Assembly (NCBI GenBank): GCA_026707325.1
Contig: JAPOXA010000037.1
Coordinates: 62,001 to 126,000 of the forward strand
DNA from: Acidobacteriota bacterium
GTDB taxonomy: Bacteria > Acidobacteriota > Thermoanaerobaculia > Multivoradales > Multivoraceae
Reading direction: 5' to 3'
DNA length: 64,000 bases
Shown here piece after piece: positions 1 through 64,000 of this stretch. The notes below the pieces were generated by a model. It was not told the DNA's origin and made no database searches. It was given only the letters and a program-made list of their open reading frames with translations. Positions within the stretch are counted from its first letter, which is position 1. Each line of letters opens with the position of its first letter. The position numbers and the translations under genes are program-made.

Positions 1-428
1 AACCCGACCCGGACCCCACGCCCGATCCAGGCCCCGATCCGGACCCCGACGCCGGCCCGCCGACCGGCGAGGGCTACACCGACTGCGTCCCGCAAACGAC
101 GCCGCTCGTCTTCGATGGCGGCTACAACGTCCGCATGTGCTACGAGACGAGCGAGGGCACCATCGGCGAGGGCAAGGCCGGCATCTGGGCCTCCGGCCAG
201 TCGGGTCTGCTCTGGTTCTTCACCCGGGACAACGCCGAAGTGCTGATCAAGGTGCTGGACGGCTGCGACTTCAACAATCACCGCTGGGTGTACGTGGCGC
301 CGGTGACCGACCTCGCCTTCAACCTCTACGTCGTCGACAGCCAGCGAAACGCCTGGTCCCACCACAACCGGCAGGGAGACACCGCGTCCACCAGGAGTGA
401 CAACGAGGCCTTTCGTTGCAGCAACTAG
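1..428 (+). CDS. C-terminal part of a secreted protein with WFF...VLDGC domain (5' end outside window)
   Basis: The frame is open from base 3 to the TAG at 426-428, so the gene begins before the window. The visible part opens with an Asp/Pro-rich linker (DPTPDPGPDPDPD) and continues into a domain beginning GYTDC, with the conserved stretches GKAGIWAS, GLLWFF, VLIKVLDGC and HRWVYVAPVTD. The same domain, clearly alignable along its whole length, ends the next gene, so the two are tandem paralogues. From memory, related WFF...VLDGC domains are common at the C-termini of secreted Acidobacteriota proteins; I know no established function. The four cysteines (YTDC, MCYE, DGCD, FRCS) suggest an extracytoplasmic disulfide fold. 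The stop codon lies 12 bases inside the following reading frame. Confidence 0.75.
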   Translation, partial: PDPDPTPDPGPDPDPDAGPPTGEGYTDCVPQTTPLVFDGGYNVRMCYETSEGTIGEGKAGIWASGQSGLLWFFTRDNAEVLIKVLDGCDFNNHRWVYVAPVTDLAFNLYVVDSQRNAWSHHNRQGDTASTRSDNEAFRCSN

Positions 429-2245
429 GCGGCCGCCAGGCCGCCACTGCGTTCCGGTGCGCCGGTCGGTGCGCGGGTCTTCTGACCCGCTGCCGCCGTA
501 GGCGGCTGACGAGGCGCGCCGGCCGCCAGGCCGGCTCCTTGTTGGCCGCCGCCCTCCTAACCGCCCCGGCCGCAGCGATCGTCTACGTCCTCCCCACCGA
601 CGACTCCATGGTCGAGCGCTCCGGGACGATCGTCTTCGGCGAGGTCCTCTCCGCGTCCACTGGCTTCCGTGACGGCTCGGCGTTCACGGAGTACACGTTC
701 GAAGTCGAAGAAGTCCTCAAGGGCTTCGTCCCGGGCGGCACGATCATCGTGCGGCAGCCCGGCGGCCGGCTTCCCGGCGGCATCGCAATGCGGGTCCAGG
801 GCCTCCCGATGCTGGCCGAGGGGGACCGGGTGCTGCTCTTCCTCGACCCTCTGGCCGACGCCTACCGCCCGGTCGAGCTCGCCCTCGGCGTCTTCTTCGA
901 GGTCCGGACCGCCCGGGGCCCGTTGCTGATCCGGGAACCGTCGCTTGACGGTGAGGTGACCCTGCCCGGCGACCCCGCGGCCGCGGACCGCGCTCGCGCC
1001 CGGCTGCCGCGCGATTCCTCCGCCTTCCGGCGCTGGATCGCGGCCCGCGCGACGGGCGTCGAGCGCTCCGCCGACTACTTCCTGGTCGATCCGCCGGAAG
1101 GCCCCATCGCGGTCAGGTCGCCGTTCACGGCGACGCGAAGTCCGGACGACTGCTTCCACGACGGCCTGCCGCTTCGCTGGCGGGAGTTCGACAGCGGCGG
1201 GAGCGCTGGCTTCACCGTCCAGGCCGGCGGTCAGCCCGGGGTCCGGGGAGGCGGCCTGTCCCAGGTCCGCACCGCAATGCGGGCCTGGAACAACGTCTCC
1301 GCCAGCCGTGCCAACCTGGTCCTTCACGGCACCTCGAACCGGGACTTCTACAGCGACACTGTCGACGGCGTGAACTCGATCTCCTACGAGGATCCGTTCG
1401 ATGAGATCGAGGGGACGTTCCGGCCGAGTGCGGGTGGCGTCCTCGCCGTCACCCACAGCTTCTTCTACTGCGACGCCTCGCAGGTCCCTCACCCGATCCC
1501 GGGCAACCGCTCGGTCGAGGCGCTCGAGCTGATCGAGTCGAACATCACCACCCAGGACGGGTTCGAGGACTGGCTGGCGCGCTCGCCGCATCCTCGCGAG
1601 AGCCACGAGGAGATCATGGCTCACGAGCTGGGCCACGCGATCGGAATCGGCCATCCCTGCGGCGACATCGCCAGCGGGCCGTGCGACGAGGTCACCGGCG
1701 AGGCGCTGATGCGGGCGAGGGCCCACGGCGACGGCCGCGGGGCGCGGCTCAACAGCGACGATCGGGCCGCGGTACGGTTCCTGTACCCGGTTCCCGAGCC
1801 TGAGCCCGAGCCCGAGCCCGAGCCGGAGCCCGAACCGCCGCCCGAGCCCGACCGGACTCTCGGTCCGCTGCCGGATCCTCCTCAGGGGCCCGGCTACACC
1901 GACTGCCGTCCGGAGATGGCGTCCCTGGTGTTCGACGGAGGCTTCAAGGTCGCCGTGTGCTACGAGACGGCGAGCGGGGAAGTCGGCGAAGGCAAGGCCG
2001 GCATCTGGGCGTCGGGCGAATCGGGCCTGCTCTGGTTCTTCAATCGCGACAACGCGGAAGTCCTGGTCAAGGTCCTGAACGGCTGCCATCTGACCGGCCA
2101 CCGCTGGGTGTACGCGGCTCCGGTCACCGACCTCGCCTTCAACCTCTACGTTCAGGGCGCCGACGGGAGGAACTGGAGCCACCACAACCGGCTCGGCGAG
2201 ACCGCGGCGAGCAGGAGCGACAACTTCGCCTTCCCGTGCAACTGA
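416..2245 (+). CDS. Secreted zinc metalloprotease (matrixin/metzincin-like) with C-terminal WFF...VLDGC domain
   Basis: A 609-residue protein if read from ATG 416. Its first ~40 residues are Arg-rich and encoded by a copy of the palindromic repeat family (467-535); a hydrophobic signal-like segment (LLAAALLTAPAAA) follows, so TTG at 539 or 542 is an equally good or better start. The catalytic signature HELGHAIGIGH, the HExxHxxGxxH zinc site of metzincins, lies at about residues 403-413. A Pro-Glu linker at about 460-478 leads to a C-terminal domain from about residue 492 that matches the preceding partial gene. Known of the family: secreted zinc endopeptidases with a Met-turn. Inferred: an exported protease whose C-terminal domain serves in secretion or surface association. 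The repeat insertion probably removed or replaced the original start. Confidence 0.85.
   Translation: MQQLGGRQAATAFRCAGRCAGLLTRCRRRRLTRRAGRQAGSLLAAALLTAPAAAIVYVLPTDDSMVERSGTIVFGEVLSASTGFRDGSAFTEYTFEVEEVLKGFVPGGTIIVRQPGGRLPGGIAMRVQGLPMLAEGDRVLLFLDPLADAYRPVELALGVFFEVRTARGPLLIREPSLDGEVTLPGDPAAADRARARLPRDSSAFRRWIAARATGVERSADYFLVDPPEGPIAVRSPFTATRSPDDCFHDGLPLRWREFDSGGSAGFTVQAGGQPGVRGGGLSQVRTAMRAWNNVSASRANLVLHGTSNRDFYSDTVDGVNSISYEDPFDEIEGTFRPSAGGVLAVTHSFFYCDASQVPHPIPGNRSVEALELIESNITTQDGFEDWLARSPHPRESHEEIMAHELGHAIGIGHPCGDIASGPCDEVTGEALMRARAHGDGRGARLNSDDRAAVRFLYPVPEPEPEPEPEPEPEPPPEPDRTLGPLPDPPQGPGYTDCRPEMASLVFDGGFKVAVCYETASGEVGEGKAGIWASGESGLLWFFNRDNAEVLVKVLNGCHLTGHRWVYAAPVTDLAFNLYVQGADGRNWSHHNRLGETAASRSDNFAFPCN
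467..535 (+). repeat. Short copy of the palindromic repeat family, in the 5' end of the metalloprotease frame
   Basis: Contains the core GTGCGCGGGTCTTCTGACCC, then a GCCGCC-GGCGGC hairpin and a GCCGGCC-GGCCGGC hairpin, in the same order as other short copies. The outer CTCTGG end has decayed. Confidence 0.75.
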
Positions 2246-2318
2246 CCGGCAGCGGTCGGCAACTCGTTAGCTCCGCGGCAGACCGCGGTCAGCCCCCCGT
2301 CCGGTAGCGTGTTGGATC

Positions 2319-3488
2319 ATGCGGGTCGCAGTCGTCTGGAACTACGGTACGCCGCTCCGGCAGTGCAGCTTCCGGTTCGAGGAGTACATCCACGGGCTCG
2401 AGGCGCTCGGCCACGAGGCGTTCGTCGCGTGTCCCGAATCCTCGAACGACGGCTTTCCCGTGCCGATCGTCTCGCCGCCGGGCGGCGGCGGCCTGGAAGA
2501 CGCCGGCTTCTGGCGCGGCCTCGGGGCAGACGTGGCGATCGTGCCGTCCTTCCACCAGATGTCGGATCTCCTGGAGCTGATCCGCGGCGCCGGCGTCCGC
2601 ACGATCGCGATGGGCGACTCGGACGGCCAGATGGGTCTGCGCGCGTTTCCTCTGGCCACGCTGCGCCGGAAGGTCTTCTCCGGCTCGCCGGACCGCGGCC
2701 ACCAGGTCCGGCAGCTCCGCTTCCTCGCCCGGCGCTACCTGCTCTCCTTCCGCCGCACCGACCCGCAGGACGCCGAGTTCGTCCGCAGCGCGGGGGAGTC
2801 CGACGTGCTCATCCTCGGTTGCGAGGAAGCGAAGGCCCATTTCCGCCGCTTTCTCCGCACGGCCGGCGCGGCGGATCTCCAAGGCCGGGTTCACGTCTCG
2901 CCACTCGCCATCCACCGGGTCTACGTCGATTCGCCCGACCTCGGCCGGGAACGGCGAGGCATGGTGGCGATCGGCCGCTGGGACGATCCCCAGAAGAACG
3001 CACCGCTGCTGGCGCGGGCGCTTGCGCGCTACTTCGGTCGAGCCGGCAGCGAGGCGCGCGGCGAGCCGGTCAGCATCTTCGGCCCGGGCGCCGAGAGTCT
3101 CTTCGGCGAGCTCAACCGGCGCTTCCCGAACGTCGAGCACCATGGGCCGCAGTACCCGGAAGTCCTCGCCGCCGCGCTGGCCGGCAGCCGCTTCATCGTC
3201 TTCTCGTCGCGGTGGGAAGGCGCGCCGCACGCCGGCTGCGAGGCGCTGTCGATGGGAGCGACCGTGGTGGGCACGCCGATCCCGAGCCTGCGGAGCTGGT
3301 CCGAGGGCGGCGCCTACGGCCGCGTCGCCTCCGCGCACCGCGCCGGGCCGCTGGCCGCGGCGATGGCGGAGGAACAGGCGGCATGGCGCCGCGGCGAACG
3401 CCACCCGGCTAGCATCGCCGCGGTATGGCGCCAGCGGAGCTCCGGCCGCGGCGTCTGCCAGACGATGCTCGAGGCCCTGGCCCAATGA
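2319..3488 (+). CDS. GT-B fold glycosyltransferase (family 4-like)
   Basis: A 389-residue protein starting MRVAVVWNYG. The N-terminal half has the Rossmann-like start and a GLEALGHEAFVACP stretch typical of GT-B enzymes. The C-terminal half has IGRWDDPQKNAPLLARAL (family-4 nucleotide-sugar domain entry) and FSSRWEGAPHAGCEALSMGA, matching the E-x7-E-type donor-binding region. It probably transfers a sugar from a nucleotide donor onto a glycan or lipid acceptor in the cytoplasm; donor and acceptor cannot be read from sequence. Its TGA overlaps the ATG of the radical SAM gene (ATGA at 3485-3488), so the two are likely translationally coupled, and the following genes fit a saccharide or secondary-metabolite modification cluster. 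Confidence 0.85.
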   Translation: MRVAVVWNYGTPLRQCSFRFEEYIHGLEALGHEAFVACPESSNDGFPVPIVSPPGGGGLEDAGFWRGLGADVAIVPSFHQMSDLLELIRGAGVRTIAMGDSDGQMGLRAFPLATLRRKVFSGSPDRGHQVRQLRFLARRYLLSFRRTDPQDAEFVRSAGESDVLILGCEEAKAHFRRFLRTAGAADLQGRVHVSPLAIHRVYVDSPDLGRERRGMVAIGRWDDPQKNAPLLARALARYFGRAGSEARGEPVSIFGPGAESLFGELNRRFPNVEHHGPQYPEVLAAALAGSRFIVFSSRWEGAPHAGCEALSMGATVVGTPIPSLRSWSEGGAYGRVASAHRAGPLAAAMAEEQAAWRRGERHPASIAAVWRQRSSGRGVCQTMLEALAQ

Positions 3489-5572
3489 AGTCGTTCCAAC
3501 GCCGGCCGCTGGAGGTCATCCTCGACACCACCGAGCGCTGCAACCTGAAGTGCAAGATGTGCTACTTCTCGGCGGTCGACCGGCTGCAGTTCCTGCCCTT
3601 CGACCGGCAGTTGTCCCGAAACGGCATGATGCCGCTGGAGACCTTCTCCCGGGTCGCGGCCGACCTCTTCCCCCGTGCCCGCCGGGTCGCCCTGGGCTGC
3701 GCGGCCGAGCCCCTGGTGCATCCGAAGTTCATCGACATCGTTCGCGAAGCCGGCAGCTACGCCGTTCCCGACCTGTGGTTCCCGACCAACCTGCTGCCGC
3801 TCACGCCCGCCAAGGCCGAGGCGATCTGCGAGGCCGGCGTGAAGACGGTCGGCGTGTCGATGGACGGCACGAGCGCGGAGACCTACGAGGCGATCCGGGT
3901 CGGCGGCAAGTTCGACCGGCTGATGCGTTCGCTCGACCTGCTGAACGAGGTCCGGCGCGGCGCAGCCACCGGGCTGCGGCTGATCTTCGTGTGGATGCGG
4001 ACCAACCGCGGCGATCTCGCCGACCTGCCGCGCTTCGCCGAGGAAGTCGGCGCCAGTGAGCTCGACGTCCGCTTCGTGGCGCCGACCGCTCATGTGAGCG
4101 CCGAGGACGAACTGCTCGACGACGAGGACCCCGGCGCGCTGCGCGCGGAACTCGCCGCCACGGCCGAGGACGCGGCCGCCCGCGGGCTGCGTCTCGTTTC
4201 CTACCCGGACTTCGACGACGGCCAGCGGGTTGACCTGCGCGGCCACCTGATGCGCTGGCGGGCGGGCCTCTACGACCGGCAGCGGCTGCGCGGCCGCTTC
4301 CGGACTGCTGTCGCCGGCTGCGCCTGGCCCGGCCACACGGTGGTGGTCCGGCCCAACGGCGCGGTCTCGCCGTGCATCTTCTGGGAAGAGCAGCCGATCG
4401 GCCTGTATCCGGAGACCTCGCTGGGCGAGGTCGAACGCTCGCCGTTGCTGGCGGAGATCGTCGATGGGCTGAAGAGTGGGAATCCGTGCGGGACTTGCAA
4501 TACCTGCACTGAGCGGAAGCATGCGCTGTACTTCCGGTTGCAGTGGCGGCAGCAGGCGGGGGAGCGGCTGGAGCAGTTGGGCGCGGGACCGGGGAGTGGT
4601 GGTGTGGCTGAGGTGGAAGAGGAGAGTGGTCGGCCTTCGGCCGGCGATCTGTCGCCGCCTGCGGCGGCAGCGGGTCAGAAGACCCGCGCACCCAGAGCAC
4701 CGGCTGCAGTAGGACGTCCCGACGACGGCAACGCCGATGCTCTGGGTGCGCGGGTCTTCCGACCCGCATCTACGGCCCCAGGGCTTCCCAGTCCAACCGC
4801 CTGGATCACGGAGCACACGCCCGTCGCGCCCTATGACCGCGTCCTCCTCGTAGGCGACGAAGCCTGGGCCCACCACCTCCTCAGCACCGGCTTCGCCAGC
4901 AGCGTCGACATCGTCACGTCGCCCCTGGCGGCCGGCCGCGACGAGGCCGGCATCCGCCGTCTCCCCATCCACCCCCGCAACCCCGTCCTCCCCGCCGCCG
5001 CCTACCAGGCCGCCTGCTGCATCGGCGGCCTCTCCTCCCACCTTCGGCTGGAGCGGCTCCTCGACGCCGTGCTCGACGCGCTGGAACCCGGCGGCCGGTT
5101 GTTCGTGGACGACTACATTGGCCCGGCCCGTCACCAGTGGAACGACCGCGTCGGCGCCGCGGCCTCGGCCGCCTACCGCCGGCTGCCGGCCGCGGCGCGG
5201 CGGTTCGAGCGACTGCCCATGCCGCCCGTGGAGGGCGACTGCGCGCGGGCCACCCGCTCCGGCGACGTGGCCCGCCTGATCCGCACCGGTTTCCGGGCCG
5301 AGTCCGTGCGCCCCTACGGCGGCGACCTGGTCGCGCCGCTCGCCGCCTCCGTCGACTGGAGCCGGCTGCCGGAGGCCGACCTCCAGCGCCTCGTGGAGGG
5401 CTCCGGCGCCGGTGGTCACTACGCCCTGACGGTGGCCCGTCCCCGCGCCGGTTGGCAACGGCGGTTGGCCGGGATGCGCTACCGCATTGGCCCCAAGGTC
5501 CGTCGTGTTTTCATTTACGAGCCCCGGCGCGCTCGCGACCTGGCATTCCAGGCGCTGCGCGGAAAGGTCTAG
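3485..5572 (+). CDS. Radical SAM/SPASM protein fused through repeat DNA to a methyltransferase-like domain
   Basis: Start chosen at ATG 3485, overlapping the upstream stop. Residues 19-26 read CNLKCKMC, the CxxxCxxC site for the radical-SAM [4Fe-4S] cluster. Residues ~275-345 carry further cysteines (GCAWPG, SPCIFW, CGTCNTC), typical of a SPASM auxiliary-cluster domain. The stretch from about residue 382 to 430 is translated from two facing repeat half-copies (4630-4697 and 4739-4767) with the telltale peptides GQKTRAPRA and LGARVFRPA. From about residue 445 a second domain begins (YDRVLLVGDE), with LLDAVLDALEPGGRLFVDDY resembling class I SAM-dependent methyltransferases. The fusion may be a recent joining of two genes. 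Whether one polypeptide is made is unknown. Confidence 0.8.
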   Translation: MKSFQRRPLEVILDTTERCNLKCKMCYFSAVDRLQFLPFDRQLSRNGMMPLETFSRVAADLFPRARRVALGCAAEPLVHPKFIDIVREAGSYAVPDLWFPTNLLPLTPAKAEAICEAGVKTVGVSMDGTSAETYEAIRVGGKFDRLMRSLDLLNEVRRGAATGLRLIFVWMRTNRGDLADLPRFAEEVGASELDVRFVAPTAHVSAEDELLDDEDPGALRAELAATAEDAAARGLRLVSYPDFDDGQRVDLRGHLMRWRAGLYDRQRLRGRFRTAVAGCAWPGHTVVVRPNGAVSPCIFWEEQPIGLYPETSLGEVERSPLLAEIVDGLKSGNPCGTCNTCTERKHALYFRLQWRQQAGERLEQLGAGPGSGGVAEVEEESGRPSAGDLSPPAAAAGQKTRAPRAPAAVGRPDDGNADALGARVFRPASTAPGLPSPTAWITEHTPVAPYDRVLLVGDEAWAHHLLSTGFASSVDIVTSPLAAGRDEAGIRRLPIHPRNPVLPAAAYQAACCIGGLSSHLRLERLLDAVLDALEPGGRLFVDDYIGPARHQWNDRVGAAASAAYRRLPAAARRFERLPMPPVEGDCARATRSGDVARLIRTGFRAESVRPYGGDLVAPLAASVDWSRLPEADLQRLVEGSGAGGHYALTVARPRAGWQRRLAGMRYRIGPKVRRVFIYEPRRARDLAFQALRGKV
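4630..4697 (-). repeat. Short repeat copy, reverse orientation, inside the radical SAM/methyltransferase frame
   Basis: Reads GGCCTTCGGCC, GCCGCC-TGC-GGCGGC and then GCGGGTCAGAAGACCCGC with the CACCCAGAG end, the reverse complement of the forward core. It is read through in frame. Confidence 0.85.
4739..4767 (+). repeat. Half copy (outer hairpin only), forward orientation
   Basis: GCTCTGGGTGCGCGGGTCTT followed by CCGACCCGC. It carries TTCCGA where most intergenic copies have TTCTGA, which keeps the ALGARVF frame open. With the copy at 4630-4697 it forms a tail-to-tail pair separated by 41 bp. Confidence 0.85.
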
Positions 5573-5575
5573 ATC

Positions 5576-7939
5576 ATGGTTGCCAACCTTCGTTGGGGAA
5601 TCCTCGGCCCGGGCGCCATCGCCCGCGTCTTCGCCACCGCGATCGACGGGCTGGACGGTCACGAGATCGTGGCCGTCGGTAGCCGCGACCCGCAGCGGGC
5701 GGTCAACTTCAACGCCGAGCGCGGCTACAGGGACGCCGAGGCCGGCACGTACCGGGATCTGGTGCGCAGCGAGTCGGTCGACGCCGTCTACGTCGCCAGT
5801 CCCCATCCCGGTCACCTGGAGCACGCGGCGCTGGCGCTCCGGCACTGCAAGGCGGTGCTCTGCGAGAAGCCGCTCTGCGTCAACGCCTCGGAGGCCCGCC
5901 GGCTGTGCGCCATCGCCCGCGAGCGGGGCCGGCCGCTGCTCGAGGCGATGTGGACCCGATTCCTGCCGGCGACGCAGCGGGCCGCGGACTGGATCGCCAA
6001 CGGCACGATCGGAGAGCCGAGCCGGGTGGTCTGTTCCTTCGGCTTCCGCGCGGCGTTCGATCCGGAGAGCCGGCTCTACGATCCCGAACTGGGCGGCGGC
6101 AGCCTGCTCGATATCGGCTGCTACACGCTGTCGCTGGCGTCGCTCGTCTTCGGGGAGCGGGTGACCGGCGGCAACATCCCGCAGATCGAGGTCCGCGCCG
6201 ATCTCGCTCCGTCCGGCGTCGACGAGCACTGCAAGATGGTTCTGCGCTTCGGGGACGGCGCCGAGGCGTACCTGGAGTCCTCGATCAGCCGGGCCGTTTC
6301 CGCCACCGGCGTCATCCAGGGCGACCGCGGGAGGATCGTGATTCCGGACTTCTGGCGCGCCCAGACGCTCAAGCTGGAGTGCGAGACGCAGGACGTCGCC
6401 ACACTGGAGTGCCCCTTCCTCTGCAACGGCTACGAGTACCAGGCGCTCGAACTCGCGCGAATGCTCCGCGACGGCGACATCGAGAGCCCTCTCCTGCCGC
6501 ACGCGGAGTCCATCGGACTGATCGAACTGATGGACGACCTGCGCCGCCGCATGGGCGTCCAGTACCCCTTCGAGCCAAGCATCGGCGTCACCGCCGGAAC
6601 CCACAGGGCCATGACCTACCGCCCTGTCGACAACGTTGCTCTGGGTGCGCGGGTCTTCCGACCCGCGGCCGCCGAAGGCGGCCAGGAGAACGCGCCGGCC
6701 GAAGGCCGGCACCACTACCCCTTCGAGCCAAGCATCGGCGTCACCGCCGGAACCCACAGAGCAATGACCTACCGCCCTGTAGACAACGTTGCTCTGGGTG
6801 CGCGGGTCTTCCGACCCGCTGCCGCCGAAGGCGGCCAGGAGAACGCGCCGGCCGAAGGCCGGCACCACTCTGCCGACGCACTACCCCGCCTCATCCTCGG
6901 CACAATGCCCCTCACCAACGAAACGCAAGCCGCCCAAACCGAAGCCGACAATCTCCTCGACGCCGCCTTCGAGAATGGACTCTCCGCCCTCGACACCGGC
7001 CACGTCTACGGCAACGGCGCCTCCGAACGCGCCATCGGCGACTGGCTGGAGCGCCGCGGTCTCGCGGACGACGTCTTCATCCTGTCCAAGGGCTGCCACC
7101 CGGACGCTGCGGGGCCGCGCGTCAACCCGGAGGCTCTGGCCCAGGACCTCGCCGAGTCGCTCGACCGGCTGCGGCTGCCGGCCGTCGACCTCTACATGCT
7201 CCACCGCGACGATCCGGCGGTGCCGGTGGGCGAGATGGTCGACGCCTTCGCCGAACACGTCGCGGCGGGCCGGCTGCGCGCCTACGGATTCTCCAACTGG
7301 ACGCGCGCGCGGATCGAAGAGGCCTGCGACTACGCGGAAGCCAACGACCGTCCGCTGCCCGCCGCGTCGAGCCCCAACTTCTCGCTCGCCGACCAGGTCC
7401 GGGACCCGTGGGGCGGGGGCTGCGCCACCCTGACCGGCGCGGCGGCCGCCGACGACCGCGACTGGCACCGGAGCACCGGCATGGCGATCTTCGCCTGGTC
7501 GTCCCTGGCGCGCGGCCTGTTCTCCGGCCGCGTCACCCGGCGCTCACTCGCGACCGACCCGAGCCAGGTCGACGAGGCCTGCCGCACCGCCTATGTCCAC
7601 GACGTGAACCTCGCGCGCCTTGACCGGGTGACCGAGTTCGCCGAGGCCGGCGGCGCTTCGGTGCCCCAGATCGCGCTCGCCTGGGTGCTCGCCCAGGACC
7701 TTCCCCTCCACGCCATCGTCGGCGCCGCCACCGAGCAGGAAGTCGAGGACCTGGCCGCCGCCGCGGCCCTGACCCTGACCGAGGAAGAAGAGAAGTGGCT
7801 ACAGAACGGCGGCCGCCGGCCCCTCTCCATGGCCCGCGAGAGCCTGGCCAAGCGCCTCGAACGCCAGGCCATCCGCATCGGCCGCCGCCTCCCCGGCCCC
7901 ATCAAGCGCCCCATCAAACGCCTCGTCGGCCGCGCGTAG
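5576..7939 (+). CDS. Gfo/Idh/MocA oxidoreductase joined in frame to an aldo/keto reductase
   Basis: A 787-residue frame starting 4 bases after the previous stop. Residues ~1-345 form a Gfo/Idh/MocA NAD(P)-dependent oxidoreductase: GILGPGAIA is the nucleotide-binding loop, ASPHPGHLEHA and LCEKPL the family motifs. Residues ~438-787 form an aldo/keto reductase: DTGHVYGNG supplies catalytic Asp/Tyr, LSKG the Lys, LHRDD the His. Between them sit two tandem copies of a 51-residue segment (6563-6715 and 6716-6868), each ending in a palindromic repeat copy read as LGARVFRPAAAEGG. Both domains act on sugars or polyols in known relatives, which suits the glycosyltransferase upstream. The joining looks like repeat-mediated fusion of two formerly separate genes; separate translation of the second domain cannot be excluded. 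Confidence 0.85.
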   Translation: MVANLRWGILGPGAIARVFATAIDGLDGHEIVAVGSRDPQRAVNFNAERGYRDAEAGTYRDLVRSESVDAVYVASPHPGHLEHAALALRHCKAVLCEKPLCVNASEARRLCAIARERGRPLLEAMWTRFLPATQRAADWIANGTIGEPSRVVCSFGFRAAFDPESRLYDPELGGGSLLDIGCYTLSLASLVFGERVTGGNIPQIEVRADLAPSGVDEHCKMVLRFGDGAEAYLESSISRAVSATGVIQGDRGRIVIPDFWRAQTLKLECETQDVATLECPFLCNGYEYQALELARMLRDGDIESPLLPHAESIGLIELMDDLRRRMGVQYPFEPSIGVTAGTHRAMTYRPVDNVALGARVFRPAAAEGGQENAPAEGRHHYPFEPSIGVTAGTHRAMTYRPVDNVALGARVFRPAAAEGGQENAPAEGRHHSADALPRLILGTMPLTNETQAAQTEADNLLDAAFENGLSALDTGHVYGNGASERAIGDWLERRGLADDVFILSKGCHPDAAGPRVNPEALAQDLAESLDRLRLPAVDLYMLHRDDPAVPVGEMVDAFAEHVAAGRLRAYGFSNWTRARIEEACDYAEANDRPLPAASSPNFSLADQVRDPWGGGCATLTGAAAADDRDWHRSTGMAIFAWSSLARGLFSGRVTRRSLATDPSQVDEACRTAYVHDVNLARLDRVTEFAEAGGASVPQIALAWVLAQDLPLHAIVGAATEQEVEDLAAAAALTLTEEEEKWLQNGGRRPLSMARESLAKRLERQAIRIGRRLPGPIKRPIKRLVGRA
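6563..6868 (+). repeat. 153-bp tandem duplication carrying the palindromic repeat (two units)
   Basis: Unit 1 is 6563-6715 and unit 2 is 6716-6868; the period of 153 is a multiple of three so the frame is kept. Each unit holds about 75 bp of oxidoreductase 3' sequence plus a repeat copy (6638-6710 and 6791-6863). Only a few substitutions separate the units (for example agggcc/agagca), so the duplication is recent. Confidence 0.95.
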
Positions 7940-7975
7940 GTGTGGGGGTGGTGTGTAGGTGTGTGAGGGGCGTTT

Positions 7976-8046
7976 CTCTGGGTGCGCGGGTCTTCTGACC
8001 CGCTGCCGCCGCAGGCGGCGTCGAAATCGCCGCCGGCAAAGCCGGC
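7976..8046 (+). repeat. Short repeat copy between the oxidoreductase fusion and ilvD
   Basis: Complete short form: CTCTGGGTGCGCGGGTCTTC, TGACCCGC, GCCGCC-GCA-GGCGGC, spacer GTCGAAATC, GCCGGC-AAA-GCCGGC. This is a good reference example of the short form. Confidence 0.9.
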
Positions 8047-8090
8047 GACCACTCCGGGAAGCTCTACCGCCTATGCCATAGTCCGCCGCC

Positions 8091-9767
8091 ATGATCCGCC
8101 TCAACCGCTACTCCGCCCGCATCACCCAGGACAAGTCGCAGGGCGCCTCGCAGGCGATGCTCTACGGCGCCGGCCTCACCCCCGACGACATGGGCAAGCC
8201 CCAGGTGGGGATCGCCAGCGTCTGGTACGAGGGCAACACGTGCAACATGCACCTGCTCGACCTCGCCGCCGCGGCCAAGGAGGGCGTGGACGGAGTCGAC
8301 TGCATCGGCCTGCGCTTCAACACCGTCGGCGTCTCGGACGGCATCTCGATGGGGACGGACGGGATGAGCTACTCGCTCCAGTCCCGGGACCTCATCGCGG
8401 ACTCGATCGAAACGGTGATGGCGGCGCAGTGGTACGACGCGAACGTGTCGATCCCCGGTTGCGACAAGAACATGCCGGGCTGCCTGATGGCGATCGCCCG
8501 CGTGGACCGGCCGGCGATCGTGATCTACGGCGGCACGATCCGCTCGGGCGAGTGGCGGGGCGGCAAGATCGACATCATCTCTGCCTTTCAGAGCTACGGC
8601 GAGGCGATCAGCGGAGCCCTGACCGACGACGAACGGGAGACGATCGTCCGCCGCGCCTGCCCGGGCGCCGGCGCCTGCGGCGGCATGTACACGGCGAACA
8701 CGATGGCGGCCGCGATCGAGGCCCTTGGCATGTCCCTGCCCTACAGCTCGTCGACTCCCGCGACGGCGCCGGAAAAGCTGGAGGAGTGCCGGCGCGCTGG
8801 CGCCGCCGTCAAGTCCCTGCTCGAACAGGACCTCCGGCCGAGCGCGATCATGACGCGGGCCGCCTTCGAGAACGCGATGGTGCTGATCACGGTGCTCGGC
8901 GGCTCGACGAACGCGGTCCTCCATCTGCTCGCAATCGCGCAGTCGGCCGGCGTCGACCTCTCGATCGACGACTTCCAGAAGGTCAGCGACAGGGTTCCCT
9001 TCCTGGCCGATCTCAAGCCCTCGGGGCAGTACCTGATGGAGGACCTGCACGACGTCGGCGGCACGCCCGCCGTGATGCGGATGCTGCTCGAACGCGGACT
9101 GGTCGACGGCGACTGCTTGACGGTCACCGGCAGGACGCTGGCCGAGAACCTGGCGCCGCTGCCGGACCTCGCGCCGGGCCAGGACGTCGTGCTGCCTTTC
9201 GACTCCCCGATCAAGGCCACCGGCCACCTTCAGATCCTTCGCGGCAACCTGGCGACCGAGGGTTCGGTGGCGAAGATCACCGGAAAGGAAGGCGAGCGTT
9301 TCGCCGGCCCGGCGCAGGTGTACGACTCGGAGGAAGCGATGGTCGAGGCGCTCGAGCGCGGCGAGATCCGGGGCGGCTCGGTCATCGTCATCCGCTACGA
9401 GGGACCCAAGGGCGGTCCGGGCATGCCCGAGATGCTGAAGCCGACCTCGGCGCTCATGGGCGTCGGCCTTGGCGACAGCGTGGCGCTGGTCACGGACGGC
9501 CGCTTCTCCGGCGGCTCGCACGGCTTCCTCATCGGTCACGTAGCGCCCGAAGCCCAGGAAGGCGGCGCCCTGGCCCTGGTCCGCGACGGCGACCGGATCG
9601 AGATCGACGCGGTGCGCAACACGATCGACGTGGCGCTCAGCGACGCCGAGCTGGAGGCGCGCAGAAACGCCTGGGAACCGCCGCCCCTCAAGGCGACACG
9701 AGGGACCCTGTACCGGTACGTCAAGACCGTCAGCTCCGCGTCGACGGGGTGCGTGACCGACGGCTGA
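8091..9767 (+). CDS. ilvD: Dihydroxy-acid dehydratase
   Basis: A 558-residue protein beginning [20 protein letters not shown]. It has the IlvD/Edd signatures GCDKNMPGC (about residues 122-130) and [19 protein letters not shown], whose cysteines bind the Fe-S cluster, plus C-terminal [19 protein letters not shown]. It converts 2,3-dihydroxy-isovalerate or 2,3-dihydroxy-3-methylvalerate to the 2-oxo acids in valine and isoleucine synthesis. Length is that of the family. No other ilv gene adjoins it; it stands between repeat copies at 7976-8046 and 9814-9959, so it is probably transcribed alone. Confidence 0.97.
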
Positions 9768-9813
9768 GACCGCGTTACAGCAACGTCGGCGGCCACGCAC
9801 AGCCGACGACGTA

Positions 9814-9959
9814 GCTCTGGGTGCGCGGGTCTTCCGACCCGCTGCCGCCCTGGGCGGCGTCGAAATCGTCGCCGGCCTCCGGCCGGCGGCCACTTTCCCC
9901 GGCCTCCGCCGCTCCGCGGCTCCGGCCACACGCGGGTCAGAAGACCCGCGCACCCAGAG
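9814..9959 (+). repeat. Long repeat copy with inverted ends, downstream of the RAYT-type transposase
   Basis: A 146-bp element. The left end reads GCTCTGGGTGCGCGGGTC and the right end is its reverse complement (GACCCGCGCACCCAGAG). Inside are the GCCGCC and GCCGGCC hairpins and a CCGCTCCGCGG hairpin. It lies 33 bp from the stop of the transposase gene. Confidence 0.92.
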
Positions 9960-9992
9960 AGGCGGCGTCGGCAGAGGCGGAGTCTGCGTGCT

Positions 9993-10598
9993 CTACCCGA
10001 AGTGACGATACCGCGCCGAGGACCAGGGCCACTGATGCGGTTCCCGGCAGAGGCCGGCTGCCACGGGGTTCTGCCGGATGTAGCGCTGCACGGCTTCGAG
10101 GTGGCGATAGTCGCGGATGAAGCGGTCGTAGTAGTCGGCCATCCAGAAGCTGCCGCTACGGCGGAGAATCCGGTTGGCGCGCCGAGCGGTGACGGCCTTC
10201 CACGCTCGCACGATGCCGGGCAGTGGCCGCTGCGGCTGCAACAAGACATGGACGTGGTTCGGCATGACGCACCAGTCGATGAGTCGATAGGCGTCGTCGT
10301 CGCCGAAGAGGAGCACTTCCTGAACCATCGAGGCGACAGCCGGCTGGCGTAGGTGGCAGGCGCCGTAGCCGGTGTCCTCGAAGCGGCTGACCAGGCGGTG
10401 GAGCTTTGCGGCGCGAACTTCGTCGCTGGACCGCTCGACTTCCGCGCGCCAGCGCTTCAAGAGGTGCTGCGGGACGCTGTCCGCCAGTCGGAATCCGACG
10501 TTCTGGAGCCGGCCTGGATCGTCGAGGTGTGGGTGGTAGCCCCGCCAATGCCAGCCGAGCGGCTTTCGTTCCTCCGCCAGATAGTTCGCGTCACTCAT
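9993..10598 (-). CDS. REP-associated tyrosine transposase (RAYT), Y1/HUH superfamily
   Basis: A 201-residue protein. Near the N-terminus HWRGYHPHLDDPGRLQNVGF and LADSVP match the start of RAYT-like IS200/Y1 transposases (usual form GYxPHxDxPxxxQxxTFRLxDSLP). The HUH nuclease motif is PNHVHVLL at residues 113-120 (His115, His117). The C-terminal helix YRHLEAVQRYIRQNPVAAGL, ending WPWSSARY, carries the candidate nucleophile (Tyr164 or Tyr173). Family knowledge: RAYTs nick and join single-stranded DNA at REP palindromes and are thought to spread them. Long copies of one palindromic family sit on both sides (9814-9959, 10666-10816), the usual RAYT/REP arrangement. It looks intact. Confidence 0.92.
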   Translation of the reverse strand: MSDANYLAEERKPLGWHWRGYHPHLDDPGRLQNVGFRLADSVPQHLLKRWRAEVERSSDEVRAAKLHRLVSRFEDTGYGACHLRQPAVASMVQEVLLFGDDDAYRLIDWCVMPNHVHVLLQPQRPLPGIVRAWKAVTARRANRILRRSGSFWMADYYDRFIRDYRHLEAVQRYIRQNPVAAGLCREPHQWPWSSARYRHFG

Positions 10599-10665
10599 TT
10601 TGTTCGTCCCTACCGCTGAAGGGAGGTACGAGCCGTGGCGCTGGAACGTCTAGCCGAAAGACTGC

Positions 10666-10816
10666 TCTCTGGGTGCGCGGGTCTTCTGACCCGCTTGCCG
10701 CCGCAGGCGGCCATCAACATCGTCGCCGGCCTCCGGCCGGCGGCCACTTTCTCCGGCCTGCGCCGCTCTGCGGCTCCGGCCGGTGGGCGGGTCAGAGGAC
10801 CCGCGCACCCGGAGAG
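10666..10816 (+). repeat. Long repeat copy with inverted ends, upstream of the RAYT-type transposase
   Basis: A 151-bp element in the same orientation as the copy at 9814-9959. The left end is GCTCTCTGGGTGCGCGGGTC and the right end GACCCGCGCACCCGGAGAG, slightly diverged. It lies 67 bp before the transposase start and fills most of the 10599-10913 intergenic stretch. Confidence 0.92.
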
Positions 10817-10863
10817 GGTGCCGTCGTTGTGCTGTGACTCCTGCTGCAGCCGGCCCAAACGAC

Positions 10864-10889
10864 GAAAGCGGGCCTTTCGGCCCGCTTTC
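10864..10889 (-). terminator. Intrinsic terminator of the small secreted protein gene
   Basis: An 11-bp perfect stem GAAAGCGGGCC / GGCCCGCTTTC with a 4-base loop lies 24 bp beyond the stop at 10914. The AAAG/CTTT outer stem serves either strand, so it could also stop leftward transcripts before the repeat and the transposase gene. Confidence 0.8.
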
Positions 10890-10913
10890 AGGAATCTGCC
10901 GCTGTGAGGCGGT

Positions 10914-11258
10914 TCAGGCGGCTTCGGCTGCGGTGACGGTAACGGTGACGGTGCCGTCGTCGGCCTTCATCGCCGTGCCGGTGACCTTGGCGTTCTTGCC
11001 GCCGAGACCCTCGAGGGTCTTGATCGCGCCGGCATCGGAGGCAGCGCGGTCAATCTTGACCACGTCGTCGCCGACGAGCAGGCCCATCTCGTTGCCGTCG
11101 CCCAGACACTTGGCAGCGCAACCGGCGTGACCGGCGCCCTTCTGGCCGTTGCCAAAGCAGACCATGTCGAGGACCTCGCCGGTCCAGGAATCGCCGGCGA
11201 GCGCCGGGGCGCCAAGCATCAACGAAAGGGCCAGTGCCGCGAACAGTGCCTTCTTCAT
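10914..11258 (-). CDS. Small secreted cysteine-containing protein
   Basis: A 114-residue protein with a clear signal peptide (MKKALFAALALSLMLGAPALAG). The mature part begins DSWTGEVLDMVCFGNGQKGAGHAGCAAKCL, with the pattern Cys...HxxCxxxCL followed by GNEMGLLVGDDVVKID; this resembles a small periplasmic domain family in Acidobacteriota (GWISDxxC...HxxCAxxC type, from memory). Function is unknown; three cysteines and a His could bind a metal or form a disulfide. The C-terminus is Thr/Val-rich (TVTVTVTAAEAA). A Shine-Dalgarno-like GGAGGACT precedes the ATG. It is monocistronic between repeat copies and ends at an intrinsic terminator. Confidence 0.85.
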   Translation of the reverse strand: MKKALFAALALSLMLGAPALAGDSWTGEVLDMVCFGNGQKGAGHAGCAAKCLGDGNEMGLLVGDDVVKIDRAASDAGAIKTLEGLGGKNAKVTGTAMKADDGTVTVTVTAAEAA

Positions 11259-11327
11259 GCTGAGTCCTCCATCGTGGGAGCGGTTCGGGGGAGAAAAGAC
11301 GAAACAGCCCGCAGGCTAACACAGTCG

Positions 11328-11417
11328 TCGCCGCTCTTCGGCCGGCGGCGGGTCAAATCGGGCTTCGCCGCTCCGCGGCGACGCCCGGAGCGGCTCAGAA
11401 GACCCGCGCACCCAGAG
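11328..11417 (-). repeat. Degraded repeat copy, reverse orientation
   Basis: Ends in GACCCGCGCACCCAGAG with internal CTTCGGCCGGCGGCGGGTC and CCGCTCCGCGG; part of the long form, reverse oriented. With the copy at 11449-11517 it fills most of the 286-bp gap between divergent genes. Confidence 0.8.
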
Positions 11418-11448
11418 GGTAGGGAATCTCGCAGCGGGAACAGGCCGT

Positions 11449-11517
11449 GCTCTGGGTGCGCGGGTCTTCTGACCCGCCGCCGCCGAAGGCGGCATCGAGA
11501 CGCCGGCCGAAGGCCGA
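11449..11517 (+). repeat. Short repeat copy upstream of the pseudokinase gene
   Basis: GCTCTGGGTGCGCGGGTCTT, CTGACCCGC, GCCGCC-GAA-GGCGGC, then CGCCGGCCGAAGGCCG. It ends 28 bp before the ATG of the next gene, so it forms most of that gene's leader. Confidence 0.88.
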
Positions 11518-11544
11518 CCGCCCAGTCGTGCCAACATCAACTCG

Positions 11545-12651
11545 ATGAAACCCGGCGACATCATCTCGCGCTTCCGCGTCCAGAACCCGCTCCATTGCCT
11601 TCCGGGGGAGTTGCCGCTGCCGCTGTACCGCGCACAGGACATCGCCGCCCGGTTCTGGGTGTTGCTGCAGCGCTACCCGGAAGACGCGCCGCGGGCTGAA
11701 GTCGAGGCGGCAGTCGACGACAACGAGGCGATGGTCAGGGAAGGGGCCGACGGCGACGAGGGTCCCGCGCCGCTGGTGGACTGGGCATTCGAGCCGCCGG
11801 CGCACCTGGCATGGCCGCTTGGCGGCGGGGAGACGCTGCGCCAGCGACTCCAGCGCTCGCCGCTCGGCCCGGAGCAGGCCGCCGAGCTGGGCCTCGCGAT
11901 CGCCAGGGCGCTGCGCACGCTGCACCGGTCCGGCGCGGTCCACGGCAGCCTGCGGCCGGCCAACGTCCAATTGCTGGAAGGCGGCGACGTGAAGCTGCTG
12001 GCGCCGTCGAGCCTGGGCCCGGTCACGCTGGCGATCGCCGGTGAGGCCGTCGAGTCGCCTGGCCTGTGGAGCGCGGCCTACCTCTCGCCGGAGCAGATCG
12101 AAGGCGCGGCCGCCGCGGTCACGGGCGACCCCGTGCCGTTCACGACCGCCGCCGATGTCTGGACTCTCGGCGTCGTGCTCTATGAACTCGTGACCGGCGA
12201 GCTGCCCTTCATCGCGAACACGTACGCGGCCATGCGCCGGGCGATCGGCATCCAGGCGGTCGACCTGACCGGCACGCTCCCCGGCAGCGCGCCCGAAGCG
12301 TTCGAGCCGGTGTTCGCTGCCGCGCTCGACCGCGACCTGGACCGGCGCCGTGCCGCGCTGGACGACGTGATCGGCCGGTTGCGCGGGATCCGGGATGAGC
12401 TCCGGCCCCGGTTGCGCCCCACCGAGGACAGCGTTTCCCGGGTACGCGCCCGCAAGTCCGCAGTTGCCAGCGACCGTTCGGTCGCGAGTCCACGGAAGGG
12501 AGAGTGGCAGTCCGCGATCGAGTCGCTGAACGACCGCAGGCGACGCCTCGCCCGGGAACGGCCCGCGCCGCCCCTGTGGCGGGTCCTGCTGCTACCGCTC
12601 GCGGTGCTGCTGCTGGCCGGCGCGGTGGCGGCGGTGTTCCTGCTGCGATAA
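11545..12651 (+). CDS. Membrane-anchored protein kinase-like protein, probable pseudokinase
   Basis: A 368-residue protein with a protein-kinase C-lobe pattern: HRSGAVHGSLRPANVQL in place of the HRDLKPEN catalytic loop, AYLSPEQI for the APE segment, DVWTLGVVLYELVTGELPF for subdomain IX. The catalytic Asp is Ser in HGSLRPAN, no DFG is evident (KLLAPSS at its place) and there is no glycine-rich loop at the N-terminus, so phosphotransfer is unlikely. A C-terminal hydrophobic helix (VLLLPLAVLLLAGAVAAVFL) anchors it in the inner membrane with the kinase fold in the cytoplasm. Inferred role: scaffold or sensor for a peptidoglycan, secretion or envelope process. ATG 11545 follows a repeat copy. Confidence 0.8.
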   Translation: MKPGDIISRFRVQNPLHCLPGELPLPLYRAQDIAARFWVLLQRYPEDAPRAEVEAAVDDNEAMVREGADGDEGPAPLVDWAFEPPAHLAWPLGGGETLRQRLQRSPLGPEQAAELGLAIARALRTLHRSGAVHGSLRPANVQLLEGGDVKLLAPSSLGPVTLAIAGEAVESPGLWSAAYLSPEQIEGAAAAVTGDPVPFTTAADVWTLGVVLYELVTGELPFIANTYAAMRRAIGIQAVDLTGTLPGSAPEAFEPVFAAALDRDLDRRRAALDDVIGRLRGIRDELRPRLRPTEDSVSRVRARKSAVASDRSVASPRKGEWQSAIESLNDRRRRLARERPAPPLWRVLLLPLAVLLLAGAVAAVFLLR

Positions 12652-12659
12652 GCCGCTTG

Positions 12660-12722
12660 GCGGTCGCCGGCCTTGGCCGGCGTCCTTCTCTCCGGCCTCC
12701 GCCGCTCCGCGGCTCCGCCCGC
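12660..12722 (+). repeat. Internal fragment of the repeat family between convergent genes
   Basis: Contains CGCCGGCCTTGGCCGGCG and CCGGCCTCCGCCGCTCCGCG, as in the middle of long copies, but no CTCTGGGTGCG end. It lies against the stop of the VWFA gene. Confidence 0.6.
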
Positions 12723-14441
12723 CTACCGCACGCCGATCTCGCCGCTGGACGACAGGATCGCGCCGGTCAGCGGGTCGTAGACGGCGATGACGAAGGTGTG
12801 TTCCCGCCGCCGCAGTTCCAGCCCGGTCGAGTAGGTGAAGAACTGCCCGGGCTGCGGCTCCCGGGAACCGGCGATCCGGACCTTCTCGACCGGCGTCTCG
12901 GAGCGGTTGCCGTGCTTGTCCATCACCGTGACCCGGAACTCCAGCTCGTTCTGCCACACGCCGGCGACGGGCAATAGCTGGACCTCGTCGAGCGGGATCG
13001 CCACTTCGACCGGGACGACCATCTTGCCGAAGCCGCGCCTTTCCGGTTTCCCGAAGCGCACGCCGAGCGGTTTCGCGGAGGGCGGATTCCCGAACAGCAG
13101 CGAGCCCTCGACCATCATCGTGACCTCCGCGGCGCGCGACATGTCGACGTAGCCCTCGCGGGAGCGCACCCGCAGGTCGTCGTGGCCGACGAGCCGCACC
13201 TCGATGTCGTGGATCTCGTCGTCCTCGCGCCGCTGCGGCTGGAACCCGAGCCAGTAGTACGAGCGCGTGTCCGCCACCACGTCGGCAAACGCCGTGTCGC
13301 GCCGGGCGTTGATCAACGGCAGGCCGCCGGTCGAACTGGCCAGCGATTGCAGGGTGGTGTGGTGCAGCAGCTCCCGCTCCTGGAACGCTCCGGCGTTCGC
13401 GGACGGGTCGATCGCCGCGTTGCTGTCGAGCCCCACCGATGCATCCAGGTGGAACTCCGGGCGGAATCCCGGCACGTCGACGGGGTAGAGGGTGTAGCCG
13501 ATCAAGTTCGCGGCCGACGCGAGCGGGCCGTAGAGGTCGTCCTGGCTCATCAGCCGGGTGTCGGACGCGGCGCCGAGGCCGATCGCGGTCAGGTTGCCCG
13601 AGGCGATCGTGTAGAGAGCCGGCGATTGCGGCCAACCGCCCGCGAGCAGGAGCATCACCTTGCGGCCCGGGCGGTTGGCGAAGCTGCGCAGCGTCGCCAC
13701 GGCCGCCAGCACGGACCGTTCCACCTGGTTCTCGAGGGTCGTCGCGTAGCGCAGCTCGGTGCCGCGCAGGCTGTTTCGCAGCGTCTCCTCGGGCGGTTCG
13801 ATGCCGCCTTCCTCGATGAACCGGTTGGCGATCGCGCGCAGTTCCGACTGCTCGCTTCGTTCGAGGTCGTTCGTGCGCAGCTCGCCGATCCTCATGAGGC
13901 CGTGCGCCTTGCGCCGCCGCGCCTCGCGCAGCGCGTCCGACAACTGGGACGGCGAGTTCGTCCAGCTGGTCAGCATGTCGACCGTCTTGCCGTCGAAGGA
14001 GACGGCGGCCACGCGGTCGGCCGGCCCGAGCTGCGTGAGGTCCTCCTCGAGTCGGTCGATCACCCGGTCCCGGTCCCGCTTGATCGAGAAGAAGTCGTCG
14101 ATGAACAGCAGGAAGCTGGTTCCCACCGGCGCGTCCGGCTCGAGGTTCGGCACCCCCGCCACCGCTTCGCCGTCCGCCGTGGCCAGGGCCCGACCCTCCT
14201 CGATCTCCGTGAAGTAGTCGATCGGGGTCGGCTCGCCGTCCACGAGCAGCTCGAAGTCGGACGCCGTGAGCCCGTGGACCCGATTGCCGTCCCGGTCGGT
14301 GACGACGACCTCGATGTTCACGACCCGGACATCGATCACCTCCGAGAACACCGCCGGCAGGTTCTGGCCCTGTTGCTGCGCCAGGCCGGCGGCGCCCAGG
14401 AGCACCATGCCGGCGAGGACGATCCACGTTGCGTTCTTCAT
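12723..14441 (-). CDS. VWFA-related secreted protein (Acidobacteriota type)
   Basis: A 572-residue protein with signal peptide MKNATWIVLAGMVLLGAAGLA. The N-terminal portion reads VFSEVIDVRVVNIEVVVTDRDG and VHGLTASDFELLVDGEPTPI, the typical entry of the VWFA-related Acidobacteriota domain (TIGR03436 type). A VWA-like fold follows, with SFLLFIDDFFSIKRDR in place of a canonical DxSxS MIDAS, and SYYWLGFQP near the C-terminal end of the domain. The tail resembles a beta-sandwich (VTVMDKHGNRSETPVEKVRI). Probably periplasmic or outer-membrane associated; the function of this family is not established. It diverges from the S9 peptidase gene, with about 130 bp between the starts. Confidence 0.88.
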   Translation of the reverse strand: MKNATWIVLAGMVLLGAAGLAQQQGQNLPAVFSEVIDVRVVNIEVVVTDRDGNRVHGLTASDFELLVDGEPTPIDYFTEIEEGRALATADGEAVAGVPNLEPDAPVGTSFLLFIDDFFSIKRDRDRVIDRLEEDLTQLGPADRVAAVSFDGKTVDMLTSWTNSPSQLSDALREARRRKAHGLMRIGELRTNDLERSEQSELRAIANRFIEEGGIEPPEETLRNSLRGTELRYATTLENQVERSVLAAVATLRSFANRPGRKVMLLLAGGWPQSPALYTIASGNLTAIGLGAASDTRLMSQDDLYGPLASAANLIGYTLYPVDVPGFRPEFHLDASVGLDSNAAIDPSANAGAFQERELLHHTTLQSLASSTGGLPLINARRDTAFADVVADTRSYYWLGFQPQRREDDEIHDIEVRLVGHDDLRVRSREGYVDMSRAAEVTMMVEGSLLFGNPPSAKPLGVRFGKPERRGFGKMVVPVEVAIPLDEVQLLPVAGVWQNELEFRVTVMDKHGNRSETPVEKVRIAGSREPQPGQFFTYSTGLELRRREHTFVIAVYDPLTGAILSSSGEIGVR

Positions 14442-14573
14442 CGTTGTTTCCTCTTCGCGCTGCTCGTACTGCCGGTAGAGAAGACTACCGGCCCTTTAGA
14501 AGGTAGCAACAACCATGCCGCAGGCTTTGCTTCGGGTGGAACGGGCACCCAGAGGTCGCGTTACGCTCCACCG

Positions 14574-16754
14574 ATGCCCGCCGACCCGCCGCCCACCACC
14601 ACCCCCTACGGCGCCTGGCCATCGCCGATTTCTGCCCGGTCCGTCGCGGAAGGCGCCCGTCGCATCGACGACCTGGCCGCCGCCGGCGACTTCGTCTGCT
14701 GGCTGGAGCGCCGGCCCGAGGAGGGCGGCCGCAACGTGCTCGTCTGCCGCAACCCGGACGGCGGCACCCGCACCCTCACCCCCGACGGCTTCGACGTCCG
14801 CAGCCGCGTCCACGAGTACGGCGGCGGCGCCTTCCTGCTGATTGCCGGCGCGCCCGAACTGCCCCCCCACGCCTTCGTCAACTTCTCCGACCAGCGCGTG
14901 TACCTCGCCACCGCCGCCGGCACCGTCCCCCTCACGCCCGCCGACGGCGCCCGCTACGCCGACCTCGTCTTGGACCCCCACCGCCACCGACTCCTCGCGG
15001 TCCAGGAACGCCCCGCGTCCTCCGGCGGCGACGAGACCGCGGCCCTGGTGGCGATTCCGCTACCCGCGGACCTGTTCGGCGCGTCCGCACCCGCGGCCAC
15101 CGAGCCGCCGCAGCCAACCGAACTCGTGTCCGGCGCCGACTTCTTCAGCTCGCCGCGCCTGTCCCCCGACGGCAGCCGCCTCGCCTGGCTGAGCTGGAAC
15201 CACCCCGACATGCCCTGGGACGCGACCGCGCTACGGCTCGCCGACCTGGACGAGAACGGCCTGCCGCAAGCCACGCGCCTCGTCGCCGGCGGCGACCCGG
15301 AGCGCCCCGAAGCCGTCCAGCAACCGAGCTTCGACGCGCAAGGACGCCTCGTCTTCATCTCCGACCGCAGCGGCTGGTGGAACCCCTACCGCTGGGTGCG
15401 CGGGTCTTCTGACCCGCTGCCGCCGAAGGCGGCTTCGAAATCGTCGCCGGCGAAGCCGGCGGCCACTTTGCTTCGGGCTCCGTCGCTCCGCGGCTCCGCC
15501 CGAGGCGGGTCGGAAGACCCGCGCACCCAGAGCCTCTGCCCTCGCGATGCGGAGTTCGGCGTTCCGCCGTGGCTCTTCGGCATGTCCACCTGCGCGCAGG
15601 TGCCGGGAGGCATCGTCGCGGCCTGCTGCGAGCAGGGGGTGTGGGGGCTCGTCCTTCTTCCCGATGAACCTGCCGCGGAGCCGATCCCGATACCGACGCC
15701 TTACACCTCGATCACCTGGCTGCGCTCTGCCGCGGCCCCGGATGCGGGTCAGAAGACCCGCGCACCCAGAGCACGGCCGTGGGCTTCGGCGGAGCCCTCC
15801 ACCGTCGTCTTCCTCGGTGCCGCGCCGGACCGGCCAGCCGAAGTCGTCCGCCTCCGTCTCTCCCGCTCCGACGCCACCGAACCCGTCCCCGAACCCCAAC
15901 TCGACGTCCTCACCACCACCGGCCCAACGCCGGACCCCCGCTACCTCTCCACCGGCCGGCCCATCGACTTCCCGTCCGCCGAAGGCCGCCGCGCCTTCGC
16001 CTTCTTCTACCCGCCGAAGAACGACGACGCGCAGGCGCCGGAGAACGCCCGGCCACCGCTCATCGTCAAGAGCCACGGCGGCCCCACCTCGGCCGCCGAG
16101 CACGTCTACGACCCGGGCGTCCAGTTCTGGACCTCGCGCGGCTTCGCCGTCGTCGACGTGAACTACGGCGGCAGCACCGGCTACGGCCGCGCCTATCGCG
16201 AGTCGCTGCGTGACCGCTGGGGCATCGTCGACGTCGAGGACTGCGCCGCCGCCGCCGAGGCGCTCGCCGCCCGCGGCGAGGCCGACCCGGGCAAGCTGCT
16301 CATCCGCGGCGGCAGCGCCGGCGGCTACACGACCCTGGCCGCGCTCGCCTTCAGGGACACCTTCGCCGCCGGCGCCAGCCACTACGGCGTCGCCGACCTG
16401 GCCGCCCTCGCCCGCGACACCCACAAGTTCGAGTCGCGCTACCTCGACCGTCTGGTCGGCCCCTACCCGGAACGCGCCGACCTCTACCGCGAGCGCTCGC
16501 CGCTCGAAGCCCGCGACCGCTTCTCCTGCCCGGTCATCTTCTTCCAGGGTGACGAAGACCGCATCGTGCCGCCCAGCCAGGCCGAAGCGATGGTCGAGGC
16601 GCTACGCGCCAAGGGCGTCCGCGTCGACTACCACCTGTTCGAAGGCGAGCAGCACGGCTTCCGCCGCGCCGAGAACATCGTCCGCGCCCTGGAAGCGGAA
16701 CTCCACTTCTACCGCGAAGTCCTCGGCGTTGCTCTGGGTGCGCGGGTCTTCTGA
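14574..16754 (+). CDS. S9 family prolyl oligopeptidase with two in-frame repeat insertions and a repeat-encoded C-terminus
   Basis: A 726-residue serine peptidase, start at ATG 14574. The propeller part has LSPDGSRLAWLSWNHPDMPWD and FISDRSGWWNPYRW; the alpha/beta-hydrolase part has SHGGPTSA, the nucleophile GGSAGGY (Ser about residue 581), GDEDRIVPP (Asp) and EQHGFR (His). Residues ~273-320 (GSSDPLPPKAASK ... GSEDPRTQS) are encoded by a long repeat copy at 15391-15532, interrupting a stretch that continues LCPRDAEFG in relatives. Residues ~390-400 (AGQKTRAPRA) come from a half copy at 15744-15772. The last residues (ALGARVF, TGA) come from a third copy. The catalytic triad is intact, so it may be active with surface loops added, or it may be decaying. 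Confidence 0.88.
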   Translation: MPADPPPTTTPYGAWPSPISARSVAEGARRIDDLAAAGDFVCWLERRPEEGGRNVLVCRNPDGGTRTLTPDGFDVRSRVHEYGGGAFLLIAGAPELPPHAFVNFSDQRVYLATAAGTVPLTPADGARYADLVLDPHRHRLLAVQERPASSGGDETAALVAIPLPADLFGASAPAATEPPQPTELVSGADFFSSPRLSPDGSRLAWLSWNHPDMPWDATALRLADLDENGLPQATRLVAGGDPERPEAVQQPSFDAQGRLVFISDRSGWWNPYRWVRGSSDPLPPKAASKSSPAKPAATLLRAPSLRGSARGGSEDPRTQSLCPRDAEFGVPPWLFGMSTCAQVPGGIVAACCEQGVWGLVLLPDEPAAEPIPIPTPYTSITWLRSAAAPDAGQKTRAPRARPWASAEPSTVVFLGAAPDRPAEVVRLRLSRSDATEPVPEPQLDVLTTTGPTPDPRYLSTGRPIDFPSAEGRRAFAFFYPPKNDDAQAPENARPPLIVKSHGGPTSAAEHVYDPGVQFWTSRGFAVVDVNYGGSTGYGRAYRESLRDRWGIVDVEDCAAAAEALAARGEADPGKLLIRGGSAGGYTTLAALAFRDTFAAGASHYGVADLAALARDTHKFESRYLDRLVGPYPERADLYRERSPLEARDRFSCPVIFFQGDEDRIVPPSQAEAMVEALRAKGVRVDYHLFEGEQHGFRRAENIVRALEAELHFYREVLGVALGARVF
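15391..15532 (+). repeat. Long repeat copy inserted in frame in the S9 peptidase propeller
   Basis: A 142-bp element with inverted ends GCTGGGTGCGCGGGTCTTCT and GACCCGCGCACCCAGAG. It is read as VRGSSDPLPPKAASK ... GGSEDPRTQS, with no stop in the peptidase frame. Confidence 0.93.
15744..15772 (-). repeat. Half copy inside the S9 peptidase gene
   Basis: GCGGGTCAGAAGACCCGCGC followed by ACCCAGAGC, the outer hairpin of the family alone, read in frame as AGQKTRAPRA. Confidence 0.88.
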
Positions 16755-16920
16755 CCCGCTTGCCGCCGAAGGCGGCCGACAACCACACCGCCGGCAAAGC
16801 CGGCGACCAATACTGTCGCGAAGTCCTCGGCGTTGCTCTGGGTGCGCGGGTCTTCTGACCCGCTGCCGCCGAAGGCGGCGTTGAAATCACCGCCGGCAAA
16901 GCCGGCGACCAATACTGTCG
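16713..16920 (+). repeat. 104-bp tandem duplication with two short repeat copies at the S9 peptidase 3' end
   Basis: Unit 1 is 16713-16816, unit 2 is 16817-16920. Each starts CGCGAAGTCCTCGGCGTTGC (the last codons of the peptidase) and contains a short repeat copy (16731-16804, 16835-16906), then CGACCAATACTGT. The spacers between hairpins differ, so the units are not identical. The peptidase stop codon (TGA 16752-16754) lies inside the first copy. Confidence 0.92.
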
Positions 16921-17014
16921 GCCGTGGGGGCCTTCGCTAGACTCGCTGCGGCTCAGTTCCAGTCACACGAGACGGCAGCGTTCTCGACCGACGCCGACGG
17001 ACACCGAGACGCAG

Positions 17015-17110
17015 ATGGCTACCGAAACCCCCTCATCCCTGCAACTTCCGAGCCTGAAGATCACCGGGTTCCGCGGTTTCGACCACCTGACGATTCCTCG
17101 TCTGGACGGT
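17015..17110 (+). pseudogene. N-terminal fragment of an AAA/SMC-like ATPase, cut by a repeat copy
   Basis: From ATG 17015 the frame reads MATETPSSLQLPSLKITGFR then GFDHLTIPRLDG, the typical first strands of AAA_15/AAA_21-type ATPases (usual form xLxxxxIxNFRxFxxLxIxxLGxVNLIVGxNxxGKT). The Walker A that should follow is absent: sequence passes straight into a reverse repeat copy at 17111. Only about 32 residues survive. No continuation is visible in the next several hundred bases. Confidence 0.6.
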
Positions 17111-17185
17111 CGCCGGCTTCGCCGGCGGCGTGGTTGTCGGCCGCCTTCGGCGGCAAGCGGGTCAGAAGACCCGCGCACCCAGAGC
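17111..17185 (-). repeat. Short repeat copy, reverse orientation, truncating an ATPase gene
   Basis: Reads GCCGGCTTCGCCGGC, GCCGCC-TTC-GGCGGC and GCGGGTCAGAAGACCCGCGC ending CACCCAGAGC. It begins exactly where recognisable ATPase coding ends. Confidence 0.9.
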
Positions 17186-17216
17186 AACGTCCTTGCCGAG
17201 GCCGTAGCCGTCTCGG

Positions 17217-17552
17217 TCACCCCAGCCGAAACAGGTTCTGCATCCGCATCGCCAGCCCCATATCCCCGTCGATCCTGAGCTTCCCGCTCATGAAGGCAAC
17301 GGTCCCGTCCAGATCCCCTGACGTAAGCCCGACATAGTCGGCGGCCTCCATCGACAGGGTCATCGTCGGCGCCTCATGGGCGCCTTCGCTGACCGTGCAG
17401 GTGCCGTCCTTGATCGCGCAGTGCCAGACGCCGCCGCCCTCGCCCGAAAGGTTGAACTGTATAACCGCGTCGAGGCCGGCCGCGGCCTGCGGGTCCAGGC
17501 GACCGGGCATCCGGGTGAAGATGTCGTTGATGGCGGCGGCGGTATCGGTCAT
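17217..17552 (-). CDS. SCP2 sterol-carrier domain protein
   Basis: A 111-residue single-domain protein. The pattern is that of SCP2: INDIFTRMPGRLDPQAAAGL, then VIQFNLSGEGGGVWHCAIKDG, PTMTLSMEAADYVGLTSG, and a C-terminal GTVAFMSGKLRIDGDMGLAMRM. SCP2 folds bind hydrophobic ligands such as acyl chains in a tunnel; a free-standing bacterial copy is usually taken as a cytoplasmic lipid or acyl-CoA carrier. Start at ATG 17552, with an AGGAGACAG ribosome site just upstream. Flanked by ATPase gene fragments on both sides, so it is probably transcribed alone. Confidence 0.88.
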   Translation of the reverse strand: MTDTAAAINDIFTRMPGRLDPQAAAGLDAVIQFNLSGEGGGVWHCAIKDGTCTVSEGAHEAPTMTLSMEAADYVGLTSGDLDGTVAFMSGKLRIDGDMGLAMRMQNLFRLG

Positions 17553-17759
17553 GGGCTGTCTCCTCGGGCCTTCGGGTTGAGGCGCCGAGCCTATCCGGCC
17601 GGGCCACCGCGGTTCCCGGAACATTGGGGGCGACGATCCTCGAAGGGCCGGATAGGATCCGGACCGCCCCGCCAACGAGGAGCCTCGGCATGAAAGACCA
17701 GGCCAGGTGGACGATCCCTCCCCGGGCGTGCATCGGCGCGCCGAAGTCACCGGCCACGG

Positions 17760-17904
17760 CGCCCTCGTGGAGAAACCGCAGCGCATCCAGGACGTTGCTC
17801 TTGCCCGCAGCGTTGGCGCCGATCAGTAGGTTCAGAGGCCCCACGTCGATCGTCTCGTTGCGCACGCTCCGATAGCGGCGCGCCGTGAGTCGTGTGAGCT
17901 TCAT
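17760..17904 (-). pseudogene. N-terminal fragment of a RecF/AAA_21-type ATPase
   Basis: From ATG 17904 on the minus strand the frame reads LTARRYRSVRNETIDVGPLN then LLIGANAAGKSN (Walker A) and VLDALRFLHEGA, the start of AAA ATPases of the RecF/OLD type. Family resemblance ends around 17715-17760 (GGIVHLAW), after which the frame runs on without Walker B or signature motifs into the SCP2 leader. It is a second truncated ATPase within 900 bp. Confidence 0.65.
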
Positions 17905-18013
17905 CGGACTGCCGAGCCTATCCGGCTGGCCGGCGCCCGCCCCGCAACGTCAAGCGAACTTGCCGTTTCCTCCGCCGCTTCCTCGCGCTAGCCTCCGTGC
18001 GCCCCCGCTCCTC

Positions 18014-19201
18014 ATGGCTCTGCGCATCCCGAGCAATATCGCTCTCTGCTTCGACGGCACCTGGAACAGCGACGATGCCTCGTCGCCGACGAACGTCGTC
18101 AAGACGTACCAGGCGATCCGCCCGGTGACGTCGGAGGGCGTGCGGCAGCTCAGCTACTACGACCGCGGCGTCGGCACCGGCCGCTTCGATCGCTTCCGGG
18201 GCGGCGTGCTCGGCCTCGGGTTGGCCCGGAACGTCGAGCTCGCCTACCAGTGGCTGACCGCCCACTACCTCCCGCGCGACCGGCTGTTCCTGTTCGGCTA
18301 CAGCCGCGGCGCCTACACCGCGCGCAGCCTGGCGGGGCTGGTCGGCCTCTGCGGCATCCCGGACGCGGGGCTCTGCGGCCTCGCCGGCTGCCGGCCGGCG
18401 GACGCGGCGAAGCAGGCGATGGCGATCTACCGCATGCGTACCGGGGAAGCCCGCGAAGAACGCGCGGCCCGCCACCGGGACACGTTCTGCCGTGCGCCGA
18501 CCGCCCCGGACATTCGCGGCGTCGACGTCCTCCGGCCATCGAGCGTCGTTCACTTCGTCGGCGTCTGGGACACCGTCGGCGCGCTCGGCGTGCCGATCAC
18601 CTGGCTGAACTGGGTCGGCGCCCGCCGCCACCGCTTCCACGACGTGCGGCTCGACCGCCACATCCGCCACGCCTGTCACGCGGTGTCGGTGGACGAGGGC
18701 CGACGCCCCTTCGCACCCACCCTGTGGGTGAGTCCGCCGGCCCGGGACCAGCAGGTGGAGCAGCTCTGGTTCCCGGGGGTGCACGGCGACGTCGGCGGCG
18801 GCCGGCCGCACACGGGCCTCTCGGACGGCGCCCTGCTCTGGATGTGGGCGAAGGCCTACGGCGCCGGCCTCGCCTTCGAGCCCTGGGCGGTCTCCGGGGA
18901 GATCGCGCCGGACCCGTTCGGCCCGCAGGGGAAGATGTCCGCCGTCTACCGGATCTGGGGCCGCCACGACCGGCCGGTCGGCGAAGCGGACGAGAACGGC
19001 CGCCCCGCGGTGACCGGCGAGGCGGTCCACTTCTCGGCCATCCGCCGCCTGGAGAACCCGGAATCCGCCGCCTACCGCCACGGCGTCGCCCGCCGCACCC
19101 TCCTGCCGGCCCTGGAGGAGAAGCGCGTCCACGAGGCGCTCCCCGCTCCCGGCGAGATCAGCCCGACCACCCTGGACTGGGCCGATCCCTCTAACCCCTA
19201 A
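18014..19201 (+). CDS. DUF2235 alpha/beta hydrolase (Tle1-like phospholipase fold)
   Basis: A 395-residue protein; start at ATG 18014. It begins NIALCFDGTWNSDD, the DUF2235 signature (FDGTxN), followed by VVKTYQAI, YYDRGVGTG and the nucleophile elbow LFGYSRGAYTAR (GxSxG). Further conserved blocks are VGVWDTVGALG, HACHAVSVDEGRRPFAPTLW and WFPGVHGDVGGG, the last with the likely catalytic Asp/His region. DUF2235 proteins include type VI secretion phospholipase effectors, but many stand alone and are cytoplasmic; here there are no secretion genes nearby and no signal peptide, so an intracellular esterase or lipase role is a guess. Downstream is the promoter-bearing gap. Confidence 0.87.
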   Translation: MALRIPSNIALCFDGTWNSDDASSPTNVVKTYQAIRPVTSEGVRQLSYYDRGVGTGRFDRFRGGVLGLGLARNVELAYQWLTAHYLPRDRLFLFGYSRGAYTARSLAGLVGLCGIPDAGLCGLAGCRPADAAKQAMAIYRMRTGEAREERAARHRDTFCRAPTAPDIRGVDVLRPSSVVHFVGVWDTVGALGVPITWLNWVGARRHRFHDVRLDRHIRHACHAVSVDEGRRPFAPTLWVSPPARDQQVEQLWFPGVHGDVGGGRPHTGLSDGALLWMWAKAYGAGLAFEPWAVSGEIAPDPFGPQGKMSAVYRIWGRHDRPVGEADENGRPAVTGEAVHFSAIRRLENPESAAYRHGVARRTLLPALEEKRVHEALPAPGEISPTTLDWADPSNP

Positions 19202-19235
19202 TGGACTCAACAACTTACTTCCACACACCAACCCC

Positions 19236-19264
19236 TTGACGAATCCCCTCAAACCCCCTATAGT
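19236..19264 (+). promoter_or_regulatory. Sigma70-type promoter TTGACG-N17-TATAGT
   Basis: The -35 box TTGACG (19236-19241, 5/6 match) and the -10 box TATAGT (19259-19264, 5/6 match) are exactly 17 bp apart, in one of the few AT-richer stretches of the window. Transcription would start near 19271, giving a leader of about 325 nt before the ATG at 19597. Confidence 0.7.
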
Positions 19265-19271
19265 GCCCAGC

Positions 19272-19596
19272 CGTAGAGGAACCTCACCACAGGAACGGAC
19301 CGTCAGGCCAGCAACACTGGATCTGCCCGGCCGTTTCCGCTAAGGTTCCAACACGTCTTTGGACAGACGGCCTTGAAGTCTTTTAGCGGGAGGTGATGCG
19401 CAGCATCAGCTGAGTGACGGTCGGTGGCTTGATTGAGCCGTAGAGCGACCGTCCAGAGAGAAACGTCAGCGGCCGTGGCAACGCGGGTAGTCCGCACCGC
19501 CACGGCCTGATCTTCGGATCAAACAACCTTGGTCCGGCTTGGACAGCCGGGCCGAAACGAACGGCGGCAAGAGCCGCCCAAGGAGAAAACAAACTG
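19272..19596 (+). ncRNA. Long structured 5' leader, candidate cis-regulatory or independent RNA
   Basis: This 395-bp gap (19202-19596) holds no convincing ORF but many self-complementary segments: 19278-19284 with 19343-19349 (7 bp), 19354-19358 with 19365-19369, 19394-19399 with 19403-19408, 19416-19423 with 19446-19453 (8 bp, enclosing the GGCT/AGCC hairpin 19426-19439), 19471-19479 with 19499-19507 (9 bp, enclosing GCGG/CCGC), 19508-19521 (TGATC-TTCG-GATCA), 19531-19539 with 19545-19553 (9 bp, one G-U) and 19563-19568 with 19573-19578. The last stem abuts AAGGAG at 19580-19585. I do not recognise any known riboswitch, tmRNA, RNase P or SRP RNA consensus. A structured regulatory leader is the simplest reading; an independent RNA is possible. 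Confidence 0.6.
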
Positions 19597-20913
19597 ATGA
19601 AGCTGATGAAGCACATCACGATCGCGCTGGTTCTCTGCGCGATTCCAGCGGTGACGGTCGGTCAGACCACCGTCGACTGCAAGGGCTGCACCCACGCGGC
19701 GTCGGTCTACATGGGCGAGGGCGGGTTCGTCGCCACCGCCGACGACGATGTCGAGGAAGTGGTTTGGGTCGCCTCGTGCGGCGGCGTCACCCGGGACGGC
19801 ACTCTTGAGCCCGACGATGACGGCATGGTTGCGGCGCTCTTCACGGGCGACCTCGCCTGCATGGCCAAGGGTGGCGGCACCTTCGAGGTCGGCCCCGTCA
19901 TGGACGGCGGTTGGTTCTGGGTCACGGACGAGTCGAGTTCGGCCGTTGGCAATCTGGTTGCCCTCGACCTCTTCGACGACAAGGGCGCGCCGAAGGGCGA
20001 AGCGGCCAAGATCACGAGCGCCGGCGCCGGCGTGACGATGATGGCCGGCCGGGGCGCGGTCTTCCTCAAGGAGGCGGCGACCGGTCGCGTCGGCATCCTG
20101 CCGACCCTCCTGCCGGAGCCTCCGATGGACCCCGCCGCGGTCTGCGGGCCGCGCACAAACGACGATTGGCCCTATGGGTACGACTCGCAGGCGTCGAGCA
20201 GTTGCATGCTCGGCGGCGGCCGGACGAAGATCCGGCTGACTGGCCCGGGCTCCTTCGGAAGCTCGGCGACGATCACCAACGGCATGGTGTATCGGCCCAA
20301 CGCCGGGACCGTCACGGTCACCGCGGATCTCTGGGTCGACGAGAGCGGCAGCTACTCGACGGACGAGGCTCTCACCGTGTTCGCCGGTGCTGACGATCCT
20401 ACGCCCGAGCAGACGGCGAACTATCTCGCGGCCGTCCGAAAGGGCTGGGCCGGCAAGACGGCCTCGGCTCTCGGTCCGGGCAGCGGCACCAACTGGCTCA
20501 CCGCCACGTTCGGCGCTTCCATCGCCGCCGCCGTAGGCGCTCCCATCGTCGTCGCGGCGGGCGCCGACCCGGTCGCGGGCGTCACCCTTGCGAACAACGG
20601 GAGCACTCCGACCAATCCGGATGCGACGACTCCAAATCCGGTGGGCCAGGCGGTCTTCACCATTGGGCCGAACAGCTCCTACTGCTCCAAGACCAACAAC
20701 AACACCGCGGTGCTCAACGTCGCCGCCATAGACGGCGCGAACATGATTCATCCGGGGGTGGTTAGGGGACGTAGAGCTGGCTTGGGCAGCTCTAGGGCCG
20801 TGCAGGGTTTCGCCGCTATCGCGCAGCTCAGGATCGTCTGCCCGCCACGGTCGTCGTCGGCCAACATGGGCCAGGAGCTGGTTCCGGAGAACCCGTTCCC
20901 CGTCGACGAGTAG
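19597..20913 (+). CDS. Secreted protein of unrecognised family, paralogue 1 of 3
   Basis: A 438-residue protein; AAGGAG at 19580-19585 precedes ATG 19597. Signal peptide MKHITIALVLCAIPAVTVGQ, then a mature domain with paired cysteines (DCKGC), MGEGGFVAT, FVATADDD, ASCGGVT, LACMA, and GGWFWVTDESSSAVGNL. The middle has GRVGILPTLLPEPPM; the C-terminus ends ELVPENPFPVDE. I know no family with this pattern. The three consecutive genes share the layout: N-terminal Cys/Gly domain, GGW-W-D-SAV motif, GRVGI-P motif, and ELVPENPFP tail. From about residue 102 to the stop and beyond, the DNA is repeated in the next gene. Probably periplasmic or surface exposed. Its leader is long and structured. Confidence 0.8.
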   Translation: MKLMKHITIALVLCAIPAVTVGQTTVDCKGCTHAASVYMGEGGFVATADDDVEEVVWVASCGGVTRDGTLEPDDDGMVAALFTGDLACMAKGGGTFEVGPVMDGGWFWVTDESSSAVGNLVALDLFDDKGAPKGEAAKITSAGAGVTMMAGRGAVFLKEAATGRVGILPTLLPEPPMDPAAVCGPRTNDDWPYGYDSQASSSCMLGGGRTKIRLTGPGSFGSSATITNGMVYRPNAGTVTVTADLWVDESGSYSTDEALTVFAGADDPTPEQTANYLAAVRKGWAGKTASALGPGSGTNWLTATFGASIAAAVGAPIVVAAGADPVAGVTLANNGSTPTNPDATTPNPVGQAVFTIGPNSSYCSKTNNNTAVLNVAAIDGANMIHPGVVRGRRAGLGSSRAVQGFAAIAQLRIVCPPRSSSANMGQELVPENPFPVDE

Positions 20914-20929
20914 GGAACAAGCCGATCTC
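19902..20929 (+). repeat. 1,028-bp direct repeat, copy 1
   Basis: Matches 21429-22456 at an offset of 1,527 bp. Every line I compared is identical and the translations are identical through the stop codon; the match begins at GGACGGCGG and ends just after the stop at GCCGATCTC. Confidence 0.95.
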
Positions 20930-20931
20930 TT

Positions 20932-20959
20932 GACCCGAGGGGCTCGAGCCCCTCGGGTC
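20932..20959 (+). terminator. 28-bp perfect palindrome after paralogue 1
   Basis: The 14-bp arm GACCCGAGGGGCTC is followed directly by its reverse complement, 18 bp beyond the stop codon. As RNA it gives a very stable hairpin; there is no U-run next to it. It begins just after the end of the 1,028-bp repeat. Confidence 0.6.
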
Positions 20960-20974
20960 GGAGGACGACTTCAA

Positions 20975-21045
20975 ACGGCGCCTCCCGCGTCGACTGGGTT
21001 TCGGCGCGGGAGGTTGCCGTTTCTCCTTTCTGTTTCTTCTTCTGG
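20975..21045 (+). terminator. Intrinsic terminator between paralogues 1 and 2
   Basis: ACGGC (20975-20979) and CCTCCCGCG (20981-20989) pair with CGCGGGAGG (21005-21013) and GCCGT (21016-21020). A pyrimidine, T-rich run (TTTCTCCTTTCTGTTTCTTC) follows. This would separate the first gene's transcript from the second gene. Confidence 0.75.
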
Positions 21046-21126
21046 CTGCCGGCGTTGGCCCCGCCCGTTTGCTGGGCTCTCGTTTCGAATGCGCCGCCGG
21101 GGCAGCCGCCCGAGGGTAGCGAGCAA

Positions 21127-22440
21127 ATGAAGCTCACCGCGGCCGCCGTCGCGTTCGGTCTCTTCGCGACCCCGGCGACAGTCCTGGCCCAGAATGATCT
21201 CAGTTGTCGCGACTGCGACCACATCGCTCCCTGGTTCAGGGGCGAAGGCGGCTTCATCGGGACCGTTGCCGACGACGCGGAAGCCGTTACGTTCGTGGCC
21301 TCGTGCGGCAACGTGACCATCACCGGGAAGGTCGAACCCGGAGGCGGCGCGGTCGCCCAGTTGTTCACTTACCGAAACGGTCTGGCCTGCGACCGGGATG
21401 ACGGCGCCCTCGAGATCGCCGGCCTCGAGGACGGCGGTTGGTTCTGGGTCACGGACGAGTCGAGTTCGGCCGTTGGCAATCTGGTTGCCCTCGACCTCTT
21501 CGACGACAAGGGCGCGCCGAAGGGCGAAGCGGCCAAGATCACGAGCGCCGGCGCCGGCGTGACGATGATGGCCGGCCGGGGCGCGGTCTTCCTCAAGGAG
21601 GCGGCGACCGGTCGCGTCGGCATCCTGCCGACCCTCCTGCCGGAGCCTCCGATGGACCCCGCCGCGGTCTGCGGGCCGCGCACAAACGACGATTGGCCCT
21701 ATGGGTACGACTCGCAGGCGTCGAGCAGTTGCATGCTCGGCGGCGGCCGGACGAAGATCCGGCTGACTGGCCCGGGCTCCTTCGGAAGCTCGGCGACGAT
21801 CACCAACGGCATGGTGTATCGGCCCAACGCCGGGACCGTCACGGTCACCGCGGATCTCTGGGTCGACGAGAGCGGCAGCTACTCGACGGACGAGGCTCTC
21901 ACCGTGTTCGCCGGTGCTGACGATCCTACGCCCGAGCAGACGGCGAACTATCTCGCGGCCGTCCGAAAGGGCTGGGCCGGCAAGACGGCCTCGGCTCTCG
22001 GTCCGGGCAGCGGCACCAACTGGCTCACCGCCACGTTCGGCGCTTCCATCGCCGCCGCCGTAGGCGCTCCCATCGTCGTCGCGGCGGGCGCCGACCCGGT
22101 CGCGGGCGTCACCCTTGCGAACAACGGGAGCACTCCGACCAATCCGGATGCGACGACTCCAAATCCGGTGGGCCAGGCGGTCTTCACCATTGGGCCGAAC
22201 AGCTCCTACTGCTCCAAGACCAACAACAACACCGCGGTGCTCAACGTCGCCGCCATAGACGGCGCGAACATGATTCATCCGGGGGTGGTTAGGGGACGTA
22301 GAGCTGGCTTGGGCAGCTCTAGGGCCGTGCAGGGTTTCGCCGCTATCGCGCAGCTCAGGATCGTCTGCCCGCCACGGTCGTCGTCGGCCAACATGGGCCA
22401 GGAGCTGGTTCCGGAGAACCCGTTCCCCGTCGACGAGTAG
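21127..22440 (+). CDS. Secreted protein of unrecognised family, paralogue 2 of 3
   Basis: A 437-residue protein starting at ATG 21127, with signal peptide MKLTAAAVAFGLFATPATVLAQ. The first ~100 mature residues are a diverged version of paralogue 1 (SCRDCDHIAPWFRGEGGFIG, VADDAEAVTFVASCGNVT, GLACDRDDGALEIAGL). From GGWFWVTDESSSAV onward protein and DNA are identical to paralogue 1, including the ELVPENPFPVDE tail. This mosaic of a diverged 5' part and an identical 3' part suggests gene conversion or a recent partial duplication. Function unknown; likely exported, cysteine-bridged. The ribosome site is weak (GAGGGTAGCGAG). Confidence 0.8.
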   Translation: MKLTAAAVAFGLFATPATVLAQNDLSCRDCDHIAPWFRGEGGFIGTVADDAEAVTFVASCGNVTITGKVEPGGGAVAQLFTYRNGLACDRDDGALEIAGLEDGGWFWVTDESSSAVGNLVALDLFDDKGAPKGEAAKITSAGAGVTMMAGRGAVFLKEAATGRVGILPTLLPEPPMDPAAVCGPRTNDDWPYGYDSQASSSCMLGGGRTKIRLTGPGSFGSSATITNGMVYRPNAGTVTVTADLWVDESGSYSTDEALTVFAGADDPTPEQTANYLAAVRKGWAGKTASALGPGSGTNWLTATFGASIAAAVGAPIVVAAGADPVAGVTLANNGSTPTNPDATTPNPVGQAVFTIGPNSSYCSKTNNNTAVLNVAAIDGANMIHPGVVRGRRAGLGSSRAVQGFAAIAQLRIVCPPRSSSANMGQELVPENPFPVDE

Positions 22441-22456
22441 GGAACAAGCCGATCTC
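21429..22456 (+). repeat. 1,028-bp direct repeat, copy 2
   Basis: See copy 1 at 19902-20929; this copy extends 16 bp past the stop codon of paralogue 2. After it the flanks differ completely (TTGACCCGAG after copy 1, GCGGCTGGCC after copy 2). Confidence 0.95.
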
Positions 22457-22609
22457 GCGGCTGGCCGCGGTGTCCGCGGCGGCGGGCTCGGGTGGCGGGC
22501 CCGATGTGATACACAACGAACGGCCCGGGCGGCATCGGCGTGCTCTGGGGCCGTCGAACTCTCGATTACGCCCTCGGCTCAGGCCGCCGAGCCCCCAGGA
22601 GGAACCCCC

Positions 22610-23635
22610 GTGAAGCCGATCATCCTTGCCGCGCTCCTGGGCGTGTCGCCCTCCCTTGTCCTTGGCCAGGGCGCCGCTTGTCCCGAGGAGACCTGCCAGG
22701 TCGCTCCCTACTTCGCGGGCGACGGCGGCTTCGTGGGCAAGTCGGCGAACAACGGCGGCGAAAGCGATCTCACGGTCCACGTGATCTGCGGGAGCACGAC
22801 GGTCGTGACCACCGTCACGCCGGATGCGGACGGCATCGTGCGTCAGGCTCTGACGTCGGCGAACGGCTTGAACTGCCGCGACGGCGGCGCCGGGAGGATC
22901 GAGATCGACAACCTGCAACCCGGCGGCTGGTACTGGATCAACGACGCGCGGAACTCGGCCGTGTCCGCTCTGATTCCGAAGGAGGCGGCGGGCAACGAAC
23001 AGGTCGAGCCGACGGATCCGGGAGGCGTCGTCCTCAACAGCCTCGAGGATGGTCTCGCCACGCTCGTCAAGGAACCGGCGTCGGGCCGGGTTGGCGTCAT
23101 CCCGCACGTGGTGCCCGGGAAGCTGGTCAAGCCTTGCAGCGGCCGGGCGGGTACGGAGTCCGCCTCGGATTGCCACCTGGGATCGCCGGAAGACTGGCGT
23201 GTGAGCGCGAACCCCTCCTCGGTCGTTCGGCCGACCGGCGGGCAACAGCGGAAAGAAGTGATCGTGACGCTGCATGGCGCCAGTTTCATCGAGACGGGCG
23301 ACGTGGCGGCGAGGGCGGAGATCGAACACCACGAGAGCGTATCGGGGATTCTGCTTGCGCGGGACGTGGGTGGAGCGCCTCCCCAGGGCGAGCCGGGCGT
23401 TCTCGGTTGGCGCTTGGAGGTTACGCCCGACGACGACCGCTGCCTGCCGGCGAACAACGACCCGGATCGCCTCTCGCCTCAGACGATCACGTTCACGATC
23501 GCGCAGATGGACGGGGTCGTTCCCGATCCGCCGGACGGTACGGTGAAGACGACGTTCACGGTCAACTGCCCCAGGGACTCGGCGGCGTCCGAGGCGGTCG
23601 AGCTCGTGCCGGAGAACCCGTTCCCGATCAACTGA
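22610..23635 (+). CDS. Secreted protein of unrecognised family, paralogue 3 of 3
   Basis: A 341-residue protein with a GTG start at 22610, seven bases after a perfect AGGAGG (22597-22602). Signal peptide MKPIILAALLGVSPSLVLGQ. It shares with the two preceding genes the motifs CPEETCQVAPYFAGDGGFVG, ICGSTTV, GLNCRDGGAG, GGWYWINDARNSAVSALIP, GRVGVIPHVVP and the C-terminal ELVPENPFPIN, but at a much lower level of identity and with a shorter central part. It therefore defines which residues of this unnamed family are conserved: the cysteine pairs, GGW-W-D-SAV and the PENPFP tail. Exported; function unknown. Confidence 0.8.
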   Translation: MKPIILAALLGVSPSLVLGQGAACPEETCQVAPYFAGDGGFVGKSANNGGESDLTVHVICGSTTVVTTVTPDADGIVRQALTSANGLNCRDGGAGRIEIDNLQPGGWYWINDARNSAVSALIPKEAAGNEQVEPTDPGGVVLNSLEDGLATLVKEPASGRVGVIPHVVPGKLVKPCSGRAGTESASDCHLGSPEDWRVSANPSSVVRPTGGQQRKEVIVTLHGASFIETGDVAARAEIEHHESVSGILLARDVGGAPPQGEPGVLGWRLEVTPDDDRCLPANNDPDRLSPQTITFTIAQMDGVVPDPPDGTVKTTFTVNCPRDSAASEAVELVPENPFPIN

Positions 23636-23709
23636 CGCGCGAGGCGCGCCAAGCGGCCATCCACGAAGCTCGACCGGCTCTTCCTCAACTGACTGCGCTC
23701 ACGGACGAC

Positions 23710-24099
23710 TCACGTTACCTTCGCCGCCCGGGACGGGACGTTGTTCCAGAGCCACCGCGCCTCTTCCCGCAGCGTGCGTGCAAAGCGGCCGCCGCCTGCC
23801 TGAAGGCGTCGCCACTCGTCCTTTGTGTAGACGATCAGGTCGGTCGGAACCGGGAGCGAGTCCGTTCGCCAGTCGACCGCCCGCTCCATTGACGGGCGGC
23901 GGTCGGACGTGACGATCAGAATCAGGTCCAGGTCGCTGCCGACGCCGGCGTCGCCACGGGCGTAGGAGCCGAAGTAGCCGAGCGCGAGAAGATCGTCCCG
24001 GCGTCTGGCGGCTGCCGCGCCCCAGGCGTTCAGGGCGTCTAGAACCGCCTCAGAACTCGGCCAGTGCTTGACGGACGAAGTCGTGGATGTGACCGGCAA
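23710..24099 (-). CDS. MNT-type nucleotidyltransferase (antitoxin-like partner of HEPN)
   Basis: A nucleotidyltransferase domain with the diagnostic GYFGSYARGDAGVGSDLDLI (GSxARG...SDxDL) and DLIVYTKDEWRRL; the C-terminus is REEARWLWN. No ATG is available near the HEPN stop in this frame; TTG at 24099, which overlaps the HEPN gene by about 50 bp, is my best guess, giving 129 residues. Family knowledge: minimal nucleotidyltransferases paired with HEPN proteins form toxin-antitoxin modules (MntA AMPylates the HEPN toxin) or regulatory pairs. Gene order HEPN then MNT on the minus strand matches that arrangement. Confidence 0.78.
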   Translation of the reverse strand: MPVTSTTSSVKHWPSSEAVLDALNAWGAAAARRRDDLLALGYFGSYARGDAGVGSDLDLILIVTSDRRPSMERAVDWRTDSLPVPTDLIVYTKDEWRRLQAGGGRFARTLREEARWLWNNVPSRAAKVT

Positions 24100-24439
24100 G
24101 ACGAATCCCCAGTTCGCTGTGAATCGGGCCGTAGTGCTCGAACGGCGCCCCCTCTTCATGGCCGTTCGGATACCGCGCGGGAATGTAGAAGCCGTCGAGC
24201 GTGATACCCGCTTCCACCTGCGCGTCGGGCACGGGCATCGGCAGGTCGGCCAGAAGGCTGACGATGGCGTGTCCCCAGGCTTCCTGCCCGTGCGCCAGAT
24301 GAAGCGCCTTGACGGCCTTCTCGGCCGACTGGTGCGCCGCGAAACAGGCCCAGTCGTGCCGTCCGTCGCGCCGCGCGCCTTCGGCATGTTTCAGGTCGTG
24401 CCGAGCCTGATTCCACCAGTCCTGCCACTGTTGCGCCAT
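24050..24439 (-). CDS. HEPN domain protein (toxin-like partner of MNT nucleotidyltransferase)
   Basis: A 129-residue all-alpha protein from ATG 24439. Helices WWNQARHDLKHAEGARRDGR and HDWACFAAHQSAEKAVKAL are the classic HEPN core, followed by WGHAIVSLLADLP. The typical RX4-6H ribonuclease motif of HEPN toxins is not obvious; RYPNGH is the only similar string and lies near the C-terminal third. So RNase activity is uncertain and it could be a regulatory HEPN. It overlaps the nucleotidyltransferase gene and lies next to other accessory-type genes (VapBC, an IS remnant). Confidence 0.82.
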   Translation of the reverse strand: MAQQWQDWWNQARHDLKHAEGARRDGRHDWACFAAHQSAEKAVKALHLAHGQEAWGHAIVSLLADLPMPVPDAQVEAGITLDGFYIPARYPNGHEEGAPFEHYGPIHSELGIRLAGHIHDFVRQALAEF

Positions 24440-24526
24440 CGCGACTCCTGGTTGGCAGTCTACTCGGCGCTGCTCGCTTGCGACCACCGCTTGTAGTGGC
24501 TCAGTGCATATGAGACTCGGAGGTCT

Positions 24527-24612
24527 TCAAGCCGCTGTGTTGTGGAGATACTGCCACGGCGTGAGTCCTCCGAGGGCCTGGTGTGGCCTTTGTCGGCTGC
24601 AGTCGCGTTGAC
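24527..24612 (-). mobile_element. C-terminal remnant of an IS3/IS481-type transposase (DDE integrase)
   Basis: On the minus strand one frame reads CSRQRPHQALGGLTPWQYLH, matching the conserved end of rve-domain transposases (YNxxRPHxALGxxTPxEY). About 28 residues remain, with no DDE motif and no terminal inverted repeat visible, so it is a relic. It directly precedes a truncated nuclease-like gene, suggesting the insertion or its deletion removed that gene's 5' part. Confidence 0.65.
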
Positions 24613-24632
24613 CCGTCTGCCCTTCCGGTACG

Positions 24633-24938
24633 ATGAAGGAACCGATGAGTATGACCGACCACGCTGCGGGAGCGAACGGCCGGGAAGTCGTTGTGGTGGA
24701 AGTGAAGACGACTCTGCGGTCGGAGGACGTGACGGAGTTTCTCGCCAAGCTGCCGGTGTTTCCGGAGTTCTGCAAGGAGTATCGGGGCAGGCGGATTCTC
24801 GGCGCCATGGCCTACCTCGACAGCGACGCTTCGGTGACCGCGTACGCGGAGAGGCAGGGACTCTTCGTCATCCGCGCGACCGGGAGCAGCGCCAGCATCG
24901 TCAATCCGCCGGACTTCGAGCCGCGCGTGTTCGGCTGA
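24633..24938 (+). pseudogene. C-terminal fragment of a PD-(D/E)XK nuclease-like (DUF3782-type) protein
   Basis: A 101-residue frame. VVVVEVKTTLRSEDVTEFL carries the ExK half of a PD-(D/E)XK site, and RRILGAMAYLDSDASVTAYA with GLFVIRATGSSASIVNPPDF matches the usual C-terminus of DUF3782-like proteins. Full-length members have over 100 further residues before VVVEVKTT, including the first catalytic Asp; here the segment is preceded by unrelated sequence and an IS remnant. It could still be translated (ATG at 24633 or 24645), but is probably non-functional. Confidence 0.6.
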
Positions 24939-24963
24939 CCCGCGGCGTCCTGGGGCCCTCCTG

Positions 24964-26022
24964 ATGGCCGGTCTCGAAGCGAGGGCGACGGGCGATTTGG
25001 GGATGTTCTTCCGGGGCGCCGGAGACGCCGAGGCGGCCGGCTACTGGTCCCGCCAGTGCACCCGGGCGGACTATGCGCTGCCCGAGCCCGGCGTCGACTG
25101 TTCCTGGAACTACGGGCCGTGCCTGCGGGCCGCTCGCGGGGACTGGCCGGGGCTGCGCGAGGCGCTGGACCACTACTGGGCGCACGGCGCCGGGAACGAG
25201 TTCAACTCGCCGCTCTACACCGGCCGCGTCCATGTCGCGGCCGCTCTGGGGGCGCTCCTGGGAGGCGGCCGGGAGGCGTGGGCCTTTCTGCACCGCTGGA
25301 CCGGGTTCCTGGCGCTCCAGGCGACCGTCGTCGGCCCGCCCCGGAAGCGGGAGACGTTTCGCTGGGCCGGGGAAACCAGGCCTCTGCGCCACCTGCGGAC
25401 CGGCCGCGGCATCGCGATGCCCTCCACCGGGATGCGGGCGAACGGCAACGCCCTCTGCAATCCGATGGTCGAGCCGGTCCTGGCTCACGTGCTCGGACTG
25501 GAGCACCGGACGCGGCAACCCCGCCGCTGGCGCGACTGGCGGCCGCCGCGCGACAAGGAGGAGTGGGCGCGGAGCGGCTCGCCGCCCAACCCGTTCGCCT
25601 ACCTGGAGACGGTCCGGCAGGCGGAAGCGCGATCGGGAACGCCGTTGAAGGAGCAGCCCTTCAACGCGTTCTGCGCCAGGGCGGTTCAGGGCGACATGGA
25701 AGCCTGGCGGGAGCTCGCGAAGGCGGTCGAAGGCGCCGGCGTGCCGCTGCCCCGCGGGCTCGTCCGGTTCGTGATCGAGCGTCGGCCGGGGGCCGTGGTC
25801 ACGTTCTGGGAGGGCAGGTCGCCGACCCGCCAGAAACCCTCCGTGCCGGCCGCGGCAGTCATCGGCGACCGCCGCCACGTTCTGATGCCGGCGAAGTGGC
25901 AGATTCCGAGCACTCAGACGAGATCGCGGATCAGCGAGGCGGAGGTGCGTGCGGAGGCGGACGCGTCGGACGTTCTGCCTCGGCTGGCGGAGCCGGCGGG
26001 AATGCTGGAACTCGCTCGCTAA
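24964..26022 (+). CDS. Hypothetical protein, 352 residues
   Basis: I do not recognise this protein. It is predicted soluble, rich in Arg, Trp and Gly, with no signal peptide. Visible patterns are YWSRQCTRADYALPEPGVDC near the N-terminus, WAFLHRWTGFLALQATVV in the middle and FAYLETVRQAEARSGTPLK further on. The C-terminal 60 residues are rich in Arg/Ala and probably disordered. Codon third positions follow the GC-rich pattern of neighbours, supporting real coding. It starts 26 bases after the truncated nuclease gene and may be part of the same accessory patch. Confidence 0.55.
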   Translation: MAGLEARATGDLGMFFRGAGDAEAAGYWSRQCTRADYALPEPGVDCSWNYGPCLRAARGDWPGLREALDHYWAHGAGNEFNSPLYTGRVHVAAALGALLGGGREAWAFLHRWTGFLALQATVVGPPRKRETFRWAGETRPLRHLRTGRGIAMPSTGMRANGNALCNPMVEPVLAHVLGLEHRTRQPRRWRDWRPPRDKEEWARSGSPPNPFAYLETVRQAEARSGTPLKEQPFNAFCARAVQGDMEAWRELAKAVEGAGVPLPRGLVRFVIERRPGAVVTFWEGRSPTRQKPSVPAAAVIGDRRHVLMPAKWQIPSTQTRSRISEAEVRAEADASDVLPRLAEPAGMLELAR

Positions 26023-26072
26023 CGCTACTCCCCTTCGCCGCCCCCGACGGGACGTTCCCCGTGTGCCGCGCC

Positions 26073-26438
26073 CTACGACAGGAACGCCAGGCGGACAAGG
26101 GCGAGCGCCGCTGGCACGGCGGTGGCGAGGACGAATCCGAGCAGCCACTTGATCGCCACCAACTGGCCCTTGAGTTCCGCATGCACGGTATCGATGCGTC
26201 CGTTGAGACGCGCTTCCAGCGCATCCATGTGGGCCAGCATCTCTTGCCGCAGCCCCTCGATCCGCTCGCGGACCTCCTGTCTCAGGCCTTCCAGGGCGAC
26301 TGTGAAACCGTCCATCCGGCCGTTCAGCGCCGCCAAGCTGATCTTGAGTTCGGCTACGTCGGTCTTCAGGATGCCCACGTCGGTCTTCAGGACGCTTACG
26401 TCGTCCTTTCTCGCCAGCCGCTCTTCGGTTCCGCTCAT
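26073..26438 (-). CDS. Coiled-coil protein with C-terminal transmembrane helix (DUF1640-like)
   Basis: A 121-residue protein from ATG 26438 (an ATG three bases earlier is also possible). Residues ~10-90 are heptad-rich, with the repeated DVSVLKTDVGILKTDVAELK and LEGLRQEVRERIEGLRQEML. The C-terminus is one membrane helix (WLLGFVLATAVPAALALVRL). This layout, a long coiled coil and a tail anchor, is that of bacterial DUF1640/CCDC90-like proteins; a second member occurs at 50790-51023. Function is unknown; probably an inner-membrane oligomer. Confidence 0.7.
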   Translation of the reverse strand: MSGTEERLARKDDVSVLKTDVGILKTDVAELKISLAALNGRMDGFTVALEGLRQEVRERIEGLRQEMLAHMDALEARLNGRIDTVHAELKGQLVAIKWLLGFVLATAVPAALALVRLAFLS

Positions 26439-26621
26439 CACGTCAATCAGAACTCGAGCTTGAGCAGCATCGAACCCTGCCTCCTCAAGCGTTCTTCGGG
26501 TGTCTTCTCATCGATAGCCTACAGCAGGGCTCGTCATGGTCTCTCCTTCCATACGGATGTCGGCAGGTTGGCGACCTGCCGTCTGGTCTCTATGGACGAG
26601 GACGGATTTGGCGCGTCTCTC

Positions 26622-26659
26622 TTGACTGCGGCCCGGACATGGTCTATGTTGGACCATGT
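26622..26659 (+). promoter_or_regulatory. Promoter and palindromic operator of the VapBC-type pair
   Basis: TTGACT (26622-26627) and TATGTT (26645-26650) are 17 bp apart. An 8-bp inverted repeat, ACATGGTC (26637-26644) N7 GACCATGT (26652-26659), covers the -10 box and ends 6 bases before the AGGAGG ribosome site. Known VapB/Phd antitoxins repress their own operons through such palindromes, so this is the expected binding site. Confidence 0.7.
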
Positions 26660-26681
26660 TCGACAGGAGGAACCTACCCCC

Positions 26682-26975
26682 GTGAAGGCCGAGCAGACCG
26701 ATTCGCCAAGAGCCTGGACAGTCGCCGAGGCGAAGGCGCGCCTGTCGGAGATCCTCCGGCTCGCGGAGCAGGAGGGACCCCAGCAGATCGGTAGACGGAA
26801 CACGTTCGTCGTTGTGCCGAAGCGGGAGTGGGATCAGCGCTCGACGCCGAAGAAACCGCTCGGGCGGTGGCTTGTCCAGAACGTGCCCAGGGGGCTTGAA
26901 CTCGAACTCCCCGACCGGAAGGATGATCCTGAGCGCGAGATCCCCTTCCAGGGCGACGAGTGGGATTGGGATTGA
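26682..26975 (+). CDS. Phd/YefM-type antitoxin (VapB-like)
   Basis: A 97-residue protein from GTG 26682, with AGGAGG at 26665-26670. The N-terminal half has the Phd/YefM pattern (AWTVAEAKARLSEILRLAEQ, GPQQIGRRNTFVVVPKREWD), the DNA-binding dimer fold. The C-terminal half is charged and acidic (LPDRKDDPEREIPFQGDEWD), as expected for the toxin-neutralising tail. It overlaps the PIN toxin gene by 16 bp, so the two are translationally coupled. An operator-like palindrome lies just upstream. Confidence 0.85.
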   Translation: MKAEQTDSPRAWTVAEAKARLSEILRLAEQEGPQQIGRRNTFVVVPKREWDQRSTPKKPLGRWLVQNVPRGLELELPDRKDDPEREIPFQGDEWDWD

Positions 26976-27397
26976 GGGGGTTCCTGCTCGATACGAACGT
27001 CGTCTCGGAGTTGGTGAAGTCGGCGCCGGACCTCCAGGTCGTGGCGTTCCTGAACTCCAGGGACGACCTTTGGCTTTCGACCATCGTGATTCACGAACTC
27101 CACTTCGGGCTGCGGCTGCTTCCCACGGGGCGCCGCCAGCGCGAACTCCGGAAGGTGCTGTCCGCCATCGTTGCGGAGCACGACGACCGCCTTCTCGGTG
27201 TCGGGCGCCGCGTGGCGCAGCACGCGGCGACGCTGCGCGCCCAGGCGCGCCACGCGGGCCGAACGACAAGTCTTGCGGATGCGCTCATCGCGGGAACCGC
27301 GGCTGTGCACCACCTGACGGTTGCGACCAGGAACGTCTCCCACTTCCGAAGTCTGGGCGTCGATGTCGTCAGTCCCTGGGAACCCCTGACCGGCTAG
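26960..27397 (+). CDS. PIN-domain ribonuclease toxin (VapC family)
   Basis: A 145-residue protein starting at GTG 26960, inside the end of the antitoxin gene. PIN acidic residues are present: FLLDTNVVSEL (first Asp), STIVIHELHFGL (Glu) and SLADALIAGTAA (Asp), with the closing ATRNVSHFRSLGVDVVSPWE. VapC toxins cleave tRNA or rRNA when freed from the antitoxin; the target here is unknown. The four-residue acidic set appears complete, so it is probably functional together with the preceding antitoxin. Confidence 0.9.
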   Translation: MGLGLRGFLLDTNVVSELVKSAPDLQVVAFLNSRDDLWLSTIVIHELHFGLRLLPTGRRQRELRKVLSAIVAEHDDRLLGVGRRVAQHAATLRAQARHAGRTTSLADALIAGTAAVHHLTVATRNVSHFRSLGVDVVSPWEPLTG

Positions 27398-27424
27398 GGG
27401 CCCGCTGTCGGGGATAATCGGCCG

Positions 27425-28216
27425 GTGACGATCGCATCCAGTGTCAGCCGGCGCAGGCAGCACCTGTTCCTGCTGCGCGAGCTCGTCGTCCGCAACGTGC
27501 GGTCGCGGTACGCGGGTTCGGCGCTGGGGCTGGCTTGGTCGCTGCTGAATCCGCTGTGGCAGCTTCTGCTGTTCACCTACGTGTTCTCGTTCCTGCTACG
27601 GTTCCCGCTCGACGGCGAGCGGACGCAGAACTTCGCCGTCTTCCTGTTCTGCGGCCTGCTGCCGTGGATGGCGATCCACGAAGGGGTGAGCCGGTCGGCG
27701 TCGGCGATCACGGACAACGCGGACCTGGTCAAGAAGATGCGGTTGCCGGCGGAGTTGCTCGTGGCGTCGCTGGTGATCGGCGCGCTGCTGCACGCCTCGG
27801 TCGGCGTCGTGGCGTTCGTCGTCATCCTGGCCGTGATCGGTGAACTCTCCGTGGCGAGTCTGCCGCTGCTGCTGGTCGCGGTGCCGCTGCAGGCGGCGCT
27901 GACGTTCGGCCTCGGCCTGGGGCTGGCGGCGGCAAACGCTTACTTCCGCGACACCGCCCAAGCCGCCGGCCTGGTTCTGAACGCCTGGTTCTTCGTGACG
28001 CCGATCATCTACTCGGTGAATGCCATCCCCGCGCAATACTTGAGGTTCCTGGAGTGGAACCCCCTGACCGGCCTGGTCTACCTCTACCGCGCCGCCTTCC
28101 TCGGCGGTGGGGTGCCAGTGAGCCTGGCGCCGCTGCTCGCGGCCACGATCGCCGCGGTGGTCTTCGGCGGCGCGTTGTTCGCCCGCCTGAAGCATGGCCT
28201 CGCCGACGAGATCTGA
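27425..28216 (+). CDS. ABC-2 type polysaccharide/polyol phosphate export permease
   Basis: A 263-residue integral membrane protein, GTG start at 27425. RELVVRNVRSRYAGSALGLA and WSLLNPLWQLLLFTYVFSFL are the N-terminal signature of ABC-2 exporters (Wzm, TagG); about six hydrophobic helices follow, with WNPLTGLVYLYRAAFLGG near the end. It would move a lipid-linked glycan across the inner membrane together with a Wzt/TagH ATPase. No ATPase gene is present nearby in this window, which is unusual, since the two are normally adjacent. The next gene, a GT2 glycosyltransferase, starts directly after its stop codon. Confidence 0.9.
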   Translation: MTIASSVSRRRQHLFLLRELVVRNVRSRYAGSALGLAWSLLNPLWQLLLFTYVFSFLLRFPLDGERTQNFAVFLFCGLLPWMAIHEGVSRSASAITDNADLVKKMRLPAELLVASLVIGALLHASVGVVAFVVILAVIGELSVASLPLLLVAVPLQAALTFGLGLGLAAANAYFRDTAQAAGLVLNAWFFVTPIIYSVNAIPAQYLRFLEWNPLTGLVYLYRAAFLGGGVPVSLAPLLAATIAAVVFGGALFARLKHGLADEI

Positions 28217-29260
28217 GTGATCTCCGCGGTCGTCGTCCACTATCGAACACCCTGGCTGCTCGAAGCCGCGGTGGCGGCGCTCCACGAGGACGCGCGGATG
28301 TCGGCGATTTCGCTCGAGGTGATCGTCGTCGACAACGGCGCCGCGGGCGCGTCGGCGACCGGGGAGGGGGCGCCGGACGGTCTGGAAGCTCAGGTGCTCC
28401 GCCCGGGCGAGAACCTGGGCTACGCAGCCGGCATCAACCTCGGCGCCGAGCGCGCGACGGGGGACGTGCTGCTGCTGATGAACGCCGACGTGGCGGTGGA
28501 GCCCGGCTGCCTGCGCGCCCTGCGCGACGCGCTGGGCGGCGCCGACATCGCGGGGCCGCGCCTGTTCTGGGACGAGGGCTGCCGGCTGATGCTGCCGCCG
28601 CAGGCGCTTCGGACGCGGCGGGCGGAGCTGGACGCGGCGTGGGCGGAGCGCTCTCCGGCCTGGGGCCGCTTCTTCCGGGGCCGGTGGCGGCGCCGCGCCC
28701 GCGCCTTCTGGGGGGCCGACGCGCCCGTGACCTGCTACGAACTGACCGGCGCCTGCCTGGCGGTTACCCGGGACGGCTGGCGGCGGGTGGGGCGGTTCGA
28801 CGAGGGCTTTCGGCTCTACTTCGAGGAGACGGAGTGGCTGCTGCGGGCGCGGAGCGCCGGCGTTCGCGCGGTGCTGGCGCCCGCGGCGCGCTGCGTCCAC
28901 GCCTACGACCAGAGCGCGAAGCGGGAACCGCGGGCCCAGTTGTGGTTCGAGGAGTCGGCGGAACGCTTCCGGCGACGCCGCTACGGGGCGTGGTTCGCGG
29001 CGCTGTTGCGCCGCCTGGAGCGGGTGCCGCGGCGGTTCGAGGACGTGGCCCCGCTCGCCGGCGGGGGGACCGGCGACGAGGTCTGGGTCGAGGTGACGCC
29101 GCTGCCGCTGGGCGCTCCGGCCACCGGCTGTCGCATCTCGGCCGGCGCGGCGGCCGACTTCGACATTCCGGCGGACGTGCTGGGCGGGGCGCGGTCGGAC
29201 CTCTGGGTGCGCGTGACGGATGGGAACTGCCGCGACCTGGGGGGGTGGCTGGTGAGCTAG
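28217..29260 (+). CDS. Family 2 glycosyltransferase (rhamnosyltransferase-like)
   Basis: A 347-residue protein with a GTG start immediately after the permease TGA. ISAVVVHYRTPWLLEAAVAA is the usual GT2 opening, IVVDNGAAG and GENLGYAAGINLGAERATGD the nucleotide-sugar region, LLLMNADVAVEPGCL the DxD-like site, ELTGACLAVTRDGWRRVGRF and FEETEWLLRARSAG the acceptor-side motifs. The last ~80 residues form an extra beta-rich segment (VWVEVTPLPLG...DLWVRVTDGN). It probably adds a deoxysugar to the glycan exported by the neighbouring permease. The gene ends in CTAG, shared with the stop of the convergent gene. Confidence 0.88.
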   Translation: MISAVVVHYRTPWLLEAAVAALHEDARMSAISLEVIVVDNGAAGASATGEGAPDGLEAQVLRPGENLGYAAGINLGAERATGDVLLLMNADVAVEPGCLRALRDALGGADIAGPRLFWDEGCRLMLPPQALRTRRAELDAAWAERSPAWGRFFRGRWRRRARAFWGADAPVTCYELTGACLAVTRDGWRRVGRFDEGFRLYFEETEWLLRARSAGVRAVLAPAARCVHAYDQSAKREPRAQLWFEESAERFRRRRYGAWFAALLRRLERVPRRFEDVAPLAGGGTGDEVWVEVTPLPLGAPATGCRISAGAAADFDIPADVLGGARSDLWVRVTDGNCRDLGGWLVS

Positions 29261-30603
29261 AACAGGTCCCCGTCGGCCTTCGTGTAGTACCCCGTCGCCC
29301 GCAGCCGTTCGACCGCGTCGCCACAGACGAAGGGCACCATGATGGTCACCAGGCCCTGGGGTTCGGGCCGCCGGACGAAGCCGAGCCTGTCGATCTCTCT
29401 TGACCACCACGACGGTCTCTCGCTGAACCAGCCGGCGAGCGGCAGGCCGGCCTCCCGGACCTCGGCCACGAGGGATCGCAGCGCCGGTCGCTCGCGGGGG
29501 TCGATCAGGGCATCGCCCAACTCCACCCCGTCCGGCAGGCGCCTGGCCGCCACCCAGCCCGCCAGGCGGCCGCGGCGGTAGGCGGCGACCAGCTCCAGGC
29601 CGTCATCGGGGCGGTCCAGGTAGCGCCAGCGCAGGTACTCGGCGGATCGCTCCACCAGCAGGCCGTAGCGGTCGGCGACCCGGTCGAACAGGGCGTCGAA
29701 CTCCGGACCGATCCCGAAGCGTTCGGTGATGCGGCGCAACTCGTAGCCGCGCCCGAATCGCGGCCGGCCGCCGAGTGGCGCTTCCTTCGGCAACACGCGA
29801 TTGGGAGCGTCCTCCACGACGTGGGCGCCCACGTAGCGGGTGGAGAACTTCGTGATGTTGCCCGTGTTGAAGCCGTAGTTGAACGCGACCCGGCCGTTGC
29901 AATGGACCAGGTAGAAGTGCCGCGAAGTGCGCGCGAGGATGCTGGTCGGCCCGCGGCCCACGCCGCGGGCGCTGCGGCGGGTCATCGTGTCGCCGACCTG
30001 GTGGCCTTCGGCAGGAGCCGACGGGGGAAGCCCGCGCCAGCGTACGGGGTACGCGCAGTACTGGCCGACGAGCTGGCCGTCGGGCGCGAACGCGAGCGAG
30101 ATGCGCGGGCCGCCGCGCGGGTTGTCGAGGTACCTCCACCGCCAGCGGTCCAGGCGCAGGTCCTCGCCGAAGCTGTCCCGGAACAACTCGAGGATCGCGA
30201 GTTCGTCGCCCGGCCGGAAGCCGCGAATGCGATAGCCGTCCCGCCGGGCGCGCAGGACGCGCAACGGGGCCGACTCGCCGCGGGCCCGCTCCCGGACGAT
30301 CCGGAACCCCGCCTCGAGCAGGTCGAGGATCAGCCGGTCGTAGCCGCGGACTCCGCCGCCGGGCGCGTCGGCGTCGCCATCGCCGCCGGCCGCCCAGCCG
30401 ATGAGCGCCTCGTCCGGCAGGGCCTCCGCGTCGCCGATCGATTGCGAACCGAGGACGAGGCGCGCGGCGTCCTCCGGCACGGCGGAGATGTCGCCCCGCG
30501 GCAGGACGCCGGCGATTGCCCGATCGAGATCGTCCTCGGGCGCCCCGCCGGCGCGCAGGCGGTCCAGGGAACGATGCCAGGCGGTCTCCACTACTGGCCC
30601 CAC
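29257..30603 (-). CDS. GNAT-like acetyltransferase, 448 residues
   Basis: Two GNAT-like parts are visible. The central one starts YRIRGFRPGDELAILELFRD, continues DRWRWRYLDNPRGG and ISLAFAPDGQLVGQYCAYPV, and a later stretch has YLRWRYLDRPDDGLELVAAY and RRGRLAGWVAARRLPDGVEL with DALIDPRERPALRSLVAEV. Such proteins are often encoded in surface-glycan clusters. The N-terminal ~110 residues are of unclear type (PEDDLDRAIAGVLPRG). Acetyl or aminoacyl transfer to a sugar is a reasonable guess. It is convergent with the GT2 gene, sharing the CTAG stop region (29257-29260). Confidence 0.75.
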   Translation of the reverse strand: MGPVVETAWHRSLDRLRAGGAPEDDLDRAIAGVLPRGDISAVPEDAARLVLGSQSIGDAEALPDEALIGWAAGGDGDADAPGGGVRGYDRLILDLLEAGFRIVRERARGESAPLRVLRARRDGYRIRGFRPGDELAILELFRDSFGEDLRLDRWRWRYLDNPRGGPRISLAFAPDGQLVGQYCAYPVRWRGLPPSAPAEGHQVGDTMTRRSARGVGRGPTSILARTSRHFYLVHCNGRVAFNYGFNTGNITKFSTRYVGAHVVEDAPNRVLPKEAPLGGRPRFGRGYELRRITERFGIGPEFDALFDRVADRYGLLVERSAEYLRWRYLDRPDDGLELVAAYRRGRLAGWVAARRLPDGVELGDALIDPRERPALRSLVAEVREAGLPLAGWFSERPSWWSREIDRLGFVRRPEPQGLVTIMVPFVCGDAVERLRATGYYTKADGDLF

Positions 30604-30683
30604 GCCCCGACGCTACACGCGCTCCGTACGACTGCGATAGAATCCCGCGACTTGTCCGAGCTTTGGCTGTTGGGGAGTAGGTA

Positions 30684-31211
30684 GTGGCCGTCAGGATGAA
30701 CGACACGCTGCTCGAGCTGATCGAGGGCGACATCACGGAGCTGGAAGTCGACGCGATCGTCAATCCGGCGAACGAGGAGCTGCAACTCGGCGGAGGCGTG
30801 GCCGGCGCCGTGCGCGAGAAGGGCGGCACGTCGATCCAGGACGAATGCAACCGGATCGGCGGCACGCCGGTCGGCACCGCGGTGATGACGGGTGCCGGCA
30901 CGCTGAAGGCCAGGCAGGTGATCCACGCGGTCGGCCCGCGGATGGGCGAGGGCGACGAAGACCGCAAGCTCGCCGCCGCCGTGCGCGCGTCGCTGGCCCT
31001 GGCCGACCGCAACGGTCAGCGCACGATCGCGATCCCCGCGATCTCCACCGGCATCTTCGGCTATCCGGTCGACCGTTGCGCCCGCATTCTGCTGACCGAG
31101 GTGCACCGGTACCTGCAGGGCGGCACGAAGCTGGAGCGCGTCGTCGTTTGCCTCCACGGCGAGAAGAACTTCCAGACGTTCCGCAACGAGCTGCGCCGCG
31201 GCTTCCGCTGA
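30684..31211 (+). CDS. Macrodomain protein (ADP-ribose/O-acetyl-ADP-ribose binding or deacylase)
   Basis: A 175-residue macrodomain, starting at GTG 30684 or ATG 30696. LIEGDITELEVDAIVNPANE is the signature first strand and Asn loop, GGGVAGAVREKGG the phosphate-binding glycine loop, and AIPAISTGIFGYPVDRCARI the second binding loop. Such proteins hydrolyse O-acetyl-ADP-ribose or remove ADP-ribose from proteins. It is followed without spacing by a small hypothetical gene and the phosphoglycerate mutase gene, so the three probably form one transcript. Confidence 0.92.
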   Translation: MAVRMNDTLLELIEGDITELEVDAIVNPANEELQLGGGVAGAVREKGGTSIQDECNRIGGTPVGTAVMTGAGTLKARQVIHAVGPRMGEGDEDRKLAAAVRASLALADRNGQRTIAIPAISTGIFGYPVDRCARILLTEVHRYLQGGTKLERVVVCLHGEKNFQTFRNELRRGFR

Positions 31212-31628
31212 TTGAGCCAGAACGTCCAGCCGCTCCACGTGACCTTCGAGGCCACGCCGGAGATCTTCGCCACGGACAGCAAGGGCGCGTTCGTCTATGC
31301 GCTCAAGCACCTGGACGGCGAGCGCGTGGACACGCGCCGCTACGACGAGATGCGCTTCGTCGTCTCGGTGTGGCACCCGCGGGATGGGAAGAACATCGAT
31401 CTCGACAAGGCCTACCTGGAGCTGCGGGCGAACTTCTCGGAGAACGGCCACTGGACGCGGCTGGCCGAGCTCGAGCCCGTGGTTTCGCCCTACAACCGGG
31501 GCGAGAGCTTCGACGGCTGGATCGTCCTGCCGGTGCTGTCGGGGGACTCGGCGTTCCGGCTGCACGGCGGCGGCTTCCAGCCGCGGGCGCGGCTGCAGGT
31601 CCGCGCTTCCGCGTACTTCGTCGCGTGA
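31212..31628 (+). CDS. Hypothetical protein, 138 residues
   Basis: A small protein beginning right after the macrodomain stop, with TTG 31212 as the only nearby start. Not recognised. It looks like a compact beta-rich fold: VTFEATPEIFATDSKGAFVY, MRFVVSVWHPRD, SFDGWIVLPVLSGDSAFRLH. No signal peptide or membrane helix. Codon use matches neighbours, and the tight spacing supports it being real and part of the operon. Confidence 0.6.
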   Translation: MSQNVQPLHVTFEATPEIFATDSKGAFVYALKHLDGERVDTRRYDEMRFVVSVWHPRDGKNIDLDKAYLELRANFSENGHWTRLAELEPVVSPYNRGESFDGWIVLPVLSGDSAFRLHGGGFQPRARLQVRASAYFVA

Positions 31629-31639
31629 CCGGGGCTGCC

Positions 31640-32884
31640 ATGGGGCGGCGGATGGCACTTCTGAGCCGGCTGGCGCAGCCGAACGAGCGCCGGATCGTGC
31701 TGCTTGTGCTCGACGGCGTCGGCGACCTGCGAACGGACGCTCAGCCGCGGACCGCCCTGGACGAAGCGCGGACGCCCAACCTCGACCGGCTGGCGGCCCG
31801 GTCTTCGCTGGGCCGGCTGGTTCCGGCCGGTACCGGCATCACGCCGGGCAGCGGACCGGGCCACCTCGCCCTGTTCGGCTACGAGCCGACTTCGCCGGAT
31901 GCGGACATCGGCCGGGGGGTGCTCGAGGCGCTGGGCCTCGGTCTCGACATCTCGCCCGACGCGGTCGTGGCGAGGGGAAACTTCGCCACGGTCGACGGGG
32001 AAGGTCTGTTGACGGACCGGCGTGCCGGACGCCTCCCCGGGGCCGAGGGCCGGCGGATTTGCGCCCGGCTGGCGAGGCGGACCGAGGCGGCCGGCGATGG
32101 CGTCGAAGTCGAGATCCATCCCGGCGAGGCCTACCGCTTCGTGCTCCTGTTCCGGCCCCGGGCGGGGACACCGGCGCTCGACGCGGAGCTTGCCGACACG
32201 GATCCGCAGCGGCTCGGCGTGGCAGCGCTGCCTGTGCGGGCGGCGGCCGGCGCCGGCGAAGCGGCGGGGCGGACCGCGGCCCGCATCGCCCCCGCGGTGG
32301 CGGCGCTCCAGGCGGAGCTCCGGGACGAGGACCGGGCGAACACCTTCCTGCTCCGCGGCTTCTCGAAGCTGCCGGCGCTGCCCGGCGTCGGCGAGCTCTA
32401 CCGCCTGCGGGCGGCGGCGCTGGCCGGCTACCCGCTCTACCGCGGCGTCGCGAAGGTCTGCGGCATGGAGATCGTCGACTGCGGCAAGAGCTTCGGCGAG
32501 ACGCTCGACCGGCTCGAGGAGCGCTGGTCCGACTTCGACTACTTCTTCCTCCACGTCAAGGGCACGGACATGGCCGGCGAGGACGGCGACTTCGCGGCGA
32601 AGGTCGGCACGCTCGAGTCCGTCGATGCCCTGCTGCCCCGGCTCCTCGACCTGGGCCCGGACGTGCTGGCGGTCACCGGCGACCACTCCACCCCGGCGCC
32701 GATGGAGGGCCACAGTTGGCACCCGGTGCCGCTGCTCCTGCGCTCGGAGACCTGCTTCGTCGACGAGTGTTCGCGGTTCACCGAGGTCGAGGCGATCCGC
32801 GGCGCGCTCGGCACGATCCCGTCGAGCGACATGATGGGACTGCTGCTGGCGAACGCGGGAAAGCTGGCCAAGTTCGGCGCGTAG
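31640..32884 (+). CDS. apgM: 2,3-bisphosphoglycerate-independent phosphoglycerate mutase, archaeal type
   Basis: A 414-residue member of the alkaline phosphatase superfamily from ATG 31640. RRIVLLVLDGVGDLR carries the first metal ligand (Asp), ARTPNLDRLAARSSLG the family block, GSGPGHLALFGYEP the catalytic Ser/Thr region (usual form PGSDxxHLSxxGYDP), ARGNFATVDGEGLLTDRRAG a diagnostic ApgM stretch, and VTGDHSTPAPMEGHSWHPVP the final metal-binding histidines. It interconverts 3- and 2-phosphoglycerate in glycolysis. It follows the macrodomain and small hypothetical genes closely. Confidence 0.93.
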   Translation: MGRRMALLSRLAQPNERRIVLLVLDGVGDLRTDAQPRTALDEARTPNLDRLAARSSLGRLVPAGTGITPGSGPGHLALFGYEPTSPDADIGRGVLEALGLGLDISPDAVVARGNFATVDGEGLLTDRRAGRLPGAEGRRICARLARRTEAAGDGVEVEIHPGEAYRFVLLFRPRAGTPALDAELADTDPQRLGVAALPVRAAAGAGEAAGRTAARIAPAVAALQAELRDEDRANTFLLRGFSKLPALPGVGELYRLRAAALAGYPLYRGVAKVCGMEIVDCGKSFGETLDRLEERWSDFDYFFLHVKGTDMAGEDGDFAAKVGTLESVDALLPRLLDLGPDVLAVTGDHSTPAPMEGHSWHPVPLLLRSETCFVDECSRFTEVEAIRGALGTIPSSDMMGLLLANAGKLAKFGA

Positions 32885-33106
32885 TCAGTCGCACCATTTC
32901 AGTCGACCGCCGTTCTGGGGGCGGAGAACAGCGCCGTCGGGTATCGAGAATCCCTCGCTGTCGGTGTTGCCATGTCGAGTAACCCAGAGGTGGCCCAGAA
33001 TCGGGGGCAGCTCGTCCACGATCACCTGGGCTTCTGCCGCGACACCCCACGACAGCGCCAGCGACAGCACGACAACCTGGCTGCGCAGGGCTGTGGGCAC
33101 CCGCAT
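32885..33106 (-). CDS. Possible small secreted protein, 73 residues
   Basis: Begins MRVPTALRSQVVVLSLALSW and then GVAAEAQ, a plausible signal peptide with an AxA-type cleavage site, followed by a short mature part VIVDELPPILGHLWVTRHGN ... RLKWCD. It ends directly against the convergent apgM stop. Nothing is recognised; a random GC-rich ORF with a signal-like start cannot be excluded. Confidence 0.4.
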   Translation of the reverse strand: MRVPTALRSQVVVLSLALSWGVAAEAQVIVDELPPILGHLWVTRHGNTDSEGFSIPDGAVLRPQNGGRLKWCD

Positions 33107-33180
33107 GGCCCGTCAGCATGGTCCCGACGTCATCGGGCGCACGGCTGACAGGCCGGCGCACCGGCACCGTACCGGCACGG

Positions 33181-33864
33181 CTACTGCCGGCGGAACTCCC
33201 TGACGTCGCTTCCGGCGCCCTCGAACAGTTGCCGTACGGTCGGCAGGGGCAGGCCGACGACGTTGCTGTAGTTGCCGTCGATCTCGAGGATGAACAGGCT
33301 GCCGAGGCCCTGGACGGCGTAGGCGCCGGCCTTGTCGTCGGGCTCGCCGGTGGCGGCGTACCACTCGATCTGCTCGGGGGTGAGTTCGGCGAACAGGACG
33401 CGGGTGCTCTCGACCGCGTGGAGGGTGTCGCTCGCGGGCGGGCGGAGCGCGGTGCCGGTCAGCACGAGATGCCAGCGGCCCTGGAGGCGTGCGAGCATCT
33501 TCCGGGCCTCGTCCCGGTCGGCCGGCTTGCCGAGAATGGCGCCGTCTTCCACGACGATCGTGTCGGCGGCGAGCACCCACTCGCCGTCGCGAGCAGCGGC
33601 TTCGGCCTTCTCCCGGGCGAGCCGACGGACGAGGTCGCGGGGCCGTTCGCCGGGGCCGGGGGTTTCGTCGATCGTCGCCGGGCGGACGGTGAAGTCGATG
33701 TCCAGGGAATCGAGGAGCTCGCGGCGCCGCGGCGAGGCGGAGGCCAGGACGAGGGGGCCGGACGAGGCTGCTGCTGGGCGGATTCCGCCTTCGGCGGATG
33801 CCGGCGGGGGCGCCGGCGCACCCAGTGGGTCGGGCGGCGCGCCCAGTGGGTCGCGTCCACTCAC
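33181..33864 (-). CDS. maf: Maf-like nucleoside triphosphate pyrophosphatase
   Basis: A 227-residue protein. The Maf core begins at about residue 37 with LVLASASPRRRELLDSLDID, then VLAADTIVVEDGAILGKPAD and DDKAGAYAVQGLGSLFILEI, and GNYSNVVGLPLPTV. Maf proteins hydrolyse dTTP/UTP or modified nucleotides and affect septum formation. The first ~36 residues (DPLGAPPDPLGAPAPPPASA) are Pro/Ala-rich, unlike the family, and are encoded by degraded repeat DNA at 33777-33860, so a start nearer LVLAS may once have been used. The gene starts 4 bp inside the upstream VWA gene end. Confidence 0.9.
   Translation of the reverse strand: MSGRDPLGAPPDPLGAPAPPPASAEGGIRPAAASSGPLVLASASPRRRELLDSLDIDFTVRPATIDETPGPGERPRDLVRRLAREKAEAAARDGEWVLAADTIVVEDGAILGKPADRDEARKMLARLQGRWHLVLTGTALRPPASDTLHAVESTRVLFAELTPEQIEWYAATGEPDDKAGAYAVQGLGSLFILEIDGNYSNVVGLPLPTVRQLFEGAGSDVREFRRQ
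33777..33860 (-). repeat. Degraded repeat-family sequence at the 5' end of maf
   Basis: Contains ATTCCGCCTTCGGCGGAT, GCCGGCGGGGGCGCCGGC and two imperfect copies of GCGCACCCAGTGGGTCGGGC-like sequence. It resembles the CACCCAG ends and inner hairpins of the family but lacks the intact core. Confidence 0.45.
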
Positions 33865-36383
33865 TGGAAGTACCCGGGAATCGTCTGGACCTTCAGGCCG
33901 CGCCGACCGCGGGCGCGCGGGTCCTTCAGCTTGACTTCGACCTTGCGGAAGGTGTTGCCCTCGCCTTCGGGCGACTCGAACACGAGCACGTACTGCGAGC
34001 GGACCTCGGTCTCGATCCGCTCGTAGACGCGCGGCAGCTCGGACGCCCCGGTGATGAAGAAGCAGCGGCCGCCGGTTTCGTTGCAGAGCTGCTGCAGCCG
34101 GCCGCGGAACAGCAGTTCGCGCTGGCCGATGTCGATGCCGATGCTGTAGATCGCCACCTGGGAGCGGCGGGCGAACTCCAGCACGTCGTCGAAGCGGTAC
34201 TCGCTGCTGGAGTCGCCGCCGTCGGTGAGCAGGATCAGCGCCCGCTTCCCGCGCAGTCCGCCGAAGTAGTAGAGGGAGTAGAGGATGCTGTCGTAGAGCG
34301 CGGTTTCGCCCTCGGCCACGAGGTCGGCGAGGCCGCCGGCCAGCGCCTCTTTCGAACCGGTGAAGCCGACGGCCAACTCGGGCCGGTCGTTGAAGGTGAT
34401 CAGGCAGGCGCGGTCGTGCGGCCCGAGGACGAGTTCAAAGAAGTGAAGCGCCGCCTCCTCGGCCGCGTCCAGCCGCTGGTCCATCGACATCGAGGTGTCG
34501 AACAGGATGCCGGCGTGGACCGGCTGGTTGGCGGCATTGTCGAACCGCTGGAGCTGCTGGCGCTCGCCGTCGACGAAGACCTCGAAGTCGGCCTCGACCA
34601 GGCCCGTTACGGGAGTGCCCGAGCGGTCGGTGACGGACGTGTAGAGTTCGACCAGGGCGACTTCGACCTCCTCGACCAGGTTGCGCGAGTTGACGAAGAC
34701 CAGGTCCTCGGCCCAGGCCCCCGTTTCGAGGTGCGCGACCGCGCGAACGTAGGAGAGGGGCTCGGCCGGATCGATCCGGATCGGCTGCTCGAACGGCGGC
34801 TGGTAGAGCGTCGCGGTGCGGGTGTCGTTCAGGAAGAACTCGACCCGGTCGAGCCGCTCGTGGCGTGGCGCTTCCACCTCGGCGATCGCGCGGACGCTGC
34901 CGGTGTGGGTGGCGCCGCGCTGGGGCGAGGTGAGGCGGACCGCGAACCGGTGCGGCCCCGAGTTGATCGGCACCTCGTCGGTCGCCAGGATGGTGCCCGC
35001 GGCATCGTAGGCGTCGACGCGCAGGGAGTGGGCCCGGGGCGTGCTGCCGACGTCGATCTCGACCTGGTAGGGCGACCGCCGCTTGCTGATCAGCTCGCGG
35101 CCGTCGAGCGAGAAGGCGACGTGGTGGATGTCCGGCCCCTCGGCGTCGGCGCCGACCCGGACCCGGCCGGTGATCAGGCGCTCCGGCAGGGCGTGGATCC
35201 GAACGGTGTGCTCGCCGCGCGAATCGACGAACCGGGGGCCGACCGCGTTCGCCTCGGCGAGCCAGTCGGGAATCGCGGCGACGCGTGTCGGTGCGCCGGC
35301 CTTCTCGCCGTTATCAGGGTCGTCACCCCGCCGCACCAGCGGCACTTCGATCTCGGCGCTACCCCCGAAGAACCGGTCGGCCTCCAGGTTGCGCACCTTC
35401 ACCACCAGCCGGTACGGGCCGGGCCGCAGGTAGCGCTCCGTGACAAGCGGGATCGCCGCGGCCTCGCCGCCGGTCCGCGCGCGCGGCTCGAAGCGGTAGC
35501 GGAAGCTCTCGAAGAGCTCGCCCCGGCGGAGCACCTCGCCGTCGAGCACGAAGCGACGCGCTTCGCCGTCCGGTTCCGGCAGGTGGGCCGGGTCGATGCC
35601 TATGATCGCCTGCACCACGGTGCGGTTGCCGCGGCGGCCGGGGTAGCGAAGCGTGATCTCGGCCGGCAGCGCTTCCGCGCCGTCGGGCGTTTCCGTGCTG
35701 CGGTCGAGGAAGGCGAGCGCCCACTCGTCGTTGGCCCGGCCGGGTTGGGGCGCCTCCGCGCCCATCGCCTGCCAGTCGAGCGCCAGGCCGAACGCGCTGA
35801 GCAGGTCGCCGCCGCGCGGGCAGCGGCGGTTGATCTCGCGGAGCTGGGCGTCGCGGTCCGTCGAAACAGTGGCGAAGGCCAGCAGGCTGGAGAAGCCGTC
35901 GGCGGCGTTCCACAGGCGGAAGCCGCCGCCCTGGCGGAGGAAGATGAGGTAGAACTCGCCGCGCACGGCCGGGCTGTGCGGGTAGTGCCAGACCTCGAGC
36001 GTGCGCAGCAGTTCGCAGGTCGTGCGGAAGGTGCGCAGCGGCTCGCCGTGCAGCAGGAGCGACTCGAAGCGGTCGTCCCGGGCATCGCCGAAGCGCTCCA
36101 CGGCGGTTTCGACGGCCCGTTCGAAACGCTCGCGGAACTCGTTCTGCGGCGTCTCGGGGTAGGGGTCGCGGACGGCCCAGAAGCGCTGCACGAAGGCGTC
36201 GCGCTGGTAGGCGTGCCGGAGTTCGCGGAACACCCGGCGCTCGGTGTCGGAGAGGATCGGGTCGACGGTGTCGAGGAAGTCGGCGTGGCGGCGGTCGAGC
36301 GTGGGGTCCTGGGCTGCGGCTGCCGTGGTGAGCAGCAAGATCGCAACGCCAACGGCAAGGAAGCGCCCAGCGGAATGCCTCAC
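33861..36383 (-). CDS. Secreted GWxTD-like/VWA domain protein, second of a pair
   Basis: An 840-residue protein from GTG 36383, which overlaps the preceding TGA (GTGA). Signal peptide VAILLLTTAAAAQ. The N-terminal region has RFWAVRDPYPETPQNEFRER and FESLLLHGEPLRTFRTTCEL, a GWxTD-type domain frequent in Acidobacteriota and Bacteroidota. Middle beta-sandwich segments (VRIHALPERLITGRVRV and EVPINSGPHRFAVRL) resemble Ig-like folds. The C-terminal VWA domain has GILFDTSMSMDQRLDAAEEA (DxSxS MIDAS), LITFNDRPELAVGF and LILLTDGGDSSSEYRF. It is a tandem paralogue of the upstream gene. Probably periplasmic or outer-membrane attached, role unknown. Confidence 0.85.
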   Translation of the reverse strand: MRHSAGRFLAVGVAILLLTTAAAAQDPTLDRRHADFLDTVDPILSDTERRVFRELRHAYQRDAFVQRFWAVRDPYPETPQNEFRERFERAVETAVERFGDARDDRFESLLLHGEPLRTFRTTCELLRTLEVWHYPHSPAVRGEFYLIFLRQGGGFRLWNAADGFSSLLAFATVSTDRDAQLREINRRCPRGGDLLSAFGLALDWQAMGAEAPQPGRANDEWALAFLDRSTETPDGAEALPAEITLRYPGRRGNRTVVQAIIGIDPAHLPEPDGEARRFVLDGEVLRRGELFESFRYRFEPRARTGGEAAAIPLVTERYLRPGPYRLVVKVRNLEADRFFGGSAEIEVPLVRRGDDPDNGEKAGAPTRVAAIPDWLAEANAVGPRFVDSRGEHTVRIHALPERLITGRVRVGADAEGPDIHHVAFSLDGRELISKRRSPYQVEIDVGSTPRAHSLRVDAYDAAGTILATDEVPINSGPHRFAVRLTSPQRGATHTGSVRAIAEVEAPRHERLDRVEFFLNDTRTATLYQPPFEQPIRIDPAEPLSYVRAVAHLETGAWAEDLVFVNSRNLVEEVEVALVELYTSVTDRSGTPVTGLVEADFEVFVDGERQQLQRFDNAANQPVHAGILFDTSMSMDQRLDAAEEAALHFFELVLGPHDRACLITFNDRPELAVGFTGSKEALAGGLADLVAEGETALYDSILYSLYYFGGLRGKRALILLTDGGDSSSEYRFDDVLEFARRSQVAIYSIGIDIGQRELLFRGRLQQLCNETGGRCFFITGASELPRVYERIETEVRSQYVLVFESPEGEGNTFRKVEVKLKDPRARGRRGLKVQTIPGYFQ

Positions 36384-38941
36384 GGGTAGTACCCCTTCAG
36401 CGTCCGGATCGACACGCCCGCCACGGTGGCGTCGGCTTCGATCTCCCGGAAGCGGCGGTTGCCGCTCGTGTTCGTCGACTGGTAGGTGATCAGGTAGCGG
36501 GAGCGCAGCTCGCCGAGGATTTGGCCGTAGACGCCGGCAAGTTCGGCGACCTGGCCGATGAAGAAGGCGCGGCCGCCGGTCCGCTCGGCGAGCCGGGAGA
36601 GGGCGCGCCTGGCCGGCCCGGGCTGCTTGCCGAGGCCGATGGCGTAGACGGCGACGCCGGAGCGCTGGGCGTACTCGAGCGCCTGGTCGAAGCTGAAGCG
36701 GCTGCTTTCGTCCTTGCCGTCGGAGAGCAGCAGCAGGGCGCGCTGGCCCTTGATGCCGTTCAGGTAGTAGAGGCCGAAGACGATCGCGTCGTACAGCGCG
36801 GTGCCGCGCTCGGCCTTGAGCCCGGCCAGCGAGCCGGCCAGCTTGCCGAGATCGTTCGTGAAGTCCGAGGCCAGGTACGGGTGGTCGTTGAAGGTGACGA
36901 GCGCGGCGCGGTCGCGGGCCGTGATCTCGGACTGGAACAGGTTGAGCGCGGCCTCGCGGGCGACGCCGAGCCGGTCGACCATGGAGGCGGAGACATCGAG
37001 CATGACCTGGAGGTGGACGGGCAGGTCGGTCACCCGCTGGAAGCGCAGGATCTCCTGCGGCGCGCCGTCCTCGAGGATCCGCACCTGATCGGCGCGCAGC
37101 TCCTCGTACGGTCGGCCCGAGCGGTCGAGCGCGGTGGCGTAGAGCTCGACGTACTGGATGTCGACGATCTCCAGGTAGTCGGGGGCGTTCACGTAGACGA
37201 CGGCGTCGGTCGTGTTGCCGTCGACGAGGTAGGCGGCGGCCCGAAGGTAGGTGATCGCGTCGCCCGGCGGCAGTTCGACGAGTTGACTCCAGGGCTCCTG
37301 GTACAGGATGGCGACCGGTTCGTCGTTCAGGTGGAGCTCGAGGCGCTCGACCAGGCTGCCGTCCGGCACCTGGAGGTCGACCTGGACTTGGACCTCGCCG
37401 TCGTAGCGGACGCCCTCGCGCGGTTCCGCGAAGCGCACGGCGAAGCGGTTGCGGCCGGCGTTGAGCGAGATCTCGTCGGAGGCGATCTCCGCGCCCCCGG
37501 CGTTGTGGGCGGTGGCGCGCAGGACGTGGACCCGGGGCGTCGAGCCGAGGTCCAGCTCGACGGAGAACGGCGGCCGGCGCTTGCGGGCGACTTCGCCGCC
37601 GTCGAGCCAGAAGCGCATCTCGGCGATGTCGCCGGTGGCCAGGGTGTCGAAGCGGACCAGGCCCGTCTGAAGCTCGCCCGGCGGCTCCAGGAGCTGCACC
37701 GTCGGCACGTCGCTCGTGAGTACCGCTTCGGCCTGGTCGATGATCTTCTGCACCGCCGGGTCGAGCTGGCGCGCGGCGGGCGCTTCGAGGGTCGGCACTT
37801 CGAGCGGCTGCTCCAGGCGGGCGAAGCGGCCGCCGTTCAGGTCCTCGATCTTCAGCACGAGCAGGTAGTCGCCCGGTCGCAGACGGCGCTCGAAGGAGAG
37901 CAGGATGGGCTGTTCGCCGCCGCCGGCCGGGGCGTCGCCGGCGCCGAGTGGCAGGTCGAACTTGTAGCGGAAGTTCTCGAACAGGTCCTCGCCGCGCAGC
38001 ACCTCGCCGGTGAGGAAGAAGTTGTAGCTCGACTGGCCGCCCAGCGTGTCGCGGCCGGCCGACGCCGGGTCGATCTCTACCAGGGCCTCGACCACCGTTC
38101 GCGCCTGGTAGCGGGCCGGGTAGCGCAGTTCGAGCGTCGCCTCGAGCGGCTCGGCGTCCTCCGGCACGTCCGTGGTGTAGGCCTCGAAGGTCAACGTCCA
38201 TTCCGCCGACGGCGCCTCGGGCCGCTCGTCGAGGTGCGCCATCAGGGTCGCGAATTCGAGCCCGTTGCTGCGCAGGAGCCAGTTGATCGCCGCGGCGGCG
38301 ACGTCGCCGTCCTTGCAGCTCTGGATGTCGCCGGCCGCGGCCTGCGCGTTGACGCCGAAGTCGAGCAGGCGCTCGATGCCGTCCGAGGGGTGCCAGAGTT
38401 CGTAGTGCTGCTGGTTGCCGCGCCGGTAGAAGAGCAGGAAGAACTCGTGGCCCACGCGGTCGCTGTGGCTGTAGAACCAGATCTCGATCGGCCAGGTGAC
38501 CATCGTGCACTGGAACTGGATGCGCCCGGACGGTTCGCCGTTGAACAGGAACATCCGAGCCCGGTCGGAGCGCGGACCCTCGAACTCCTGGTCGACGTAG
38601 AGCAGCCGTTCCTCCCAGCGCGCCCGGAATTCGTTGCGCGCACTGTCGGGATACGGGTCGCGGATCCGCCAGAAGCGCTCGATCCAGGCCCGCCGCTGGT
38701 AGTCCTGCGTGACCTTGAGGAACGCCTCGCGCTCCTCGTCGGAGATCAGGAAGTGGACGTTCGAGAGGAACTCCTTGAACTCGAGCGGCAGCGCTTCCTC
38801 GGCCTCGGCGAGCGCGGCACGGCGTTCGCGGCGTTCCTTGCGGGTTTCCCTGCGTTCCTCCTGGGCGGCTGCGATGGCCGGGAGAAGCAGTCCCGCCGCC
38901 AGGGCAAGAGCCAGGGCTCGGCGTACGGGTCGGTTTGGCAA
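36380..38941 (-). CDS. Secreted GWxTD-like/VWA domain protein, first of a pair
   Basis: An 853-residue protein with signal peptide ALALAAGLLLPAIAAAQ, then a very basic stretch (RRETRKERRERRAALAEAEE). RFWRIRDPYPDSARNEFRAR and DRARMFLFNGEPSGRIQFQC define the GWxTD-like domain. Ig-like segments follow (ATGDIAEMRFWLDGGEVARK, EISLNAGRNRFAVRF), and the C-terminal VWA has VMLDVSASMVDRLGVAREAA (DxSxS), LVTFNDHPYLASDF and LLLLSDGKDESSRFSFDQA. Domain order and length match the downstream gene; the shared GTGA overlap implies coordinated synthesis, perhaps as partners in one envelope complex. The gene starts about 50 bp from a long repeat copy. Confidence 0.86.
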   Translation of the reverse strand: MPNRPVRRALALALAAGLLLPAIAAAQEERRETRKERRERRAALAEAEEALPLEFKEFLSNVHFLISDEEREAFLKVTQDYQRRAWIERFWRIRDPYPDSARNEFRARWEERLLYVDQEFEGPRSDRARMFLFNGEPSGRIQFQCTMVTWPIEIWFYSHSDRVGHEFFLLFYRRGNQQHYELWHPSDGIERLLDFGVNAQAAAGDIQSCKDGDVAAAAINWLLRSNGLEFATLMAHLDERPEAPSAEWTLTFEAYTTDVPEDAEPLEATLELRYPARYQARTVVEALVEIDPASAGRDTLGGQSSYNFFLTGEVLRGEDLFENFRYKFDLPLGAGDAPAGGGEQPILLSFERRLRPGDYLLVLKIEDLNGGRFARLEQPLEVPTLEAPAARQLDPAVQKIIDQAEAVLTSDVPTVQLLEPPGELQTGLVRFDTLATGDIAEMRFWLDGGEVARKRRPPFSVELDLGSTPRVHVLRATAHNAGGAEIASDEISLNAGRNRFAVRFAEPREGVRYDGEVQVQVDLQVPDGSLVERLELHLNDEPVAILYQEPWSQLVELPPGDAITYLRAAAYLVDGNTTDAVVYVNAPDYLEIVDIQYVELYATALDRSGRPYEELRADQVRILEDGAPQEILRFQRVTDLPVHLQVMLDVSASMVDRLGVAREAALNLFQSEITARDRAALVTFNDHPYLASDFTNDLGKLAGSLAGLKAERGTALYDAIVFGLYYLNGIKGQRALLLLSDGKDESSRFSFDQALEYAQRSGVAVYAIGLGKQPGPARRALSRLAERTGGRAFFIGQVAELAGVYGQILGELRSRYLITYQSTNTSGNRRFREIEADATVAGVSIRTLKGYYP

Positions 38942-38987
38942 CGGCGTTTCCTCAACGCGGACGGCGTAACGTGATCCTCAAGATTAT

Positions 38988-39130
38988 CTCTGGGTGCGCG
39001 GATCTTCTGACCCGCTGCCGCCGCAGGCGGTGAAGAAGTCGTCGCCGGCCGTTGGCCGGCGGCGGCTTTGTTCCGGTCTACGCCGCTTCGCGGCTGCGCC
39101 CGGGGCGGGTCAGAAGACCCGCGCACCCAG
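38988..39130 (+). repeat. Long repeat copy between divergent VWA and cysteine desulfurase genes
   Basis: A 143-bp element: TCTCTGGGTGCGCGGATCTT at the left, GACCCGCGCACCCAG at the right, inner GCCGCC and GCCGGCC hairpins. It occupies most of the 217-bp gap between two divergent genes, so it must contribute to or displace their promoters. Confidence 0.92.
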
Positions 39131-39158
39131 CGGATCGGGACCGTAGAATCGGCCGGCC

Positions 39159-40322
39159 ATGAGCGTTGCGCCCGTCTACCTCGACCACAACGCGACGACC
39201 CCGCTCGATCCGCGGGTCGCGGAGGCGATGCTGCCCTGGCTGGGCGGTCTGCACGGCAACCCGTCCTCGGTCCATTCCTTCGGGCGGGCGGCGCGGGCGG
39301 CGGTGGAGCAGGCGCGGCAACAGGTCGCCGACCTGGTCGGCGGCAGCCCGCCCGAGGTCGCGTTCATGGCCTCGGGCACCGAGGCGAACAACGCGGTGCT
39401 GATGTCCACCTTCGCCGACGGCGCCGGCGGGCACCTGGTCATCTCGGAACTGGAGCATCCCTCGATCCAGCGCGCGGCGGATCGACTCGAGACCGCGAAC
39501 GTCGAGGTGACCCGGCTCCGGCCGGCTGCGGACGGCGTCGTCGGCGCCGCCGCCGTGGCGGAGGTCCTGCGCCCGGACACGCGGCTCGCGTGCCTGATGC
39601 TGGCGAACAACGAACTCGGCACGCTGCAGCCGGTCGCCGACGCGGCAGCCGCCTGCCGGGAGCGGGGCGTGCCGCTGCTCTGCGACGCGGTGCAGGCGGC
39701 GGGCAAGCACCCGATCGACGTCGGCTCGCTCGGCGCCGACTACCTGGTGGTGGCGGCGCACAAGTTCAACGGCCCGGTCGGGGCCGCTGCGCTCTGGGTC
39801 CGCGAGGGCGCCGGCTTCGCGCCGCTGATCCTCGGCGGCGGCCAGGAGAGGCAGCGGCGCGCCGGCACGGAGAACGTGGCGGCGCTGGTCGGATTCGGCG
39901 CGTGTGCCGCCGTGGCGTCAAGCGAGCTTGACCATCGCATCGAGCGTCTGGGGAGCCTGCGTGACGGCCTGGAGGCCGGCCTGGCCGGCAGCCCCGACGC
40001 CCGCCTCCACTGCGCCTCGTCGCCGCGGCTGCCGCACACGACCCACGTCGCGTTCCCGGGACTGGTCGGGGAGGAACTCGTCGTCCGCCTCGATCTGGCG
40101 GGCTTCGCGGTGTCGACCGGGGCCGCGTGCGCTTCGGGCGTGGTCGAGCCCAGCCGGACCCTGCTGGCGATGGGAGTGGCGCCTGAGGAGGCAATCGCAT
40201 CCATCCGCATCAGCCTGGGCATGTCGAACGACGAGGCCGAGATCGACCGCTTTCTGCCGGTCCTGGCGCGCGAGGTCGAGGCGCTACGGGCACTCTCGGC
40301 CGAACCGGTGGCGGCACGATGA
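39159..40322 (+). CDS. Cysteine desulfurase (IscS/NifS family)
   Basis: A 387-residue PLP enzyme. It has VYLDHNATTPLDPRVAEAML, FMASGTEANNAVLMS, DAVQAAGKHPIDV, the PLP lysine in VVAAHKFNGPVG, and the catalytic cysteine in TGAACASG. It takes sulfur from cysteine, giving alanine and an enzyme persulfide for tRNA thiolation or Fe-S assembly. The TGA overlaps the mnmA ATG (ATGA at 40319-40322); the pair is a known functional unit in which the desulfurase feeds MnmA. No iscU or iscA gene follows, so tRNA thiolation is the probable main role. Confidence 0.94.
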   Translation: MSVAPVYLDHNATTPLDPRVAEAMLPWLGGLHGNPSSVHSFGRAARAAVEQARQQVADLVGGSPPEVAFMASGTEANNAVLMSTFADGAGGHLVISELEHPSIQRAADRLETANVEVTRLRPAADGVVGAAAVAEVLRPDTRLACLMLANNELGTLQPVADAAAACRERGVPLLCDAVQAAGKHPIDVGSLGADYLVVAAHKFNGPVGAAALWVREGAGFAPLILGGGQERQRRAGTENVAALVGFGACAAVASSELDHRIERLGSLRDGLEAGLAGSPDARLHCASSPRLPHTTHVAFPGLVGEELVVRLDLAGFAVSTGAACASGVVEPSRTLLAMGVAPEEAIASIRISLGMSNDEAEIDRFLPVLAREVEALRALSAEPVAAR

Positions 40323-41524
40323 CTCGGGGCCGGGAGCGCGCCGCACGGCCCGCCAGCCCCGTCGCGGGAATGGGAGTGCTCTGGGTGGGCGGGTCCTCTG
40401 ACCCGCTCCGGGCGTCGCCGCGCAGCGGCGAGCCGCCGCTCACGGCCGTCGCGATGAGCGGCGGCCTCGACTCGTCGGTCGCGGCGCTCCTCCTTGAACG
40501 GCAGGGCGTGCCGGTCGTCGGTCTGTCCATGCTGCTCTGGGATCGCTCGCAGCAGGTCCGCCACGGCCGCTGTTGCGGCTCGCTCGACCTCGGCGACGCC
40601 CGCCGGGTCGCCGAGCAGATCGGCCTGCCGCACTACACGCTTCGCATGGACGGCGAATTCCGCCGGCACGTGGTCGACCCGTTCGTGGACAGCTACGTCG
40701 GCGGACGCACCCCGAGCCCGTGCATCTCCTGCAACACCGAGATCAAGTTCGAGGCCTTCCGGGAGCGGGCGCGGCGGCTGGGCGCCGGGCGCATCGCCAC
40801 CGGCCACTACGCCCGCATCCGCCGCGGCGAGGACGGGCGGTACGAACTCCACACGGCCGTCGACGAGTCGAAGGATCAGAGCTACTTCCTGTTCGAGCTG
40901 ACCCAGGAACAGCTTTCGCGGGCCGTCTTCCCGCTCGGCGAGCTGACGAAGGTCGAGGTGCGCGAGCTGGCCCGCGAGGCCGGTCTGGCTGTGGCCGAGA
41001 AGGGCGAGAGCATGGAGATCTGTTTCGTCGACCGGGGCGTGCAGGAGTTCGTCGAGAGCGAGCGCCCCGAGCTGCCGCGGGTGCCCGCTCGGGTGACGAC
41101 GACCGCCGGCGAGGAGCTGGGCGAAGGTGCGCCGACCTACCGCTACACCGTCGGGCAGCGTCGCGGCCTTGGCGTCGCCGCCGGCCGCCGGCTCTACGTG
41201 CTCGACGTGCAGCCGGAGGCGAACCGCGTCGTTGTCGGCGATCGCGACGAGCTGCTGGTCCCGGGCCTGGTCGGCCGCGGCCTGCACTGGATCGCCGGCG
41301 AGCCACCTGCCGACGGCGTCGAGCTCCAGGTCCGCATTCGCTCGCGCCATCCCGGCGTCGACGCGACGGTAGAGACCGGCGTCGCGAACGGCAGCACCGG
41401 CGCCTGCCGCGTCCGCTTCAGCGGGCCCCAGCCCGGCGTGGCCCCCGGCCAGGCGGCGGTGTTCTACCGCGGCACGCAGGTACTCGGCGGCTGCTGGATC
41501 GAGGGTGCGCTCGGCGCAGCCTGA
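40319..41524 (+). CDS. mnmA: tRNA 2-thiouridylase with repeat-derived N-terminus
   Basis: The MnmA core runs from TAVAMSGGLDSSVAALLLER (PP-loop SGGxDSS) through CISCNTEIKFEAF and GAGRIATGHYARI, KDQSYFLFELTQEQL, MEICFVDRG (second catalytic Cys) and YTVGQRRGLG to the C-terminal beta domain. It thiolates U34 of Lys, Glu and Gln tRNAs, using sulfur from the adjacent desulfurase. Read from ATG 40319 the first ~42 residues (GVLWVGGSSDPLRASPRSGE) are translated from a partial repeat copy; family members usually start 3-5 residues before AVAMSGG. The original start seems to have been displaced by the repeat. Confidence 0.92.
   Translation: MTRGRERAARPASPVAGMGVLWVGGSSDPLRASPRSGEPPLTAVAMSGGLDSSVAALLLERQGVPVVGLSMLLWDRSQQVRHGRCCGSLDLGDARRVAEQIGLPHYTLRMDGEFRRHVVDPFVDSYVGGRTPSPCISCNTEIKFEAFRERARRLGAGRIATGHYARIRRGEDGRYELHTAVDESKDQSYFLFELTQEQLSRAVFPLGELTKVEVRELAREAGLAVAEKGESMEICFVDRGVQEFVESERPELPRVPARVTTTAGEELGEGAPTYRYTVGQRRGLGVAAGRRLYVLDVQPEANRVVVGDRDELLVPGLVGRGLHWIAGEPPADGVELQVRIRSRHPGVDATVETGVANGSTGACRVRFSGPQPGVAPGQAAVFYRGTQVLGGCWIEGALGAA
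40378..40434 (+). repeat. Partial repeat copy in the 5' end of mnmA
   Basis: GCTCTGGGTGGGCGGGTCCT, CTGACCCGC and then CGTCGCCGCGCAGCGGCG. The outer hairpin is slightly diverged, and the inner hairpins differ from the common form. It ends about 10 bp before the MnmA core. Confidence 0.75.
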
Positions 41525-41610
41525 CCCGCCTTCCCGTCTGCCCGCAGCTTGCACTACACTCGCGCCTTGAAGCGTTCAGCACCCTCTTTGACCGGATAAG
41601 GAAAGTTCCC

Positions 41611-42258
41611 ATGAAGCGACTCCCCCTGGTGGCCCCGTTCGCGCTCGCACTGACGTTTATCGCGCCCGCTATCTCTGCCCAGGATTACCTGCAGAACGCG
41701 CAGTTCCGGCTCGTGTGGAAGGACGAGTCGCTGGATCGACTCGGGATGCCGGCCGCCTGGTCGTCGGACAAGGGAATCCTGTACTTCGTTGAAGACCAGG
41801 AGGAGCCCGATGTCCTGGTCAAGGTCCGCGAGCAGGACGGCTTCTGGAGGCTGGAGCTGGGAGTGACGACGGACCGCCAGGGGATCCTGTACATCGTGCA
41901 CAACGAAACGGAGGCGCTTTGGGCCGTCCGAACCGGTCTGGCCCAGGATGTCGTTCCCCGCTACGAGGGGGACTACCCCGAGCACACGGTGACCTGCATG
42001 ATCCCGCGTGGAGCGCCTCGCAGCGCCTGGCGCTGTTACTGGGGAACGGCGCTGCTGCTCAAGGACGCATGGGACCTGGAGGGGAACATCCCGGTCGGGT
42101 ACTTCGAGCCCTACACGAAGTGTCAGGGGCTGTTCGAGAGCCTGGTCACCCTGGGGCAACCGCAGGTTGCCACCTTCGGAGGGCGGCCCGATTCCCAATG
42201 TCCGTCCGCCAGTTCCGGCCCGGCGGCGCCGGACGCCGAAGTCGACGCTGAGCGCTAG
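41611..42258 (+). CDS. Secreted protein of unknown function, 215 residues
   Basis: ATG 41611 with a purine-rich GGATAAGGAAAG upstream; signal peptide LVAPFALALTFIAPAISAQ. The mature part starts DYLQNAQFRLVWKDESLDRL and has GFWRLELGVTTDRQGILYIV and HNETEALWAVRTGLA. VLVKVREQDGFWRLELG and the WRCYWGTALLLKDAWDL segment distantly recall the WFF...VLDGC domain proteins at the left end of the window (VKV...G, W), but this is only a visual impression. Three or four cysteines suggest extracytoplasmic disulfides. Transcribed alone, about 85 bp after mnmA. Confidence 0.72.
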   Translation: MKRLPLVAPFALALTFIAPAISAQDYLQNAQFRLVWKDESLDRLGMPAAWSSDKGILYFVEDQEEPDVLVKVREQDGFWRLELGVTTDRQGILYIVHNETEALWAVRTGLAQDVVPRYEGDYPEHTVTCMIPRGAPRSAWRCYWGTALLLKDAWDLEGNIPVGYFEPYTKCQGLFESLVTLGQPQVATFGGRPDSQCPSASSGPAAPDAEVDAER

Positions 42259-42270
42259 AGCTGTTCGCCG

Positions 42271-43005
42271 TCACGGGCGCCGGCCACAGCCGGCGACCAC
42301 GACGGTCACCTCGCCGCGCAGCTTGCCGCGCTCCGCGACCTGGGCGGCAATCTCCTCGAGCGAGCCGCGCAGGACCTCTTCGTGCAGCTTCGTCAGTTCG
42401 CGGGCCAGGGCGGCCCGGCGCGCCTCGCCGAAGACGGCTGCCGCGTCGGCCAGCGAGGCGGCGGCGCGCTGGGGCGACTCGAAGAACACCACGGTGTGGC
42501 CGTACCCGGCGTGCGTCTCGAAGAAGCGCCGGCGCTTTCCCTGCTTCGGCGGCGGAAACCCGAGGAAGGTGAACGGATAGGGCGGCAGGCCGGAGACGAC
42601 GAGGGCGGCCAGGATCGCCGACGGTCCGGGCAGCGCCTCCACGGGGATGTTCTTCGCCACGGCGGCCCGCACCAGCCGGTAGCCCGGGTCGGAGACCAGC
42701 GGGGTGCCGGCATCCGAGACCAGGGCCACGGCACAGCCCTGCTCGAGCCGCTCGAGCACGCGGCCGATCTGCCGGTCTTCGTTGTGGTCGTGGAGCGGCA
42801 GCAGGGGCGGACGCTTGGCCGAACCGCCGCGGCCGGCGCCGACGCTCTGGAACAGCCGGCCGGTCCGGCGGGTGTCCTCGCAGGCGATCAGGTCGGCGGA
42901 GAGCAGCGCTTCGCTGGCGCGCGGTGAAAGATCCGCGAGGTTTCCGATCGGCGTGGCGACGATGCGTAGCCGGCCGGCGGCCGTCGCCGGCTCGTCCCCG
43001 CTCAC
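42271..43005 (-). CDS. rsmI: 16S rRNA 2'-O-ribose C1402 methyltransferase
   Basis: A 244-residue protein, GTG start at 43005 overlapping the stop of the lytic transglycosylase gene (GTGA). LRIVATPIGNLADLSPRASE, LIACEDTRRTGRL, ALVSDAGTPLVSDPGYRLVR, LPGPSAILAALVVSGLP and FLGFPPPKQGKRR are hallmarks of the RsmI/tetrapyrrole methylase fold. It methylates C1402 of 16S rRNA with SAM. The C-terminus (VTVVVAGCGRRP) lacks the extra tail of some members. The pairing with an Slt gene is probably just gene order. Confidence 0.94.
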   Translation of the reverse strand: MSGDEPATAAGRLRIVATPIGNLADLSPRASEALLSADLIACEDTRRTGRLFQSVGAGRGGSAKRPPLLPLHDHNEDRQIGRVLERLEQGCAVALVSDAGTPLVSDPGYRLVRAAVAKNIPVEALPGPSAILAALVVSGLPPYPFTFLGFPPPKQGKRRRFFETHAGYGHTVVFFESPQRAAASLADAAAVFGEARRAALARELTKLHEEVLRGSLEEIAAQVAERGKLRGEVTVVVAGCGRRP

Positions 43006-45263
43006 GGGCCGCCGTCCGGGCCCCGGCCGTAGAGGTCGTGGTACTGCGCGACGTTGTACAGGACGCGCGCGATGTAGTTCCGGGTCTCGCGGAAACCGAC
43101 CTTGGTGAAGTACTCGTCGGCGCCTGTGGTGTAGCAGTGGCGCTGCCAGAGCGCGGCCTGGGCTTCGCCGGCGTTGTAGGCGGCCAGGATGACGTGCTGC
43201 TCGTCGCCGAACAGCGCGCGGAGCTCGGCCAGGTAAGAGGCGCCCAGCTCGACCGCCAGCGCCGGGTTCTCCAGTTCGCGCGGCGTCGAGAGCGACCGTC
43301 CGGCGTTCGCCGCGAGCCGCGCGGCGGTGGGGTAGACGAACTGCATCAGGCCCCGCGCCGAGGCCGCCGACACCGCCTGGTGGTCGAAGCGGCTCTCCTG
43401 GCGCATGATCCCGGCGATGAGGAAGGGGTCGAGGCCGCGGCGGGCGGCGGCGGCCGCGATCAGGTCGCCGTACGCGCCGGGGTAGAGCGCCCGACGCATG
43501 GTCAGCGGGTAGAGGGGCTCCGGCACGCGGCGCGGCGCCCTCTGAGCCAGGATCTCGGCGATCAGGAGGGCGCGCCGGGGCCGGGTCTCCGCCAGCCCCT
43601 CCGCCGCGGTCAGGGCGAGGCGCGGGTTCGCCACCGGGAAGTGCCGGTCCACGACCTCGGCCGCGTCGCCCCACAGGCCGAGAGCGAGCAGCAGTTCCTG
43701 CGGGCTCGAAACGGACCGGTCCCACAGCGGCCACTCGCCGGGTGGCACGCCCCGGAGACCGAAGAAGGAACGCACCGCCGGATCGGCAACCAGCCGGCCC
43801 TGGAGGATCTGCCGCGCGGCCTCGGCCTCGTCGCCCTGGCGGCCGTAGAGCAGCCAGGCCCGATAGAGCCGTGCCGGGTCCTCCGACCGGGCGAACTCGC
43901 GGGCGATGGAGCGGGCATAGCCCTGCAGGGGCTCGCCTGCGAGGCGCATCTCGGCCTCGCGGGCCAGCGGGTGGAAGAGATTGGCGGCCAACAGGTCGGC
44001 GTAGCCCGTGATGGCGCGGTCGAGCGCCCCGCGGGCCTCGTCGAGCCGGGCCCGCCAGTAGCGGACCTCGAAGTCGACGCTGCGGCTGGCGCGGCTGGCG
44101 TCGGCGAGCCAGTCGCCGGCGCGGTCCGTGCGGCCCTGGACGATGTCGGAAGCGGCGAGGAAGAGGCTGGCGCGCGCCGACACCGCGCGATCGTGCCGGA
44201 GCTGGAGCAGCACCGAGTAGAGATCGAGCGCTTCGGCCTCGAGGCCGCGCCGCCACTCCAGGCGCATCGCGCCGAGCAACGCGGCAACCGAGAAGTTGCC
44301 CTGGGGGTCGGCCACGTAGGCGCGGCGGTAGTCGGCGGCCGCGGCGACCCAGTCGCCGGAGAGCTCCTCCGACCGCGCCTTCTGGTAGAGCGCCTGCCCG
44401 GTCTGACGGGGCGAGGACACGTTGGTCGCCAGCAGCTCGTAGTGTCGGGCGGCGTCTTCCAGGCGACCCTGCCGGAAGTGGCTGCGCGCCCACCGGTAGT
44501 GGATCTCGAAGTCGGAGGTCGACTGCACCTCCAGGTCGACCACGATCTGGCCGAGGAGCTCGTTCGAGCGGTCGAAGACGCCGTGTTCGTGGAAGGTGTT
44601 GCCGAGCAGCAGCACTTCCTGGCGGTTGTCCAGGGCGGGGCGCAGCCGGTGCAGGCGGTCGGCGGCCTCGAACGCGACCAGGTCGTTGGCCCGTTCCCGG
44701 ATCAGGCCGATCAGGACGCCGGCTGCTTCCTCCGGTTCACCGGCCGCGAGACGGCACTTGGCCTGGCTGAGGGTCAGGAGGCGGCGTTCCGGCGCCGGCA
44801 GGCGCGACATCGCGATGCCCCGCAGGAGCCGGCAGTCGCCGCCGCGGTCGAGGCTGGTGGCGAGCAGCTCGGCGGCCGGCTGCACCAGGACGCGTGGCGG
44901 CTCGTCGCCGAGCAGGGTGGCGGCGACGCCGGCGGCGATCTCCGGGTAGCCGAGCCGCGTCTGGCCCGCGGCTAGCCGGTAGCGCGCCCAGGGTTCCAGC
45001 GCGGGCGTTTCGGTCAGGCAGGTGGCGAAGGCCTCCGACGCCGTCTCGACCTGCTCGAGCTCTTCCAGCAGGTGTCCCTCCAGGTAGCAGAGGCCGTGGC
45101 TTGCCGCGAGGTCCGGTTCTTCGGCTCGAAGCCGTTTCGTCTCCTCGAGCGCGGCTTCGGCCTGACCCGCGGCCTGGAGTTCGACGAGCTGGATGCGCGG
45201 ATCCTGGGCGACGGCCAGGGCCAGGAGCGGCAGCGTCCAGGCGGTCACGATTGACGCGGCCAT
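43002..45263 (-). CDS. Periplasmic soluble lytic transglycosylase with TPR-like N-terminal superhelix
   Basis: A 753-residue protein from ATG 45263 with a short signal-like N-terminus (MAASIVTAWTLPLLALAVAQ). Residues ~25-590 are alpha-helical repeats (for example YQKARSEELSGDWVAAAADY), as in the Slt70 ring. The C-terminal catalytic domain has IAGIMRQESRFDHQAVSAAS (catalytic Glu), ARGLMQFVYPTAARLA and VILAAYNAGEAQAALW with RETRNYIARVLYN. It cleaves peptidoglycan glycan strands to 1,6-anhydromuropeptides. It is divergent from prfA with an inverted repeat between them, and is followed by rsmI with a GTGA overlap. Confidence 0.91.
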   Translation of the reverse strand: MAASIVTAWTLPLLALAVAQDPRIQLVELQAAGQAEAALEETKRLRAEEPDLAASHGLCYLEGHLLEELEQVETASEAFATCLTETPALEPWARYRLAAGQTRLGYPEIAAGVAATLLGDEPPRVLVQPAAELLATSLDRGGDCRLLRGIAMSRLPAPERRLLTLSQAKCRLAAGEPEEAAGVLIGLIRERANDLVAFEAADRLHRLRPALDNRQEVLLLGNTFHEHGVFDRSNELLGQIVVDLEVQSTSDFEIHYRWARSHFRQGRLEDAARHYELLATNVSSPRQTGQALYQKARSEELSGDWVAAAADYRRAYVADPQGNFSVAALLGAMRLEWRRGLEAEALDLYSVLLQLRHDRAVSARASLFLAASDIVQGRTDRAGDWLADASRASRSVDFEVRYWRARLDEARGALDRAITGYADLLAANLFHPLAREAEMRLAGEPLQGYARSIAREFARSEDPARLYRAWLLYGRQGDEAEAARQILQGRLVADPAVRSFFGLRGVPPGEWPLWDRSVSSPQELLLALGLWGDAAEVVDRHFPVANPRLALTAAEGLAETRPRRALLIAEILAQRAPRRVPEPLYPLTMRRALYPGAYGDLIAAAAARRGLDPFLIAGIMRQESRFDHQAVSAASARGLMQFVYPTAARLAANAGRSLSTPRELENPALAVELGASYLAELRALFGDEQHVILAAYNAGEAQAALWQRHCYTTGADEYFTKVGFRETRNYIARVLYNVAQYHDLYGRGPDGGP

Positions 45264-45279
45264 ACGAAACGATAACCCG

Positions 45280-45306
45280 GCAGGCGGAATCCGGCATTCC
45301 GCCTGC
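45280..45306. promoter_or_regulatory. 11-bp inverted repeat between slt and prfA starts
   Basis: GCAGGCGGAAT (45280-45290), CCGGC, ATTCCGCCTGC (45296-45306) form a perfect inverted repeat with a 5-base spacer in the 81-bp divergent region. It could be an operator for either gene or a hairpin in a leader. It is unrelated to the dispersed repeat family. Confidence 0.5.
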
Positions 45307-45344
45307 GGGTCCGTGGCAGGATACGGCTTGGAGGATCTCGGGCC

Positions 45345-46430
45345 ATGCTCGAAAAACTCGAACAGATTGAGCAGACGTACGACGAGCTGGCAGCCAGACT
45401 CGCCGATCCGGACGTGCTCGCCAACCCCGGTCTCTTTCGCGACACGAGCCGGGCGCTGGCGGAGCTGAACCCGGTCGTCGAGCTCTACCAGCGGTACAAG
45501 AAGACGAGGGACGAGCTCGACCAGACGGCGGAGCTGCTGGGCGAACTCGAGCGCGAGGACGACATGTACGAGATGGCGGCCGAGGAGAAGGGTCTGCTGG
45601 AAGAGACTCTCGCGTCCATCGAAGCGACGATGAAGGAGGAACTGGCGCCGAAGGATCCGAACGAGAAACGCAACGCGGTGCTCGAGATCCGCGCCGGCAC
45701 CGGCGGCGACGAGGCGACCCTGTTCGCGGCCGAGCTGTTCCGGATGTACAGCCGCTACGCCGACGACCACGGCTGGAAGGTCGAAATCCTCGACATGTCC
45801 GAGTCCGGCATCCGGGGCGTCAAGGAGGTGTCGGCGATCGTCGAGGGCCGCGGCGCCTTCGCCACGCTGCGCTACGAGGCCGGCGTACACCGCGTGCAGC
45901 GGGTGCCCGAGACGGAGGCGTCCGGCCGCATCCACACCTCGGCGGTGACGGTCGCGGTGCTGCCCGAGGCCGAAGACATCGAGATCGAGATCGAGCCCTC
46001 CGACCTGCGCGTGGACACGTACTGCGCGTCCGGCCCGGGCGGCCAGGGCGTCAACACGACGTACTCGGCGGTCCGGTTGACCCACCAGCCGACCGGCCTG
46101 GTCGTCACCTGCCAGGACGAGCGCAGCCAGATCAAGAACAAGGCGAAGGCGATGCGGGTGCTCAAGAGCCGCCTGCTCGAGATCGAGGAGGCGAAGGCGA
46201 ACGCCGAGATGGGCGAGGAGCGCCGGCGGATGGTCGGCAGCGGCGACCGCTCGGAGAAGATCCGCACCTACAACTTCCCGCAGAACCGGGTCACGGACCA
46301 CCGGGTCGGGTTGTCCGTGCACAAGCTGCCACAGGTTCTCGAGGGTGACCTCGAACCGTTGATCGTGCCGCTGCAGCAGCACTTCGAGGCGGAGCGGCTG
46401 CGGCAGACGGGCGAAGCCGACCCGGTCTGA
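45345..46430 (+). CDS. prfA: Peptide chain release factor 1
   Basis: A 361-residue class I release factor. The anticodon-like tripeptide region reads [20 protein letters not shown] (PxT, RF1 type, recognising UAA/UAG), and the catalytic loop is [20 protein letters not shown] with the GGQ motif. N-terminal coiled-coil helices ([20 protein letters not shown]) are normal. The usual GAGGQHVN is GPGGQGVN here, a modest variation. prmC, whose product methylates the GGQ glutamine, follows after about 30 bp, so the two form a functional operon. Confidence 0.96.
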
Positions 46431-46461
46431 GTGCCGCTTCGGCTCAGTCCATAGCGCCACG

Positions 46462-47325
46462 ATGCCGGACGGCCCGAAGCCTCCGCCGGGGGCGGCGCGT
46501 ATCGTCGATCTTCTCGACGCCGGGCAGGAGCACCTCGCCGGCTCGGTCGAGCAGCCGCGCAGGGAGGCGGCGCTGCTTCTGGGTGAGGTGCTGGGGCTCG
46601 CCGAGGCGCAACTCTACGCCCGCGCCGACGACGACGTGCCCGAACAGGCGGCGGTCAGCTACGGCCAGTTGGTCCGGCGCCGGGCGGACCGCGTTCCGAT
46701 GGCCTACCTGCTGGGTCGGCGCGAGTTCTACGGCCGGAGCTTCGCCGTCGATCCGCGAGTGCTGATCCCGCGGCCGGAGACGGAGCACCTGGTGGAATCG
46801 GCACTGAACTGCATCGGCGACGGCGCGCGGGTGCTCGACGTGGGCACCGGATCCGGCTGCATCGCGGTCACCCTCGCGCTGGAGCGGCCCGACAGCCGAA
46901 TCGTGGCGACTGATCTCTCCCCCGGCGCTCTGGCCGTGGCGGCCGCGAACTGCCGCGAACACGGCGTCGGCGACCGGGTGCGCCTGGTTCGCGCCGACCT
47001 CCTGGCCGCGCTTCGCCCGGGGGTCTTCGACGTCGTCGTCTCCAACCCACCCTACGTCGATGTGGGCGAGTGGCCGTCCCTGATGCCCGAGATCCGCGAC
47101 CACGAACCGCCCGAGGCCCTGTTCGCCGGCGACGGCCTGGACTTCTACCGCCGTCTGTTCGCCGCCGGCAGCTTCCTCCACGCCGGCCAGCGGCTGCTGG
47201 TCGAGATCGGCAAGGGGCAGCTCGACGCGGCCCGGGAACTGGCCGAACAGGGCGGCTTCGAGGAGGAGTGGGTGGTCGCCGACCTGGCCGGGATTCCGCG
47301 GGTCCTGGGTTTGACCGGTAGCTGA
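46462..47325 (+). CDS. prmC: Release factor glutamine methyltransferase
   Basis: A 287-residue SAM-dependent methyltransferase. The N-terminal helical domain (EAALLLGEVLGLAEAQLYAR, RRADRVPMAYLLGRREFYGR) precedes the class I fold with VLDVGTGSGCIAVTLALERP (SAM loop) and the catalytic VVSNPPYVDVGEW (NPPY). PRPETEHLVE is also present. It N5-methylates the glutamine of the GGQ motif in release factors. It follows prfA closely in the same direction. Confidence 0.95.
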   Translation: MPDGPKPPPGAARIVDLLDAGQEHLAGSVEQPRREAALLLGEVLGLAEAQLYARADDDVPEQAAVSYGQLVRRRADRVPMAYLLGRREFYGRSFAVDPRVLIPRPETEHLVESALNCIGDGARVLDVGTGSGCIAVTLALERPDSRIVATDLSPGALAVAAANCREHGVGDRVRLVRADLLAALRPGVFDVVVSNPPYVDVGEWPSLMPEIRDHEPPEALFAGDGLDFYRRLFAAGSFLHAGQRLLVEIGKGQLDAARELAEQGGFEEEWVVADLAGIPRVLGLTGS

Positions 47326-47376
47326 GTGCTGCGTCAAACTGAGACACGATCCACTCGCTTGGGAGGTGTTGTTCTG

Positions 47377-49980
47377 ATGGATGCCCCACATCGCAGTCCA
47401 CGACGTCTGGCCCTCGCCGCCCTGCTGCTGTCGGCCGCCGCGGCGGCAGCGGCCCAGACAACAGGATCCATCGAGGGCGTCGTCATCGACGCGGACGGTA
47501 GTCCTCTGCCCGGTGTAACCGTGACGGTTGCCGGCCCGGGCGTGCGCCAGGAGCGGATCACGCAGGGCGACGGCGCCTACGCAAGTGCGGGTCTCGTGGC
47601 CGGCGACTACGTCGTCACGGCGTCTCTGCTCGGCTTCGAGACAGCCGAGACGCCGGTCTCGCTCGAGGCGGGCGCCACCGAGAACGTCCGGCTGGTCCTG
47701 CAGGTCGCGAGCCTCCTGGAGACCGTCACGGTCGTGGCCGAGGAGCCCCGGACCTTCGCGAGAAACCTCGTCTCCCAGCCGATGATCCGCCAGCAGTCCA
47801 ACATCACCGCGGTGACATCCGTCGTGGACAACCTTCCCGGCGTATCCGTCCAGGAGGGCGACTCCTACGGTTTCGACGACTGGTCGAGCAACGTCGCCAT
47901 GCGCGGCTTCCAGGTGACGATCAACGACGTGCAGATCGGCACCACGATCGACGGCTTCCCGAACGGCACCTCGGACTACTGGAGCGGCGCCAAGGCGAAC
48001 CGCTTCCTCGACCCGATGAACCTCGGCGGCGTCGAGGTGTCCCAGGGGACCGCGGACATCAGCTCGCGTTCCGTCGAGGCGCTGGGGGGCACGTTCAACT
48101 ACCTGACCGACGATCCGGCGGAGGAGCGGGCCTACACGGCGTCGATGACGCTGGGCCAGAACCAGGGCCAGCGCTTCTTCATGCGGGTCGACACCGGGCC
48201 GATCTTCGGCGGCAACACCCGCGCCTGGTTCGCGGCGACCCGCCAGGAAGCGACCGACTGGATGGAGGGTTCCGCCCTGAACTCGCGCGAGCACCTCGCG
48301 ATGAAGCTGGTCTCGTCGCACGGCCGCGTCGATCTGACCAGCTACGTCTCGTACGACAACATCCACGAGGACGTCTACCAGCGGCTCTACAGCGACAGCG
48401 ACTTCCGTGCGAACCCCGGCTGGGACCGGCTGATCGGCGACTGGCCCGGCGTGCCGTATCTGAACCAGTTCTACCGGCGCGGCTGGCAGACGCGGCGCAG
48501 CAACACCTTCGGCTACCTGAAGGCGGACTGGTCGTTCGGCGAGGAGTTTTCGCTGAGCCTGGCCGGCTACTTCCACCGCAACCGGGGCCGAGGGGACTGG
48601 CTGCCGCCCTACATCGTCGACATCACCGACGACGGGGGCGGGGCCGAATCGGAGCTGTTCGGCGGCTCCACCGTGCGGGGCGGGTCGCAGCTCGGGCTGA
48701 TCCGTTTCATCGGCCCCGACGGCGCCGCGGTGGGGCCCGTGCCCGGTTGCACGTCGTCCTTCCTCTTCAACTACTACGGTTCGGGCGGCCCGGAGGTCGA
48801 TCCCGCCTGCCATCCGGGCGCAACGGCGGTGCAGTCCTACCGGCACAGTCACTACTCGAAGGACCGCGTCGGCATCACGCTCGACGAGGAGTGGCTCACC
48901 ACGATCGGCAACGCCGGGAGCAAGCTGCGCGCCGGCATCTGGTACGAGGACTCGAACCGGGGCCTGGGCCGGGACTGGCACCAGATCCTCGATCCGGTGA
49001 TCAACTTCCAGTGGAACTCGAAGCCGTACTGGCACCAGTACGAGTGGGAGTTCCCGCAGAGCATCATGATGCTGTACGCGGAGGAGACGCTCTTCGTCGG
49101 GCGCTTCACCCTGACCGGCGGCGCCAAGCAGTACCTCGTCGACGTCGAACGCGAGGACCTGTTCCACCTCGATCCGGATCTGACCGTCGATTCGGACTCG
49201 AGCGTGCTTTTCTCGGGCGGCGTCACGTACGAAACGCCGGTCGAGGGCCTGGATCTCTTCGCCGGCTACGCGGAGAACTTCCGGGCGATCGGCAGCACGC
49301 TGCTCGAGGTGCCGGGGCGCAGCCTCGCCGCGCTCGAGCCCGAAACCGCCTCGAACATCGACGTCGGGCTGCGGTACTCGGCCGAACGGGTCGCGCTGAG
49401 CGCCACCGGCTACGTCATCGACTTCGACAACCGAATCTTCTACCTCGGACCGCAAACGCCGGCCGGACCCAACTACCTCATTCCGGGAGGCGGCGCCTAC
49501 TTCAACGCCGGCGGCATCGAGACGGACGGCGTCGAACTCTCGGCGACGGTGCAGATGCCCCACCAGCTCTCCCTCTACACCGCTTTCACGTTGAACAACT
49601 CCGAGTACCTCGGCAGCGGGGACACGCTGGTCGACGCGAACCAGAACGTCATGCCCGGGACGGACGTCACTGGCGTGCCGGATCGTCTCTGGGTCATCTC
49701 GCTCGACCGGGCCGGTCCCCTGAACGCCGGCATCAGCGCCAAGTACACCTCGCCGCGGCGGGTCAGTCTGGTCGCCGACTGGTACACCGACGAGTACTGG
49801 ATGGTGGACGCCTACCTCACCTTCTCGGGCGAGGTGCTGAGCGAACTCCTTCGTTCCACGGAGTTCTCGCTGGTGGCGAACAACCTCCTCGACGAGGCCT
49901 ACCTCTCCGCGATCACCGAGAACGCGGCCTGGCTCGGGGCGTCGCGGTCCGTCTCGATGACGGTCACCTTCTCGTTCTGA
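47377..49980 (+). CDS. TonB-dependent receptor with N-terminal carboxypeptidase-regulatory-like domain
   Basis: An 867-residue outer-membrane protein. ATG 47377 is chosen because GGGAGGTG lies 8 bases upstream, and a signal peptide follows (LALAALLLSAAAAAAAQ). GSIEGVVIDADGSPLPGVTV and GDYVVTASLLGFETAETPVS form the CarboxypepD_reg-like domain. SVVDNLPGVSVQEGDSYGFD and VAMRGFQVTINDVQIGTTID belong to the plug. The barrel runs to the C-terminal LGASRSVSMTVTFSF, ending in the aromatic expected of outer-membrane proteins. LDLFAGYAENFRAIG and AEDETASNIDVGLRYS-like stretches are standard. The ligand is unknown; such receptors import siderophores, glycans or other large nutrients. Confidence 0.92.
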   Translation: MDAPHRSPRRLALAALLLSAAAAAAAQTTGSIEGVVIDADGSPLPGVTVTVAGPGVRQERITQGDGAYASAGLVAGDYVVTASLLGFETAETPVSLEAGATENVRLVLQVASLLETVTVVAEEPRTFARNLVSQPMIRQQSNITAVTSVVDNLPGVSVQEGDSYGFDDWSSNVAMRGFQVTINDVQIGTTIDGFPNGTSDYWSGAKANRFLDPMNLGGVEVSQGTADISSRSVEALGGTFNYLTDDPAEERAYTASMTLGQNQGQRFFMRVDTGPIFGGNTRAWFAATRQEATDWMEGSALNSREHLAMKLVSSHGRVDLTSYVSYDNIHEDVYQRLYSDSDFRANPGWDRLIGDWPGVPYLNQFYRRGWQTRRSNTFGYLKADWSFGEEFSLSLAGYFHRNRGRGDWLPPYIVDITDDGGGAESELFGGSTVRGGSQLGLIRFIGPDGAAVGPVPGCTSSFLFNYYGSGGPEVDPACHPGATAVQSYRHSHYSKDRVGITLDEEWLTTIGNAGSKLRAGIWYEDSNRGLGRDWHQILDPVINFQWNSKPYWHQYEWEFPQSIMMLYAEETLFVGRFTLTGGAKQYLVDVEREDLFHLDPDLTVDSDSSVLFSGGVTYETPVEGLDLFAGYAENFRAIGSTLLEVPGRSLAALEPETASNIDVGLRYSAERVALSATGYVIDFDNRIFYLGPQTPAGPNYLIPGGGAYFNAGGIETDGVELSATVQMPHQLSLYTAFTLNNSEYLGSGDTLVDANQNVMPGTDVTGVPDRLWVISLDRAGPLNAGISAKYTSPRRVSLVADWYTDEYWMVDAYLTFSGEVLSELLRSTEFSLVANNLLDEAYLSAITENAAWLGASRSVSMTVTFSF

Positions 49981-49983
49981 GGA

Positions 49984-50247
49984 TCCGCGTGAGCACGTTG
50001 CCGACGTAGCTGTAGCCGTACAGCAGTTCGAGCAGGTGCTCGTCACCGATCGGCTTCGACCAGGCGGCGAGCAGGCCGCCCTGGTGCTCGGGGGCGCCCG
50101 AGAGGCGGTCGCCCTCGAAGGCGTCGGCGCCGTCGTCGAGAATGCCCGGCGAGTCCTTGCTCAGCTCCGCGCGGGCGAACGACCAGGAGCCGCGCAGGCG
50201 GAACTCGTTCGTCAGGCTGACGGCCGCGGAGAATCCGAGGCATCATG
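49984..50247 (-). pseudogene. C-terminal fragment of a TonB-dependent receptor
   Basis: On the minus strand one frame reads AAVSLTNEFRLRGSWSFARA, DSPGILDDGADAFEGDRLSG, APEHQGGLLAAWSKPIGDEH and LLELLYGYSYVGNVLTRILR, which is typical receptor barrel sequence. There is no upstream plug here and no start; the rest of what may be the same receptor lies at 51063-51720, on the same strand, with foreign sequence between. Confidence 0.6.
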
Positions 50248-50630
50248 CGCTTGTCTCGGTGAGCCGCGAGCTGGCGTCACGGTTCGAGCCGGGGACTTCG
50301 GTCCTGGTCGACGAAATCGGCTTCATCGGCTGGATCGCGCGAGACCTGCGGATCGTCGATCAGGCGGGCCTGGTGACTCCGGGCCTGCGCTACGACATGA
50401 CGCGGGAGGAAACGGTAAGGCGTCACGCGCCGGACGTCATGCTGTTGCACGCCGACGCTCCGGTGCGCCACGGCGGGGAGGATGGGGAGGGCTTCCCGTT
50501 CGGTTACGAGCTCGTCGCCGAGTTCGGCTACTCCGACGCCTGGCGTTACCGGCTGTGGGTTCGTCCGGGGTTCGCGGACGCGCAGAACGCATCCGGTCAA
50601 GTCGTCGGGTCAGCGGTTTCAGAACGGTGA
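50246..50630 (+). pseudogene. C-terminal fragment of a GT39-like membrane glycosyltransferase
   Basis: The frame reads ELASRFEPGTSVLVDEIGFI, GWIARDLRIVDQAGLVTP and PDVMLLHADAPVRHGGED. That resembles the extracytoplasmic tail of GT39-type (ArnT/PMT-like) glycosyltransferases (usual form PPGsxVaxxxiGaiGYfsdrxvlDlxGLvtPe). No membrane helices and no catalytic N-terminal part precede it; the sequence upstream is the receptor fragment in the other strand. An open frame from ATG 50142 exists, but its first ~35 residues are a shadow of the receptor fragment. Confidence 0.5.
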
Positions 50631-50789
50631 GCGCGACGATGATCCAGTCGGAGTCACTACGGCGGCCCTGATCCGGGCCTGGCGGTTGCCGCCGGACTCG
50701 AGCGCGGTCTGTGCGGCTCGAAGAGCGGCCGCGGCTGCGCGGAGCGCCAGCCGGGGTTCAGGGGTCGCGGGCGGATCGCGGAGGCGGGG

Positions 50790-51023
50790 CTACCCGGCGA
50801 GCAGACGCAGAAGGGTCACCGTCAGCGCGACGGTTGCGCCGGCTTGGGCGATGGCGAGCGCGTACATTCGCCGGGTGAGGCGGAGCTCGAGGTCGGCCAG
50901 GTCGGCGCGGGTTACGCCGCCTTCCGTTACGGCCGCGCGGAGCGCGTCGGCGACGGCCTCGGCCTGGCCGGCGTCCATGCCGGCGTGCTCGAGGTTGCGG
51001 GCGGTGGCGAGCGTGTCGATCAT
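50790..51023 (-). CDS. Small coiled-coil membrane protein (DUF1640-like)
   Basis: A 77-residue protein from ATG 51023: MIDTLATARNLEHAGMDAGQ, EAVADALRAAVTEGGVTRAD, LADLELRLTRRMYALAIAQA and a hydrophobic C-terminal helix (GATVALTVTLLRLLAG). The FDTLxxARxLExAGxxxxQAEA pattern is the common beginning of DUF1640/CCDC90-like proteins. It looks intact and lies between two receptor fragments. A longer relative is at 26073-26438. Confidence 0.72.
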   Translation of the reverse strand: MIDTLATARNLEHAGMDAGQAEAVADALRAAVTEGGVTRADLADLELRLTRRMYALAIAQAGATVALTVTLLRLLAG

Positions 51024-51062
51024 GGAGCGGAATCCTAGCCTTGTCGGGCTGGATCCGGAAGG

Positions 51063-51720
51063 GGGGGTCGAATAAGGGTCGTTACCCGGGTCGTCGTCCG
51101 TGAGCAGGGCGATCTCTTCGTCGGTGCAGACGCGGAAGTTGTTGCCCCCGCCGATGCGGTACCCCTCGGACCGGGTGAAGTAGAGATTCGTCCGGTCGCT
51201 CATCCGGTAGCTGAGGCTGCCCTTGAACAGGACGCCGCGGTCCTCCGACTCGCAGGTGGTAGGCCAGCGTCGCCGACAGATCCGAGGTCGGTTGCCAGAG
51301 CAGGGAGAACCGGGCGGAAACGGTTTCCTCCGTGTTCGCATCCGGTTCCGAGCGAAGGTTCGCTGCCGCCGCCGCCGGATCCTCCGGGTCGGGCTCCGAC
51401 TCGGACACCCCCGGCACGCGCAGCAGGAAGTCGTAGTCGATGAACCCGGGCTCGTGGAACCGGTCGACCGAACCCCGGAGCGCCAGCTTGCCGGGGGCGA
51501 GCGGCAGGTTGAAGGTGATGCCGGCGTCATTCCCGGGCGATCCGCCGTGCTCCAGTGCGAAGAGGTCCCCTCGAATCTCGAGGAACCGCTCGCCGGGATC
51601 GGGACGGCGTGGCAGGTAGCGGACCGCGCCCGCCAGGGTGCCTTGAAGAACGCCATCTACGTTTCTCCGGTACCGAACTCCCAGCGCACCCTCTGCTGAG
51701 TCTCTGGCCGCACAGGCCTT
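51063..51720 (-). pseudogene. Frameshifted plug and barrel fragment of a TonB-dependent receptor
   Basis: Minus-strand pieces in different frames line up as one receptor. First QQRVRWEF, then (after a frameshift near 51680) YRRNVDGVLQGTLAGAVRYL with PRRPDPGERFLEIRGDLFAL, then LPLAPGKLALRGSVDRFHEP and SARFSLLWQPTSDLSATLAY, and after another shift near 51245 GVLFKGSLSYRMSDRTNLYF with TRSEGYRIGGGNNFRVCTDE. The last piece stops at about 51076 inside unrelated sequence. The plug and barrel motifs are of siderophore-receptor type. At least two frameshifts make it non-functional. Confidence 0.65.
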
Positions 51721-51913
51721 CGGAACCGCAGCCGAAGGTCCACGACCGCGTGCAGACCGCCGGCGGAGACGGGAACCGCCGGCAGGACGGCGTGGACCAG
51801 GCGCCGGGCCGACATGTCAGGAGATCTCACCTGCACGAGGCACGCAAGCCAGTGTGCCACGAACAATCTGATGTGTTTGCGATGTCTCCGCGAACAATGA
51901 CGACGATTGTGTG

Positions 51914-51935
51914 AAACGCGCGGGTGCGCCCGCGC
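51914..51935 (-). terminator. Hairpin downstream of the single-chain two-component gene
   Basis: ACGCGCGGG / CCCGCGCGT, 9-bp perfect stem with a 4-base loop, 26 bp after the stop at 51961, followed on the minus strand by TTTCACAC. A plausible but weak intrinsic terminator. Confidence 0.5.
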
Positions 51936-51960
51936 GTGACGGGTGGAGTACCTTCTGGTG

Positions 51961-53646
51961 CTAGTCCCCGGGTCTGGGCATCCGGTAGCCGACGCCGCGC
52001 TCGTTGCGGACGTAGGCTGGTTCGGCTGCGTCGTCTCCCAGCTTCCGGCGGAGACTCTTCACGAGGGCGTGTACCAGCCTCGGGTCGGGTGAACCGCGGT
52101 ACCGCCTCCCCCAAGCCCGGCGGAGCAGCGAGTCGTAGGTCACCACCCGTCCGGCGTTGACCGAGAGTATGCGTAGCAGCTCGAACTCGGTAACGGTCAA
52201 TGCAACTGGACGGCCGGCCACGGTTACGCCGCGCTCCTCGTAGTGGATCGCCAGTTCCCCCAGGACGAAGGCCTGCGGTTCGGACCGTCGGCGGAGGGCG
52301 GCCCGCACTCTTGCCGTCAACTCGGACGGCGAGAAGGGCTTGACGATGTAGTCGACGGCTCCCGCATCCAGCGCCCTGACGATGGTCTCGTCCCTGCCGT
52401 AGGCCGAGATGAAGATGACCGGCACGTCCTCGAGTTCGGGCACGACTGTCATCAGCTCGATGCCGTCGGTGCCTGGGAGCATCAGGTCCAACAGGACCAA
52501 CAGGGGCGAATGCGTCCAGATGAGATCACGGACTTCCTGCGGGTCACCGGTAGCGACGACTGCATGGTCTGCGTCCGTGACAGCGTCCCGAAGGTACTGC
52601 AGGGTCTGCGGGTCGTCCTCGACGACGAGGATGCAGGTCCGCTCCCCGTGTGGTTGGCGAGAGCGGCCTGGAACGGGGCTGGCGGGTTCGGTGGCGTCCT
52701 CGGCCACTGGCACCGTGAAGGTGAACCGTGTGCCGCACCCCGCTCCCGCGCTCTCGGCCCAGATGCGGCCTCCGTGCGCCTCTACGAGTCCCTTGCAGAT
52801 CGCCAGACCCAGGCCCGAGGCCCCGGGCCGACCCGCCCCTGTCGCCGGCGTCGTGCCGGCGTGCTTTCGGAACAGGTGCGGAAGTTGGTCCGCTGGTACG
52901 CCCCGACCCTTGTCGGCTACCGAGATCTGAACGTGTACGCCGTCGCGCTCCGCGGCGACCCGGATGGCCGACGTCTTTGGGGAATGCCTCGCGGCGTTCG
53001 ACAGGAGGTTGTTGAGGACCTGCACGATGCGGGCCCGGTCCGCCATCACCCGCGGCAGGTTCTCCGGGAGGTCGACGGTGATCTCGCGGTTCGCGGCGCC
53101 GGCCAGCAAGGCGGTTCGCGCCCGGTCCACGAGGCCGGCGACGTCGACCGGCTCGGGCGACACCGACAGGGTGCCCGTCACGATGCGCCCGTGGTCGAGC
53201 AGGTCGCCGATCAGGCTGTGCATGTGGTCGGCCTGATCGTTGATGATCCGGAAGAACTGCCGCACCTCGGGCGCTTCCAGGGTCCGCGATGCGTCCAACA
53301 CAGTGGTGGCCGAGCCCTTTATCGAGATGAGCGGCGTCCGTAGCTCGTGGCTGACGATGCGCAGGAACTCGGCCCGCTGGCGCTCGAGTTCCTCCAGCGG
53401 CGCCAGGTCCTGCATGGTGACCACCAGCGACTCGACCGCGCCTTCCGCGGACCTGATCGGCGTGGCGTTGAGAAGCGTCGTGACGCTCCGGCCGTCGGGA
53501 ACCGACACGGTGATCTCCTCGGCGCGGACGGTCCTGGCGCCGTCGAGCTGTTGGGCGAGCGGGAGATCGGCCAGCTTGATCTCGCGCCCGTCGCCACGGC
53601 GACACGTGACCACGGCCAGCAGATCCTCCAGCGGCCTCCCAGGCAT
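51961..53646 (-). CDS. Single-chain two-component protein: histidine kinase, receiver and OmpR-type DNA-binding domain
   Basis: A 561-residue soluble protein. Residues ~1-85 are a PAS-like remnant (GREIKLADLPLAQQL, TLLNATPIRSAEGAVESLVV). The kinase H-box FLRIVSHELRTPLISIKG has His100; NNLLSNAARHSP, VADKGRGVP and GASGLGLAICKGLVEAHGG are N, G1 and G2 boxes. From ~338 a receiver (CILVVEDDPQTLQYL, Asp387 in VLLDLML, lysine in YIVKPFSPSEL) leads to a winged helix (VALTVTEFELLRILSVNAGR, KLGDDAAEPAYVRNERGVGYRM). So sensor, phosphoacceptor and DNA-binding output sit in one chain, with no membrane segment. The start at ATG 53646 lies after an in-frame stop, and homologues known to me carry more N-terminal sensor sequence. 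Confidence 0.88.
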   Translation of the reverse strand: MPGRPLEDLLAVVTCRRGDGREIKLADLPLAQQLDGARTVRAEEITVSVPDGRSVTTLLNATPIRSAEGAVESLVVTMQDLAPLEELERQRAEFLRIVSHELRTPLISIKGSATTVLDASRTLEAPEVRQFFRIINDQADHMHSLIGDLLDHGRIVTGTLSVSPEPVDVAGLVDRARTALLAGAANREITVDLPENLPRVMADRARIVQVLNNLLSNAARHSPKTSAIRVAAERDGVHVQISVADKGRGVPADQLPHLFRKHAGTTPATGAGRPGASGLGLAICKGLVEAHGGRIWAESAGAGCGTRFTFTVPVAEDATEPASPVPGRSRQPHGERTCILVVEDDPQTLQYLRDAVTDADHAVVATGDPQEVRDLIWTHSPLLVLLDLMLPGTDGIELMTVVPELEDVPVIFISAYGRDETIVRALDAGAVDYIVKPFSPSELTARVRAALRRRSEPQAFVLGELAIHYEERGVTVAGRPVALTVTEFELLRILSVNAGRVVTYDSLLRRAWGRRYRGSPDPRLVHALVKSLRRKLGDDAAEPAYVRNERGVGYRMPRPGD

Positions 53647-53913
53647 GCGCAGGGGCTATCGCGTTTCACAGAAGTGTCAGCAAATCGATTCGCTCTATCT
53701 CGTAGATATCGGTGACTTTCTGTCAGCCTCTGGTGTCTGAAGGTATGACCGACGAGACCGAGCTGATGCCGCCGGCCGCTACGCTGCCCGTCGCGGCCGG
53801 GGCCATCCGGCAGGCTGCCGCCGATCTCGACCCCGGCGGTGAGGCTCAACTGGCAGTGGGGCAGGCCCTGCGGGCTGTCGGTCTGCACCAACTCGTTCTG
53901 CGGCGCCGCTGAG

Positions 53914-54507
53914 TCAGACCTCGCCCGGCTTGGGCATGCGATAGCCGATGCCGCGCTCGTTGAAGATGTACCTCGGGTCGCCCGAGTCTTCGCCGAGCTT
54001 GGTCCGCAGCTTCTTGACGAAGGCCCGGACCAGTTGCGGCTGAGCGTGTTCCCGGCCGCTCCACACGCGGCGGAGGAGGGCTTCATAGGTCATTACGTGT
54101 CCGGCGTTCGCGGAGAGGATCCGCAGCAGCTCGTACTCGGTGGCGGTCAGCCGCACGACGCGTCCGTCGACGGTTACGCGGCGGCGCGTGCGGTCGATGG
54201 ACAGGTCGCCGAGCACGAAGGGCTCGGGCGCGAGCCGCTTGCGGAGCGCGACTCCGACTCGCGCGGTGAGCTCGGTCGGGGAGAACGGCTTGACGATGTA
54301 GTCCTCGGCGCCGGCCTCCAGGGCCCTGGCGACCGTCTCGTCGCGGCCGTAGGCGGAGATGAAGATGACCGGCACGTCGGCCAGTTCCGGCAGGCGCTGC
54401 AGCAGCTCGATGCCGTCGGTTCCGGGCAGAACCAGGTCGAGCAGAACGAGGTCTGGCCGCTGCTTCCGGAGCAGGCGCGGGAGTTCGTCCGGATCGCCGG
54501 TCAGCAC
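53914..54507 (-). pseudogene. 5'-truncated response regulator, paralogue of the neighbouring single-chain protein
   Basis: A 197-residue frame that aligns with the last ~200 residues of the gene at 51961-53646: LLRKQRPDLVLLDLVLPGTD, GIELLQRLPELADVPVIFIS, AEDYIVKPFSPTELTARVGV, then the winged helix (VRLTATEYELLRILSANAGH, RYIFNERGIGYRMPKPG). The receiver lacks its first strand and the acidic pocket (VVDDD), so phosphorylation chemistry is lost. Upstream DNA contains no kinase. It could still yield a DNA-binding protein, but a remnant of a duplicated hybrid gene is likelier. Confidence 0.7.
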
Positions 54508-54757
54508 CGGCTCCTGGCCTGTTCGACCAGCGCGGACAGGTCGATCGGCCGGGGCGCGGCGGCGCTCCTGCTCGCCGTTTGTTGAACTGGTGGCGAACGA
54601 ACCTCGCCGTGCTGGCGATGACCCTCAGGCTCCTGTTCCCGAAGGATCTGGTCTCGAGCAAGCGGTACTGGCGAGCCGAATGATGTCTGATCTCGACTGC
54701 GGATCAGACTCCCGGGCGCGAAGGTGGCTCGTTTCGTGGTTTCGCTAGCGTAGACAG

Positions 54758-55078
54758 ATGATCGTCGACGCCTGGGGGCAGCACCCCACGCTGCGGCACG
54801 CGCAGCACGAGATGTTCGAGTCCCTGCGGCGCTGGAACCGGCAGGAGGTTCCGACCGAAGAGTTGCCGGTGGCGGAGACGCTGCGGGCGATGGACGGTGG
54901 CGGTGTCGACAGGATGCTGATCAGCGCCTGGCACGGACCGGGCGCTGCCCTGATCTCCAATGACGAGGTCGCCGGGTTCGTCGGCGAGTCGGGTGGGCGG
55001 CTCGTGGGCGTTGGTTCGGTGAATCTCGCGCGGCCCATGGACGCGGTGCGCGTGTACGGCCTGGCACCGACCGGCTAG
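54758..55078 (+). pseudogene. N-terminal fragment of an amidohydrolase-2 family protein
   Basis: A 106-residue frame: MIVDAWGQHPTLRHAQHEMF, ESLRRWNRQEVPTEELPVAE and RMLISAWHGPGAALISNDEV with GRLVGVGSVNLARPMDAVR. This matches the start of TIM-barrel amidohydrolases related to aminocarboxymuconate semialdehyde decarboxylase, which are normally about 280-300 residues. It ends abruptly (YGLAPTG, TAG), 24 bases before the next gene's ATG, so about two thirds is missing, including most metal ligands. Confidence 0.65.
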
Positions 55079-55102
55079 TACGCTTCGCGACAGGGGACTG
55101 GA

Positions 55103-57169
55103 ATGACGAAGAAACACGCATCGCTGTTCGCTCTCGCTCTCGCGACCGGGCCGCTGGTCGGCCAGGTCAACGAAGAGGCTGCCGACCCCGACAGGCTCCA
55201 GTACCTGGATGTCTTCGAAATGGAGGTGGCCGACGACCCCCGCATAGCGCCCGACGGCGACCGGGTCGTGTACGTCCGGCGCGGCTTCGACGTCATGACG
55301 GACAAAGCGCGCTCCGCGCTGTGGGTAGTCGACGCGGACGGCTCGAACCACCGTGCGATCACGGACGGAAGCGACTCGGTGAGCTCGCCGCGCTGGTCTC
55401 CTGACGGAGACCGCCTGCTGTATGTGGGCTCGAGTGGAGGCACGAACCAACTGTTCGTGCGCTGGATGGACACCGGCCAGACGGCGGAACTCACGAACGT
55501 GACCGAGTCCCCCGGGAACATCGCCTGGTCGCCCGACGGGAACTGGGTCGCCATGACGATGTTCGTGCCCGAACCGGCCTCGGCCTTCGCGAAGATGCCG
55601 TCCAGGCCCGAGGGCGCCGAGTGGACGACGCCGGCACGAGTGATCTCGAAGCTCCGCTACCGGGCGGACGGTCGCGGATATCTCCCGGACGGACACAGCC
55701 ATGTCTTCGTTCTTCCCGCGGATGGGGGCACGCCGCGCCAGTTGACGAGCGGTGCGTACGATCACGGCGGCGGACTGTCCTGGTCGCCCGACTCCCGCTC
55801 GATCGTCTTCAGCGCCAACCGGGGCAATCCCGACTTCGATGTCCGCGACAGCGAGGTCTTCGAGATCTCGGTCGAGACGGGGGAGCTACGCCAGCTCACC
55901 GACCGCTTCGGCCCGGATGGCGGTCCGGCCGTGTCGCCCGACGGTTCCCGGATCGCGTACACGGGCTTCGACGATCGCCATCAGGGCTACCAGGTCTCCC
56001 GCGTGTACATCATGGATCGGGACGGCGGCGGCGCCCGCCGCGTCGGCGACCTGGACCGTGATGTGGGCAATCTCGACTGGGCCGCGGATGGTCGCTCCCT
56101 CTTCTTCCAGTACGACGACCGGGGCACGACCAAGGTCGCGAACGTCACCCTCGACGGCAAAGTCACCGACCTTGCCGCCGACCTGGGCGGCGTCGCCCTC
56201 GGTCGACCCTACGGCGGCGGTTCCTACACCGTGGCTCGCGACGGGAGCTTTGCCTTCACCGTCAATTCGCCGGCACGCCCAGCGGATGTCGCCGTCGGCC
56301 GGGCGGGGACCGAACCGCGCCGAATCACCGGCCTCAACGAGGACCTTCTTGCCCACAAGGAGCTTGCCGCGGTCGAGGAGATCTGGTGGGAGTCCTCGCA
56401 CGACGGCCGTCCCGTGCATGGCTGGATCGCCAAGCCCGCGGACTTCGACCCCTCTCGCAAGTACCCGCTCGTTCTCGAGATTCACGGCGGCCCGTTCGCC
56501 AACTACGGCCCACGCTTCGCGGCCGAGGTCCAGTTCTATGCGGCGGCGGGCTACGTCGTCTTCTACACCAACCCGCGCGGCAGCACGAGCTATGGCGAGG
56601 AGTTCGGCAACCTGATCCACCACGCCTATCCCGGCCGCGACTACGACGACCTGATGTCGGGCGTCGACGCACTGATCGAGCTGGGCTATATCGACGAGGA
56701 CAATCTGATGGTCACCGGCGGCAGTGGCGGCGGAGTGCTGACGGCGTGGATCGTCGGGAAGACCGACCGCTTTGGCGCGGCCGTGTCACAGAAGCCGGTC
56801 ATCGACTGGATCAGCTTCTCGCTCACGTCGGACGGGTACGCGTCCTACTACCAGTACTGGTTCCCCGGCCCGGTTTGGGAGGACGGCATGCTGGAGCACT
56901 ACTGGGCCCGCTCGCCCCTGTCCCTCGTCGGCAACGTCACGACGCCGACGATGCTGATCACCGGGGAACAGGACCTGCGCACGCCGATGGGACAGACCGA
57001 GCAGTACTACCAGGCGCTGAAGATCCGAAAGGTGCCGACGCAGATGGTGCGGATTCAGAACGCCTGGCACGGCATCGCGAGCAGCAGCCCGTCCAACCTG
57101 ATTGCCAAGGTCGCGAACGTCCTGGAGTGGTTCGAGCGCCACCGGGTTCGGAGCCCCGTGAGCGACTGA
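55103..57169 (+). CDS. Exported S9 family peptidase (dipeptidyl/acylaminoacyl-peptidase-like)
   Basis: A 688-residue protein with a short signal-like N-terminus (SLFALALATGPLVGQ). The beta-propeller has repeated SPDG/SPDS blades (SSPRWSPDGDRLLYVGSSGG, GLSWSPDSRSIVFSANRGNP). The catalytic part has LEIHGGPFANYGPRF, NPRGSTSYGEEFGN, the nucleophile VTGGSGGGVLTAWI, TGEQDLRTPMGQTEQYYQAL (Asp) and NAWHGIASS (His). It cleaves short peptides in the periplasm. Unlike the S9 gene at 14574-16754 it has no repeat insertions. It precedes the pyrimidine-degradation pair by about 50 bp, but a functional link is unlikely. Confidence 0.92.
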   Translation: MTKKHASLFALALATGPLVGQVNEEAADPDRLQYLDVFEMEVADDPRIAPDGDRVVYVRRGFDVMTDKARSALWVVDADGSNHRAITDGSDSVSSPRWSPDGDRLLYVGSSGGTNQLFVRWMDTGQTAELTNVTESPGNIAWSPDGNWVAMTMFVPEPASAFAKMPSRPEGAEWTTPARVISKLRYRADGRGYLPDGHSHVFVLPADGGTPRQLTSGAYDHGGGLSWSPDSRSIVFSANRGNPDFDVRDSEVFEISVETGELRQLTDRFGPDGGPAVSPDGSRIAYTGFDDRHQGYQVSRVYIMDRDGGGARRVGDLDRDVGNLDWAADGRSLFFQYDDRGTTKVANVTLDGKVTDLAADLGGVALGRPYGGGSYTVARDGSFAFTVNSPARPADVAVGRAGTEPRRITGLNEDLLAHKELAAVEEIWWESSHDGRPVHGWIAKPADFDPSRKYPLVLEIHGGPFANYGPRFAAEVQFYAAAGYVVFYTNPRGSTSYGEEFGNLIHHAYPGRDYDDLMSGVDALIELGYIDEDNLMVTGGSGGGVLTAWIVGKTDRFGAAVSQKPVIDWISFSLTSDGYASYYQYWFPGPVWEDGMLEHYWARSPLSLVGNVTTPTMLITGEQDLRTPMGQTEQYYQALKIRKVPTQMVRIQNAWHGIASSSPSNLIAKVANVLEWFERHRVRSPVSD

Positions 57170-57220
57170 CGGTTAGAGTCCCGGGAACCCGACTGGCCAC
57201 TGCTGGAGAGGAGGAACACC

Positions 57221-58615
57221 ATGTCCCTGTTGATTCGTAACGGTCGCATCGTGACGGCGGTGGACGACTACCACGCCGACATCTTCGTCGAGGACGAGAC
57301 GGTTTCGCTCATTGGCCGTGACCTGGAGGTCGAGGCCGACCGCACGATCGATGCGGCCGGCCGGCTGGTCATGCCGGGCGGCATCGACCCGCACACCCAC
57401 ATGGACATGCCGTTCGGCGGCACGACGAGTGCCGACGACTTCGAGACCGGCACCAGGGCGGCGGCCTTCGGCGGCACGACGTCGATCATCGACTTCGCGA
57501 TCCAGACCAAGGGGCACTCGACCCTGGAGGGCCTCGAGACCTGGCAGGAGAAAGCCGCCGGCAAGGCGGGCATCGACTACGGCTTCCACATGATCGTCAC
57601 GGACATGGAGGACGACCGGCTGTGGGAGATGCGCCGGCTGGCCGACGAAGGCGTGACCTCGTACAAGATGTTCATGGCCTACCCGGGCGTGCTCTACGTG
57701 GACGACGCCACGCTGTTCCGGGCGATGCGCCAGGCCGGCGAGGAGGGCGGCCTGGTGTGCATGCACGCCGAGAACGGGATCGCCATCGACGAGATCGTCA
57801 AGCTGGCGCTCGCCGCGGGGAATACGGCGCCGAAGTACCACGCGCTGACCCGGCCCACGCGGATGGAGGCGGAGGGGGTCCATCGGTCGATCGCGATCGC
57901 CGAGGTGGCTGGCGTGCCCGTCTACATCGTCCACGTGAGCTGCGCGGACGCGCTCGAAGAGGTCAGGCTGGCCCGCGCCCGGGAGGCCCAGGTGTTCGCC
58001 GAGACCTGCACGCAGTACCTGTTCCTGGACCTCAGTCACTACGACCACGAGGACTTCGAGGGCGCGAAGTACGTGATGACGCCGCCGCTGCGCGAGAAGT
58101 GGAACCAGGAACAGCTCTGGCGGGGCCTCGGCTTGGGCGATCTGCGGAGCGTCTCGACCGACCACTGCCCCTTCAGTTTCAAGGACCAGAAGGTCTTGGG
58201 CATAGATGACTTCAGCAAGATCCCGAACGGCGGTCCGGGAGTCGAGAACCGGATGAGCCTGGTCTACAACGGCGGCGTCGTGGGTGGCCGGCTGTCGGTC
58301 AACAAGTTCGTCGACCTGACCTCGACGGCGGCGGCCAAGCTGTTCGGGATGTTCCCGAAGAAGGGGACGATCGCCGTGGGCAGCGACGCCGACATCGTCA
58401 TCTTCAACCCGGACCGCCGGGAGACGATCAGCGTCGACAACCCCCACACGCACCACATGAACGTGGATTACAACGCCTTCGAGGGCATCGAGGTGCAGGG
58501 GATCTCGGAGATCGTGATCAGCCGGGGCCGCGTGGTGGTCGAGGACAACGTCTGGCACGGCCGGGCCGGCGGGGGTAACTTCCTGAAGCGAGGGCTGTTC
58601 GGCGGGCCGTACTAG
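57221..58615 (+). CDS. hydA: Dihydropyrimidinase (D-hydantoinase)
   Basis: A 464-residue cyclic amidohydrolase with AGGAGG six bases before ATG 57221. LLIRNGRIVTAVDDYHADIF, MPGGIDPHTHMDMPFGGTTS (HxH metal site), GVTSYKMFMAYPGVLYVDD (carbamylated Lys), VCMHAENG, YIVHVSCADALEEV and STDHCPFSFKDQK (Asp region) place it in the dihydropyrimidinase group. It hydrolyses 5,6-dihydrouracil or dihydrothymine to N-carbamoyl-beta-amino acids. The next gene encodes the enzyme for the following step, so together they cover the last two steps of reductive pyrimidine breakdown. A dihydropyrimidine dehydrogenase gene is not seen in the window. Confidence 0.94.
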   Translation: MSLLIRNGRIVTAVDDYHADIFVEDETVSLIGRDLEVEADRTIDAAGRLVMPGGIDPHTHMDMPFGGTTSADDFETGTRAAAFGGTTSIIDFAIQTKGHSTLEGLETWQEKAAGKAGIDYGFHMIVTDMEDDRLWEMRRLADEGVTSYKMFMAYPGVLYVDDATLFRAMRQAGEEGGLVCMHAENGIAIDEIVKLALAAGNTAPKYHALTRPTRMEAEGVHRSIAIAEVAGVPVYIVHVSCADALEEVRLARAREAQVFAETCTQYLFLDLSHYDHEDFEGAKYVMTPPLREKWNQEQLWRGLGLGDLRSVSTDHCPFSFKDQKVLGIDDFSKIPNGGPGVENRMSLVYNGGVVGGRLSVNKFVDLTSTAAAKLFGMFPKKGTIAVGSDADIVIFNPDRRETISVDNPHTHHMNVDYNAFEGIEVQGISEIVISRGRVVVEDNVWHGRAGGGNFLKRGLFGGPY

Positions 58616-58623
58616 GAGATGAC

Positions 58624-59505
58624 ATGAGCAGAATGTTGAAGTCCGGTCTGATCCAGATGTCGCTGCCGGAAGGAACCTGCGGCGACGGTGCGTCCGCCGA
58701 CGAGGTCGCCGCCACCGTCGAGGCGATGACGGCCAGGCACATTCCCTACATCGAGGAGGCGGGCCTCCAGGGCGTCCAGGTTCTCTGCCTGCAGGAGGTG
58801 TTCAACACGCCGTACTTCTGCCCCGGCCAGGACTCGAGCTGGTTCGCCGCCGCGGAGCCGGTTCCCGGCCCGGCCACGGAGCGGATGGCGGAGTACGCGC
58901 GCCGGTTCGGCATGGTGATCGTCGTGCCGGTCTACGAGCGCGAGACCGCGGGCATCCTCTACAACACGGCCGCGGTGATCGACGCCGACGGCAGCTATCT
59001 CGGCAAGTACCGCAAGACCCACATCCCCCAGGTGGCCGGCTTCTGGGAGAAGTACTTCTTCCGCCCCGGCAACCTGGGCTACCCGGTCTTCGACACGGCA
59101 TTCGGACGGATCGGCGTCTACATCTGCTACGACCGCCACTTCCCCGAGGGCGCACGTGCCCTGGGCCTCGCCGGTGCCGAGGTCGTCTACAACCCGTCGG
59201 CCACCGTCGCCGGCCTCTCCGACCACCTGTGGACGATCGAGCAGCCGGCCCACGCGGTCGCCAACGGCTACTTCATGGGCTGCGTCAACCGGGTCGGCAC
59301 GGAGAAGCCGTGGGACCTCGGTTCCTTCTACGGCAGCAGCTACTTCGTCAGCCCGAGGGGCGAGATCCTCGCCCAGGCGTCGAAGGACCAGGACGAACTC
59401 CTGGTGGCGGACCTCGACCTCGGGATGATCGACGAGGTGCGCTCGGTGTGGCAGTTCTACCGCGACCGGCGGCCGGAGGCGTACGAGGACCTCGTTCAAC
59501 CCTAG
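58624..59505 (+). CDS. N-carbamoyl-beta-alanine amidohydrolase-type nitrilase-superfamily enzyme
   Basis: A 293-residue carbon-nitrogen hydrolase. The catalytic triad is visible: LCLQEVFNTPYF (Glu), GKYRKTHIPQVAGFWEKYFF (Lys) and VYICYDRHFPEGARALGL (Cys). GDGYF-type and VGTEKPWDLGSFYGSSYF stretches are typical of beta-ureidopropionases. It releases CO2 and ammonia from N-carbamoyl-beta-alanine or aminoisobutyrate. It starts 8 bases after the dihydropyrimidinase stop, in one operon. N-carbamoylputrescine amidohydrolase is the main alternative, but the neighbour favours pyrimidine breakdown. Confidence 0.9.
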   Translation: MSRMLKSGLIQMSLPEGTCGDGASADEVAATVEAMTARHIPYIEEAGLQGVQVLCLQEVFNTPYFCPGQDSSWFAAAEPVPGPATERMAEYARRFGMVIVVPVYERETAGILYNTAAVIDADGSYLGKYRKTHIPQVAGFWEKYFFRPGNLGYPVFDTAFGRIGVYICYDRHFPEGARALGLAGAEVVYNPSATVAGLSDHLWTIEQPAHAVANGYFMGCVNRVGTEKPWDLGSFYGSSYFVSPRGEILAQASKDQDELLVADLDLGMIDEVRSVWQFYRDRRPEAYEDLVQP

Positions 59506-59525
59506 GACCCCTCGCTGCGGCGACA

Positions 59526-59590
59526 CTTGGTGCGCGGGTCTTCTGACCCGCCGCCGCCGAAGGCGGCCGAAAGACGCCGGCCGAAGGCCG
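59526..59590 (+). repeat. Short repeat copy between convergent genes
   Basis: CTTGGTGCGCGGGTCTTCTG, ACCCGCC, GCCGCC-GAA-GGCGGC and CGCCGGCCGAAGGCCG. It fills most of the gap between the amidohydrolase and the NtrC-type regulator and may act as a bidirectional terminator. Confidence 0.85.
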
Positions 59591-59599
59591 ACCGCTCGG

Positions 59600-60975
<1,376 letters not shown>

Positions 60976-60979
<4 letters not shown>

Positions 60980-63774
60980 TCGCCGTTCTCCTTCGACGGG
61001 GGCTGCGGTCGGGGCATCATCGGCAGGCGGAGCGTGAGGCGGCAGCCACCGGACGGGAGGTTCGAGGCGAACAGGTCGCCGCCGTGCCGGCGGACGATCT
61101 CCTGGCTGATCGAGAGACCGAGGCCGGTGCCTCCAACGGCCTTTCGGGTGGAGAAGAAGGGTTCGAATACGCGTTCAAGGTGCTGCTCGGGAATGCCGGG
61201 CCCGGTGTCGTCAATGAATACGTCGAGCGTGTCGCCCGAGTTTTCCTGGACCGCCAGCGAGAGGGACCTCTCCTCGCTGCCGGCTTCCGTCATGGCGTCG
61301 ACCGCGTTGATCATCAGGTTGGCGAGCACCTGGCCGAGTTCCGTCTCGTTCCCGGGCACCCAGACCTTGCCGCACGGACCGAGGCCGACCTGGAGCTCGA
61401 CGCCGGCGTCGGCGAACCGCTCCGCCAGTGCGTCGCAACTTTCCTTGACCACTAGCCCCAAGTCGACAGGCGCCGGTTCGTGCCGGCCGCGGCGCGCGAA
61501 GTCGAGGAGCGTGTTGACGATGCGGGCGGCCCGGAAGGTCTGCCGTTCGACCTTCCGCAGCAGGCGTCGCCGCGGATCCTGATCGGAGGTTTCGGCCAGC
61601 AGCATCTGGGCGTAACTCGAGATTCCCGTCAGGGGCGTGTTCACCTCGTGGGCGACGCCGGCGGCCATCGCCCCGAGCGCAGCCAGGCGCTCCTTCTCGG
61701 CCAGCTCCCGCTTCATCGCCACCCGCTCGGTGACGTCGTGAGCCACGACGACCCGGTCGCCGGGCGCGGTGCCCTGGAACGCCGCGACGGACAACTGGAG
61801 GTACTTCTCGTTCCGGGCGGGATCCTCGAATCGCACCTCGACCGGGGCGTCGTCCAGCCGCGGAAACAGGTGGAGCGGGATCAGGTCGCCGAGGCCTCGG
61901 CCGGCGGCCTCGTTCCGGGGCAGGCCAACGAGAGCTTCGAAGGCGCCGTTCGCGGTCACGATCCGGTCCCTTCCGTCGATGACCGCGATGCCGGCCGGTG
62001 AGGACTCGATGATCTCCTCGCTGAACTGCTTGAGCTCGGAGACCCGGGTCAACTGCCGCTGTCTCTGCTCGAGCAGTTGCGCGTTCTCGATCGCCAGCGC
62101 CGCCTGGTTCAGAAGCTGGCGGATCAGCGTCAGGTCGTCGGTGGAGAGCGGCGCGCCGCCGGCGCGGCGGCCGACGTAGAGCAGACCGACCGTCCGGTCC
62201 CGCACCTGGAGCGGGAAGACGTAGTGGTAGCCCAGCACCGCGAGGCGCAGGTAGCCGCTGTCGGAGGCGTCGGCCAGCGGCGCCCGCGCGAGCGCCCGGT
62301 GGGACTCGCGCCAGAGGGAGGCGTCGACTTCGGCGAGCTGGAGTTCCGGCGCTTCGGGCTCTTCCCGCACGGGCGTCAGACGATCGCCTTCGACCAGGAA
62401 CAGGTTGCTCTGCTCCAGGTTCAGGCCTTCTTCCAGCTCGCGCAGCAGGCTCGACGCCAGCCGCCCGAGGTCCCGTTCGTGGAGCAACTCGTCGCCGAGC
62501 CTCTGGAGCGCTCGCCGGCTGCGCTGGGCGCGGTACTGGAGTCGCTGGAGACTCGAACCGATGCCCTGCTTGACCGGTATCGAGAGGGTGCCGATGACGA
62601 GCAGGGCGCTGGCGTTCAGAAAGCCCCTGGCGACGACCATGTCCTGGGGCACGCCGCGGCGGATGAGCAGGCTCAGCAGGGAGAAGCCGAGCACGGCGAG
62701 CAGCACCGTGAGCGCGTAGGTCGCGATGTCGCGGGCGATGACCGCCACGTCCCAGAGTCGGTAGCGGAGCAGGGCGTAGGCGAAGCTCAGCGGGACCAGG
62801 GCCAGCGGCGCCACCGCGACGGCGTTGAGCCAGCCGGGCGCCGGCAGCTCCAGGGCGAACGGCACCACGTAGAGCGCCAGGAACGGCAGGTAGCCGCCGG
62901 CAACGCCAAAGGCGATCCACTGCGTCTGGCGTCCCTGCTCCCAGTCGCGTCTGGACAGCAGGCGGCGGCCCAGCACCGCGGCGGCGGCCAGCGCGTAGGC
63001 GACGAGCAGGAGCAGCTCGACGCGGTCCTGCCGCTCGAGCGCGGTGGCCGAGAGTTCGCCGGCCAGACGGCCGGCGCCGAAGATCTGGTCGAGCTGCAGC
63101 GCGAGCAGGGCGGCGCTCGGCAGGTAGAGCCAGGGCAGCGCGCGGCGCGCCCAGATGGAGTTCGGCCGCACCGGGAAGACGAGGAAAAAGTGCAGCGTGA
63201 GGGGCGGCAGCAGGAGACGGCAGGCACCGTCGACGAGATAGAAGAGGCGGTCGATCGCGTCGAAGGGCGCGAGCGGCGTCACCAGGTAGAGGGCGGCGGA
63301 GGTCAGGGCCCAGAGGTGAAACAGGAGCGTCTGCCGGCTGCGCTGGCGGCTCAGCGTGTAGAGCCCGATCAACAGGTAGGCGATCCCGGTCAGCGCGAGG
63401 GCGATGTAGGCCCAGTCCAGGCTGAGCCGGGGCAGCCGGTGCAGCGCCGTGACCAGCTCCTCGCCTTCGTCGGTCTCCCGGAGCACCTGCAGGTCGCTCT
63501 CCGGCCGCCGGCGCACCAGGCGCTCCAGCTCGTCGGCCGTCAATGGGGGTTCGCCGTTGGCCAGCACGATGACGTCGCCGGGCAGCAGCTCCGACCCATC
63601 GGCGGCGGCGAGCACGCGCAGCTCGTCGGCGGCGGTTTCGACGACGAGACCGACCCCTTGGAAGGAGCTCACCTTGCGGCCCATGGAGAAGCCGCCGAGG
63701 CCGACGACCAGGATCGTCGCGAGCAGAAGCGCAGCGGTCAGGACGAGCCGGGCCGGTCGGGACTCGATGCGCAT
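60976..63774 (-). CDS. Membrane sensor histidine kinase with PDZ-like, 7TM-type, GAF and PAS domains
   Basis: A 932-residue kinase. After a first membrane helix comes a short PDZ-like periplasmic segment (SELLPGDVIVLANGEPPLTA), then about eight hydrophobic helices (~125-400) in the manner of 7TM sensors. A GAF domain (~430-570, DLTLIRQLLNQAALAIENAQ), a PAS domain (~590-690, EEIIESSPAGIAVIDGRDRI) and the HisKA domain follow with VAHEVNTPLTGISSYAQ (His about 709). The ATPase domain has NLMINAVDAM, DDTGPGIPEQ and GGTGLGLSIS. It would phosphorylate the adjacent NtrC-type regulator. The signal sensed is unknown; the PDZ-like segment suggests binding of a peptide or envelope protein. Confidence 0.92.
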
Positions 63775-63888
63775 CGCTGGGTCGTTCGTCGCGAGGTGTG
63801 TCTTCTGTGCCTCAGGTACGGCCGGAAGGCCACCTTCGGGGCAATTCAGCTTTCCGTAAGCACGTCCCGTGCCGGGGAGATTCCCCGG

Positions 63889-63999
63889 CTATCCGCCTGA
63901 TTCTAGGACATGTAGCGAGCGCTTCAGGCGGTTGTAGTTCAACCTGTTGGTCGGGAATCGGTTTTTTGGATCCAGCTTCAGCGCCTGGATTCCGTCTAG
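63889..63999 (-). CDS. Possible C-terminal end of a gene entering from the right
   Basis: A minus-strand frame open from the window edge to TAG at 63889-63891 reads LDGIQALKLDPKNRFPTNRL then NYNRLKRSLHVLESGG. It is less GC-rich than its surroundings. Too little is present for recognition; it may equally be non-coding leader of the histidine kinase operon. Confidence 0.3.
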   Translation of the reverse strand, partial: LDGIQALKLDPKNRFPTNRLNYNRLKRSLHVLESGG

Positions 64000-64000
64000 G

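Follow-up and report, generated by a model that had tools for sequence, protein, structure and literature searches.

What is the tyrosine transposase gene at 9993-10598 of the analysed stretch of DNA (64 kb, hereafter the window), and how is it related to the long palindromes that flank it and recur around it? A sequence-only reading of the window had proposed either a REP/RAYT-type domestication or a MITE-like system. In our study, the locus was best explained, with a probability of about 0.87, as a REP/RAYT (REPtron/REPIN) system, in which a single-copy domesticated Y1 HUH nuclease is accompanied by composite palindromes spread in trans. The answer bears on the route by which REP-like palindromes come to lie in frame within genes and on whether RAYTs are still moving them.

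The transposase gene and the repeats of the window

The RAYT gene and the repeat elements of the window were located as follows.

466..545 (+), short element of type A
4610..4698 (-), short element, also type A, lying in frame within the radical SAM/SPASM open reading frame 3413-5569
4743..4767 (+), solitary end unit in the same radical SAM/SPASM frame; GARVF frame, stop-free TTCCGA variant
6639..6717 (+), first of two tandem copies, a short element placed in frame within the linker region of the Gfo/Idh-AKR fusion gene 5576-7939
6792..6869 (+), second tandem copy in this linker; the 153-nt duplication includes host sequence
7976..8053 (+), short element between the Gfo/Idh-AKR fusion gene and ilvD
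9815..9960 (+), long element on the left flank, with inverted hairpins at its two ends and further hairpins inside
9993..10598 (-), type A RAYT gene encoding a 201-aa Y1 HUH transposase; HUH = H115/H117, invariant Y173 in the motif YIRQNP
10666..10816 (+), right flanking long element, oriented as the left one
11314..11417 (+), half element, inner hairpins and right end
11450..11525 (+), short element
15392..15532 (+), long element within the S9 peptidase gene, in frame; four relatives have its interior in reverse orientation at this site
15653..15771 (-), half element within the S9 peptidase gene, likewise in frame
16732..16812 (+), short element whose TGA terminates the S9 peptidase gene (..LGARVF, then stop)
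16836..16922 (+), tandem copy; 104-nt unit with host sequence
17079..17184 (-), short element
38988..39130 (+), long element
40383..40406 (+), degenerate end unit
59525..59593 (+), short element

The 201-aa product matched the Pfam family Y1_Tnp with 34.6 bits (cut-off 23). The NCBIfam model REP_Tyr_transpos scored 79.8 bits, 0.2 under its curated cut-off of 80, whereas transpos_IS200 scored only 23.5 bits (cut-off 55). The H115, H117 and Y173 residues were invariant across 20 homologues, and the NHVH and YIRQNP motifs matched the pattern of TnpAY1 subclass 2.7 (PMC6006769). An AlphaFold model of the protein had a mean pLDDT of 82.7 and a pTM of 0.75. The best solved match in a fold search with this model was the E. 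coli RAYT 4ER8, bound to a REP hairpin (E 1.3e-07), which was likewise the best PDB match in a sequence-profile search (6.7e-12). The protein was thus found to contain a Y1 HUH domain with its catalytic tyrosine and to be nearer to RAYT than to IS200. These family and structure matches bore out the HUH motif and fold that had been recognised from sequence, and the proposed Acidobacteriota origin agreed with the finding of close RAYT relatives in MAGs labelled Acidobacteriota, Thermoanaerobaculia or Holophagales. A marine-sponge association is a reading of the bin names. Plasmid records contained distant RAYT relatives only (<60% identity).

Both flanking elements contained inverted ends, and their direct-repeat segments were 93-97% identical; the bracketing of the gene by two composite palindromes in the same orientation was observed directly, at coordinates that the sequence-only reading had given correctly to a few bases. 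The 24-nt end unit GGGTGCGCGGGTCNTCNGACCCGC had 22 matches in the window, where 0.01 was expected from shuffles. These matches grouped into about 18 elements of long, short and half forms, as had been claimed, with tandem forms besides. The genome-wide count that had been proposed as a check gave 118 end units in the 5.1-Mb, 209-contig genome (<=2 mismatches; reversed control 0). All genome-wide repeat counts were pattern searches with 0-2 mismatches and miss diverged copies, because the patterns are fixed. Folding of the single-stranded DNA gave z-scores of -7.8 to -9.6 for the four long elements tested and -3.0 for the short form. No Rfam family reached its gathering score over positions 4000-18000. 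Several copies were found within genes or provided a gene's stop codon, which had been missed earlier.

The two duplications, 6639-6869 (153 nt) and 16732-16922 (104 nt), comprised an element and adjacent host sequence and were bounded by a CTCT-GGGTGC junction; these bounds are compatible with one-ended cleavage at a host CTCT. At the site 15392-15532, the interior of the S9 peptidase element lay in the opposite orientation in G010, G011, G012 and G013, by either inversion between the inverted ends or independent insertion.

Matched RAYT and hairpin types in the genus

The comparison covered 21 genomes of the uncultured acidobacterial genus in the searched collection, and the named relatives were all MAGs. 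The RAYTs of the genus fell into four clades (types A, B1, B2 and B3), each flanked by its own hairpin type, and this one-to-one match of clade and hairpin was observed directly. RAYT-A (>=90% identity) was present in G000, G005, G011, G016 and G017, and type A palindromes bracketed it in each of the five. The RAYTs at 65-71% identity had no type A unit nearby and were flanked by palindromes of the same plan with different stems; some of these type B loci extend to contig ends. The stems were GCGGGTC/GACCCGC in type A, GCCGGCC/GGCCGGC in B1, GCGGACC/GGTCCGC in B2 and GCCGGCG/CGCCGGC in B3. Read directly from these type sequences, four of the seven stem pairs were altered on both sides, i.e., they were compensatory.

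The check proposed earlier, whether RAYT phylogeny tracks repeat type, gave a positive answer: the RAYT tree, in which the B1 and B3 branches were weakly supported, required three type changes, the minimum possible, and none of 200 shuffles was as low. The cognate repeats were abundant where the own RAYT was present (0 of 20000 label shuffles as extreme), and the association persisted when shuffling was restricted to RAYT bearers (2 of 20000). Repeat abundance and RAYT type were therefore directly associated, and the repeats co-evolved with the gene. Type A was the least tidy; G010, G013 and G012 contained 181, 173 and 147 units, respectively, with no detected RAYT-A, and G010 and G012, which bear RAYT-B1 or B3, exceeded most RAYT-A genomes.

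Short tandem arrays of the hairpin-foot unit were found beside type B RAYT genes in G015 (L039:1162-1311) and G010 (L042:1357-1430), with periods of 39 nt and 12 nt.

Among 295 distinct units, the pair of bases at positions -3 and -1 before GGTGC was C..G in 197 and G..C in 91, with other pairs in 7, so that the two bases 5' of the hairpin foot changed jointly in 288. Types A, B2 and B3 mostly contained CTG and B1 mostly GTC before GGTGC; within A and B1, the minority form swapped both bases at once in nearly every case. The foot is therefore GGTGC after CTG or GTC, and not the GT[AG]G of the GTAG-type superfamily. In both IS200/IS605 and REP systems, the sequence that is cleaved interacts with a guide located next to the foot of the hairpin (PMC6006769), and a guide-target relation would for this reason be a natural candidate reading of the two-base switch.

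The RAYT was found in a single copy per type per genome, as a gene that does not propagate itself. In the five type A genomes RAYT-A occupied a common site just downstream of ilvD, where RAYT-B1 of G010 was also found, and pairs of RAYT-A had dN/dS values of 0.09-0.17. The gene is thus kept at one site under purifying selection, which fits domestication. The alternative is that the gene is a still mobile IS of the ordinary IS200/IS605 kind, and that the repeats, as its deleted derivatives, form a MITE family. A Y1 transposase with terminal repeats on both sides, and repeats with inverted ends, would be expected of such an element too. However, the single copy, the common site, the low dN/dS and the scores for REP_Tyr_transpos and transpos_IS200 given above all stand against it, and we consider it very improbable. 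No multicopy parent IS was found. Of the two proposals made from the sequence, REP/RAYT domestication was supported; for the MITE part, no target-site duplication was established.

In the REP/RAYT system preferred here, the RAYT would recognise a single-stranded end hairpin with a 7-bp stem and a 4-nt loop together with its 5' foot (C-n-C-T-G-GGTGC), and would spread non-autonomous REPIN-like composite palindromes of about 75 and about 150 nt in trans. Cleavage would probably occur beside the hairpin foot. No clean single-step filled/empty pair was found at the compared relatives' sites, because the sites were hit repeatedly or trimmed by deletions; the element boundaries, the target sequence and transposition itself are therefore putative. 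The purH gene, compared with that of the near-identical G020, had some native bases replaced.

Repeats without a detected RAYT were found in G013 (173 copies), G002 (59), G001, G004 and G020, which is the case that the sequence-only reading had named as refuting its idea. An absent RAYT can be an assembly gap, because repeats and some RAYTs sit at contig ends of the MAGs. Palindrome remnants with no gene were found in G020 and G013 at the site where relatives carry the RAYT, as deletion scars; in the G020 scar a solitary end unit joined the right flank directly. The loss of RAYT with REPs remaining has been described (PMC3686654, PMC3733652). The case thus occurs, and, because of these remnants and the published losses, the idea is not refuted by it.

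Crowding of repeats around the cognate RAYT

The type A units were crowded around RAYT-A. Contig C25 of G000, which carries RAYT-A, contained 45 type A units where 7.4 were expected, and 23 of them lay within 20 kb of the gene (0.9 expected). When units <=300 nt apart were merged into elements, 13 type A elements were found within 20 kb of RAYT-A in G000, where 0.8 was expected (p 2e-12), followed by 10 in G017 and 8 in G005 (0.4 expected in each). The clustering was weaker in G016, with 4 elements against 0.4 expected within 20 kb and 9 within 35 kb. In the three-contig genome G007, type B1 thinned out from 7.0 elements per 10 kb in the nearest 10 kb around RAYT-B1 to about 0.1-0.2 beyond 100 kb; these densities cover 100 of the 111 places and treat C2 as following on directly from the end of C1, in keeping with the gene order. 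Copies near the RAYT gene were mentioned in passing for Stenotrophomonas (PMC2817692).

The crowding could come from local transposition, or from a region that tolerates insertions or is subject to local duplication. The latter explanation has in its favour the host-containing tandem duplications at 6639/6792 and 16732/16836 and the position of both RAYT-A and RAYT-B1 near ilvD. However, the crowding was type-specific: type B3 of the same genome G000 had 3 units on C25, where 8.8 were expected, and 5 on C206, the RAYT-B3 contig, where 0.45 was expected. A general insertion hotspot on C25 is disfavoured as the cause of clustering, since type B3 was not enriched there. The clustering also persisted after merging of the elements, and the sequences flanking the elements differed between elements. 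A tolerant or duplicating region is therefore possible but doubtful. From the crowding around the own RAYT and not that of another type we infer local spread; in the REP/RAYT system the repeats would move by single-stranded DNA, with nearby sites probably preferred. The type-matched clustering offers a measurable readout of the sites of RAYT action.

A second focus, of six long type A elements similar to one another, occupied 14 kb of G016 (L134:4860-18420; C23:629-644 kb), with no RAYT detected nearby; a RAYT-centred picture leaves it unexplained.

Copies within genes and known systems

In the contig and the sample that were counted, the repeats were mostly extragenic. Judged by open frame and GC3, 6 of 34 type A elements on contig C25 were intragenic, compared with 54% of random windows, and genes therefore appear to be avoided; the same kind of count in a sample of G007 gave 2 of 28. 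The genes hit were purH (in the AICARFT domain), a phosphoglucomutase/phosphomannomutase (between domains I and II), the radical SAM/SPASM protein, the linker of the Gfo/Idh-AKR fusion and the S9 peptidase. The insert length was 0 mod 3 at every locus compared in purH (33-120 nt) and in the phosphohexomutase (51-171 nt), and 2 mod 3 in 13 of 13 linkers of the Gfo/Idh-AKR fusion (29-269 nt). At the first S9 peptidase site, the lengths belonged nearly all to one residue class by our own reading, whereas two noncoding sites showed all three residues. Part of the length variation comes from ordinary indels rather than from the repeats, and these keep the frame too; the observation is accordingly that the genes remain open, with the inserts in register. 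Some genes were terminated by an element, with ..GARVF and a stop, including the S9 peptidase in G000, G011, G005 and G002. All six in-gene copies in the GARVF frame carried the stop-free TTCCGA variant, which is not independent evidence of selection because an open gene entails it.

The in-gene copies might be taken for pseudogenes or annotation artefacts rather than translated inserts, the more so as the composition of the elements leaves most frames stop-free, which makes an open frame alone weak proof. Against this, the frame was kept genus-wide at purH, the phosphohexomutase and the linker while insert lengths varied several-fold, Pfam domains lay on either side of the inserts or spanned them, and purH is normally required for purine synthesis. 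We regard this explanation as very improbable. In the REP/RAYT system, selection would purge out-of-frame insertions and spare in-frame ones, which would be translated into loops or linkers. Transposition as such, its local bias and any gain from the repeats are likewise putative. A further proposal, that a host-retained RAYT inserts repeats preferentially near itself and that these, being legible in almost any frame, steadily feed new in-frame loops and linkers into nearby proteins, with the C..G/G..C code of the foot setting the targets and switching with type, seems to us rather unlikely.

The system shares a Y1 HUH gene, cognate flanking palindromes, many dispersed copies, RAYT-REP co-evolution, a correlation with cognate copies and RAYT loss leaving REPs with gammaproteobacterial REPtrons (Nunvar 2010, PMC2817692; Nunvar 2013, PMC3686654). 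Unlike these, it occurs in Acidobacteriota, its foot is not GT[AG]G, its flanking elements are composite with inner hairpins, its repeats crowd at the RAYT and some lie in frame in genes. It resembles REPINs (Bertels and Rainey 2011, PMC3116915) in that a pair of end palindromes in inverted orientation makes up a single miniature mobile unit, whereas here the unit is about 150 nt long with further inner hairpins, and single-end short forms are common. In-frame palindromes in housekeeping genes and repeat-supplied stops are shared with intragenic REPs and Rickettsia palindromic elements (Di Nocera 2013, PMC3733652; review PMC10969869), the likeness to the latter being in in-frame insertion behaviour only and taken from the literature. 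No transposase gene accompanies the CGTC-type repeats found inside genes of Rickettsia conorii (PMC3733652), whereas here a cognate RAYT is in the genome and frame-keeping is documented genus-wide. TIRtrons/TIRYTs, including an Acidobacteria group (PMC3733652), share by description a tyrosine transposase and non-canonical flanking repeats. TnpAY1 subclass 2.7 shares the NHVH and YI[LR][NQ]NP motifs but was described with canonical GT[AG]G REPs (PMC6006769), in contrast to the non-canonical foot here.

Previous studies have thus described RAYT-flanking REPs, co-evolution and RAYT loss, as well as intragenic REPs (most in Opitutus terrae and Rickettsia conorii), REP-supplied stops and the TIRYTs of Acidobacteria (PMC2817692, PMC3686654, PMC3733652). 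Within the open-access literature searched, the combination of features in one genus appears to be new, as do the two-base switch at a non-canonical foot, the crowding by type and the record of frame-keeping across the genus. The specificity, locality and cost of the system are directly testable, because the transposase, its cognate repeats, four type pairs, coding insertions and RAYT-loss scars co-occur in a single genus with 21 sequenced species.

A related RAYT was found in frame within an isochorismate-synthase-like gene of two Opitutales MAGs (L102:5320-7491 and L103:5105-6433). In L103 the contig end was reached before the second domain; L102 contained a single 724-aa open frame with both Y1_Tnp and Chorismate_bind domains. 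Both RAYTs were flanked by repeat-encoded peptides, e.g., GGTGILPVSLLEKAHGQDAHAT in L102.
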